This document shows positions 1-38,581 of a DNA stretch of 38,581 nt, in pieces. Source of the stretch: Emcibacter nanhaiensis. GTDB taxonomy: Bacteria; Pseudomonadota; Alphaproteobacteria; Sphingomonadales; Emcibacteraceae. Position 1 is the first letter of the stretch, and the number at the start of each line of letters is the position of its first letter. A model generated the notes under the pieces. That model did no database searches. It was not told the origin of the DNA and saw nothing but the letters and a program-made list of their open reading frames with translations. The position numbers were made by a program, and so were the translations under genes. The stretch is taken from the NCBI RefSeq assembly GCF_006385175.1, contig NZ_VFIY01000003.1, forward strand, positions 1 to 38,581, read 5' to 3'.

Positions 1-1133
1 GTCCGATAAGTAAGAACGATTTTACAAGTCTTTTTATCTTCCCCTAGTCTATTCAAAATATAGAAGGAGGCTGCCAGGCATGGGATTGGCGGCGTTTGTT
101 GTGTGATCAGGGTTCAGAGCAACTTTGAAACAAGGGAGATCTACCGTGCCGATTACCGGGATAGCAGAAATTATTTACGGCGTTGAGGATTTTGACACCT
201 GCGTTGAGTTTTTCGAGGACTACGGGCTCAGCAGGCTGGAGAGCGGCAGCGATCATGCGCTGTTCAGCGTGATCAGCGGCCAGCAGATCCGGGTCTACCC
301 GCTGGGCGATGACCGGGTGCCGAAAAGCGAGCTGATGGGGCCGGGGGTCCAGGAATGTATCTGGGCGGTGCCGCGCCAGCAGGACCTGGACGGCCTGGTG
401 GCCGACCTGTCCCGGGACCACGAGGTGACCATCGACGAGACCGGCACGGCCCATTTTGTCACCTCGTTCGGCCAGGCGATCGGCCTCAGGGTGTTCCAGC
501 CGCTGCCCTATACCTGCTGTCCGGCGCCGACCAATGCGCCGGGGATCATCAACCGCATGAATGTGCCGCGCAAATGGCTGAGCCGGGCGATCCCGAAAAC
601 CATCAGCCACTGTGTGTGGACTTTCCTCGATGTGAATGAGGCCTTTGACTTTTACAGCCAGCGGCTCGGCTTCAGGATGAGCGACATCCAGAAGGGGGTC
701 GGCATCTATATCCGCGCCGGCCGCTCCACCAACCACCATAACATCATGCTGGCCGATGCGGACCAGGTGCTGTTCGGCTTTGACGGCAAGTTCCGGTTCC
801 ACCATGTCAACTTCGGGGTCGAGGACCTGGACGAGATCATGGCCGGCAAGAACTATATGACCCGCAAGGGTTACGGCGACAACGGCTGGGGCTTTGGCCG
901 CCACCGGGTCAGTTCCGAACTGTTCCTCTATATGCCGTCGCCGGCCGGAGGCGAAGTGGAGTATGGCGCCGACTGCGACCAGGTTGATGGCAACTGGCGT
1001 CCGCGGGTATGGGGCGCCGCCTTTGCCGCCTTTACCTTCATTCACGACATGCCGGACTGGCTCAAGGAGCATGAGCCGGAATGGGATGTCAGCTATGTCA
1101 CCCCCGAAACCGCGCGATATGTGCCGATAAAGG
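1..1133 (+). repeat. Direct repeat R1, copy 1 (promoter plus VOC dioxygenase gene)
   Basis: This block matches 34326-35458 at a constant offset of 34325. Everything compared is the same, including translations of several reading frames on both strands, so silent positions are conserved too. The match covers the upstream promoter, the leader and nearly the whole VOC gene. It breaks only in the last codons, where copy 1 has 12 extra in-frame bases before the shared GGCTGA end. The window begins inside or exactly at the left edge of the repeat, so its true left boundary cannot be seen here; at the other copy it begins after GTTCCGTATAT. Confidence 0.95.
5..50 (+). promoter_or_regulatory. Promoter with shared activator-like box (site A, copy 1)
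   Basis: GATAA at 5-9, seven bases, CGAT at 17-20, then TTTACA at 21-26 in the -35 position, an 18-bp spacer and TAGTCT at 45-50 as a poor -10. The same layout (RATAA, 11 bp, TTTACA, 18 bp, TAnnnT) occurs upstream of other units at 19101, 23303, 32226 (- strand), 32339 and 34330. A weak -10 and a -35 abutted by a conserved box are typical of activator-dependent promoters. The inferred transcript start is near 57, leaving a leader of about 90 nt before the VOC gene. Confidence 0.72.
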
Positions 1134-1150
1134 AAACGACAGAAGGCTGA
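146..1150 (+). CDS. Two-domain extradiol ring-cleavage dioxygenase, type I (VOC superfamily), copy 1
   Basis: A 334-residue protein with two tandem vicinal-oxygen-chelate domains (about 1-120 and 150-300), the size and layout of type I extradiol dioxygenases such as 2,3-dihydroxybiphenyl or 1,2-dihydroxynaphthalene dioxygenase. Candidate Fe(II) ligands lie in the second domain: His155 in ISHCVW, His220 in FHHVNF and Glu272 in GEVEYG. The family inserts both oxygen atoms of O2 next to a catecholic diol. I chose GTG at 146 because AAGGGAG sits 7-8 bases upstream; an in-frame TTG at 125 would swallow that ribosome site. A promoter with the shared box lies directly upstream. The gene is repeated at 34471, where the C-terminus is four residues shorter. 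A non-catalytic VOC protein is possible, but the retained 2-His-1-Glu pattern argues for activity. The substrate is unknown. Confidence 0.82.
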   Translation: MPITGIAEIIYGVEDFDTCVEFFEDYGLSRLESGSDHALFSVISGQQIRVYPLGDDRVPKSELMGPGVQECIWAVPRQQDLDGLVADLSRDHEVTIDETGTAHFVTSFGQAIGLRVFQPLPYTCCPAPTNAPGIINRMNVPRKWLSRAIPKTISHCVWTFLDVNEAFDFYSQRLGFRMSDIQKGVGIYIRAGRSTNHHNIMLADADQVLFGFDGKFRFHHVNFGVEDLDEIMAGKNYMTRKGYGDNGWGFGRHRVSSELFLYMPSPAGGEVEYGADCDQVDGNWRPRVWGAAFAAFTFIHDMPDWLKEHEPEWDVSYVTPETARYVPIKETTEG

Positions 1151-1253
1151 TCACCACGTAAACTTTCAACAGATTCCCGAAAGGCCGATCAGGAGCAGGC
1201 ATCGCGGGGGTCTGTTGTTCTGTAAACCAGATTTCGAACCAAGGATAATTACA

Positions 1254-1841
1254 ATGTCAAATCAAGAGCCACGCATTCCCGCCGTCACCGAAGCTGACTG
1301 GACCGACGAAATGCGCGATCTTTTCGAGGTCATGGAAGGGCCTGAAGCGCGGGAGAAGGGGCCGAGCCGGGAGATTATCAAATATCTTGCCCAGCATCCG
1401 GTTCTGTCTACAAAGTTTCTGGCTTTTGGGTCTCATCTGCTTTTCCATTCCAGTCTGCCGGACCGCGAGCGTGAATTGGTGACTCTTTATGTCGCCTGGA
1501 AAACCAAATCCGATTACGAGTGGATCAGTCACGTGCCGTTCGGGCTTCATGTTGGTGTGACCGCCGAAGAGATCCATGAAGTGAAGAAGGGGCCGTCCTC
1601 CGATATGTGGTCTGACAAGGACCGGGACCTGCTGGTTGCCTGTGATCAGTATCTGGAAAACTATTGCCTGGATGACGAACTCTGGGCATCGCTGTCCAGG
1701 GAATGGAGTACCGAGCAGATGGTAGAACTGCTGTTCACCATTGGTAACTACATGCTGTTTTCCGGGGTGCTGAACACATTGCGGATCCCGCTGGAGGCTG
1801 GAACCGAAGACTTCGTCAAAAACTTCGGTCTGCCGGATTAA
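1254..1841 (+). CDS. Carboxymuconolactone decarboxylase / AhpD-fold family protein
   Basis: A 195-residue all-alpha protein. The central stretch LPDRERELVTLYVAW...YEWISHVPFG (about 68-97) is the signature region of the carboxymuconolactone decarboxylase family, with Glu74, Tyr88, Trp90 and His93 in family positions. The CxxC pair of AhpD peroxidases is absent, so a thiol-peroxidase role is unlikely. Members near aromatic-degradation operons are usually of unknown function, with lactone decarboxylation or hydrolysis suggested for a few. The ATG at 1254 has AAGGA eight bases upstream; an in-frame upstream ATG at 1215 has no such site. It lies 103 bp after the VOC gene and is followed by a hairpin at 1857-1884, so it may close a two-gene unit. 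Confidence 0.8.
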   Translation: MSNQEPRIPAVTEADWTDEMRDLFEVMEGPEAREKGPSREIIKYLAQHPVLSTKFLAFGSHLLFHSSLPDRERELVTLYVAWKTKSDYEWISHVPFGLHVGVTAEEIHEVKKGPSSDMWSDKDRDLLVACDQYLENYCLDDELWASLSREWSTEQMVELLFTIGNYMLFSGVLNTLRIPLEAGTEDFVKNFGLPD

Positions 1842-1856
1842 ATTACAGAAATTTTG

Positions 1857-1884
1857 GGACCAGCCGTACAGTTCCGGCTGGTCC
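1857..1884 (+). terminator. Hairpin, possible terminator after the CMD-family gene
   Basis: GGACCAGCCG at 1857-1866 pairs perfectly with CGGCTGGTCC at 1875-1884 around an 8-nt loop, 16 nt after the stop codon. No T-tract follows (TGCTGCTCG), so intrinsic termination is uncertain; it may instead stabilise the 3' end. Confidence 0.5.
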
Positions 1885-1993
1885 TGCTGCTCGAAAACAG
1901 CGGCCAGTACAGGTGGGGGCAGGGGCACCGTTTCAATCACCGGCAGTTATATCTTTTATCATCAATAATGATGGCTCTTTGGCGAGTAATTTC

Positions 1994-2022
1994 TTGACAA
2001 TCGAGATTTAAAAAGTTTTACT
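1994..2022 (+). promoter_or_regulatory. Candidate sigma-70 promoter for the reductase-led operon
   Basis: TTGACA at 1994-1999 is a perfect -35; 17 bp later TTTACT (2017-2022) is a mediocre -10. The direct repeats ATCGAGATT at 2000-2008 and 2038-2046 lie across the spacer and downstream of the start, where a repressor could bind. The leader would be about 115 nt. The promoter call rests on the -35 and the AT-rich setting only. Confidence 0.4.
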
Positions 2023-2145
2023 ACAAAAATAAAAAATATCGAGATTTTGTAAAATTATTATTGTTACGATTTGGGCGTAACAGGTGCCGGCGAAACGAGC
2101 TGAAAATAACGATTTCGACCAGGTGCAGCTTATGGGTGGCTTTAA

Positions 2146-3171
2146 ATGACGAATTTTTCTATTCGGGTATCAGGTGCTGACGAAAAGGAATTCCGCTGCG
2201 AGGCGGATGACACGATTCTCGGCGGTGCGTTGCGTAACGGCAACGGCTTCCCCTATGAGTGCAATTCCGGCGGCTGCGGCTCCTGCCAGTTCGAGCTGCT
2301 GGATGGTGAAGTCGAGGAGTTATGGCCGGATGCGCCGGGGCTGTCTCCGCGCGCAAGAGAACGGGGCCGTCGCCTGGCCTGTCAGTGCGTGCCGAAAACC
2401 GACCTTACTATCAAGGCCTCCTTCAGAGATGAATATGTGCCGGCGGTTGCGCCGAAAAAACAAAGCCTGACTTTTGTCGGTGCAAAACAGCTGACTCCGG
2501 ATATGACTGAATTCAGTTTCAAGGCTTCCGAGGACGCCGAGTTCCTGCCCGGTCAGTTTGCCATGCTTGACCTGCCGGGCGTGGAAGGGCTGCGCGCCTA
2601 TTCCATGAGCAACCTCGCCAATGCCGACGGCCTGTGGAATTTTGTCATCAAACGGGTCCCGGACGGGAAGGGGACTGCCTACCTGTTCGATATCATGAAG
2701 TCCGGTGATGAAATTTCTCTCGATGGGCCCTATGGCAACAGTTACCTGCGGACCGACAATGGTCGGGAAATCATCTGTGTGGCGGGCGGGTCCGGCCTGT
2801 CGCCGGTGCTGTCGATCCTGCGCGGCGCCGTTCAGGCGCCCGAGTTGGAAGGTCGCGGCTTGAAGCTGTTTTACGGTGGTCGCGGACCGCAGGATATCTG
2901 TGTGCATGATATCGTCGCGGCCGACCCGCTGCTGAGTTCAAGAGTTGAGGTGCATACGGCCATTTCAGATGAAGAGGCCCCCGGCGCGAGTGAGTGGACC
3001 GGCGCACGCGGATTTGTACATGAGTTGGTGAAAAATACCCTGGGCGACGACATCAAGGAGTTTGACTATTACTTCTGCGGGCCGCCGCCGATGACCGATG
3101 CTCTGCAACGAATGCTGATGCTGGAATACAAGGTGCCGGCAAAACAGATGTATTTTGACCGCTTCTATTAA
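2146..3171 (+). CDS. NAD(P)H-dependent ferredoxin-type reductase of a ring-hydroxylating oxygenase
   Basis: A 341-residue electron-transfer protein with three modules in order. A plant-type [2Fe-2S] domain has Cys39, Cys44, Cys47 and Cys79. An FAD-binding domain has RAYSMSN (150-156). An NAD(P)-binding domain has GGSGLSP (214-220) and ends in CGPPPM (311-316). This is the arrangement of oxygenase reductases such as BenC, XylZ or phenol hydroxylase P5. It passes electrons from NAD(P)H to a Rieske oxygenase or to a separate ferredoxin in the cytoplasm. It opens the co-directional series running to the aldehyde dehydrogenase at 15737, and is the only reductase for three Rieske oxygenases in this window. 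The ribosome site is weak (GGGTGG, 2134-2139). Confidence 0.88.
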   Translation: MTNFSIRVSGADEKEFRCEADDTILGGALRNGNGFPYECNSGGCGSCQFELLDGEVEELWPDAPGLSPRARERGRRLACQCVPKTDLTIKASFRDEYVPAVAPKKQSLTFVGAKQLTPDMTEFSFKASEDAEFLPGQFAMLDLPGVEGLRAYSMSNLANADGLWNFVIKRVPDGKGTAYLFDIMKSGDEISLDGPYGNSYLRTDNGREIICVAGGSGLSPVLSILRGAVQAPELEGRGLKLFYGGRGPQDICVHDIVAADPLLSSRVEVHTAISDEEAPGASEWTGARGFVHELVKNTLGDDIKEFDYYFCGPPPMTDALQRMLMLEYKVPAKQMYFDRFY

Positions 3172-3208
3172 TTGAAATTGACGAAAAATCTAAGGGAAAG
3201 AGTTTATC

Positions 3209-4201
3209 ATGGCTGCAAATAAAAAACTGATGACAGTCGAAGACGTTCAGGGCGCTTGGGCAATCATGCCGACACCGGCAACGGACGATGCTTCCGACTG
3301 GCATGCAACGGATACTGTTGATGCGGATGAAGTGACGCGTGCCGTAAAGGGTATGGTTGAGGCGGGGATCGATGGCATTCTTTCCCTCGGTACCCTGGGC
3401 GAATGTGCGACCCTGACCCGGGACGAAAAACGGAAGTTTATCGGCACAGCAGTAGAGGCTACCGAAGGCCGCATTCCCTTCTTTGCCGGTACGACTGCCC
3501 TTGGCACCCGCGAAACTATCGAGCAGACCCGCGAAGCCCAGGAGCTGGGCGCTGTCGGTACCATGCTCGGCCTGCCCATGTGGTGTGCTGCCGACATGAC
3601 CACTGCCGTGAAATTTTACAAGGATGTGGCGGAAGCCTGTCCCGACATGGCGATCTGCGTTTACGCCAACCATGCCGCCTTCCGTTTCGCCTTCGCGACC
3701 GAGTTCTGGGAGCAGGTGGCGGATATTCCGCAGGTGATCATGGCTAAATATGGTGCCATTCCGACCCTGGCTGCCGATCTTGCCGCAACCAAGGGCCAGG
3801 TCAAATTCCTGCCGATCGAATCCATGTATCTTGAAGCTGTGAAGGTGGACTCGGAATTCTGTAACGCTTTCTGGTCCAGCGGTGCGGCGTGTGACCCGAG
3901 CCTCGCTTCCCATATCCGGGATGTTGTGGCAGCTGCTGTCGCTTCCAATGACTTTACGGCTGCTGAAGAACTGATCGGGGAAGTTGGCAAGACACTGTGG
4001 CCGCTGATCCCCGGTGGCAACAACTTCGATGAATTCAACAAATACAATATCGGGCTCGAGAAAGAGCGCATTAACGCCGGTGGCTGGATGAAAGCCGGTC
4101 CGTGCCGTCCGCCCTACACCTATGTGCCGGAAGAATATCTGGACGGCGCCCGCGCCTCCGGTCGCGGCTGGGCGGAACTGGCCAAAAAAGTTAAAGCGTA
4201 A
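3209..4201 (+). CDS. nahE: NahE-like hydratase-aldolase (trans-o-hydroxybenzylidenepyruvate hydratase-aldolase family)
   Basis: A 330-residue class I aldolase of the dihydrodipicolinate synthase/N-acetylneuraminate lyase superfamily. The N-terminal GAWAIMPTP, the GTLGECATLT stretch (61-70), VYAN (151-154) and the C-terminal NIGLEKERINAGGWMKAGPCRPPY-like block follow NahE/PhdG-type enzymes rather than DapA. Lys180 in VIMAKY is the expected Schiff-base lysine and Tyr152 its partner. Such enzymes hydrate an aryl-CH=CH-CO-COOH intermediate and split it into an aromatic aldehyde and pyruvate. It stands next to LigAB-like and NahD-like genes, as expected for the step after ring opening and isomerisation. 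The symbol indicates family membership; the natural substrate may be a different bicyclic aromatic. Confidence 0.88.
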   Translation: MAANKKLMTVEDVQGAWAIMPTPATDDASDWHATDTVDADEVTRAVKGMVEAGIDGILSLGTLGECATLTRDEKRKFIGTAVEATEGRIPFFAGTTALGTRETIEQTREAQELGAVGTMLGLPMWCAADMTTAVKFYKDVAEACPDMAICVYANHAAFRFAFATEFWEQVADIPQVIMAKYGAIPTLAADLAATKGQVKFLPIESMYLEAVKVDSEFCNAFWSSGAACDPSLASHIRDVVAAAVASNDFTAAEELIGEVGKTLWPLIPGGNNFDEFNKYNIGLEKERINAGGWMKAGPCRPPYTYVPEEYLDGARASGRGWAELAKKVKA

Positions 4202-4224
4202 CGACCCGTACCGAGGAGGTTCAA

Positions 4225-4488
4225 ATGAGCATCAATGCGATCGAGAAACTGCTGTGGCAGGTAAGTGTCAATCCTGCCGAGGCCCAGGCTCTGAGGGAAG
4301 ACGCTGCCTCTTGTTTGAGCCGGTACAGGCTTGATGAAAAAGAGCGCTCCCTGGTGTCCGGCTGGCAGCTCAGGGCCATGCTGGACAGCGGGGTGCACCC
4401 CATGGTGCTGCTGATGGCCTATGCGGCCGTCAACGGTCCCGAGGCCGGCATGAAATATGCCGAAGAAATACACAAGCCCCAGGCTTGA
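4225..4488 (+). CDS. LigA-like small subunit of an extradiol dioxygenase (first ligAB pair)
   Basis: An 87-residue helical protein resembling the alpha subunit of protocatechuate 4,5-dioxygenase (LigA fold). It has the NAIEKLLWQ start, a YRLDEKER segment (34-41) and a hydrophobic HPMVLLMAYA helix near residue 60. In LigAB enzymes this subunit caps the active site of LigB and shapes substrate choice. A strong GAGGAGG lies 6 bases upstream of ATG. It is 31 bp upstream of its LigB-like partner. The two other LigA-like genes in the window (26371, 37426) have the same length but only about 45% identity by eye, pointing to a different substrate range. Confidence 0.82.
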   Translation: MSINAIEKLLWQVSVNPAEAQALREDAASCLSRYRLDEKERSLVSGWQLRAMLDSGVHPMVLLMAYAAVNGPEAGMKYAEEIHKPQA

Positions 4489-4519
4489 GCTTCTTGAGTG
4501 AGAGGAAAAGGAACGAGAC

Positions 4520-5350
4520 ATGGCTGAAATAGTCGGCGGTTTTTTGATGCCGCATAACCCGATGCTGACACTGGCGCCGCAGGCAGCGGACCCTGAACAG
4601 GGTAAAGTGATTTTTGACTCCTTCGAGAAGATTGTAAATCGTGTCAAGGAGCTGGAAGCAGACACAGCGATCATCATTGGTGATGACCACTATACCAACT
4701 TCGGGCCCCATTGTTTTCCGGCCTGCCTGATCGCGACCGGCGATATCGATGGTCCGGTGGAACCGTTCCTCAACATCGAGCGGGCGCCGATGGCAAATAA
4801 CGAGGAGCTTGCCCAGCATATTCTGAAGACAGGTTATGACGAAGGCATCGACTGGTCCTTTGCCAAATCCCTGACCGTCGATCACTCGATTGCCATTCCG
4901 CATCACCTGGCCGTCAAGTCGGTACCGGGCCTGAAAACCATTCCGATCTATCTGAACGCCGCTGTGGCGCCGCTGCTGCCCAGCAAGCGCGCCTACCAGA
5001 TTGGCGAGAGCATCAAACATGCGGTCGAATCCTGGTCCGGCAATGAACGGGTTGTTGTGTACGGCACCGGCGGCATCAGTCACTGGGTTGGCAGTGTCGG
5101 CATGGGCCGCATTAATCCGGAATTTGATCACCGCATCCTCGAGATGTTCAGGAATGGCGACATTGAAGGCCTGATCGCCCTTGATGACGAGACGATCCTG
5201 AACGAGGGCGGCGACGGCTGCCTCGAAATCAAAAACTGGATCTGTGCAATGGGGGCCTTCCCCGGCGCCACGACGGAAACGATTTCCTATGAAGCTGTGC
5301 CCCAGTGGATCACCGGCATGGGCTTTGCCGAAATCAAAATGGCCGCCTGA
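4520..5350 (+). CDS. LigB-like catalytic subunit, type II extradiol ring-cleavage dioxygenase (first pair)
   Basis: A 276-residue protein of the LigB superfamily, the non-haem Fe(II) extradiol dioxygenases unrelated to the VOC fold. The LigB pattern is intact: His12 (MPHNPM) and His57 (GDDHYTN) as metal ligands, Glu236 in CLEIKNW as the likely third ligand, and His188 in GISHWVG as the acid-base residue. It should open a catechol-type ring between the hydroxylated carbon and its neighbour. Its place between a hydratase-aldolase and a chromene-carboxylate isomerase implies that the substrate is a bicyclic or polycyclic diol, an unusual job for this enzyme class compared with the VOC enzymes of the classical nah pathway. 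It is roughly 63% identical by eye to the LigB-like proteins at 26691 and 37746. Confidence 0.87.
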   Translation: MAEIVGGFLMPHNPMLTLAPQAADPEQGKVIFDSFEKIVNRVKELEADTAIIIGDDHYTNFGPHCFPACLIATGDIDGPVEPFLNIERAPMANNEELAQHILKTGYDEGIDWSFAKSLTVDHSIAIPHHLAVKSVPGLKTIPIYLNAAVAPLLPSKRAYQIGESIKHAVESWSGNERVVVYGTGGISHWVGSVGMGRINPEFDHRILEMFRNGDIEGLIALDDETILNEGGDGCLEIKNWICAMGAFPGATTETISYEAVPQWITGMGFAEIKMAA

Positions 5351-5367
5351 AGCGAGGAACTGCGACG

Positions 5368-5967
5368 ATGAGTAATATCGACTTCTATTTCGACTTTATC
5401 AGTCCCTACGCCTATCTGGCCAACAGTCAGTTGCCGGCGCTGGCCAGAAAATACGGCTACAGCATTAGCTACAAGCCCATTGACCTGAAGGCGGCGAAGC
5501 TGGCGGCCGGCAATACCGGGCCAGCGACCGCGCAGATGCCCGCCAAGCTGAAATATGCCATGGCCGACTTTGCCCGCTGGTCCAAAAAATACGACGTGCC
5601 GCTGGCTTTCGCCAATGTCATCCCGGTGACGGAACGGGCCAACAAAGGGGTCTTTTTTGCCGTCGAGAAGGGGCAGGCCGAAGAGTATGTCAATGCCCTT
5701 TGGAAAGCGACTTTTGGGTCAGCCGGTGATTTCAACAGTGACGAGCTGTTGAGCAGCGTCGCCAGCGAGATGGGATGGTCGCCCGAGGAATTCCTTGAGT
5801 TCGTTGAATCAGACGAAGCCGGGCGCCTTTATGACGAAGGCAACAAGGCTGCCCAGGACCGTGGTGTGTTCGGTGCGCCGATCATGATGGTGGGCGAAGA
5901 AATGTGGTGGGGGAACGATCGCCTCGATCTTCTCGAAGAATTTCTGGCAGAGCAGTCCGGGAGTTAG
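5368..5967 (+). CDS. nahD: NahD-like 2-hydroxychromene-2-carboxylate isomerase (DsbA/kappa-GST fold)
   Basis: A 199-residue thioredoxin-fold protein. It starts IDFYFDFISPYAYLA, where Ser12 takes the place of the DsbA cysteine and is the glutathione-activating serine of HCCA isomerases and kappa-class GSTs. The C-terminal GVFGAPIMMVGEEMWWGNDRLDLLEE is the family's cis-Pro region and end helix. The enzyme interconverts the cyclic hemiketal formed after meta cleavage and the open trans-benzylidenepyruvate, which is the substrate for the aldolase at 3209. I chose ATG 5368, nine bases after GAGG; an in-frame upstream ATG (5305) would overlap the LigB-like gene. It follows that gene by 17 bp and precedes the oxygenase alpha subunit. 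Confidence 0.9.
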   Translation: MSNIDFYFDFISPYAYLANSQLPALARKYGYSISYKPIDLKAAKLAAGNTGPATAQMPAKLKYAMADFARWSKKYDVPLAFANVIPVTERANKGVFFAVEKGQAEEYVNALWKATFGSAGDFNSDELLSSVASEMGWSPEEFLEFVESDEAGRLYDEGNKAAQDRGVFGAPIMMVGEEMWWGNDRLDLLEEFLAEQSGS

Positions 5968-6022
5968 GGGCTGAAGCTTACAGCGTGCAGACGCGCGGTG
6001 AGGAGTCAACTGGAGAAAGCAA

Positions 6023-7351
6023 ATGGTGGACATTAAAGAACTGATTGACGTAGAGAACTGGACCCATAGTCGCCGGATATTTTGGGACCGGGATATCTAT
6101 GAGATGGAGCTTGAGCGGATTTTTGCGCGCTGCTGGCTGTTCCTGACCCATGAAAGTCAGATTCCCAATTACGGTGATTTCTTCGTCACCAAAATGGGGG
6201 AAGACGAAGTGGTTGTCACCCGCCAGAAGGATGGCACCATCAAGGCTTTCCTCAACCAGTGTCGTCACCGCGGTATGAAGCTCTGTATGGCGGAAGCCGG
6301 CAACGCTCGCGCTTTTTCCTGTGCCTATCACGGCTGGGCCTTTGGCGTGGACGGCGAACTGAAAAGTGTTCCCGCCGAACAGGAAGCCTATGGCCCCGCC
6401 TTCGATCGAGCCCAATGGGGCCTGCGGCCGGTGGCCAAGGTGGAAAGCTACCAGGGATTTATCTTCGGCTGTATGGATGCCAATGCGCCGTCCCTGGTCG
6501 ACTACCTGGGCGATGCAGCTTGGTATATGGATGTCTGGGCCGGTGTTCCCGGCGGACTGGAATTTATCGGCCCGCCGAGCCGCTCCATCATCAAGTCAAA
6601 CTGGAAATCACCGCCGGAAAACTTTGTCGGCGACTCCTACCACATCGGCTGGACCCACGCCAACGCCCTGAAGGCGATGATGGGCGAGGTCATGCCACAG
6701 GTTGCCTTTGCCGACCCGAAAGCTGGTTTCCAGGTCACAACCCGTTACGGTCACGGCCACGGCATCAGCCACAGCCCGGGTCCTCTGCTGCTGGCCCCGA
6801 GCTGCCCCGACCTGTTTGAATGGCAGGCAAAACGCTCTGCCGAGATGGCGCCGGAAATCGGTGAAAAGGCTGCGAAAATTTATGCAGAACATTGGGATGC
6901 CACCATCTTCCCTAACTGTTCTTACCTTCTGGGAACCTATGTTTTCAAAGCCTGGCACCCGATCGGACCTGACAAGATGGAGGTCATGACATGGGCCTTT
7001 GCTGAGAAAGACATGCCCGATGACCTGAAGCAGCGCCTCCACGTGGCAGTTCACCGTGTGTTTGGTACAGCCGGTATGCTGGAGGGAGACGATATCGATA
7101 ACTTCGAATATATCACGAGGCCCAATGAGGGGCATGTTACCCGCCAGGGACGCCTGAACCTGCAGATGGGGATGGGGTATGAGCGCGAGGATCCGGACTA
7201 TCCCGGCGTTATCGGGAACTTCCTGAGCGAACATGGCCAACGCGGCTTCTACCGGTCTTGGGCCGACTGTTTGTCCTCTGACAACTGGTCCGAACTGGAA
7301 TCTAAAACCGCGACCTGGAGGGAAGACCTCCTGCGCAAAAAGAACGCCTGA
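6023..7351 (+). CDS. Rieske ring-hydroxylating dioxygenase, alpha subunit (oxygenase 1)
   Basis: A 442-residue large subunit. The Rieske [2Fe-2S] site is Cys80-x-His82 ... Cys100-x2-His103 (CRHRG ... CAYHGW). The catalytic iron site is in NFVGDSYHIGWTH, with Asp204 as the bridging acid and His207 and His212 as ligands; the third ligand is Asp356 or Asp357 in EGDDIDNF. Length and motif spacing match alpha subunits of naphthalene/biphenyl-type dioxygenases, which add O2 to make cis-dihydrodiols. The beta subunit follows after 17 bp, completing an alpha3beta3-type enzyme. Electrons would come from the reductase at 2146, directly or through the ferredoxin at 13075. The GGAG ribosome site before ATG supports the start. 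Its nearest neighbours (NahD-, NahE-, LigAB-like) make a fused-ring aromatic the likely substrate. Confidence 0.92.
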   Translation: MVDIKELIDVENWTHSRRIFWDRDIYEMELERIFARCWLFLTHESQIPNYGDFFVTKMGEDEVVVTRQKDGTIKAFLNQCRHRGMKLCMAEAGNARAFSCAYHGWAFGVDGELKSVPAEQEAYGPAFDRAQWGLRPVAKVESYQGFIFGCMDANAPSLVDYLGDAAWYMDVWAGVPGGLEFIGPPSRSIIKSNWKSPPENFVGDSYHIGWTHANALKAMMGEVMPQVAFADPKAGFQVTTRYGHGHGISHSPGPLLLAPSCPDLFEWQAKRSAEMAPEIGEKAAKIYAEHWDATIFPNCSYLLGTYVFKAWHPIGPDKMEVMTWAFAEKDMPDDLKQRLHVAVHRVFGTAGMLEGDDIDNFEYITRPNEGHVTRQGRLNLQMGMGYEREDPDYPGVIGNFLSEHGQRGFYRSWADCLSSDNWSELESKTATWREDLLRKKNA

Positions 7352-7368
7352 GAACGGGAGTACGGAAA

Positions 7369-7893
7369 ATGAATGATCACCAACCTGTTTCCATGGAAGT
7401 GCATCACGAAATCCAGCAGTTTCTCTATAAGGAAGCGCGGTTTCTGGATGACGAGATGATGCGTGAATGGCTGACCGACATGGTGGATCCGGAAATCCGC
7501 TATCAGCTGGTTGTACGCGATGAACGTTTTCGCAAGGACAAGAGCCCGGACAGGGAACGGGAAGTTTATCTGTTTGATGACGATTTCACCATCCTGGACT
7601 TGCGTGTCAAACAGTTTGAAACCGGCTTGCAGTATATGAACGATCCGGCCCAGCGGATGATCCGTGTTGTCTCCAATGTGGAAGCTTTCCACCGTGACAG
7701 TGACGGAGAATTCGAGGTTCACTCCTATGGCATCGCGTCACGGTTCCGTCGTCAGTATGAAGGCGAACGTTCCGTGTTCCGCCGGAAGGATGTGCTGCGG
7801 CGCGCAGATGACGGCACGCTGAAGCTGCTGTCACGGCGGATTGAACTGGGTGAGCGCGTCGTCCGGAACAAGAATCTTTTATTCTTTCTTTGA
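7369..7893 (+). CDS. Ring-hydroxylating dioxygenase, beta subunit (partner of oxygenase 1)
   Basis: A 174-residue NTF2/SnoaL-fold small subunit. Family marks are the N-terminal EIQQFLYKEARFLDD helix, the REREVYLFDDD region, RVVSNVEAF and the terminal KNLLFFL, which is nearly diagnostic of dioxygenase beta subunits. It has no cofactor and stabilises the hexamer. It follows the alpha subunit by 17 bp with GGGAG upstream of ATG. The GntR gene starts 74 bp later. Confidence 0.9.
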   Translation: MNDHQPVSMEVHHEIQQFLYKEARFLDDEMMREWLTDMVDPEIRYQLVVRDERFRKDKSPDREREVYLFDDDFTILDLRVKQFETGLQYMNDPAQRMIRVVSNVEAFHRDSDGEFEVHSYGIASRFRRQYEGERSVFRRKDVLRRADDGTLKLLSRRIELGERVVRNKNLLFFL

Positions 7894-7967
7894 GCGAACA
7901 GGGGATCGGTTAAACTGTCAGCAAATTGATCCAGTTCACTAGAAAGTCTCGGAAGGAGTTGAACACT

Positions 7968-8717
7968 ATGCGCAAGAAACAAAAAGATGATCCCAAAAGC
8001 GGCACGCTGGTCGAGATGGCCCATGCGGCGCTGAAAAAGGATATCATTGCCGGATTTCTTCGGCCCGGCGAGAAGTTGCGTGTGGAGCACCTGAAGCAGA
8101 AATACGGGGTCAGCAGCGGCACCCTGCGTGAAGCGCTGACGATGCTGATTGCCGACAAGCTTGTGGAAGTCGAAGGGCAACGGGGCTTTACCGTCGCATT
8201 GGTTTCTGCTGAGGATTTGAAAGATCTTTGCCACATCCGGATCCTGCTGGAGAAGGAAGCGATCAGAGAGTCCATTGAACATGGAGATGATGAGTGGGAA
8301 GCCAGTGTCGTGTCCTCCTACCACATCCTCAGCCGGGCGACGAAGGCTTTTTCCGAAAACCCCAAGGATGAAAATTTGCTTGCCGAGTGGGAACGCCGAC
8401 ATCGCGAATTTCATCTTTCCCTGATTTCCGCTGCACCGTCCGCGTGGATCCGTTACTTCCTGGATACAGCTTATCAGCAGTATGAGCGTTACCGTCATAT
8501 GTTCCTGGAAGTTGCAGAGGAATTTTACAAGGATCGTGACGCCGCTGCAGAGCATGAGGCATTGCTGAATGCTGTACTGGACAGGGATGCTGATCTGGCG
8601 GCGAAATTGATTGAAGAGCACCTGACACTGTCCATCAACGAGTGGGTGGGATATTTCGAAAAAATTGGCGCCTTTGCCTCCTCCGAGGATGCGGCAAAAG
8701 TGAAGAAGGCTGGATAG
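7968..8717 (+). CDS. GntR-family transcriptional regulator, FCD subfamily
   Basis: A 249-residue regulator. Residues 13-80 form the winged helix-turn-helix (LKQKYGVSSGTLREALTML is the recognition part). Residues about 85-240 are an all-helical FCD effector domain with the usual histidines (RHREFHLSL, AEHEALLNAVL, EEHLTLS), which in this family often bind a metal and a carboxylate ligand. FCD regulators typically repress catabolic operons until an organic acid intermediate binds. I chose ATG 7968 because AAGGAG lies nine bases upstream; the longer TTG form at 7926 would absorb it. The gene is embedded between an oxygenase and a dehydrogenase gene in the same direction, so it likely controls its own operon. 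Its operator was not identified. Confidence 0.88.
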   Translation: MRKKQKDDPKSGTLVEMAHAALKKDIIAGFLRPGEKLRVEHLKQKYGVSSGTLREALTMLIADKLVEVEGQRGFTVALVSAEDLKDLCHIRILLEKEAIRESIEHGDDEWEASVVSSYHILSRATKAFSENPKDENLLAEWERRHREFHLSLISAAPSAWIRYFLDTAYQQYERYRHMFLEVAEEFYKDRDAAAEHEALLNAVLDRDADLAAKLIEEHLTLSINEWVGYFEKIGAFASSEDAAKVKKAG

Positions 8718-8734
8718 GATTGGAAGTGACGACC

Positions 8735-9562
8735 ATGGCGCAGAACTATTTCGCTGACCGTTTTGCAGGAAAGGTGGCAGTTGTCACCGGCGCCGCCCAG
8801 GGCATTGGGTTTGAGGTGGCGAAACGGCTGGGCCTGGAAGGGGCAAATATTGTCGTTGCCGATGCCGCTGAGGTGCCGGCTCTTGAGGCTGTCGACGCTC
8901 TGAAACAAATGGGCATTTCTGCTGTAGGTTCTGTTGGTGATCTGACGTCTTTGAAGGTGGCAGAGGGAGCCATGGACCTTGCAGCGAAGGAGTTCGGCGG
9001 GCTCGATATTCTGGTGAACAATGTCGGCGGCGCCATCTGGATGAAGCCGTTCTGGCATTTTACTGAAGAGGAAATGCGCAGCGAGGTGGACCGTTCACTA
9101 TGGCCGACCCTGATGTGCTGCCGCGCGGTTGTCGACCAGTTCCGGGCCCGGGGAAGCGGCGTGATCGTAAATGTCGGGTCCAATGCGGCGACGGACGGAT
9201 TTTACCGCATTCCCTATTCTGCCTGCAAAGGCGGCGTCGTTTCGCTGACCAGGTCGCTGGCGGTCGAACTGGCGGGGTTCAATATTCGCGTCAATTGCGT
9301 CAGTCCGGGCGGCACCATGGCGCCGGAGCGTAAAACACCGCGCAGCGACAGTCCGATGGACGAACAGCAGCAGGAATGGATGGAGCAATTCATCAAACTG
9401 GTCAGGGAAGAAGAGATTCTCCCGGAATATGCCTCAGCTGAAGAACAGGCCGCTGTGATCGCCTTCCTGGCGTCAAGCGAGGCCGGCCATCTGACGGGTG
9501 AGGTGATTGAGACAGGCCGGCGCGGGCGCCGGATCAAGGACATCCTCGGAGAGCTACCCTAG
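8735..9562 (+). CDS. SDR-family dehydrogenase, probable cis-dihydrodiol dehydrogenase
   Basis: A 275-residue short-chain dehydrogenase. The NAD(P) motif TGAAQGIG is at 18-25, NNVGG at 95-99 and the catalytic Ser149, Tyr161 and Lys165 (YSACK). It is of BenD/dihydrodiol dehydrogenase type and probably rearomatises the cis-diol made by one of the flanking oxygenases to a catechol. The C-terminus is odd: where classical SDRs end in a TGxxxxVDGG strand this one reads TGEVIETGRRGRRIK and runs on, which may alter substrate binding. The ATG at 8735 is 17 bp after the GntR stop, with GGAAG upstream. A role as hydroxy-acid dehydrogenase cannot be excluded. Confidence 0.8.
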   Translation: MAQNYFADRFAGKVAVVTGAAQGIGFEVAKRLGLEGANIVVADAAEVPALEAVDALKQMGISAVGSVGDLTSLKVAEGAMDLAAKEFGGLDILVNNVGGAIWMKPFWHFTEEEMRSEVDRSLWPTLMCCRAVVDQFRARGSGVIVNVGSNAATDGFYRIPYSACKGGVVSLTRSLAVELAGFNIRVNCVSPGGTMAPERKTPRSDSPMDEQQQEWMEQFIKLVREEEILPEYASAEEQAAVIAFLASSEAGHLTGEVIETGRRGRRIKDILGELP

Positions 9563-9664
9563 ACCGTAAAAGGATTAGGCGCAGGTGCGCAGTGAATTGA
9601 TTGCCCGCAGGGGTGATGAAGAGTTGGAGATTGAGATGAAATCGAAGAGCTATAGGAGGCGTAA

Positions 9665-10855
9665 ATGAGCCAAAAAGCAGAAATAAGACCGGACCTTGTC
9701 TGGCCGACGGATGTGACCGACGTGCCGAAAGAAGTTTTCGTTCGGGAAGATATCTTCGAACAGGAACTGGAAGATATCTTTTACGGTCCCTATTGGCACC
9801 CGGTGGCCCACGAGGCGGAAATCCCCAATCCCGGCGATTTCAAGCTGTTTGACCTGGGACGTGTGCCTCTGTTGATTGCTCGCGGTGATGACAATGTGGT
9901 TCGCGTGTTTATCAACGCCTGTAGCCACCGCGGCAACCAGGTGGAAACTTCACCTTGCGGTAACAGCAAAGGTTTTGAGTGCCCCTATCACCGCTGGTCT
10001 TTCAAGAATGACGGCAGCTTGCTGAACTGTCCGGGATCAGAAGATTTCTCTCCCAAGTTCTCCAAGGAAAAATATGGCCTCAAGGAAGTCAAACAGCAGA
10101 ACCTGTACGGCCTGATCCTGGTAACCCTGAGCGATAATCCGCCGGAGTTCAACGACTGGGTCGGCCGCACTGCGGAAACCATCAAAAACCAGATCGGTCA
10201 CGAAGGCGGTCTCAAGCTTCTCGGCTACCAGAAGGTGAAATATGCCTCCAACTGGAAGGCCTATATGGACAACGACGGCTACCATGCGCCTCTGCTGCAC
10301 ACCGGTTTCCGTCTTCTCGGCTGGCAGTCCGGCGGCGGTCGCCAGTTCTACACCGAACATTGCCATGGCGGCGCTGAATCCCAGCTGAAACCGGGCAAGT
10401 CCATGGGCGTGCTGAAAGATGAATCCCTGATCGAATTCAAGGATGCCGACTGGGATTCCGGTTCCTTCGTCAGTGGCCTGTTCCCGATTACCATCATGGT
10501 GAAACACCTGGATTGTATCAGCATTCGTTTCGCTATCCCCCGGTCCGTCGACAGTACGGAAGTGCATTATGCCTATTTCGCCAAGAATGATGACAGCGAG
10601 GAAATGGCGCTGCACCGGGTGCGTCAGGCGTCCAACCTGCTTGGCCCGTGCGGCATGATCAGCATGGAAGATGCCGCGATTTTCCAGCGCATCCAGATCG
10701 GCAGCCACTCCCCGGGTGTTGCCACCTTCCAGAAAGGTGTGAAGGACCTGCATACCATTCCGACCGACATTCTTCAGAATGACGAAACAACCAATATCCC
10801 CCGCTGGGAGTACTACCGGAAACTCATGGGTTTCCACAAAGAAGGAGAGGCCTAA
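9665..10855 (+). CDS. Rieske oxygenase alpha subunit (oxygenase 2)
   Basis: A 396-residue Rieske oxygenase large subunit. The cluster ligands are Cys86, His88, Cys106 and His109 (CSHRG ... CPYHRW). The mononuclear iron site lies in MDNDGYHAPLLH with His207 and His212 and the bridging Asp204. It is shorter than and clearly different from oxygenase 1 and resembles enzymes acting on aromatic or alicyclic carboxylates, so it probably attacks a different intermediate. AGGAGG lies 4-5 bases before ATG. Its stop and the start of the beta subunit gene overlap by one base (TAATG), implying translational coupling. The exact substrate and whether it acts as mono- or dioxygenase are unknown. Confidence 0.9.
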   Translation: MSQKAEIRPDLVWPTDVTDVPKEVFVREDIFEQELEDIFYGPYWHPVAHEAEIPNPGDFKLFDLGRVPLLIARGDDNVVRVFINACSHRGNQVETSPCGNSKGFECPYHRWSFKNDGSLLNCPGSEDFSPKFSKEKYGLKEVKQQNLYGLILVTLSDNPPEFNDWVGRTAETIKNQIGHEGGLKLLGYQKVKYASNWKAYMDNDGYHAPLLHTGFRLLGWQSGGGRQFYTEHCHGGAESQLKPGKSMGVLKDESLIEFKDADWDSGSFVSGLFPITIMVKHLDCISIRFAIPRSVDSTEVHYAYFAKNDDSEEMALHRVRQASNLLGPCGMISMEDAAIFQRIQIGSHSPGVATFQKGVKDLHTIPTDILQNDETTNIPRWEYYRKLMGFHKEGEA

Positions 10856-11346
10856 TGACTGCAATTTCACAGGATGTCCTCTATAAGCTGGACGAGCTCC
10901 AGAACCGGTACATCGCCGCATTGGACAGCAAGGATATCAAGGGTTGGTCCGATACCTTCAGCAAGGACAAGGATGCGACCTATATCTGCCGGTCCGCTGA
11001 AAATGAGTCCATGGATCTGCCCATCGCCCTGATGTATGACGACTGCCGCGCGCGCATCCTGGACCGGATCACCTTCATCACAAAAGTGTGGAAGGGCACT
11101 TTCCAGGACTATCGCACCCGGCACTTCACACAGCGTATTTCCGTGGAGCAGGAGTCCGAGAACACATACAAGATGCGGAGTAACTTCTCCATCGAGTATA
11201 CACAGGACCCGCATGCTTCTGCCAACCTGGCGGCCGGCGTGTATGAAGATGTTATTACGCTGGAGGACGGGGAAGCGAAATTCCTGTCAAGACGGGCTGT
11301 CTACGACACCACGGTTCTTCCGCAGTATATCGTGTATCCCTTCTAA
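10855..11346 (+). CDS. Ring-hydroxylating oxygenase beta subunit (partner of oxygenase 2)
   Basis: A 163-residue SnoaL/NTF2-fold small subunit. The arrangement LDELQNRYIAALDSKDIKGWSDTF, a central R-rich strand (YRTRHFTQRISV) and the C-terminal FLSRRAVYDTTVLPQYIVYPF match oxygenase beta subunits. The start codon overlaps the alpha stop codon. It is followed 21 bp later by the GMC gene. It has no catalytic residues and a structural role is expected. Confidence 0.85.
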   Translation: MTAISQDVLYKLDELQNRYIAALDSKDIKGWSDTFSKDKDATYICRSAENESMDLPIALMYDDCRARILDRITFITKVWKGTFQDYRTRHFTQRISVEQESENTYKMRSNFSIEYTQDPHASANLAAGVYEDVITLEDGEAKFLSRRAVYDTTVLPQYIVYPF

Positions 11347-11367
11347 TCAGGAAGACGTGAGGGTCAG

Positions 11368-12966
11368 TTGGACACCTTTGATTATATAATTGTTGGCGCC
11401 GGTTCGGCCGGTTGCGTGCTTGCGAACCGCCTGTCAGAAGATGGGCGGTTCCGGGTTCTTCTTGTGGAGGCGGGGCCAACGGACGGAACGCCGCTGATCA
11501 GTATGCCCAAAGGCTTCGGCGCGTTGCTGCAAAGCCAGTCCCATGTGCGGCATTTTGATGTTGCGCACGAAGACAAGGCCATGCGCAAGGAAATCTGGCC
11601 CAAGGGAATGACCCTCGGCGGATCAAGTTCCGTGAACGGCACCCTTTATGTACGGGGCCAACCCCAGGATTATGACGACTGGGAAGCACTTGGCGCCGCG
11701 GGCTGGGGCTGGGATGTCATCGGTGAATGCTACAAGCAGATGGAGGATAATTCCCTCGGTGCGGACGGGGTGCGCGGCGTTGGCGGCCCGTTGCATATTT
11801 CGCCGCATCCGGACCGGTCTCCGCTCAGCGAGGCAATGATTGATGCGGGTGTATCCTTGGGCCTCAAGCGCAGGGAAGATACCAATGGCCTCGACCAGGA
11901 AGGTATCGGTTATACCATGCGCACGATCAAGGACGGCGTCCGTGTAAGCGCCTCAAGCGCTTTCCTGCATCCGGCCAAAAAGCGCAAAAACCTGATTGTC
12001 GAGACCAGGGTCTTTGTCGAAAAAATTCTGTTCGAGGGAACCCGGGCGGTTGGCATTCGTTGTCGCCAGGGAGACCAGAGCATCGACTATAAAGCCGGGA
12101 AGGAAGTCATTCTTTCGGCCGGATCGCTGCAGTCGCCACAGCTGTTGCAGCTATCCGGGATCGGGTCGGCGGATCATCTGCGCGGACTGGGCATTGATGT
12201 GATCCAGGACAGCCCCGGCGTCGGGCAGAACCTGCGCGAACACTGGATGAATATTGTCCAGCAAAAGCTCCAGGTGCCCGCCAGTACGAATTTTCAGTTC
12301 GGCGGTTTCCGGCTGCTGGTCAATGCATTGCAGTATTTCCTGTTCAAAAGAGGGCTGATGTCGACCAGTTCTCACGAGGTGATCGGTTTTGCCAAAACCC
12401 GGCCCGGTCTTGACCGGCCGGATGCGGAAATTGTTTTCGCTCCCTTCTCCCTGGTACAGGGCGGGGAGGAAGCAAAATTTGCCTTCGAGCCGTGGCATGG
12501 CATCCAGATGCACGGCTTTCAGCTGCGTCCGGAAAGCCAGGGCAGCGTCATGATCAAGTCTGCCGATCCGGCAGATCAGCCGGTGATCAAACCCAATTAT
12601 TTTGCCACCGAAAATGATCGCCAGACCGCGATCAGCATTGTGCGCTATATCCGTGAACTGCTCGCGCAACCTGCCTTGAAGGACTTTGTTGCCGAAGAGA
12701 CGCTTCCCGGACTTGATGTGCAATCGGATGACGAGATCCTGTCTGTCGTCAAGAAAACCGGCAGTTCGGTCTTCCATGCTTCCGGGACCTGTAAAATGGG
12801 CCAGGACGACATGGCGGTTGTTGATCCCGAGCTCCGTGTCCGCGGTGTTTCAGGTCTGCGGGTTGTGGATGCTTCGGTAATGCCGACGCTGGTGTCCGGT
12901 AACACCAATGCTGCGGCCATGGTGATCGGCTGGCGGGGATCGGATCTGATATTGAAAGACGCTTAG
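11368..12966 (+). CDS. GMC-family FAD oxidoreductase (alcohol/choline dehydrogenase-like)
   Basis: A 532-residue flavoprotein of the glucose-methanol-choline family. The FAD dinucleotide motif [15 protein letters not shown] starts at residue 10, the GMC signature [14 protein letters not shown] is near residue 85-100, and the C-terminal active site has His470 ([10 protein letters not shown]) with Asn512/Asn514 (SGNTNAAAM). Such enzymes oxidise primary or secondary alcohols. Together with the aldehyde dehydrogenase at 14271 it could convert a hydroxymethyl group to the acid, suggesting that methyl-substituted or hydroxylated alicyclic substrates are handled. The start appears to be TTG at 11368, with TGAGGG five bases upstream; no better in-frame ATG precedes the FAD motif. 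Confidence 0.87.
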
Positions 12967-13074
12967 AGTGCTATTTGAATGGGAGGGTGCGCCGTATTTT
13001 CGGTATAATTTTAATCAGGGTATTTATGCCCGGCGTTTAACCCCTAACAAAATTGAAGTGGAAAGAAGAACAAG

Positions 13075-13383
13075 ATGAGCTTGATAAAAGTATGTGACGA
13101 AGGGCAGCTTAAGCCCGGCGAAATGATGGCCGTTGAGAATGATGAGTTGCCGCCTATCGCGCTCTATAACATCGATGGCACATATTATGCCACCTCCAAT
13201 ATTTGCACGCACGCCATCGCCATCCTGACGGAAGGCTTTCTCGAAGGCGACACCATTGAATGCCCGCTGCATGGCGGCGCTTTCAACGCCAAAACAGGCG
13301 AAGCAACAAATTTCCCCTGCGAAGAGCCGCTGCAGACCTATGAGGTCCAGGTGAAGGACGGGGAAGTCTTTATCGAGGCTTAG
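13075..13383 (+). CDS. Rieske-type [2Fe-2S] ferredoxin
   Basis: A 102-residue soluble Rieske ferredoxin. Cys44-x-His46 (CTHA) and Cys63-x2-His66 (CPLHGG) bind the cluster. This is the usual size of three-component dioxygenase ferredoxins such as NahAb or BphF. It shuttles electrons from the reductase at 2146 to one or more of the Rieske oxygenases. A GGAAAGAAG stretch precedes ATG. The 108-bp gap upstream carries an isolated TATAAT at 13004 without a matching -35. Confidence 0.92.
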   Translation: MSLIKVCDEGQLKPGEMMAVENDELPPIALYNIDGTYYATSNICTHAIAILTEGFLEGDTIECPLHGGAFNAKTGEATNFPCEEPLQTYEVQVKDGEVFIEA

Positions 13384-13452
13384 CTGGCTAAGCTTTTGCA
13401 GGGCGGCCAGGCGTTTCTGGTCATCAGAATTATATCCAAAAGGAGTGAATAA

Positions 13453-14202
13453 ATGAGTGAAAAAGTTGCACTGGTCACAGGAGCCGCGGCGGGTATCGGC
13501 GCAGAAATTTGCCGCCGTCTCGCCAGCGAAGGTTATGCCGTTGGCGTGCTTGATATCAATATCGATGATGCCTCCAGGGTTGCCGACGAGATCGTGGCTG
13601 CAGGTGGCAAGGCGATTGCGCTCGAGGCCAGTGTGGCAGACCGTCCCCAAGTCATAGCGGCGGCGGACAAGCTGCGCGCGGAATATGGTCCGATCACTAT
13701 TCTGGTCAACAATGCAGGGATTACCGGCTGGGTGCCGTTCGAAGAAATCACCGATGACGACTGGGACCGGATGATGGCGATCAACACGCGCGGTGTGTTC
13801 ATCCCGACCCAGGTTATTCTGCCGGACATGAAGGCCGCCAAATGGGGCCGGATCGTGAATATTTCCTCGTCTTCCGCCCAGTCCGGAACCGCCCTGATGG
13901 CGCACTATTCTGCCTCAAAGGGTGCTGTTATTTCCATGACCCGCAGCCTGGCACTGGAACTCGGCCCGCTTGGCATTACCGTGAATAACGTGCCGCCGGC
14001 CTCCATCGCCGGAACCGTGATGTTCGAAGCGACTAAAGACAAGATGCCGCTGACGGTTGAGCAGATTGCCCAGATGTTGCCGGTTCGCCGGATGGGTGAA
14101 GCACAGGATATTGCCAATGCCGTTGCCTGGCTGGTCAAGGAAGAAACAGGATACGTCACCGGCCAGACCATCGGCGTTAACGGCGGTCGTGTGGTTTCCT
14201 GA
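13453..14202 (+). CDS. SDR-family oxidoreductase (FabG-like)
   Basis: A 249-residue classical short-chain dehydrogenase. The cofactor motif TGAAAGIG is at 9-16, NNAG at 86-89, the catalytic serine in ISSSS at about 139, Tyr152 and Lys156 (YSASK), and a normal C-terminal GQTIGVNGG. AAAAGGAG lies eight bases before ATG. It probably oxidises a secondary alcohol or dihydrodiol from one of the oxygenases. The family is too broad to name a substrate. It lies between the ferredoxin and the aldehyde dehydrogenase, with 68 bp to the next gene. Confidence 0.85.
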   Translation: MSEKVALVTGAAAGIGAEICRRLASEGYAVGVLDINIDDASRVADEIVAAGGKAIALEASVADRPQVIAAADKLRAEYGPITILVNNAGITGWVPFEEITDDDWDRMMAINTRGVFIPTQVILPDMKAAKWGRIVNISSSSAQSGTALMAHYSASKGAVISMTRSLALELGPLGITVNNVPPASIAGTVMFEATKDKMPLTVEQIAQMLPVRRMGEAQDIANAVAWLVKEETGYVTGQTIGVNGGRVVS

Positions 14203-14227
14203 CAGGACGTAACTTTTAGTCTAACAG

Positions 14228-14255
14228 CCGGTTGCCTGTGAGTGCAGGCAACCGG
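14228..14255 (+). promoter_or_regulatory. Perfect hairpin overlapping the ribosome site of the aldehyde dehydrogenase gene
   Basis: CCGGTTGCCTG (14228-14238) pairs with CAGGCAACCGG (14245-14255) over 11 bp with a 6-nt loop. The right arm ends in the first bases of the GGAGGGAGA ribosome site (14254-14262). No T-tract follows, so it is more likely a translation-control or RNA-processing element than a terminator. Confidence 0.6.
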
Positions 14256-14270
14256 AGGGAGAGAAATCAG

Positions 14271-15737
14271 ATGTCCTCTACCGAAACAATCCAAAATACT
14301 TCGGCTGCCTCCGCAGATGAAATTCAGCGGATGCTGGACGAGAAACTGGCGCTGCAGCGTGCCGCCGTAGAGAAAGAGCCCTATCCGGAGCTTGCGGTGC
14401 GCAAGGACCGTCTCCAGCGCGCACTTGATGCGACATTGAAGAATGAAAAGCGGATCGTGGAAGCAACGCAGGCGGATTTCGGCCATCGGCCGGAACTGAC
14501 TGTGCTGCTGGCGGATCTGATGTTTCCCGTCGCCGCCCTGAAGCATGCGATCAAGAATGTCGATCGCTGGGTGCGTCCGGAAAAACGTCGGGCCGATTTC
14601 CCCATGAACCTGCTTGGCGCCAAGGCCTATGTTTTCTACCAGCCGCTTGGCGTTGTCGGGATCGTCGCGCCCTGGAACCTGCCGTTCGGTCTCGGTTACG
14701 GGCCGTTGGCCGGTGTTCTGGCCGCGGGCAACCGCGCCATGATCAAGCCGTCTGAACTGACGCCGGCAACTTCCCAGCTGATGGAGGACATCACGGCGGA
14801 GGTCTTTGATCCTGACGAGGTGACTGTCGTGCAGGGCGGTGTCGATGTGGCAAGCCGTTTCTCGGCCCTGCCGTTTGACCATCTTATTTTCACCGGCAGC
14901 GCGCCGGTGGCCCGCCACGTGATGCGGGCGGCCGCCGACAACCTGACTCCGGTGACCCTGGAGCTGGGCGGCAAGGCGCCGGTGATCATTGCCGAAGGGG
15001 CTGATCTGGACGTCGCGGTAGAGAAAATCGTCAACTACAAGATGGGTAACGCCGGTCAGGCCTGCATGGGTATCGACCACGTCATGGTGCACCACAGCGA
15101 CCGCGATAAATTCGTCGAGATCCTGAAAAGCAAAATGGCCGAGTTCTTCCCGGACTATGCCCATAACCCGGATGTCTGCGACGTTTTCCTGCCGAACCAG
15201 CGTAATCGACTGGCCGGCCTGGTGAAAGATGCCGCAGAACGCGGCGCAAAGATCGACCTGATCGGCGAATATGACCTTGAGAAACTTGCCGAGACTTGGA
15301 AGTTTCCGCTCGCTTTGGTGATTGATCCGCCGCAGGATGCGGAAGTGATGAAGGATGAGATTTTCGGTCCCGTCCTGCCGATCATCAGTTACGACACCCT
15401 GGAAACGGTGGTTGAGAGGGTTAATTCCGGGGAACGGCCGCTGGCGCTTTATTTCCTCGGTGGTAACAAGGAGCAGCAGGAATATCTGCTGCGCAACACC
15501 TGGTCCGGTGGCGTGACTTTTGACGACATCATGCTGCATGCCCTGACCCAGGACCTGCCGTTCGGCGGGGTTGGGCACAGCGGTATGGGCCGCTATGGCG
15601 GTCATGCCGGGTTCAAGACCTTCTCCAACCCCAAGGCCGTGGCGCATCCGCCCAAGGTCAATCTGATCAAGATGAACCCGCCCTATAACGACAAAATGTC
15701 AGCTATGATCCGCAAGTTCATGGGCATCAAGGAATAA
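14271..15737 (+). CDS. NAD(P)-dependent aldehyde dehydrogenase (coniferyl-aldehyde dehydrogenase-like)
   Basis: A 488-residue aldehyde dehydrogenase. Asn136 (APWNLPF), Lys159 (IKPSE), Glu231 (LELGGKAP) and the catalytic Cys265 (GQACMG) are all present. The FTGSAPVARHV stretch and overall sequence resemble the coniferyl/aryl aldehyde dehydrogenase branch that acts on aromatic aldehydes. It probably oxidises the aromatic aldehyde released by the NahE-like aldolase, or the aldehyde made by the GMC enzyme. ATG 14271 has GGAGGGAGA upstream, partly folded into a hairpin. It is the last gene of the co-directional series and is followed by a strong bidirectional terminator. Confidence 0.9.
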   Translation: MSSTETIQNTSAASADEIQRMLDEKLALQRAAVEKEPYPELAVRKDRLQRALDATLKNEKRIVEATQADFGHRPELTVLLADLMFPVAALKHAIKNVDRWVRPEKRRADFPMNLLGAKAYVFYQPLGVVGIVAPWNLPFGLGYGPLAGVLAAGNRAMIKPSELTPATSQLMEDITAEVFDPDEVTVVQGGVDVASRFSALPFDHLIFTGSAPVARHVMRAAADNLTPVTLELGGKAPVIIAEGADLDVAVEKIVNYKMGNAGQACMGIDHVMVHHSDRDKFVEILKSKMAEFFPDYAHNPDVCDVFLPNQRNRLAGLVKDAAERGAKIDLIGEYDLEKLAETWKFPLALVIDPPQDAEVMKDEIFGPVLPIISYDTLETVVERVNSGERPLALYFLGGNKEQQEYLLRNTWSGGVTFDDIMLHALTQDLPFGGVGHSGMGRYGGHAGFKTFSNPKAVAHPPKVNLIKMNPPYNDKMSAMIRKFMGIKE

Positions 15738-15759
15738 AATCCCTTCCCACAGCTGAAAA

Positions 15760-15791
15760 AAAACGCGCCTCAAATTACTGGGGCGCGTTTT
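15760..15791. terminator. Bidirectional intrinsic terminator
   Basis: AAAACGCGCC (15760-15769) pairs perfectly with GGCGCGTTTT (15782-15791) around a 12-nt loop. The A-rich run on the left (eight A's) and the T run on the right make it work from both sides. It separates the convergent aldehyde dehydrogenase (+) and SnoaL-like (-) genes. Confidence 0.88.
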
Positions 15792-15814
15792 CTGTTTCCA
15801 AAGGGTAAAACCCG

Positions 15815-16219
15815 TCAGGCCCGCCGCAGGGTTTCGAACCGGCGTGACTGGAAATACCAGCGACCATCCTTCTTTACATATTCATCGTGGTGGCAGCCGA
15901 CCAGGGTCATCTGATCGCCGTTCTTGCGGGTGATGAATTCCTGGCTGTACACCTTGCCGGTCGCTTTATCACCGTCGATTGCCAGTTCGTTAGGAAAACC
16001 ACTGATAGACACGAACTCGATGTGTTGCATAAGGTTTTCATAGACGGCAACAACTTTATCCCGGCCTACGACCGGTTCATCCAGCATGTCGATCTTCCAG
16101 GAACCGTCCTCGGCAAAGGTATCGCCCCATTTGGCGCTATCGCGTCGCATGGCGGCGGCGAAGAATGTGCTGATAAGCTCCTGGATGGCCAGCTGATCTT
16201 CGATCTGGGTGTTGCTCAT
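15815..16219 (-). CDS. SnoaL/NTF2-fold protein, likely small-subunit partner of oxygenase 3
   Basis: A 134-residue SnoaL-like protein. IEDQLAIQELISTFFAAAMRRD, WGDTFAEDGSW and the closing WYFQSRRFETL are typical of the SnoaL_4 group. It is shorter than true dioxygenase beta subunits. It lies 100 bp downstream of the Rieske alpha gene at 16320-17699 on the same strand, with GGGAG before its ATG, so it may be that enzyme's small subunit or an isomerase/dehydratase acting on its product. The fold alone does not settle the function. Confidence 0.75.
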   Translation of the reverse strand: MSNTQIEDQLAIQELISTFFAAAMRRDSAKWGDTFAEDGSWKIDMLDEPVVGRDKVVAVYENLMQHIEFVSISGFPNELAIDGDKATGKVYSQEFITRKNGDQMTLVGCHHDEYVKKDGRWYFQSRRFETLRRA

Positions 16220-16319
16220 TTTGATCTCCCTGATTGCATGTAGTTGTCAGATTATATGTTTCTTTCACGAGACAAGGGGACTTATCAAAAGTCCCCTTGC
16301 ATCGCATCCCCCCAAGATG

Positions 16320-17699
16320 TCAGTCGGCCGCCAGATATTTATCCACCTCCCGGTGGAATTTGGCGATACAGGCTTCCTCAAGCGCCAGGGTCATATGCTT
16401 CAGTCCCTTGTTGCGCAGGCCTCGCTGTTGCTGCGGCGCCTGGTCGTAGTCCTGCTGCAGGACCAGGAAGTAAGGGTAGCTGCCCTGTTCCTCGACCACG
16501 GTCAGTTCGGTTCGCGCTGCTTCCCGTTGCTCCTCCGGCAGCCAGGCATAGCGCACGACGTGCCAGATGCTTTTGTTGGGATCGCCGCTCTGATGCGGGA
16601 CCGGCACTACGGCCGTTGCTTCGCCCGCCCGCATGGACAGGAAGAAGTTCGGGAAGAACAGCCAGCCATAATGGTCGGTCATCTGATGATCGCTCAGGCC
16701 GCTCACATCCAGGCCTTTCTCGGACAGGGTCTCGCGGGTGGCTTTCTGCAGCAGCGTATGGCCGCTGACGCCTTCCGGGAATTCGATCTTGCCGTCGGCG
16801 TTAGTATAGTCTGCCACCAGCTTATCGAAGTGAGGCATGACTTCCTTGGCGCCGTGATAGGTGGCGGGCAGGCGGGTCCTGATGCCGTCCACTTCCTGTT
16901 CCGGGGAGAAGCCGTCCGTTTTTACTTCAAAGGGGGAAACAACCAGATGGTGATCGCCGATAAAGTTGTAGCGCTCCTTGCTGGGATCAAGCCGGATCAC
17001 ATCCCCCATCTGCGGATGGATGCCCTGGATGTGATAGCCTTCCTGGAAGGCGTCGACGACGACTTTCCAGTTGCAGTCCAGTTCCTCCTGAACATTCAGG
17101 CCGACCGGGATCATGTCTTCCAGATGATAGGGGGCGAGGTACTCGGCGGCTTCCTCACCCAGATACTCCATCAGCGGTTTGGCGTCCGGATCCGGGTTCA
17201 GGAAAATAAAGCCGGCAAAGGTGTCGACAGAGACCTTGGGCAGCCCAAGGTTATCCTTGTCGATCGGCCCCACCAGATCCGGCCGGGCGACACTGCGCAG
17301 GTTGCCTTCCAGGTTGAAGGACCATCTGTGGAAGGGGCATACCAGGGCGTTGGCATGGCCTTTTGCGCCGCTACAGACCGGGTTGCCGCGATGCGGGCAG
17401 GCGTTGACGAAGCCGCGGATTTTGTCATCCTTGCCCTTGACGACAATGAAGGACTGGTCGGCGAATTTATATTCCTTCCAGTCACCGGTTTCCGGCAGTT
17501 CATCCACACGTCCGGCGACCTGCCAGGTGCGCATCCAGATCTTGTCAATCTCCTGTTCGTGAATCTCACGGGAGGAATAGCGGTCGGTGCTCACCTGCAT
17601 TGTTGCCTGATCGTAGCCCAGGTCTGACAATCCCAGGCTTTTTTCAAAGCGTTTATCATCTGCGTAGACGCCATTGGCCTTTGCTTCAGCTGACGACAT
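16320..17699 (-). CDS. Rieske oxygenase alpha subunit (oxygenase 3)
   Basis: A 459-residue Rieske oxygenase. The cluster ligands are Cys101, His103, Cys121 and His124 (CPHRGNP ... CPFHRW). The iron site is in VVVDAFQEGYHIQGIH with His223 and His228 and an acidic residue upstream. It is the longest of the three alpha subunits here and has the choline-monooxygenase-like layout often found in terminal oxygenases of two-component systems. AAAGGAG precedes its ATG. It lies on the opposite strand from the long operon and has no reductase beside it, so it must borrow the reductase or ferredoxin from elsewhere. The substrate is unknown. Confidence 0.88.
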   Translation of the reverse strand: MSSAEAKANGVYADDKRFEKSLGLSDLGYDQATMQVSTDRYSSREIHEQEIDKIWMRTWQVAGRVDELPETGDWKEYKFADQSFIVVKGKDDKIRGFVNACPHRGNPVCSGAKGHANALVCPFHRWSFNLEGNLRSVARPDLVGPIDKDNLGLPKVSVDTFAGFIFLNPDPDAKPLMEYLGEEAAEYLAPYHLEDMIPVGLNVQEELDCNWKVVVDAFQEGYHIQGIHPQMGDVIRLDPSKERYNFIGDHHLVVSPFEVKTDGFSPEQEVDGIRTRLPATYHGAKEVMPHFDKLVADYTNADGKIEFPEGVSGHTLLQKATRETLSEKGLDVSGLSDHQMTDHYGWLFFPNFFLSMRAGEATAVVPVPHQSGDPNKSIWHVVRYAWLPEEQREAARTELTVVEEQGSYPYFLVLQQDYDQAPQQQRGLRNKGLKHMTLALEEACIAKFHREVDKYLAAD

Positions 17700-17956
17700 G
17701 GAAGACTCCTTTGTTCTAGAAAGATTTACCCTGTGCGTAATTTTATATCCCTCGCACTTGCTTCTGAACTCACCCTATGTTCAATCTTTATCCGTGTAAA
17801 TACGGGGTGGCGACGACCGTCTATTTCACATCAAGAAAACGAAAGAATGTGATCAAAAAAACGAAAATATCCTCCAAAAAAGGCTGTATTCTGCTAAAAA
17901 ATCCCCTTGTTCGATCCGGATGCAAGGTTCGTAAAAATCGAAATATTCTCACCTCT

Positions 17957-18826
17957 CTACATTAAATCGCCAGTCTGGTTTTCACGTATTTGTTTGCGAA
18001 ATTCTGTTGGCGTTTTGCCGGCAATGCGGCGAAAGGCTGTTGAGAAATAGGCGGGGCTTTTGAAGCCGAGCCGGCTCGACACCTCTTCGCAACTGACGTC
18101 ATTTCGCGCCAGCATGGTTTTCGCGGTACTGATGCGTTCTGAGGAAATATACTTATGAATCTGCCAGCCCGTGGTCGCCTTGAAAGAGCGGGCGAGATGT
18201 TCCTTGCTGATCCCGCAGATGCCGGCAAGATCGCCAAGGCTGGGGTATCCAAGTTCAATGGAAGCCTGAATGCGTTCCTCAATGCGGCGCAATTGCCAGG
18301 AGGCAAGCGGCTGGGACTCGCCTTTTCCTGAGCCCTTTTTTTCCAGTTTTCGGACATACCGGGCAAGTTCCACCAGCATCATGTTGGTTACGGACTCAAT
18401 GAGGAGTTCCCGGCCGTAACCTGGTTTTTCCAGTTCGGCATGGATCTCCTGCATAAGAACTTCGATCCGCTGGTTCCTGAGAGCTGCCAGGGACGTGGCA
18501 TATCGCTCCCATTTGTCCTTCGAAATTTGTGTCACGCGTTCCACATAGTCGGCATCATAAAAGCAGTAAAGGACACGCAGGTCGGATTCCAGCGGATAGA
18601 GGAAAACAGAACGTCCGGCCGGGAGAAAGCCTACTGAACGGACCCGCGGCAACATTTCAGGTGTTGCCAGATTTCCGATACGCAGCGGGGAGTGGTTGTC
18701 AGACAACCGTTGACACAGTGAGTATCCGGGAAAATGCGGGCGTTCACCGATACCTTGCCAGCTGATGGTGGCAAGGCGCACCGTTACATAGGGGAGAATG
18801 ACTTCTTTTTCTAGGTTCTGTTTCAT
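17957..18826 (-). CDS. AraC/XylS-family transcriptional regulator
   Basis: A 289-residue regulator. The C-terminal part from about residue 185 holds two helix-turn-helix motifs: LGDLAGICGISKEHLARSFKATTGW and the conserved second half ending SRLGFKSPAYFSTAFRRIAGKTPTEFRKQ. The N-terminal 170 residues are a divergent effector domain (RVRSVGFLPAGRSVFLYP) with no clear cupin motif visible. AraC proteins usually activate catabolic promoters from sites next to or overlapping the -35 element, exactly where the shared box sits in this window. Its own promoter at 18933-18976 carries that box, which suggests autoregulation. No good ribosome site precedes the ATG. The gene lies 257 bp upstream of the oxygenase 3 gene. 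Confidence 0.9.
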   Translation of the reverse strand: MKQNLEKEVILPYVTVRLATISWQGIGERPHFPGYSLCQRLSDNHSPLRIGNLATPEMLPRVRSVGFLPAGRSVFLYPLESDLRVLYCFYDADYVERVTQISKDKWERYATSLAALRNQRIEVLMQEIHAELEKPGYGRELLIESVTNMMLVELARYVRKLEKKGSGKGESQPLASWQLRRIEERIQASIELGYPSLGDLAGICGISKEHLARSFKATTGWQIHKYISSERISTAKTMLARNDVSCEEVSSRLGFKSPAYFSTAFRRIAGKTPTEFRKQIRENQTGDLM

Positions 18827-18932
18827 TGGCTAAGGTAGCCATTCCTGACTTTTGCGAAGTTGACTAATTTCATCAACGAATTTCACTCGTTGTGACCTGT
18901 TGCTTCCAGGAACTAGCTTAAATAAGTACAGT

Positions 18933-18976
18933 ATTATAGAATATGCGACCGCCGTGTAAAATCGATGGTAGTTATC
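18933..18976 (-). promoter_or_regulatory. Promoter of the AraC-family gene with shared box (site F)
   Basis: Read on the - strand: GATAA (18976-18972), seven bases, CGAT, then TTTACA (18960-18955), a 16-bp spacer and TATAAT (18938-18933). The box-to--35 distance is the same 11 bp as at the other sites. The -10 is consensus and the spacer is shorter than the usual 18, so basal activity is probably higher here, as would suit a regulator gene. The leader is about 100 nt. Confidence 0.7.
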
Positions 18977-19100
18977 ATTCCTATCAGGAGGAATTATGCG
19001 GGAACAAGTCCGGCGAGCAGGAGGGGTTTAACAGGTTTTATGCAGGCGAGGCTTCGAATCTTCAGGTGTCTGTCAGTGTATAAGCAGTGCGGATGTGTCT

Positions 19101-19146
19101 AATAAATAGTAACGATTTTACATTCTTTATTACCACCAGCTATCTT
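19101..19146 (+). promoter_or_regulatory. Promoter with shared box (site D), Old Yellow Enzyme and TonB receptor unit
   Basis: AATAA at 19101-19105, seven bases, CGAT, TTTACA at 19117-19122, an 18-bp spacer and TATCTT at 19141-19146. The spacing is identical to sites A, B, C and E. The leader to ATG 19292 is about 140 nt. Confidence 0.68.
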
Positions 19147-19291
19147 TTCACCGTACCGCATTCAGACACGCTTTTGTGAGTTTATCACGCAGGCGGGTTT
19201 GGTGTGTTAATATAGTGGAGCGGTTGTCTGCCACCCTTGTGGCGACACTCAGTAAATAAATAAGACCGGTAACGGTAGGAAAGAGATATTA

Positions 19292-20476
19292 ATGTCTTCA
19301 TCTTCCCGCATTGAAGCCCTTCTTGAGTCTGTAACTATCCGGGGCACAAAATTTCCCAATCGCGTGATCATGTCGCCGATGACTCGTGGCGCCTCTCCGA
19401 ATGGCGTGCCGAGTGCGGAGGTCGCCGCCTATTATGCGCGCCGGGCCGCGGGTGGCGTTGGGGCTATTTTTACTGAATCCGTCTTCATTGAAGACAAGGG
19501 CACCATGGGAAAATTCGATCTCGAAGGTGGTGATGACAAGAAAACCGGCTGGCCGGTCATGTTCGGCGAGGCCCCGCTGGAGGGCTGGCGCCGGGTGGTC
19601 GATGAAGTCCATGCCGCCGGGGGGCTGATCTTTCCGCAGCTGATGCATCTTGGCATTCAGCGCTCGCCGGCCAAGGGCCAGAGCTGGTCCGATATTCATA
19701 TTTCCAGCCCGAGCGGAATCTGGGGGACACCGGAGCAGATCGCTGCGCTGCCTGAGGAAAAGGCGGCGGTGATGAACTGTCCCGGGAAAGCCATGACCGA
19801 GGACGAAATCTGGGCGGTGATCAAGGCCTTCGGCGATGCCGCAGCCAACGCCAAGTCGGTTGGCTTTGACGGTATTGCCCTGCATGGCGGCCACGGCTAT
19901 CTGATTGATAATTTTATGCGGGAAGAGACCAACCAGCGGACCGATGACTGGGGCGGCGACCACGTAGGGCGCATGCGTTTTGCCGTGGAAGTGGTCAAAG
20001 CCGTTCGCAAGGCGGTTGGTGACGACACGCTGATTTCCTTCCGTTTCTCGCAATGGACCCACCATGATGTGGATGCCATGCTGACCAAGAATTCCGATGA
20101 GCTTAAGGGCATCCTGGACCTGCTGGCAGAAGCAGGGGTCGATATTTTTGAGGCAAGCGCCCGTGATTTCCGTGATCCGGTGTATGAAGGATCGGATCTC
20201 AATATTTCCGGATGGACGAAAAAACTGATCGATAAGCCGGTCGTGATGGTCGGCGGGACCGGCGTGCGCCGGGAACGCCATGAGTCAGCTCTGACACCGC
20301 CGCAGGTTGTTGATAATGTTGACGAAATTATGGAGCGATATGCGGCTGGCGAATTCGATTTCCTCGCCATTGGTCGTGCTCTTCTGAATGATCCTAACTG
20401 GCTGCAGCGTGCGAGCGCGGGCGAGCCGTTCCTGGATTTCAATCCGGCATGCCTGAAAATGGGGTACGTCGAGTAA
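19292..20476 (+). CDS. NADH:flavin oxidoreductase / Old Yellow Enzyme family
   Basis: A 394-residue single-domain (beta/alpha)8 FMN enzyme. VIMSPMTRGAS (26-34) binds FMN, and the active-site block ALHGGHGYLIDNF has His198, His201 and Tyr203. The C-terminal FLAIGRALLNDPNWL closes the barrel. The 4Fe-4S cysteines and second domain of 2,4-dienoyl-CoA reductases are missing, so this is an OYE-type ene-reductase that reduces activated C=C bonds with NAD(P)H. It is the first gene after a shared-box promoter and precedes the outer-membrane receptor, so it may act early on an imported unsaturated ketone or ring. AGGAAAGAG precedes the ATG. Confidence 0.88.
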   Translation: MSSSSRIEALLESVTIRGTKFPNRVIMSPMTRGASPNGVPSAEVAAYYARRAAGGVGAIFTESVFIEDKGTMGKFDLEGGDDKKTGWPVMFGEAPLEGWRRVVDEVHAAGGLIFPQLMHLGIQRSPAKGQSWSDIHISSPSGIWGTPEQIAALPEEKAAVMNCPGKAMTEDEIWAVIKAFGDAAANAKSVGFDGIALHGGHGYLIDNFMREETNQRTDDWGGDHVGRMRFAVEVVKAVRKAVGDDTLISFRFSQWTHHDVDAMLTKNSDELKGILDLLAEAGVDIFEASARDFRDPVYEGSDLNISGWTKKLIDKPVVMVGGTGVRRERHESALTPPQVVDNVDEIMERYAAGEFDFLAIGRALLNDPNWLQRASAGEPFLDFNPACLKMGYVE

Positions 20477-20501
20477 TCATCACTACAATTTAAATTGCAG
20501 A

Positions 20502-20529
20502 CATCTGAAGATTTATTTTGCTTCAGATG
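20502..20529 (+). terminator. Hairpin between the OYE gene and the TonB receptor gene
   Basis: CATCTGAAG (20502-20510) pairs with CTTCAGATG (20521-20529), loop 10 nt. No T-tract follows, so it may be a leaky attenuator or a processing site. A perfect 12-bp palindrome CAATTTAAATTG lies just upstream at 20486-20497. Confidence 0.45.
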
Positions 20530-20627
20530 CAAAGGATTAACGTGCTGGTGTCTCGTTGATCTTCTGCGACTGAATAATTTCAGCGCAACTCATTTCATGA
20601 CACCAAGGGAGTAAACGGGAGTAGTAT

Positions 20628-23102
20628 ATGACTAGAAAACTTTCCACGGGGCTACTTACAGTAGCGATCGCAGCAGGGTCGGCAACATGGGTCGCACCTG
20701 CATTCGCAAATGATACGATGGTGCTCGAAGAGATCACCGTTACAGCGCGTAAGCGTGAAGAATCCATTATGAAAGTGCCGGTGACCACCTCCGTGCTCGG
20801 TGGTGAAACGCTGGACCAGTATGCCATTAGCGATGTTGCCGGTGTCGCCGACAAAACACCGGGCCTGAACTTCAGTAACGGTCCGACCGCATCCGGCGTG
20901 CTGGTGTCCATGCGCGGTATCGGTACCGGCACCAACAACCCGGCCATTGACCAGTCTATTGCCTTTGTGATTGACGGCATGCAGTTTACCCAGGGTCTCG
21001 CCTTTGAAATGGCGACGCTGGATATGGCCCAGGTTGAAGTGATGAAAGGCCCGCAGGCGCTGTTTTTCGGCAAGGCGGCCCCGGCCGGCGTGATCTCTGT
21101 CCGGACCGCAGACCCGAGCGATGAGTTCGAAGTGAAACTGCGCACCGGTTATGAGTTTGAGGCTCAGGAACGGATGGGCGAGATCGTGATTTCCGGTCCC
21201 GTTACCGATACCCTCGGCCTGAGGATTGCCGGTCAGTATTCCAAAATGGACGGCTATTTCAAGAATGACGCCGAAGTGGGCAACTCAGCCTTTGGTGCCC
21301 TTGGCGCCGCGCCGGTTGTCTATGACGAGTTTCCGAACCGCGAGCAGGTTCTGGTTCGTGGTACAGCAGTCTGGACGCCGACTGACAATTTCAAAGCCCG
21401 CCTGAAACTGAACTTCTCAGATACGGAAATCCAGGGTTTTGGATCCGAGCCGCAGCTTGTTTCCTGTCCGGAAGGAACGGATACCTTCTTCAGCTTTATT
21501 CCCGGCCTGACTTTCATCGGCGGAGAAACATGTGATGTTGATGAAACCCAAAACCTGATTTACATGGATCCGGATTATTTCCCGGGCATTTACAATGACG
21601 GTATTCCGTTTGCAGACATTCAGCAGTTCTTCGGTTCTCTTGAAATGAGCTATGACATTAATGACGAACTCGGTTTGACATCAGTCACCGGTTTCTATGA
21701 TGTTGATCAGGCCTCCATGTTCAACGGGTCCATTACGACGTCTCTTGGCACCCCGTTCGCCATTCAAGGTAAAATGGACCGCAAGGACTTTACCCAGGAA
21801 CTGCGCCTGACTTCAGATTACGCCGGAGCGTTTAACTTTATGCTGGGCGCCTTCTATCAGAAGGGCGATACGGACTTCCTGTCCAGCCTGCCGGCCAACC
21901 AGGCCTGGCCTGCACTGTTCGCAGCACTTGGTGAAGCAACTCCGTGGCCGCCGGCCCTTGCCTGGGCGGATCATCACATCGATTCCGAAACAATCTCTTT
22001 CTTCGGTCAGGTGTTGTATGAAATCACGCCGGAACTGGAAATCGGCGCCGGTGTGCGCTGGACTGACGAACAGCGCGATCACAGCGTAATGAACAGGCTG
22101 CTGGAGCGGTTCAACCTCGGCCCGGCATTGCCTGTTGACCTGGCGCGTCCGTCACTCAGTTCTTCCAACTGGTCACCTGAACTGTCCATCACCTACACGC
22201 CGACGGATGAGTTGACCATCTATGGTAACTTCAAACGCGCCTACAAGTCCGGTTCCTTTGACGTGGGCGGCGGCGCCAATGACGGTGATGACAAAGCATT
22301 TGACGATGAAATGGTCAGAGGCGGCGAACTTGGTGTGAAGGCCCTGCTGGCGGACGGCGCCCTGATGCTCAATGCTTCCGGTTATTACTATGAGTATGAA
22401 GATATGCAGGTTGAGACACGCATCTTCGATCCGGTGAATGGTACAGTGGCTGTGCGCACAGTTAACGCCGCGTCCTCTGAAATCTACGGTGTCGATGTGG
22501 ATCTGACCTATGCCGTGCCGAATGTCGATGGCTTGACCCTGTATGCTTCTGCAAACTGGAACACAGCGAAATATACAGACTTTGACAATGCCCAGTGTTA
22601 CACCGGCCAGACCCAGGCCCAGGGATGTAATATTGATGTCAATGGTGATGGTATCGGCGACAACCAGGACCTGACCGGCGAGCCGCTGCTGCGCGCTCCG
22701 AAATGGATGGCCAATGCCGGCTTTGACTATATGACCGATGTGTCAAATGATCTGACCCTGAACCTGGCGGGTAACCTGAGTTATTCAGACTCCTATTCGG
22801 CCTCCAGCACCAACTATGCTGATGCCTACCAGGACAGCTACGTCAAGCTGAGCGCCAATGTCGGTCTTAGCAGCAACGAAGGCGGCTGGAGAGTAGAGCT
22901 TATCGGCGACAACCTGACTGACGAATATGTCTATGGTAACTGTGCCCCTGCCGGCTATGCCGACAGCCTGTTGTTCGGTCAGGATGCGGCCTTTGCCGGA
23001 ACCGGTACCGTGATGGGCGGTCCGGGTGGACAGGCAGAAACAGCCTGCTTCACGTCCCGCGGCCGCAGTGTCTGGCTCCGCCTGACCGTAGACATCAACT
23101 AG
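20628..23102 (+). CDS. TonB-dependent outer-membrane receptor
   Basis: An 824-residue receptor. Residues 1-27 are a signal peptide (hydrophobic LLTVAIAAGSATWVA then AFA). The TonB box and start of the plug follow (LEEITVTARKREES, about 33-46), then SVRGIG-type plug strands and a long beta-barrel rich in alternating aromatic strands. The last residues are WLRLTVDIN, so the usual terminal aromatic is missing although the final strand is otherwise normal. It should import the island's substrate or a related ligand across the outer membrane with energy from TonB-ExbBD; no TonB genes are in the window. Its placement among catabolic genes argues for an organic substrate rather than a siderophore. 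GGGAG precedes the ATG. Confidence 0.93.
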   Translation: MTRKLSTGLLTVAIAAGSATWVAPAFANDTMVLEEITVTARKREESIMKVPVTTSVLGGETLDQYAISDVAGVADKTPGLNFSNGPTASGVLVSMRGIGTGTNNPAIDQSIAFVIDGMQFTQGLAFEMATLDMAQVEVMKGPQALFFGKAAPAGVISVRTADPSDEFEVKLRTGYEFEAQERMGEIVISGPVTDTLGLRIAGQYSKMDGYFKNDAEVGNSAFGALGAAPVVYDEFPNREQVLVRGTAVWTPTDNFKARLKLNFSDTEIQGFGSEPQLVSCPEGTDTFFSFIPGLTFIGGETCDVDETQNLIYMDPDYFPGIYNDGIPFADIQQFFGSLEMSYDINDELGLTSVTGFYDVDQASMFNGSITTSLGTPFAIQGKMDRKDFTQELRLTSDYAGAFNFMLGAFYQKGDTDFLSSLPANQAWPALFAALGEATPWPPALAWADHHIDSETISFFGQVLYEITPELEIGAGVRWTDEQRDHSVMNRLLERFNLGPALPVDLARPSLSSSNWSPELSITYTPTDELTIYGNFKRAYKSGSFDVGGGANDGDDKAFDDEMVRGGELGVKALLADGALMLNASGYYYEYEDMQVETRIFDPVNGTVAVRTVNAASSEIYGVDVDLTYAVPNVDGLTLYASANWNTAKYTDFDNAQCYTGQTQAQGCNIDVNGDGIGDNQDLTGEPLLRAPKWMANAGFDYMTDVSNDLTLNLAGNLSYSDSYSASSTNYADAYQDSYVKLSANVGLSSNEGGWRVELIGDNLTDEYVYGNCAPAGYADSLLFGQDAAFAGTGTVMGGPGGQAETACFTSRGRSVWLRLTVDIN

Positions 23103-23144
23103 TCCTACAGAAAATAGCTCCGGTCTGCCGGAGCTGATCTCTGG

Positions 23145-23181
23145 ACGGAAGGCGCGTTTTCCCAGGCGCCTTCCGTTTTTT
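23145..23181 (+). terminator. Intrinsic terminator after the TonB receptor gene
   Basis: ACGGAAGGCGC (23145-23155) pairs perfectly with GCGCCTTCCGT (23166-23176), an 11-bp stem with a 10-nt loop, followed by a run of T's (TTTTTTCTTTT). This is the clearest intrinsic terminator in the window. Confidence 0.92.
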
Positions 23182-23302
23182 CTTTTGGCCGGATTTATGT
23201 CGGTTATGCAGACGTTCAGAGGAGGTAGAAATTCTCTGCGGACAACCCCTGGAAAGGGCAGAAATGCGGGGGTTGTGTCACATAACTCAAGCCGATACAT
23301 CC

Positions 23303-23348
23303 GATAAGGAATAATGATTTTACAATGTTTCCCGGCATCCGATAAGGT
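23303..23348 (+). promoter_or_regulatory. Promoter with shared box (site B), first TauD gene
   Basis: GATAA at 23303-23307, seven bases, TGAT, TTTACA at 23319-23324, an 18-bp spacer and TAAGGT at 23343-23348. CCGATAAG is repeated in the -10 region. The leader to ATG 23486 is about 130 nt. Confidence 0.7.
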
Positions 23349-23485
23349 TGACTAAATATATGGATGCAGGTGGAACAAAGTCAGTGTTGCAGCAAAAAAA
23401 CTAGTTGCCGGCACTGACGTCCTGAACGGTTTCGCCGAAGCGAAACAAACACAAGATTTCTAAGTTTATTTTGGGAGATAAGGTT

Positions 23486-24310
23486 ATGACAGGCGTTCTC
23501 AAGGCCGAAGACATCAAGCCGAAAATCGGATCAAGGATTCTTAACAGCAAGGAAGAGCTGCTGAGCGGTGAGTTTTCCGCCGAGATCAGGGACCTGCTGG
23601 AACAGCGCGGTGTGCTGGTATTCCCGAAGATCAACTTTAACGACGAAGAGCAGCTTGCCTTCACCAGGACACTGGGGACTGTTGCCAAGGAGCGTAGCGG
23701 TGAAGAGGTGTTTCCAATTTCACTGGATCCCAAAGTTTCCTCTGGGGTGGATTATCTGAAAGGCGCCTTTTACTGGCACTTTGACGGTACCATTCAACCG
23801 ATGCCGATCCTGGCGTCCCTGTTGAGCTCCAAGGTGCTGCCGCCGAGCGGAGGCAACACCGAATTCGCCAACTGCTACGCCGCCTACGAAGATCTTCCCG
23901 AGGAAGAGAAAGAGCGGATCAAAGACCTGAAGGTTATGCATTCCACCTGGAACTCTCTGCTCTACTACGAGCCGGAGCCGAACCAGGAAAAGCTCAAGCA
24001 GTGGATTGAACTGGGCGAGAAGGAGCTGCCGCTGGTGTGGACTCATACATCCGGTCGTAAATCCCTGGTGCTGGGCTGTACCGCCCACCATGTTGTTGGC
24101 GTCGATCACAATGAGAGCGCCCTGATCCTCAACGGACTGCGGGAATGGGCGACCAGCGAGCCTTATCACTACAGCCACGAATGGTCAGTGGGCGATATGG
24201 TGATGTGGGACAATACGGGCACCCTTCACCGCGCCATGCCCTATCCGATGGACAGCGGCCGCGAACTGCACCGCACCAAGCTGGCAGGCGAAGAGCCGAT
24301 TGCGGCCTGA
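23486..24310 (+). CDS. TauD/TfdA-family Fe(II)/2-oxoglutarate-dependent dioxygenase (first copy)
   Basis: A 274-residue enzyme with a double-stranded beta-helix core. The metal triad is His98-x-Asp100 (WHFDGT) and His248 (GTLHRAMPY). An arginine at 259 or 263 (GRELHRTKL) should bind 2-oxoglutarate. Relatives hydroxylate or oxidatively cleave ethers, sulfonates or side chains. ATG 23486 is preceded by GGGAG; an upstream in-frame TTG at 23471 is less likely. It is the first gene of a unit that continues into a luciferase-like monooxygenase and an esterase. A paralogue of exactly the same length lies at 36474; hand alignment gives 58 differences in 274 residues (about 79% identity), with all catalytic residues shared. 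Confidence 0.88.
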   Translation: MTGVLKAEDIKPKIGSRILNSKEELLSGEFSAEIRDLLEQRGVLVFPKINFNDEEQLAFTRTLGTVAKERSGEEVFPISLDPKVSSGVDYLKGAFYWHFDGTIQPMPILASLLSSKVLPPSGGNTEFANCYAAYEDLPEEEKERIKDLKVMHSTWNSLLYYEPEPNQEKLKQWIELGEKELPLVWTHTSGRKSLVLGCTAHHVVGVDHNESALILNGLREWATSEPYHYSHEWSVGDMVMWDNTGTLHRAMPYPMDSGRELHRTKLAGEEPIAA

Positions 24311-24358
24311 TCGCATACGCCGAATTTATACGAATATTTTAAAAGCAGGAGCAAGAAT

Positions 24359-25396
24359 ATGGTTAAGTCATGGGCTTTCGAGTTTTTTCCCAATCCCCAT
24401 GCTCATGGAGGCGAAGGTGCCGCCGAGATCGATCCGAAACTGGAGCAGGATTACTGGAACTTTTACATGGACCTTTGGGTAAGCGCCGAAGCTCTGGGAT
24501 TTGATGGTCTGCTGTTGAGTGAGCATCATTTCGGCGGCGGCTACAGCCCGTCTCCGAACATCCTGTTGCCGGCGATCGCCCAGCGGACCAAGAGCCTCCG
24601 TCTCGGCGTGATGGGCAATGTGCTGCCCTATCACACCCCCTGGCGTCTGGTGGAGGAGTTCGCCATGCTCGACAACCTGACCGGCGGTCGTCTGGAAATC
24701 GGTACCTCAGCCGGTATTCCCGCCGAACTGGCCATGGTTGGTATGTCTCCGGCTGAAGGTCGCGCCCGCTACGAAGAATCCATCCAGGTCATTGACCAGG
24801 CTCTGAAAAACGGGGTGATCAACCACAAAGGTGAATATTGGAATATTGAAAACCTGCCGGTCGTTCCGCCGTTCGCACAGAAGCCCGAGCCGCCGAAATG
24901 GACCACTGTGATCAGCGTCGAGTCCGCCCGCAAAGCGGCAAAACGCGGTTCCAAAATTGCCACCGGCTTTATCTCTACTGACAAGGTGAAGGAAGTCTTT
25001 GATAACTACAAGGAAGCGGCTGCTGAAGCCGGCCTTGAAGCCGGCCCGGATCAGCTGGGTCTGCGCCGTCAGGTCATCATTGATGCGACTTCGGTGCCGA
25101 GTGAAAAAGCCGAGGGTTACAAAGACGCCTTTGTCGATATGGTTGCCGCCTTTGACAAGCGCGTGATTGCCCCGGGCCGCAAGGCGCTGGACTCCGATGG
25201 TGCCCACGGATACGCTTTCGGTGACGACGAGTTTATCAGCGGTTCACCGAAGGAAGTAGCCGAGCAGATCAAGGACCAGTGCGAGCGCAGTGGTGCAGGT
25301 CACTTCCAGGTGGTTTTTGCCGGTCATCAGTCTCTGGAAGAGCTGGCCATGTCCTGGAAACTGTATGGTGAGGAAGTTATTCCTCTGCTTAAATAA
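24359..25396 (+). CDS. LLM-class flavin-dependent oxidoreductase (bacterial luciferase-like monooxygenase)
   Basis: A 345-residue (beta/alpha)8 flavoprotein. The family marks are SEHHFGGGYSPSPNILLPAIAQRT (about 59-82), the NVLPYHTPWRLVEEFAMLDNLTGGRLEIG region near 98-126 and a SAGIPAEL phosphate-binding turn. Such enzymes use reduced FMN and O2 to hydroxylate or to insert oxygen next to a carbonyl. An alpha/beta hydrolase follows 86 bp downstream, a pairing that fits Baeyer-Villiger oxidation and then ester or lactone opening. Reduced flavin could come from the flavin reductase encoded at 29861-30370. AGGAG lies upstream of ATG. The substrate is unknown. Confidence 0.86.
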   Translation: MVKSWAFEFFPNPHAHGGEGAAEIDPKLEQDYWNFYMDLWVSAEALGFDGLLLSEHHFGGGYSPSPNILLPAIAQRTKSLRLGVMGNVLPYHTPWRLVEEFAMLDNLTGGRLEIGTSAGIPAELAMVGMSPAEGRARYEESIQVIDQALKNGVINHKGEYWNIENLPVVPPFAQKPEPPKWTTVISVESARKAAKRGSKIATGFISTDKVKEVFDNYKEAAAEAGLEAGPDQLGLRRQVIIDATSVPSEKAEGYKDAFVDMVAAFDKRVIAPGRKALDSDGAHGYAFGDDEFISGSPKEVAEQIKDQCERSGAGHFQVVFAGHQSLEELAMSWKLYGEEVIPLLK

Positions 25397-25482
25397 GCCG
25401 CTGGGCCAGATTGTAAACTCCAGCGTCGACATTCCCTGTGATTGTCGGCGCTGGTTATTCAACATTAGACGAAGGAAAGCGC

Positions 25483-26337
25483 ATGTCTGTTGAAAAAGAT
25501 GTTGTCTATCACTCCGTGAACGGTCGTGACCTCAAGGTTGACCTCTACAAGCCCGAGGGCGGCAGTGTGCCGACCAAAACGGCTGTGGTGCTGATCCACG
25601 GCGGGGGCTGGATTTTGGGTGAAAAGGGCATGATGACGCCGCTGGCAAGCCAGTTTGCCGCCCAGGGGTTCCTTGCTGTTGCGGTGGAATATCGCCTGGT
25701 TCGCGAAGCGGCCTGGCCGGCCCAGCTCGAGGACGTGACAACAGCCGTGCGCTGGGTTGCCGATAACGCCACAGACCTCGGTATTGATGCGGACCGTATT
25801 GTTGTTGCCGGCGCCTCCGCCGGAGGGCACCTTGCGCTGATGGCAGCGGCTGAGCTCAACAAAGAGTCCAAGGTTGCGGCAGTGCTGTCACTCTTCTCCG
25901 CCAGCGAACTGACGGTTTCCGAAGTGCCGGAAAAAGGCAAGTTCAATGCGGCCATGCTGCTTGGCTCGGATGCCAGTGACGATGTGGTCAAGGCGGCCAG
26001 CCCTTACTATCAGGTCAGCGAGGGCTTCCCGCCGACCTTTGTCCTGCACGGCACGAAAGACTGGCTGATCGACCCGGTGGCCAGCCTGCGCCTGTATGAA
26101 AAGCTCAATGACCTGGGTGTCACGGCCGAACTGCATATGGTCGCCAATGCCATCCACGAGTTCATCGAGGAACCGGGCATGACCGGCCCGATGGTCTCTG
26201 AAATCGCCCTGTTCCTGAACCGGGTGGTTATCGATCCGGCAAAATGGGCAGCGGAAACAGAGGAGCACAACCTGTTCGCCAAGGGACCGGAAGCATTGCA
26301 GGCCCTGATGGCCCAGATGCTGGAGCAGACTCAATAG
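25483..26337 (+). CDS. Alpha/beta hydrolase (HSL/BD-FAE-like esterase)
   Basis: A 284-residue hydrolase of the hormone-sensitive-lipase-like group. The oxyanion motif HGGGW is at 39-43, the nucleophile elbow GASAGG has Ser112, and the acid and base are probably Asp197 (or Asp193) in TKDWLIDP and His225 in NAIHEF. It should hydrolyse an ester, lactone or enol ester. Its position after the LLM monooxygenase fits opening of a Baeyer-Villiger product; hydrolysis of a meta-cleavage product is possible too, though that family usually lacks the HGGGW motif. ATG 25483 is preceded by GAAGGAAAG; an upstream ATG at 25438 is not. The ligA-like gene starts 33 bp later. Confidence 0.87.
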   Translation: MSVEKDVVYHSVNGRDLKVDLYKPEGGSVPTKTAVVLIHGGGWILGEKGMMTPLASQFAAQGFLAVAVEYRLVREAAWPAQLEDVTTAVRWVADNATDLGIDADRIVVAGASAGGHLALMAAAELNKESKVAAVLSLFSASELTVSEVPEKGKFNAAMLLGSDASDDVVKAASPYYQVSEGFPPTFVLHGTKDWLIDPVASLRLYEKLNDLGVTAELHMVANAIHEFIEEPGMTGPMVSEIALFLNRVVIDPAKWAAETEEHNLFAKGPEALQALMAQMLEQTQ

Positions 26338-26370
26338 TGTGCACCTAACCATAAAAAATGGGAGGTTATT

Positions 26371-26634
26371 ATGAGTGTTAATGCGTTGGAAGCGGCTTTG
26401 TGGCAGTTGTATCTTCATCCTGGGGATGCGGACAGCTTCCGCTCGGATGCAGCGTCCTATGCGGCGGATTACCGTGTGACGGACAAGGAGCGGGAGCTTC
26501 TGGTCTCGGTCGATGTGATGGGTCTGATTGACCACGGGGTCAACAGCCTTCTGGTGCTGATGGCGTTCCAGACCATTTACGGCCCGGAACGGCTGCATGA
26601 TTATTTTGACATCGTCAACGCGCCGGCGGCTTAA
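26371..26634 (+). CDS. LigA-like small subunit of extradiol dioxygenase (second pair, R2 copy 1)
   Basis: An 87-residue LigA-fold protein (NALEAALWQLYLHP, YRVTDKERELL, a SLLVLMAFQ helix near 60). It should form the cap subunit of the LigB-like enzyme 56 bp downstream. GGGAGG precedes ATG. It follows the hydrolase by 33 bp and is probably cotranscribed from promoter B. The protein is identical to the one at 37426 and about 45% identical by eye to the one at 4225. Confidence 0.83.
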   Translation: MSVNALEAALWQLYLHPGDADSFRSDAASYAADYRVTDKERELLVSVDVMGLIDHGVNSLLVLMAFQTIYGPERLHDYFDIVNAPAA

Positions 26635-26690
26635 GCCGCGGGCCGGGCAGATAACCGGATAGGGCAGGCAACAAGAGAAAGAGAGAGACA

Positions 26691-27524
26691 ATGGCAGAGT
26701 TGGTAGGTGGTTTCCTGATGCCGCATGTGCCGTCGATCCCGACGGGCGGCTATGGTGAAGAACCCTGGCAGAAAGAGGCTTCGGACAAGGCCTTTGCGCA
26801 TATTTCCAAACGGGTTGAAGAGCTTGAGGCGGATACGGTGATTATCGTCGGCGACGATCACTATGAGAATTTCGGTCCGCGCTGCATCCCCAACTGCCTG
26901 ATTGCGACCGGCGATGTGGGGGTTTCCGCCCATGCCCAGACCCTGGGCCTGACCGGCGATGCGATCCCCAACAACGAGGAACTGGCGCAGCATATCCTGG
27001 AGACGGGGTATCGGGAAGGTGTCGACTGGGCCTTTGCCAAGTCGCTTGATGTGGACCATTCGGTGGCCATTCCCTATCACATGTCGCTGAAACGGCTGGG
27101 CGTCAAGGCGATCCCGGTTTACCTGAACTGTGTGGTGGCGCCGCTGATCCGGAGCCGCCGGGCCTTTGAGATCGGCCAGAGCATCGGCCGGGCGGTCGAG
27201 AGCTGGGACGGCGTCGAGCGGGTTGTGGTGTTCGGCACCGGCGGCATCAGCCACTGGGTCGGCAGTCCGGGCATGGGTTTTGTCAATGAGGAGTTTGACC
27301 GCAAGGTGCTGGCGATGGTGGAAGCGGGCGACATTGACGGCCTGATCGCCCTGCCGGACGAGGTGATCCTGGAGAGCGCCGGCAACGGCGCGCTGGAGAT
27401 CAAGAACTGGCTCTGCGCCATGGGCGCCCTGCCGGCCGGCACCACGGCCGAGACCATCGCCTATGAGCCGATCCCGACCTGGATTACCGGCTGCGGCTTC
27501 GCCGAACTGAAACCCGCCGCTTGA
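26691..27524 (+). CDS. LigB-like catalytic subunit of extradiol dioxygenase (second pair, R2 copy 1)
   Basis: A 277-residue LigB-superfamily enzyme. His12 (MPHVPS), His57 (GDDHYEN), His189 (GISHWVG) and Glu237 (ALEIKNW) reproduce the metal and acid-base sites of LigB. Ring cleavage of a catechol-type substrate is expected. Its ribosome site (AGAGAGA) is modest. The first-pair LigB at 4520 shares the framework, but the 15-30 and 75-92 segments differ strongly, likely changing the substrate pocket. An identical protein is encoded at 37746. Confidence 0.88.
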   Translation: MAELVGGFLMPHVPSIPTGGYGEEPWQKEASDKAFAHISKRVEELEADTVIIVGDDHYENFGPRCIPNCLIATGDVGVSAHAQTLGLTGDAIPNNEELAQHILETGYREGVDWAFAKSLDVDHSVAIPYHMSLKRLGVKAIPVYLNCVVAPLIRSRRAFEIGQSIGRAVESWDGVERVVVFGTGGISHWVGSPGMGFVNEEFDRKVLAMVEAGDIDGLIALPDEVILESAGNGALEIKNWLCAMGALPAGTTAETIAYEPIPTWITGCGFAELKPAA

Positions 27525-27659
27525 GCCTGGTCTCTGACCAAAGGCTAAATAAGGGGAGAGCAGAAGTGTGCAGAAGATGCCTGGCGACAGGCGTGACAAG
27601 GTCGAATTGTATTCGTCTCCTGGCACATGGCTTATTGAACGAATAACAGGAGCTTGCGT

Positions 27660-28751
27660 ATGTCGCATGACTTTTTATCGACTCCTCTGGAAATTATCGA
27701 GGAGGCCCGCAACGGCCGGATGTTCATCCTTGTCGATGATGAGGATCGGGAGAATGAAGGCGACCTGGTGATCCCCGGGCAAATGGTGACCCCCGATGCC
27801 ATTAATTTCATGGCCAAACACGGGCGCGGCCTGATTTGCCTGGCGATGACCAAAAAACGGGCCGACCAGCTCGGCCTCAATCCGATGGAGCGCAAAAACA
27901 GTTCGTCTTTCGAGACCGCGTTCACGGTCTCGATCGAGGCCAGCAGCGGGGTGACCACCGGTATTTCGGCGGCAGACCGGGCCCGTACCATTTCTGTCGC
28001 CATTGACGCCGCCAACGGTCCGGAAACAATCGCCACCCCGGGACATGTCTTCCCGCTGGTGGCGCGTGAGGGCGGGGTTTTGGTCCGTGCCGGACACACG
28101 GAAGCTGCCGTTGATGTTTCCCGGCTTGCCGGCCTCAATCCGTCAGGCGTGATTTGTGAAATCATGAATGATGACGGCACCATGGCGCGGATGGATGACC
28201 TGGTGGCTTTTGCCCAGTTCCATAATATGAAAATCGGCGCCATCCGGGACCTGATTGCCTATCGGCGCCTCAATGACCATCATGTGGAACGGGTTTCCAG
28301 CCGGCCGTTTCAATCCGACTATGGTGGAGACTGGACGCTGAGTGTTTATCGCAACACCATCGACGGCAGCGAGACCCCGGTGTTGCAAAAGGGTGAAATC
28401 AGCCCGGACCAGCCCACCCTGGTCAGGATGCACGGGACTTCCATTTTTACCGACCTGCTGGGACAGCCGGGGCCGCGCAAGCGCCTGCTTCAGCGGGCCA
28501 TGGCAGAAATCGGCAAGGAGGGGTCCGGTGTCATCGTTATTTTTACCTCCATTAGCCAGAGTAGCCTGCAGCAGGCCATTGAATCCGAATCTGAAGATAT
28601 GCAGATCCGCGGCTACGGGATCGGCGCCCAGATCCTGGCCGACCTTGGGATCAGTGATATGGTGCTGCTGACCAACAGCCATCACACCATGGTGGGACTG
28701 GAAGGCTATGGTCTCTCCGTCGTGGAGGAGCGGCAGATTCCTGACGCCTGA
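27660..28751 (+). CDS. ribB: RibBX-type 3,4-dihydroxy-2-butanone-4-phosphate synthase with degenerate GTP cyclohydrolase II domain
   Basis: A 363-residue fusion. Residues 1-200 are a complete DHBP synthase (RibB), with [10 protein letters not shown] (26-35), GHTEA (145-149) and the [13 protein letters not shown] block. It makes the four-carbon unit of riboflavin from ribulose 5-phosphate. Residues about 205-363 keep the GTP cyclohydrolase II fold, but the zinc cysteines are gone: the place of the RVHSEC...CDCG motif reads [19 protein letters not shown]. The second domain is therefore probably inactive, as in RibBX proteins known from alphaproteobacteria. AGGAG lies 7 bases before ATG 27660. 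Placed among several flavin-dependent enzymes, it could raise flavin supply during catabolism. Confidence 0.87.
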
Positions 28752-28758
28752 GATGGCA

Positions 28759-28782
28759 GGTCCGTCATTGTTGTGGCGGACC
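28759..28782 (+). terminator. Hairpin after the RibBX gene
   Basis: GGTCCGTCA and TGGCGGACC (28759-28767 with 28774-28782) form a 9-bp stem with one G-T pair and a 6-nt loop, seven nt after the stop codon. It is followed by GATCTTTG, a poor T-tract. It may terminate the TauD-to-RibBX unit. Confidence 0.5.
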
Positions 28783-28909
28783 GATCTTTGTGGAACTTCC
28801 GGACGGGATGGTATAGATTGAGTGCGGTTCCTGATTTGGCAGGGGCCGGAGATTAACAAATAAATGACGCCACTATCAGTTTTCGAAGTGTTGGCAAGGG
28901 GATATAAGT

Positions 28910-29857
28910 TTGCATTTCAAGGGTCTTGATCTAAATCTGATTGTTATTCTCGACGCCTTGCTGGAAGAGCAAAGCGTCACCAAGGCAGCGGAACGGGTGC
29001 ATGTTTCCCAGCCTGCCGTCAGTGCCGCCCTGGCCAAGTTGCGCCAGCACACCGGCGATGAAATCCTGGAAAAAGTCGGGCGGGAATTCGTGCTCACTCC
29101 CCGGGCCCAGGCGATGGTCAAGCCGGTCAAGGAATTGCTGATCCAGATTGAGTCCACCATCCTCAGCGGCGCCGAATTCGACCCAACCGTGACCGAAAGA
29201 ACTTTCCGGATCGCCATGTCTTCCTATGCGGCGGAAGTGTTGATGGCAGGGCTGGTGGAAAAGATTGCCAACTCCTATCCCGGCATTTCCTGCATCATGG
29301 AGGAAATCAGCTCCGAAACCCTGTCCAGGGTGGAGACCGGGAACATTGACTGCGCGATTACCTTCCAGCAGACCAAGCTGATCAATCCCAGTTCGTCCAT
29401 CGAGGAATTCAGTTACACCCATGCCTTTTCTGATGAGTGGGTCCTGATCGCCGCTATCGATAACGACCAGGTAACGGAACAGCTGACCTACGAGGAATTC
29501 TGCAGCCTGCCCTATATCGAAACCCGGCTGGCCCGGATCCTCTCAAGTTTTGTGGAAAGCACCCTGGACCATCAGAGCCTTCGGCCCAGGCCGACCCTGA
29601 GTGTGCCCAGCTTCGAACTGGCCATCACCTGCGTCATGAACTCCGACTGTGTTGCTGTGGTTCCGGCGCTGCTGATTAACGACCATCTGCGCAAGTATGT
29701 GAAGACGATTAAACCGCCGTTTGACATCCCGGCGATTGGGGAGTTTCTGGTTTGGCATTCCCGTAGTGATGCGGATCCGGGACATACCTGGTTCCGCGAA
29801 CTGGTCGTTGAAGTGGCCCGGGAATCCCAGAAAAAGGCGAAGCCCCGCTATTGCTGA
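28910..29857 (+). CDS. LysR-family transcriptional regulator, NahR/NodD-like
   Basis: A 315-residue LysR regulator. The N-terminal winged helix (1-66; GLDLNLIVILDALLEEQSVTKAAERVHVSQPAVSAAL) has the wording typical of the NahR/NodD/LinR branch, whose members sense aromatic ligands. The effector domain covers about 90-300. The start is TTG at 28910, eight bases after AAGGGG, and the family's first residues MHFKGLDLNL match this start. It converges with the flavin reductase gene with only 3 bp between stops. The target promoter is not obvious; the upstream gap (28783-28909) may hold its own operator. Confidence 0.9.
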   Translation: MHFKGLDLNLIVILDALLEEQSVTKAAERVHVSQPAVSAALAKLRQHTGDEILEKVGREFVLTPRAQAMVKPVKELLIQIESTILSGAEFDPTVTERTFRIAMSSYAAEVLMAGLVEKIANSYPGISCIMEEISSETLSRVETGNIDCAITFQQTKLINPSSSIEEFSYTHAFSDEWVLIAAIDNDQVTEQLTYEEFCSLPYIETRLARILSSFVESTLDHQSLRPRPTLSVPSFELAITCVMNSDCVAVVPALLINDHLRKYVKTIKPPFDIPAIGEFLVWHSRSDADPGHTWFRELVVEVARESQKKAKPRYC

Positions 29858-29860
29858 GTA

Positions 29861-30370
29861 TCACCTCTGGCCGTTCGGCTCGAGGGGCAGGGCTTTCATA
29901 TATTTTCCGTCACCGAAAAGCAGCGGGCTGCGGTCGCTGCTGATGATATGCTCGACCTGGCCAATGAAAATGGCATGGTCGCCGCCTTCGTGGGTGGCAA
30001 CCTTGCGGCATTCCAGTACTGCGCAGCAGCCGTCGATAACCGGGACGCCGCCCAGGCCCCGGGAGGTGGCGATACTATTGAACTTGTCCTCGCCGGGGCG
30101 GGCAAAGCGCTGCGAGACGTCGACCTGGTCTTCAGCAAGAATATTGATGACAAAGCGGTCCGCCTCGCAATAGACCGGATGGCTTTGGGAGGTCAGCGCC
30201 TGGTTCCACAGGACCAGCGGCGGTTCCAGCGAGACCGAGGTAAAGCTATTGGCAGTCACGCCGCAGGCCGTGCCATCCCGTGCAACGCTGGTTACAACCG
30301 TCACGCCGGTGTAGAAGCGCCCAAGGACATTTCTGAGTTCCCGGCCGTCAAAATCTTTGGTTGTTGTCAT
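29861..30370 (-). CDS. Flavin reductase (HpaC/HsaB-like, FMN-binding split barrel)
   Basis: A 169-residue flavin:NAD(P)H reductase. The family runs are visible: FYTGVTVVTS, GVTANSFTSVSLEPPLVLW (37-55), FVINILAEDQ and HAIFIGQVEHI. It supplies reduced FMN or FAD to a partner monooxygenase. The best partner is the acyl-CoA-dehydrogenase-fold monooxygenase at 32925, expressed divergently from the same regulatory region; the LLM enzyme at 24359 is another. It lies 21 bp downstream of the ThDP gene in the same operon, with GGAG before ATG. Confidence 0.9.
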   Translation of the reverse strand: MTTTKDFDGRELRNVLGRFYTGVTVVTSVARDGTACGVTANSFTSVSLEPPLVLWNQALTSQSHPVYCEADRFVINILAEDQVDVSQRFARPGEDKFNSIATSRGLGGVPVIDGCCAVLECRKVATHEGGDHAIFIGQVEHIISSDRSPLLFGDGKYMKALPLEPNGQR

Positions 30371-30391
30371 TTTATACTCCAGCTCTACAGG

Positions 30392-32074
30392 TTATTTCTT
30401 TGCGTTATGAGCCGGGCCTTCGTGCATGAAAGCGGCAACCACGGACGCATTGATTTTACAATCGAGGAAAATCGGCCCGTCAGGATTCTCCAGCATGGGG
30501 GCCAGAGCCCTGAGTTCGTCGAGTGTGCGCACGGTCGCCGTTTCAAATCCGAACGATTCCGCCACCGGGGCGAAGTCGATATCCGGGAATTGTGACAACT
30601 GGACCGGCATGCCCTGGCCCTGCAGGAAATGCAACTCGGCGCCATAGGCACAGTCGTTCATCAGAATGATAACGAGGGGGATATATTCGCGGGCGACCGT
30701 TTCCAGTTCACCCATGTTCATCAGGAAGCTGCCGTCGCCCATCAGCAGAACGGTGGTCCGCTCCGGAGTGCCGGCGGCAAATCCCATGGCGGTGCCGAAG
30801 CCCATGCCGATGGAGGCGGTGTCGCCGGTATGTTTGAAATGGGACGGGCCGGGGCAGGAAAGATAGGGGACGGTTCCCAGCATATTGCCGGAATCCCAGA
30901 CCAGGTTGCGATCCTCCGGCAACAGCTTGTCAAGCTCGAGGGCGAGGGAGCGGCCGTCCATGGTGCGCGGCGTGCTCATTTCCTCGTAGTCGTCTTTCAT
31001 GTCGAAGTCGGCAAGCCAGCGGGCATTTTCCTCGCACCGCATTTCCATTTCTGATTTGTCACGTGAAGGAATGGTATTAATTAACTGTTCTGAAACGAGT
31101 TTTGCATCGCCAACCAGGCCGATATCTGCGTCGAACCAGCGCCCGATACTGGGGCGGGACCGGTCAATATGGATGACCGGCAGGCCCTCCGGAATGGCGG
31201 TGGCGAAGCTGGTTGTCTGCTGGTTGAGGCTGGCGCCGATGGCGATGACGCAGTCGGCCTGCTCGATCAGGCGACGGCCGCCGACGTTGGAGAAGGACCC
31301 GAGGATGCCGCAGTTAAAGGGATGGCCGCGGAACATGTCTTTGGCCTTCATGGTCGTGACCAGGGCGGCGCCGATATGGTCGGCGAGGCGGATAATCTCC
31401 TCCCGCGCGCCGGCGGCATAGGCGCCGATGCCGGCGATGATCAGCGGCTTGCGGCTTTTTTCAATCAGCGAAACGGCCACTTTAAGGGCGCTGTCGCGGG
31501 CCGGCTGGGGTGTATAGGGAACCGGCTCAATGGTTCCCGGTGCCGTGGCGACCGGATCTACCTGGGCCTGCTGTACGTTGGAAGGCAACAGATAGGCAAC
31601 GGCGCCGCTGTGCGCGGCGGCGGCGGCCTGTACGAAGGTGCGGCGCGCGGTGGTGGCATCATTGGCCCGGAAGGTTTTGATCCCGGCCGCATGGAGCAGG
31701 GCCATGGTGTCCAGGCTCTTGCGGTCCGGCCCCACGGAATTGGGCGCTTTATCCACATTGGGGGCATCGCCATAGATCATCAGAACCGGTGAACCGGTAC
31801 GGTTGGCATAGTTGGCGCCGTTCATGCTGTTGGTGGTGCCGGGGCCGCGCCCGATGATGACAATGGCCAGGCGTCCTGTCGCTGCCGCATAGCCTTCCGC
31901 CATGGAGATTGCATTGTTTTCGTGGCGGGCGCCATAGAAACGTACGCCGACGGAATCGATCATGGCAATAAGTTGGGCAGTATCGTCACTCATCAGTCCG
32001 AAGACGCATTCGACACCAAGCTCTTTGATATCTGTAGCAAGAGCCTCATAGACCGCCACCCTGTTATCCTGCAT
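30392..32074 (-). CDS. Thiamine-diphosphate-dependent decarboxylase/lyase (acetolactate synthase-like, benzoylformate decarboxylase group)
   Basis: A 560-residue ThDP enzyme with the three-domain pyruvate-oxidase layout. Glu52 (ARHENNAISMAEGYA) activates the cofactor. The ThDP-Mg motif runs from GDG (446-448) to N473-D474 (LMNDCAYG). It is catalytic-subunit sized, with no regulatory subunit nearby, so a role in branched-chain amino acid synthesis is unlikely. Decarboxylation of an aromatic 2-oxo acid or carboligation is more likely in this setting. AAGGAAGG precedes the ATG. It leads the - strand operon that continues into the flavin reductase, from shared-box promoter E. Confidence 0.86.
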   Translation of the reverse strand: MQDNRVAVYEALATDIKELGVECVFGLMSDDTAQLIAMIDSVGVRFYGARHENNAISMAEGYAAATGRLAIVIIGRGPGTTNSMNGANYANRTGSPVLMIYGDAPNVDKAPNSVGPDRKSLDTMALLHAAGIKTFRANDATTARRTFVQAAAAAHSGAVAYLLPSNVQQAQVDPVATAPGTIEPVPYTPQPARDSALKVAVSLIEKSRKPLIIAGIGAYAAGAREEIIRLADHIGAALVTTMKAKDMFRGHPFNCGILGSFSNVGGRRLIEQADCVIAIGASLNQQTTSFATAIPEGLPVIHIDRSRPSIGRWFDADIGLVGDAKLVSEQLINTIPSRDKSEMEMRCEENARWLADFDMKDDYEEMSTPRTMDGRSLALELDKLLPEDRNLVWDSGNMLGTVPYLSCPGPSHFKHTGDTASIGMGFGTAMGFAAGTPERTTVLLMGDGSFLMNMGELETVAREYIPLVIILMNDCAYGAELHFLQGQGMPVQLSQFPDIDFAPVAESFGFETATVRTLDELRALAPMLENPDGPIFLDCKINASVVAAFMHEGPAHNAKK

Positions 32075-32102
32075 TGCTTTTTTACCTTCCTTATATGCAA
32101 CA

Positions 32103-32155
32103 AGACCGCCTGACAGCAGCGCTTCAAAGCGCCTCTGCAGTCGGGCAGTCGGTCT
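32103..32155 (-). promoter_or_regulatory. Structured 5' leader of the ThDP operon
   Basis: AGACCG (32103-32108) can pair with CGGTCT (32150-32155), and inside it GCGCTT (32119-32124) with AAGCGC (32127-32132), with CTG and GCAG blocks pairing between. The result is a long bulged hairpin in the roughly 100-nt leader transcribed from promoter E. It could influence translation or RNA stability; no known riboswitch consensus is recognised. Confidence 0.35.
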
Positions 32156-32180
32156 GGTATCAGACGTATGAATACTACCG

Positions 32181-32226
32181 AAAGTAAAGGAAGGGACGAA
32201 GTCTTGTAAAATCGATCTTAATTATT
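32181..32226 (-). promoter_or_regulatory. Promoter with shared box (site E), ThDP and flavin reductase operon
   Basis: On the - strand: AATAA (32226-32222), seven bases, CGAT, TTTACA (32210-32205), an 18-bp spacer and TACTTT (32186-32181). The TTAAGATCGATTTTACAAG core is the same as in promoter C on the opposite strand. The leader is about 100 nt. Confidence 0.7.
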
Positions 32227-32338
32227 TGTCTCATCAAACAGAGTTATGTTGCACAGCATTCTGGTCAGCTCGCCTCTCAGCCCTGGCCTTTCGACAAATA
32301 ACCCCTGGTAAATCTGCATAAGCCGCCCTGATGGGTCC

Positions 32339-32384
32339 GATAATTAAGATCGATTTTACAAGGCTTCCGGCCATCCGATACCCT
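32339..32384 (+). promoter_or_regulatory. Promoter with shared box (site C), VOC and monooxygenase operon
   Basis: GATAA at 32339-32343, seven bases, CGAT, TTTACA at 32355-32360, an 18-bp spacer and TACCCT at 32379-32384. The spacer end CCATCCGATA resembles GCATCCGATA in promoter B. The leader to ATG 32497 is about 105 nt. Confidence 0.72.
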
Positions 32385-32496
32385 GAATGGGAAAATGAAG
32401 AGAGGAATGTCGGATCGACCGGCCTGAAAACAGGTTGCGCTGAACACAATATTATGTGAACCGGGTCCGGTCGTGTAGCAGAGGAGAACAAATAAA

Positions 32497-32928
32497 ATGG
32501 CACTCAAAATTGTTGGGATTCATCACCACGGTGTGCGGGTGGGTGATAATGGCGAGTCCCTGGATGACGTTTTTGATTTCTATACCAACGTCCTGGGAAT
32601 GAACCATGACAAGAGTCGCCCCAATATTATCCCGGGCTGGTGGATGAACACGGGTGGTTCCGGGCAAATCCATCTTATGGGAGGGGAACTGCCGTCGCCC
32701 GTAGCCAAGGGGCCCGGACAGGATCCGGCAACGCCTCATGTGGCGCTGGCCGTGGAAAATGTCATCGAAGCCAGAGAGGAACTGGACCGGATGGGGGTTG
32801 AGTATTACACCGCAAATGCAGGGGAACTGCAGCAGGTGTTCGTCCACGACCCCTGCGGCAATATGATTGAGCTACACCAGTTCGATAAATGCAGATGTAC
32901 TTCAGCTAATCGGGGAGAGAGCGAATGA
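32497..32928 (+). CDS. Single-domain VOC-superfamily protein (glyoxalase/extradiol-like)
   Basis: A 143-residue vicinal-oxygen-chelate protein. It starts KIVGIHHHGVRV, where His10 or His11 is the first possible metal ligand, has PHVALAV in the middle and NMIELHQF at the end, where the Glu is the usual last ligand. One-domain VOC proteins include glyoxalases, epimerases and small dioxygenases. GAGGAG precedes ATG. The stop overlaps the start of the monooxygenase gene by four bases (ATGA), so the two proteins are coupled and probably act on consecutive intermediates. Confidence 0.78.
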   Translation: MALKIVGIHHHGVRVGDNGESLDDVFDFYTNVLGMNHDKSRPNIIPGWWMNTGGSGQIHLMGGELPSPVAKGPGQDPATPHVALAVENVIEAREELDRMGVEYYTANAGELQQVFVHDPCGNMIELHQFDKCRCTSANRGESE

Positions 32929-34118
32929 GTTCACGTTCCTTTGCTGATGTAAGCTACGACGAAGCCGTAAAACGCGCTGCCGATATGGTGCCCGCCCTGC
33001 GCGAACGCGCGCCGCGTGCTGAGCAAGAGCGCATCGTTCTGCCGGAAACCATGGCGGAACTGCATGAGTCCGGTGTGCTTCGTGCCCTGCAGCCCAAGCG
33101 CTACGGCGGGATGGAGCTGGATTTCGTCTCCGTATTCGATATCTGCTACGAACTTGGTCGCGGTTGTGCATCCACGGCCTGGACGGCATCCAACCTGTTG
33201 ATCCACCACTGGATGCTGGCACTCTGGGACGATAAAGCGCAGCAGGAAGTCTGGGGCCAGGATCCGGACGCGGGTATCGCTTCCGGTGTGATCCCGGCCC
33301 AGGGGCAGGCGACCCCGGTTGACGGTGGTTACCAGGTCAGCGGCCGCTGGAATTTCTCGAGCGGGGTGCATGTCTCCACCTGGAACATGCTGGCGGCAAC
33401 GGTGCGCGACGGCGACAAGGTGCTGGACTATATCCTGATCGTGATCCCCGAGTCACAGTATGAGGTTATTGATGACTGGCAGGTGCTGGGCATGCGCTCC
33501 ACCGGCAGTATGACAGTGGAGGCGAAGGATATCTTTGTGCCTGAGCATATGGTCATCAGCATGAACGCCTTGGTCGGCGGAGACAATTTCCCCGGTGTGG
33601 CTTCAAACCCGGGCCCGTGTTACAAGGTGGCGCTTTCCATGCTGTCCGGCCATGTGATTTCTTCTGCAGTGGTTGGCAATGCGCAGGCGGCGCTGGAGCT
33701 GACCACCGAGTCCATCAAGCAGCGCAGTGCTGTAACCTCAGGTGCCAAATTGCGTGATATTCAGGCGATCCAGATGCGTATCGGGGCCGCCGGCGCGAGA
33801 ATCGATGCCGCAAGGCAGCTTATTCGCGGTGATATGATTGAGGGCCAGGAGCTGGCTAACCGGGGTGAAGTGCCGGACCAGGAGCGGAAGCTGCGTTCCA
33901 AGCGGAATGTCTCCTATGGCGTTCAGCTCTGTACCGAGGCCGTGGACATGCTGCATACCCTTGCCGGCGCCAACGGCATTTATGACAACTATCCCATCCA
34001 GCGGATTTTCCGCGACGCTCATGCGGGCGGCAGTCACATTCTGTTCGCCGGTGACATGAATTATTCCATCTGGGGTCTTTGTGCTCTTGGTGGCGAGATT
34101 ACAAACCCGCTGCTTTAG
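32925..34118 (+). CDS. Acyl-CoA-dehydrogenase-fold flavin-dependent monooxygenase (HsaA/DszC/HpaH-like)
   Basis: A 397-residue protein with acyl-CoA dehydrogenase fold. The N-terminal RIVLPETMAELHESGVLRALQPKRYGG, the ELGRGCASTAWTASNLLIHHW stretch (about 82-102), SGRWNFSSGVH, WQVLGMRSTGS and the C-terminal HILFAGDMNYSIWG match two-component group D monooxygenases rather than true dehydrogenases. These enzymes take FADH2 or FMNH2 from a separate reductase and hydroxylate phenols or heteroatoms. The reductase candidate is the divergent gene at 29861-30370. If the substrate is a phenol, the product would be a catechol for one of the extradiol enzymes. Translation is coupled to the VOC gene by an ATGA overlap. 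Confidence 0.87.
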   Translation: MSSRSFADVSYDEAVKRAADMVPALRERAPRAEQERIVLPETMAELHESGVLRALQPKRYGGMELDFVSVFDICYELGRGCASTAWTASNLLIHHWMLALWDDKAQQEVWGQDPDAGIASGVIPAQGQATPVDGGYQVSGRWNFSSGVHVSTWNMLAATVRDGDKVLDYILIVIPESQYEVIDDWQVLGMRSTGSMTVEAKDIFVPEHMVISMNALVGGDNFPGVASNPGPCYKVALSMLSGHVISSAVVGNAQAALELTTESIKQRSAVTSGAKLRDIQAIQMRIGAAGARIDAARQLIRGDMIEGQELANRGEVPDQERKLRSKRNVSYGVQLCTEAVDMLHTLAGANGIYDNYPIQRIFRDAHAGGSHILFAGDMNYSIWGLCALGGEITNPLL

Positions 34119-34128
34119 CGGTTTGAGG

Positions 34129-34172
34129 CAACGAATTGCTGCTGTCAGAGACATGACGGCAGGGAGTCGTTG
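34129..34172 (+). terminator. Extended hairpin after the monooxygenase gene
   Basis: CAACGA (34129-34134) pairs with TCGTTG (34167-34172), then a 4x4 internal loop, then CTGCTGTCA (34139-34147) with TGACGGCAG (34154-34162) with one G-T pair around a 6-nt loop. No T-tract follows directly. It is probably a 3'-end structure of the VOC/monooxygenase transcript. Confidence 0.5.
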
Positions 34173-34325
34173 GACAAGTCTTTGTACGTCGTCCGTAACC
34201 AGGTGCAGGTAATCGGTGAGAACATCCCAGCTCATTCGGTAATCTGCGCCTGGGCCCGGACAATGGCATGCGGCGGTACAGGCCGGTCAGCAACGCCGGC
34301 ACCGACGCATAACTGTTCCGTATAT

Positions 34326-35458
34326 GTCCGATAAGTAAGAACGATTTTACAAGTCTTTTTATCTTCCCCTAGTCTATTCAAAATATAGAAGGAGGCTGCC
34401 AGGCATGGGATTGGCGGCGTTTGTTGTGTGATCAGGGTTCAGAGCAACTTTGAAACAAGGGAGATCTACCGTGCCGATTACCGGGATAGCAGAAATTATT
34501 TACGGCGTTGAGGATTTTGACACCTGCGTTGAGTTTTTCGAGGACTACGGGCTCAGCAGGCTGGAGAGCGGCAGCGATCATGCGCTGTTCAGCGTGATCA
34601 GCGGCCAGCAGATCCGGGTCTACCCGCTGGGCGATGACCGGGTGCCGAAAAGCGAGCTGATGGGGCCGGGGGTCCAGGAATGTATCTGGGCGGTGCCGCG
34701 CCAGCAGGACCTGGACGGCCTGGTGGCCGACCTGTCCCGGGACCACGAGGTGACCATCGACGAGACCGGCACGGCCCATTTTGTCACCTCGTTCGGCCAG
34801 GCGATCGGCCTCAGGGTGTTCCAGCCGCTGCCCTATACCTGCTGTCCGGCGCCGACCAATGCGCCGGGGATCATCAACCGCATGAATGTGCCGCGCAAAT
34901 GGCTGAGCCGGGCGATCCCGAAAACCATCAGCCACTGTGTGTGGACTTTCCTCGATGTGAATGAGGCCTTTGACTTTTACAGCCAGCGGCTCGGCTTCAG
35001 GATGAGCGACATCCAGAAGGGGGTCGGCATCTATATCCGCGCCGGCCGCTCCACCAACCACCATAACATCATGCTGGCCGATGCGGACCAGGTGCTGTTC
35101 GGCTTTGACGGCAAGTTCCGGTTCCACCATGTCAACTTCGGGGTCGAGGACCTGGACGAGATCATGGCCGGCAAGAACTATATGACCCGCAAGGGTTACG
35201 GCGACAACGGCTGGGGCTTTGGCCGCCACCGGGTCAGTTCCGAACTGTTCCTCTATATGCCGTCGCCGGCCGGAGGCGAAGTGGAGTATGGCGCCGACTG
35301 CGACCAGGTTGATGGCAACTGGCGTCCGCGGGTATGGGGCGCCGCCTTTGCCGCCTTTACCTTCATTCACGACATGCCGGACTGGCTCAAGGAGCATGAG
35401 CCGGAATGGGATGTCAGCTATGTCACCCCCGAAACCGCGCGATATGTGCCGATAAAGG
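34326..35458 (+). repeat. Direct repeat R1, copy 2
   Basis: Matches 1-1133 throughout, including promoter, leader and VOC coding sequence. The left edge follows GTTCCGTATAT. At the right edge this copy lacks 12 bases found in copy 1 and then shares only the final GCTGA. Confidence 0.95.
34330..34375 (+). promoter_or_regulatory. Promoter with shared box (site A, copy 2)
   Basis: Same sequence as at 5-50: GATAA at 34330-34334, TTTACA at 34346-34351, an 18-bp spacer and TAGTCT at 34370-34375. It drives the VOC-SDR pair and was carried along with the duplicated block. Confidence 0.7.
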
Positions 35459-35463
35459 GCTGA
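34471..35463 (+). CDS. Two-domain extradiol ring-cleavage dioxygenase, type I (VOC superfamily), copy 2
   Basis: A 330-residue protein identical to the one at 146 except at the end, where it stops after VPIKG instead of VPIKETTEG. All candidate iron ligands (His155, His220, Glu272) are kept. GTG 34471 has AAGGGAG upstream. Its stop codon directly abuts the ATG of the next SDR gene (TGAATG), so the pair is almost certainly cotranscribed and perhaps translationally coupled. In copy 1 the neighbour is a CMD-family gene, so the two copies sit in different functional contexts. Confidence 0.82.
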   Translation: MPITGIAEIIYGVEDFDTCVEFFEDYGLSRLESGSDHALFSVISGQQIRVYPLGDDRVPKSELMGPGVQECIWAVPRQQDLDGLVADLSRDHEVTIDETGTAHFVTSFGQAIGLRVFQPLPYTCCPAPTNAPGIINRMNVPRKWLSRAIPKTISHCVWTFLDVNEAFDFYSQRLGFRMSDIQKGVGIYIRAGRSTNHHNIMLADADQVLFGFDGKFRFHHVNFGVEDLDEIMAGKNYMTRKGYGDNGWGFGRHRVSSELFLYMPSPAGGEVEYGADCDQVDGNWRPRVWGAAFAAFTFIHDMPDWLKEHEPEWDVSYVTPETARYVPIKG

Positions 35464-36348
35464 ATGCAGACCGCCGGACACGAGCATCAGGAGCGGGAAC
35501 GCGTCGTTGTTGTCACCGGCGCGAGCCGTGGCGTGGGCAAAGGCATTGCTCTTGCCCTGGGGGCAACAGGGGCGACCGTATATGTCACCGGTCGCACGGC
35601 CAGCATGAGCAGGGAGCCGGCGCCAGGGACCATCCAGCACACTGCCAAACTGATTAAAGAGGCGGGCGGCATAGGCATCCCCGTGGTCTGTGATCACAGC
35701 GATGATAAGCAGGTCCGGGCCTTGTTCAGCCAGATTGAGGAGTATCACGGATACCTGGATATCCTTGTCAACAATGCCGCCCATGTCTCATCGGATATCG
35801 GCGCCGACGGACCATTCTGGAAGCGCTCGCTCGACCTGATCAAGATGATGGGTGTAGGGGTTCGCTCCACTTATATCTCAAGCTACTATGGTGCCCCCCT
35901 GTTGCTGAAAAGCCAGGCCGGGCTGCTGGTCAATCCGTCCGGTTATGCCGGCGGCTGTTACCTGCACGGGCCGGCCTATGGCGCCTGCAAGGCGGCAATT
36001 GACAAAATGTCGGTGGATATGGGCATCGATTTCCAGCCCCATAATGTTTGCGCCGTCTCTCTGTGGATGGGTTTGGTCGGGACCGAACAGGTGCAGAAGC
36101 TGATCGATAGCCAGCCGGAGGTCTGGGGCGAGCGGGCCGCAGAAGTCGAATCGCCCCGGTTTATCGGCCGTGTCATCGACGCCCTCCAGAAAGCGCCCGA
36201 CCGGATGGAGAGGAATGCAAAAGTGTGGATCGCCACCGAACTGGGCCGGGAACTGGGGGTCAAGGAGGACGATGGCTCCGACCCGGTCTCAAAACGCGAT
36301 AAATTTGGTGGGCCTCGGGGGTATAATCCGCCGGTTTGGCATGGATAG
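35464..36348 (+). CDS. SDR-family oxidoreductase (DHRS1-like)
   Basis: A 294-residue short-chain dehydrogenase. The cofactor motif TGASRGVG is at 18-25, NNAA at 103-106, and the catalytic Ser159, Tyr172 and Lys176 (YGACK) are present. The extended region after the active site and the C-terminal GYNPPVWHG set it apart from FabG-type enzymes and resemble DHRS1-like SDRs. AAAGGG lies four bases before ATG, inside the end of the VOC gene. The substrate is unknown; oxidation or reduction of a carbonyl next to the ring-cleavage step is plausible. Confidence 0.82.
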   Translation: MQTAGHEHQERERVVVVTGASRGVGKGIALALGATGATVYVTGRTASMSREPAPGTIQHTAKLIKEAGGIGIPVVCDHSDDKQVRALFSQIEEYHGYLDILVNNAAHVSSDIGADGPFWKRSLDLIKMMGVGVRSTYISSYYGAPLLLKSQAGLLVNPSGYAGGCYLHGPAYGACKAAIDKMSVDMGIDFQPHNVCAVSLWMGLVGTEQVQKLIDSQPEVWGERAAEVESPRFIGRVIDALQKAPDRMERNAKVWIATELGRELGVKEDDGSDPVSKRDKFGGPRGYNPPVWHG

Positions 36349-36412
36349 CGGCAGGTTCTGAAAAAGGGTGAATATTTTTATCAGAATAAATTATCGAGAT
36401 TATTCATTAATA

Positions 36413-36441
36413 TTGACAAAATTGAATCGGTGCCGGATAAT
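36413..36441 (+). promoter_or_regulatory. Near-consensus sigma-70 promoter of the second TauD gene
   Basis: TTGACA at 36413-36418, a 17-bp spacer and GATAAT at 36436-36441 make the best canonical promoter in the window, with a leader of only about 26 nt. An ATCGAGATT element lies upstream at 36393-36401; the same nonamer occurs twice near the promoter at 1994. The shared AraC-type box is absent, so the two TauD genes are probably regulated differently. Confidence 0.72.
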
Positions 36442-36473
36442 GCTCCGGATTTCAGACTTGGGAGTATAGAGAT

Positions 36474-37298
36474 ATGACGACGACCCTTGAGACCAGGGAC
36501 ATCAAACCGAAAATTGCTTCAGAAATTCTCAACAGCAAGGAAGAGCTGCTCAGTGGCGAGCTGGCTGCGGGAATTCGCGAATTACTCGAACAGCGCGGTG
36601 TGCTGGTTTTTCCGAAAATCAATTTCACCGATGAAGAGCAACTGGCTTTTACCCGGACCCTTGGTGACGTTGCCAGGGAACGCAGTGGGGAAGAGGTTTT
36701 CCCGATCTCTCTGGATCCCGAGAAATCTGCAGGCGTGGAATATCTGAAAGGGTCCTTCTACTGGCATTTTGACGGCACCATGCAGCCCAAGCCGATCCTG
36801 GCGTCCCTGCTGAGCTCCAAGGTGCTGCCGCCGAGCGGTGGTAATACGGAATTCTGTAATACCTATGCCGCCTATGACGAACTTTCCGACGAGGACAAGG
36901 CAAAGCTCGAGGGTCTTACGGTAATCCATTCTGCCTGGAATACACTTTACTATTACGAGCCGGAACCGGACCAGGAAAAGCTTGAACGATTCATGTCCGT
37001 GGGCGAGATTGAACTGCCCCTGGTCTGGACCCATAAATCCGGTCGCAAATCGCTGGTGCTGGGCTGTACCGCCCGTCATGTCGTCGGCATGGAGCACAAG
37101 GAAAGTGCGCTGTTGCTCAACAGGCTGCGTGAATGGGCAACCAGCGAGCCGTTCCATTACAGTCACGAATGGTCCGTCGGCGACTTGGTGATGTGGGACA
37201 ACACCGGCACCCTGCATCGCGCCATGCCTTATCCGCTGGATTGCGGACGCGAACTGCACCGTACCAAGCTGGAAGGCGAAGAGCCCATCGCGGCCTGA
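36474..37298 (+). CDS. TauD/TfdA-family Fe(II)/2-oxoglutarate-dependent dioxygenase (second copy)
   Basis: A 274-residue paralogue of the protein at 23486, with no length difference and about 79% identity by hand count. His98, Asp100, His248 and the GRELHRTKL arginines are conserved. Differences cluster at residues 1-10, 131-160 and 171-180, regions that flank the substrate side in this fold, so substrate preference may have shifted. GGGAG precedes ATG. It has its own consensus-like promoter and is followed by a strong hairpin before the next ligA-like gene. Confidence 0.88.
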   Translation: MTTTLETRDIKPKIASEILNSKEELLSGELAAGIRELLEQRGVLVFPKINFTDEEQLAFTRTLGDVARERSGEEVFPISLDPEKSAGVEYLKGSFYWHFDGTMQPKPILASLLSSKVLPPSGGNTEFCNTYAAYDELSDEDKAKLEGLTVIHSAWNTLYYYEPEPDQEKLERFMSVGEIELPLVWTHKSGRKSLVLGCTARHVVGMEHKESALLLNRLREWATSEPFHYSHEWSVGDLVMWDNTGTLHRAMPYPLDCGRELHRTKLEGEEPIAA

Positions 37299-37344
37299 CG
37301 GCCGGAACGGCCAGCGGTGAACATGTTTCTACAGCAGTGGACAG

Positions 37345-37385
37345 GACCCCGGAGCGCCCAGTGTCGTCTGCGGCGCTCCGGGGTC
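37345..37385 (+). terminator. Strong hairpin between the second TauD gene and ligAB copy 2
   Basis: GACCCCGGAGCGC (37345-37357) pairs perfectly with GCGCTCCGGGGTC (37373-37385): 13 bp, 15-nt loop, followed by ACGTCTTTTCCC. The stem is the longest perfect one in the window, and the short T-run suggests at least partial termination just 40 bp before the ligA-like start codon. Confidence 0.7.
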
Positions 37386-37425
37386 ACGTCTTTTCCCGAA
37401 ATCCTTATGCTGAACGGAGAGGGTG

Positions 37426-37689
37426 ATGAGTGTTAATGCGTTGGAAGCGGCTTTGTGGCAGTTGTATCTTCATCCTGGGGATGCGGACAGCTTCCGCTCG
37501 GATGCAGCGTCCTATGCGGCGGATTACCGTGTGACGGACAAGGAGCGGGAGCTTCTGGTCTCGGTCGATGTGATGGGTCTGATTGACCACGGGGTCAACA
37601 GCCTTCTGGTGCTGATGGCGTTCCAGACCATTTACGGCCCGGAACGGCTGCATGATTATTTTGACATCGTCAACGCGCCGGCGGCTTAA
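37426..37689 (+). CDS. LigA-like small subunit of extradiol dioxygenase (third pair, R2 copy 2)
   Basis: The 87-residue protein is identical to that at 26371. ATG 37426 is preceded by GGAGAGGG; the GTG three bases earlier is in frame, but the ATG matches the start of the other copy. Unlike copy 1 it follows a strong hairpin after the TauD gene, so expression depends on read-through or an unseen promoter in the 40-bp gap. Confidence 0.83.
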   Translation: MSVNALEAALWQLYLHPGDADSFRSDAASYAADYRVTDKERELLVSVDVMGLIDHGVNSLLVLMAFQTIYGPERLHDYFDIVNAPAA

Positions 37690-37745
37690 GCCGCGGGCCG
37701 GGCAGATAACCGGATAGGGCAGGCAACAAGAGAAAGAGAGAGACA

Positions 37746-38579
37746 ATGGCAGAGTTGGTAGGTGGTTTCCTGATGCCGCATGTGCCGTCGATCCCGACGG
37801 GCGGCTATGGTGAAGAACCCTGGCAGAAAGAGGCTTCGGACAAGGCCTTTGCGCATATTTCCAAACGGGTTGAAGAGCTTGAGGCGGATACGGTGATTAT
37901 CGTCGGCGACGATCACTATGAGAATTTCGGTCCGCGCTGCATCCCCAACTGCCTGATTGCGACCGGCGATGTGGGGGTTTCCGCCCATGCCCAGACCCTG
38001 GGCCTGACCGGCGATGCGATCCCCAACAACGAGGAACTGGCGCAGCATATCCTGGAGACGGGGTATCGGGAAGGTGTCGACTGGGCCTTTGCCAAGTCGC
38101 TTGATGTGGACCATTCGGTGGCCATTCCCTATCACATGTCGCTGAAACGGCTGGGCGTCAAGGCGATCCCGGTTTACCTGAACTGTGTGGTGGCGCCGCT
38201 GATCCGGAGCCGCCGGGCCTTTGAGATCGGCCAGAGCATCGGCCGGGCGGTCGAGAGCTGGGACGGCGTCGAGCGGGTTGTGGTGTTCGGCACCGGCGGC
38301 ATCAGCCACTGGGTCGGCAGTCCGGGCATGGGTTTTGTCAATGAGGAGTTTGACCGCAAGGTGCTGGCGATGGTGGAAGCGGGCGACATTGACGGCCTGA
38401 TCGCCCTGCCGGACGAGGTGATCCTGGAGAGCGCCGGCAACGGCGCGCTGGAGATCAAGAACTGGCTCTGCGCCATGGGCGCCCTGCCGGCCGGCACCAC
38501 GGCCGAGACCATCGCCTATGAGCCGATCCCGACCTGGATTACCGGCTGCGGCTTCGCCGAACTGAAACCCGCCGCTTGA
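37746..38579 (+). CDS. LigB-like catalytic subunit of extradiol dioxygenase (third pair, R2 copy 2)
   Basis: The 277-residue protein is identical to that at 26691, with the same His12, His57, His189 and Glu237 sites. It is complete, with its stop codon two bases before the window end. What follows it in the genome cannot be seen; at copy 1 the next gene is RibBX. Confidence 0.88.
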   Translation: MAELVGGFLMPHVPSIPTGGYGEEPWQKEASDKAFAHISKRVEELEADTVIIVGDDHYENFGPRCIPNCLIATGDVGVSAHAQTLGLTGDAIPNNEELAQHILETGYREGVDWAFAKSLDVDHSVAIPYHMSLKRLGVKAIPVYLNCVVAPLIRSRRAFEIGQSIGRAVESWDGVERVVVFGTGGISHWVGSPGMGFVNEEFDRKVLAMVEAGDIDGLIALPDEVILESAGNGALEIKNWLCAMGALPAGTTAETIAYEPIPTWITGCGFAELKPAA

Positions 38580-38581
38580 GC

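Follow-up and report, generated by a model that had tools for sequence, protein, structure and literature searches.

A probable TauD, luciferase-like monooxygenase, esterase, LigAB and RibBA operon in a putative aromatic-degrading island of Emcibacter nanhaiensis

Described systems resemble parts of the locus analysed here. The carbaryl upper pathway (mcb) of Pseudomonas sp. C5pp and XWY-1 shares with it a small protein and LigB-type dioxygenase, an HCCA isomerase and a DHDPS-type hydratase-aldolase; the available part of one account gives mcbB as a class-II extradiol enzyme, 1,2-dihydroxynaphthalene dioxygenase, and the gene arrangement of XWY-1 as similar to that mcb pathway (PMC6723655). 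The ipp cluster of Rhodococcus sp. D-6, for 2-isopropylphenol, shares an HsaA-like oxygenase and a flavin reductase with a RibB gene lying between them and induced with them; the substrate is a simple phenol, and the accessible sections make no mention of a luciferase-like monooxygenase (LLM) (PMC12442392). RslO1 (7bip) is proposed, and MsnO8 (4us5) described, as epoxide-forming (PMC8093152); both are LLMs of Streptomyces polyketide pathways and biosynthetic, unlike the probably catabolic setting of the LLM described below. Other PAH clusters are the subject of PMC11705938 and PMC5591006, as far as their available portions go. A literature search, made mostly of abstracts and listings and with subscription journals mostly outside it, found no published description of the present gene combination.

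We analysed a stretch of 38,581 nucleotides from Emcibacter nanhaiensis (assembly GCF_006385175.1, contig NZ_VFIY01000003.1; hereafter the window), in which six genes follow one another on the same strand:

23486..24310, + strand: TauD/TfdA-family Fe(II)/2-oxoglutarate oxygenase (TauD), 274 aa (PF02668, 8.7e-54, 183.6 bits, cut-off 27; best PDB sequence 5bke, 7.3e-34)
24359..25396, + strand: bacterial-luciferase-like flavin monooxygenase (LLM), 345 aa (Bac_luciferase PF00296, 3.6e-44, 151.8 bits, cut-off 27.9; model pLDDT 82.2)
25483..26337, + strand: HSL/BD-FAE-type alpha/beta hydrolase, probable esterase, 284 aa (BD-FAE PF20434, 4e-45, 154.4 bits, cut-off 26.8; Abhydrolase_3 PF07859, 1.2e-32, 113.8 bits, cut-off 25)
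26371..26634, + strand: LigA-like small subunit, 87 aa (PF07746, 27.8 bits, cut-off 25.3), first gene of an exact 1156-bp repeat
26691..27524, + strand: LigB class III extradiol dioxygenase, 277 aa (PF02900, 1.3e-37, 129.8 bits, cut-off 26.3)
27654..28751, + strand: RibBA paralogue, with a DHBP synthase domain (PF00926, 1.3e-83) and a RibA-like domain without any cysteine

The first three reading frames are intact, with alternative starts possible for TauD (TTG at 23471) and the esterase (GTG at 25438). TauD carries the metal triad (H98-F-D100 and H248, aligned with 5bke) and the esterase the motifs HGGG (39), GASAG (110) and IHEF (224). In the LLM, E55-H56-H57 is invariant among 21 aligned sequences, namely the window protein and 20 of 80 loci of 26-38% identity from a contig scan with the LLM, which we treated as distant LLM proteins and used for the structure alignment only. 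LigA and LigB together belong to the class III extradiol LigAB family; LigB shares 49.8% identity with a LigB-type protein encoded close to the carbaryl hydrolase gene on pXWY and has protocatechuate and gallate dioxygenases among its relatives too, and the pair scores far below the protocatechuate 4,5-dioxygenase equivalogs (20.9 of 161 bits for subunit alpha, 100.1 of 837 for the alpha/beta model). The repeat has an identical copy elsewhere in the window (26371-27526 recurring at 37426..38581, + strand), and LigA and LigB are also 100% identical to sequence at positions 1-1151 of another contig of the genome, C4.

RibBA starts at 27654 or 27660, and its only cysteines are at 60 and 166 of 363 residues. 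GTP cyclohydrolase II has a cysteine zinc site; this site is absent from the RibA-like domain, which places the protein outside the bifunctional RibBA class, and only the RibB half could therefore add riboflavin precursor. DHBP synthase genes number three in the genome: one in the window, one on C10 close to another LLM/LigAB cluster, and one on C4 that we interpret as belonging to a ribD-ribE-ribBA operon. The window's RibBA is an extra paralogue, perhaps serving flavin supply.

LigA, LigB and RibBA follow the esterase after gaps of 33, 56 and about 135 nt, and TauD, LLM, esterase, LigA, LigB and RibBA probably form one operon of which the first three genes are the first half. Whereas gene identities and layout are observed, co-transcription of all six is what we infer from them. 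One feature counts against it: between LLM and esterase lies a long hairpin (-29.2 kcal/mol including flanks, z -1.9, matched in stability by 7 of 200 shuffles) that could limit read-through, though a T run is not obvious. Upstream, 383 nt separate TauD from the TonB receptor gene and contain a terminator:

About 23142-23190, + strand: intrinsic terminator after the TonB receptor gene (stem of -23.7 kcal/mol, then a T run; z -4.1; none of 200 shuffles as stable)

Since this strong terminator stands between them, the TauD unit and the Old yellow enzyme (OYE)-TonB unit do not literally share a promoter.

Around the six genes the window holds the following:

125..1150, + strand: first two-domain VOC gene copy (PF00903, 25.9 bits, cut-off 20.6)
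2146..15737, + strand: naphthalene-type module, collinear (reversed) in G1054, another genome of the order
16320..17699, - strand: Rieske oxygenase alpha subunit (PF00355, PF00848; 62% in G1054)
17957..18826, - strand: AraC-family regulator (PF12833; 53% orthologue beside the G1054 island)
19292..20476, + strand: OYE-type oxidoreductase (PF00724, 7.9e-57)
20628..23102, + strand: TonB-dependent receptor (PF00593, PF07715)
28910..29857, + strand: LysR-family regulator (PF03466, PF00126; 50% homologue at G1054 C1:175346)
29861..30370, - strand: flavin reductase, candidate FMNH2 supplier (PF01613, 1.8e-41)
30392..32074, - strand: thiamine-pyrophosphate (TPP) enzyme (PF00205, PF02775, PF02776)
32497..32928, + strand: small VOC-family protein (PF00903)
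32925..34118, + strand: HsaA-like flavin monooxygenase of acyl-CoA dehydrogenase (ACAD) fold (NF045629, 324.5 bits, below the 450 cut-off)
34450..35463, + strand: second two-domain VOC copy, extradiol-like by reading (1-1133 equals 34326-35458 exactly)
36474..37298, + strand: second TauD (PF02668, 5.1e-57; 216 of 274 residues identical to the first)

The naphthalene-type module comprises genes for a ferredoxin reductase, a DHDPS-type aldolase, LigA, LigB, an HCCA isomerase-like protein, two Rieske alpha-beta pairs (the alpha subunit at 6023 about 45% identical to proteins annotated NdoB), GntR, two SDRs, GMC, a ferredoxin and an aldehyde dehydrogenase. By gene content only, it holds a 1,2-dihydroxynaphthalene-type pathway set in one cluster: LigB, HCCA isomerase, hydratase-aldolase and a naphthalene-type Rieske dioxygenase. 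The carbaryl cluster differs in that no TauD, LLM, RibBA, OYE or TonB receptor is annotated in the 21 kb of it that were read.

An operator-like element, RATAA-N8-GATTTTACA, recurs upstream of the window's units in seven exact copies, against 0.01 expected by shuffling:

5..26, + strand: upstream of the first VOC-CMD genes
18955..18976, - strand: upstream of AraC, overlapping a TTTACA-16-TATAAT promoter-like site
19101..19122, + strand: upstream of OYE-TonB
23303..23324, + strand: upstream of the TauD operon
32205..32226, - strand: upstream of the TPP enzyme
32339..32360, + strand: upstream of VOC-ACAD
34330..34351, + strand: upstream of the second VOC copy

The whole genome contains eight exact sites, and the one outside the window belongs to a copy of its 1133-bp repeat at a contig end; exact sites were found neither in the left module (2146-15737) nor in the C10 cluster. 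Three sites with up to one mismatch occur in G1054, two of which precede OYE and TonB inside the island; the genome-search pattern was relaxed at its final letter after G1054 sites had been inspected. Scored with a matrix derived from the window sites, they reach 11.6-15.7 bits, versus 30.8-35.4 for the window sites themselves; unrelated matches in the window (12.8) and on C4 (15.4) do as well, and we regard the operator in G1054 as weak. The genome of Novosphingobium pentaromativorans US6-1 gave no operator match. The best candidate to read the element is the AraC-family protein, and the units are probably AraC-controlled; an AraC orthologue lies beside the G1054 island, and none was found in US6-1 at E<=1e-10. 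A conserved IclR gene (42%), on C8, could be the regulator instead.

These results leave intact the three enzyme classes that a first-pass annotation had assigned to 23486-26337, with which reading frames and Pfam matches agree, and its proposal of control in common with OYE-TonB, through the element upstream of each unit. They contradict its literal shared promoter, given the terminator, and its end of the unit at 26337, beyond which three more genes continue on the same strand.

The gene set is conserved. Homologues of at least 40% identity to 35 of the 37 window genes lie within one 48-kb stretch of G1054 (C1:128.7-176.3 kb), where VOC-LLM-esterase-LigA-LigB-RibBA-CMD are contiguous; the LLM-esterase-LigA-LigB-RibBA order and the AraC regulator are common to both, while the operator matches are weaker there. 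The stretch at about 478-546 kb of plasmid pLA3 of N. pentaromativorans US6-1 matches only 10 of 37 genes at that identity, among them LLM (55%), esterase (59%), LigB (60-62%), GMC (56%), a Rieske alpha-beta pair (57/52%) and OYE (45%), with several aldolases at 38-52%; it differs in its order LigA-LigB-VOC-GMC-LLM, in nearby sulfatases and GH3, and in that RibBA was not found in the stretch read. In genome G716 an LLM relative (46%) stands beside an FMN reductase and a LysR gene (32% to the window's); the esterase was not found there by homology, nor were other window genes in the stretches read. Genes in G1054, G716, C8, C4 and C10 were called by greedy and codon-score ORF calling, so some shadow ORFs are likely, and the 'OCD-like' and 'DHDPS-like' genes on C8, the C4 rib operon and the IclR gene were named from translations, not by profile search.

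In overlapping samples, LLM matches at E<=1e-50 came from 1 of 385 at class level (the LLM itself), 2 of 398 at phylum level (itself and G716), 2 of 396 at order level (itself and G1054) and 2 of 195 from the genus of G1054 (G1054 and G1147, which coordinates suggest to be US6-1 and of the same genus as G1054); at E<=1e-30 a sample of 147 gave three, namely the LLM and two matches at 29-37% identity. TauD lies outside the conserved core. It is not adjacent to LLM in G1054, where a VOC gene precedes LLM and TauD genes lie elsewhere in the cluster, or in US6-1. Five plasmid records carry a TauD of 60-64% identity; in the surroundings of three of them no LLM was found near it, and TauD stands there near Rieske genes less than 30% identical to the window's.

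On balance we favour, with some confidence, the view that the TauD-LLM-esterase-LigA-LigB-RibBA operon belongs to a co-regulated, probably AraC-controlled set in a catabolic island of roughly 50 kb that degrades an imported substituted multi-ring aromatic aerobically. Reactions and substrate class are predicted from sequence for every member. The TonB receptor would plausibly import the compound; TauD would hydroxylate or O-dealkylate a substituent; the LLM, with FMNH2 from the neighbouring flavin reductase, would oxygenate a ring or ketone intermediate; the esterase would open either the resulting ester or a pre-existing one; LigAB would cleave a fused-ring catechol; and the RibBA paralogue may raise riboflavin-precursor supply for the flavin-using oxygenases. 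Candidate substrates that we considered are methoxylated polyphenols, flavonoids, steroids and diterpenoids. More speculatively, the operon may serve a hitherto undescribed route for degrading some multi-ring aromatic natural product: the FMNH2-dependent LLM and the esterase would cut a C-C bond by oxygen insertion, coupled in one operon to fused-ring extradiol cleavage and to a private riboflavin-precursor gene, under an AraC-operator regulon.

One rival reading concerns the LLM step only. RslO1 is the LLM's best solved relative by sequence and by Foldseek, at only 22-25% identity; the predicted model matches 7bip with Z 32.4 (313 aligned, rmsd 2.4), tied with luciferase and 2i7g. MsnO8 is also among the sequence matches, and the LLM falls short of the MsnO8 family (TIGR03558, 88.0 of 166.95 bits). 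A sizeable minority chance goes to an LLM that, like these enzymes, epoxidises or hydroxylates a ring, beside an esterase, best scored as BD-FAE, that independently deacylates an ester already in the substrate. Against such independence, the two genes are neighbours in conserved order in G1054, while Paraburkholderia sprentiae has them 1.7 kb apart on either side of a TetR gene, and a further LLM in the window's own genome adjoins a different alpha/beta hydrolase; sequential action is favoured because of this pairing. In US6-1 the two lie 14 kb apart on the plasmid island.

Type II Baeyer-Villiger chemistry directed at the alicyclic or terpenoid portion of some large molecule is unlikely. The fold is compatible with it, 3,6-diketocamphane monooxygenase (5aec) being among the matches (Z 28.6), and OYE has the same upstream element, but that match is weaker than those to RslO1 and luciferase, fold does not decide the reaction, and ring-hydroxylating and ring-cleaving enzymes dominate the island. 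Sulfur scavenging, with TauD as a taurine/alkylsulfate dioxygenase and the LLM as an alkanesulfonate monooxygenase, can be set aside as highly improbable: both share superfamilies with those enzymes, but they fall far under the equivalog cut-offs (92.3 of 313 bits for taurine dioxygenase NF007104; 46.6 of 518.2 for alkanesulfonate monooxygenase), their neighbours are ring-cleavage genes, and no sulfonate transporter was found among window genes given a family.

The catabolic role proposed in the first-pass annotation thus agrees with a conserved island of ring-hydroxylating and ring-cleaving enzymes, and its linking of LLM and esterase with their proximity in G1054, P. sprentiae and US6-1. Its oxygenation and ester opening stay plausible, though not as a unit apart from aromatic ring attack, since the unit runs into LigA-LigB; its oxygen insertion next to a carbonyl survives as one option, the nearest solved relatives RslO1 and MsnO8 being described as epoxide-forming. 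Its alicyclic or terpenoid target, as something separate from aromatic ring attack, finds no specific support: the next two genes encode an extradiol dioxygenase, and the island encodes a naphthalene-type upper pathway.

In place of a three-gene guess, the locus now offers a defined and testable system, made up of the 22-bp element, a candidate for its regulator and a set of genes that two families of the same order retain as an island. To our knowledge, luciferase-type enzymes in aerobic aromatic catabolism have been little studied. One genome carries RibB paralogues inside or close to two LLM/LigAB clusters, and Rhodococcus provides a published parallel; together these suggest that flavin-dependent degradation may repeatedly come with a flavin supply of its own.

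The TauD, luciferase-like flavin monooxygenase (LLM) and esterase genes were found where the first-pass annotation had placed them (23486-26337), as were the genes for an old yellow enzyme-type protein (OYE) and a TonB receptor upstream of TauD; the window is an entire contig (C3, 38,581 bases) of the 3.96 Mb draft genome. Key motifs are intact in all three genes:

23486-24310, + strand: TauD (Pfam TauD, 183.6 bits)
24359-25396, + strand: LLM (Bac_luciferase, 151.8 bits)
25483-26337, + strand: esterase (BD-FAE, 154.4 bits; Abhydrolase_3, 113.8 bits)

Onward from the esterase, the same strand carries LigA (gap 33 nt), LigB (56 nt) and RibBA (about 135 nt); a LysR gene lies 158 nt past RibBA, with a stem-loop in between, and a flavin reductase gene lies downstream on the opposite strand. 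The 383-nt gap between TonB and TauD contains a strong terminator (−23.7 kcal/mol, z −4.1, none of 200 shuffles equally stable). Because of this gap and the same-strand run, the genes from TauD through LLM, esterase, LigA and LigB to RibBA probably form one transcription unit with its own promoter region, from which they would be co-transcribed. The shared promoter proposed earlier therefore survives only as a shared operator-like element, carried by both OYE-TonB and the TauD operon. A long hairpin inside the 86-nt LLM-esterase gap (no obvious T run, z −1.9) might restrict read-through.

That element, RATAA-N8-GATTTTACA, was obtained from comparison of upstream regions and has seven window sites, every one exact (shuffle mean 0.01, 0/100 shuffles above 1); because the pattern was built from the same regions, the shuffle figure describes how rare it is and cannot serve as independent confirmation. 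The sites precede the AraC regulator gene (17957-18826, − strand), OYE-TonB, the TauD operon, the TPP enzyme, VOC-ACAD and both VOC copies; none was found in the left module of naphthalene-type genes (2146-15737, + strand). Genome-wide there are eight exact sites, the eighth on C8 in the contig-end copy of a 1133-bp repeat, and four more elsewhere with one mismatch (backward control, two). An inverted repeat with 53-nt arms (32184-32381), in the intergenic region from which TPP and VOC-ACAD diverge, contains two such elements facing outward. Exact duplications join 1-1133 with 34326-35458 (two-domain VOC, 1133 bp) and 26371-27526 with 37426-38581 (LigA-LigB, 1156 bp, beginning with the LigA start codon and ending 2 nt beyond the LigB stop); the duplicated genes are of ring-cleavage type and the repeats coincide with contig ends.

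We compared 37 window genes, counting both VOC and both LigB copies (both copies of each match one same gene in G1054, another genome of the order) and leaving out the second LigA copy. For all 37, a match spanning half the gene or more was present in G1054 C1:100-179 kb; 35 reached 40% identity or more, all inside 128.7-176.3 kb, with flavin reductase (37%) and SDR 35464 (24%) below. Plasmid pLA3 of Novosphingobium pentaromativorans US6-1 (478-560 kb) matched 23/37, ten at 40% or more, and a second cluster of E. nanhaiensis itself, on contig C10, matched 10/37, seven at that level. G1054 keeps the order VOC-LLM-esterase-LigA-LigB-RibBA-CMD, and the genes of the window's left module, ferredoxin reductase through aldehyde dehydrogenase, are collinear there but reversed. 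The contig order C8(reversed)-C3-C4 is supported by the end repeats and by homologues in the G1054 cluster of C8-end genes (aldehyde dehydrogenase 80%, aldolase-like 75%, OCD-like 70%) and of a C4-start membrane protein gene (80%). Recent transfer between the two islands is not indicated, because the G+C of each is near its host's (0.563 vs 0.556-0.578 in other host DNA read; 0.629 vs 0.632 in G1054). The gene set is rare: among 396 genomes sampled from the order, two (E. nanhaiensis itself and G1054) gave an LLM hit at E ≤ 1e-50.

Searching G1054 with the last letter of the pattern widened to A or C after its sites were seen gave one exact and two one-mismatch sites (control, 0), two inside the island (upstream of OYE and of TonB) and one on its contig C23. 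A matrix from the window sites gave a weak match (15.5 bits) directly upstream of the G1054 VOC-LLM operon and another at C1:140517 (12.3 bits), but proves nothing alone, because unrelated matches score as high (12.8 bits in the window, 15.4 bits on C4). An AraC orthologue (53% identity) adjoins the G1054 island; in US6-1 there was neither an operator site by pattern search (control, 2) nor an AraC orthologue at E ≤ 1e-10. AraC is the best candidate for the putative operator regulator, but an IclR gene is likewise conserved (42% identity) and could fill that role instead.

The C10 cluster (about 189-213 kb) holds genes for a TonB receptor (51%), flavin reductase, alpha/beta hydrolase, LLM, ACAD-type oxygenase (31%), aldolase, LigA, LigB and an HCCA isomerase-like protein, with RibBA nearby. 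On the US6-1 chromosome (about 2.5228-2.5295 Mb), LigA-LigB occurs with a Rieske pair, and an LLM gene there appears as two separate pieces, perhaps disrupted. The neighbours of the LLM gene on pLA3 (518.8-529.1 kb) include one GH3 gene and four genes annotated as sulfatase-type, which hint at sulfated or glycosylated aromatic substrates in US6-1.

Three DHBP synthase genes occur in the E. nanhaiensis genome: the C4 copy adjoins ORFs read from their translations as RibD and riboflavin synthase, the C10 copy is next to a ferredoxin-like ORF some 10-15 kb from the second LLM/LigAB cluster, and the window RibBA has a RibA-like half without any cysteine. In Rhodococcus sp. D-6, the ipp cluster is described as containing an induced RibB gene (PMC12442392). 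The window paralogue may serve flavin supply.

TauD likely catalyses hydroxylation or O-dealkylation, since its closest solved relative is 5bke, annotated as 2,4-dichlorophenoxyacetate dioxygenase. An AlphaFold2 model of LLM (21 sequences, pLDDT 82.2) matched RslO1 best (Z 32.4), with luciferase and 2i7g tied and 3,6-diketocamphane monooxygenase at Z 28.6; because epoxide formation is proposed for RslO1 and described for MsnO8 (PMC8093152), Baeyer-Villiger oxygenation is one candidate reaction among others for LLM. Oxygenation with ester opening, as first suggested, is plausible in outline, LLM and esterase being a real linked pair, but TauD is movable within the set.

A LigB-type protein of plasmid pXWY (Pseudomonas sp. 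XWY-1) is 49.8% identical to the window LigB, and its gene lies among HCCA isomerase, aldolase-family and carbaryl hydrolase genes. The XWY-1 arrangement is said to be similar to that of strain C5pp, whose mcbB is named a 1,2-dihydroxynaphthalene dioxygenase and placed with the class-II extradiol enzymes (PMC6723655); we read the pXWY gene as mcbB. A matching isomerase and aldolase are encoded in the left module, together with a Rieske alpha subunit that shares about 45% identity with proteins annotated as NdoB. Because of these relatives the island looks, from its gene content, like fused-ring aromatic catabolism plus extra tailoring enzymes, and part of an aromatic ring system is a more likely target than the alicyclic or terpenoid one originally envisaged.
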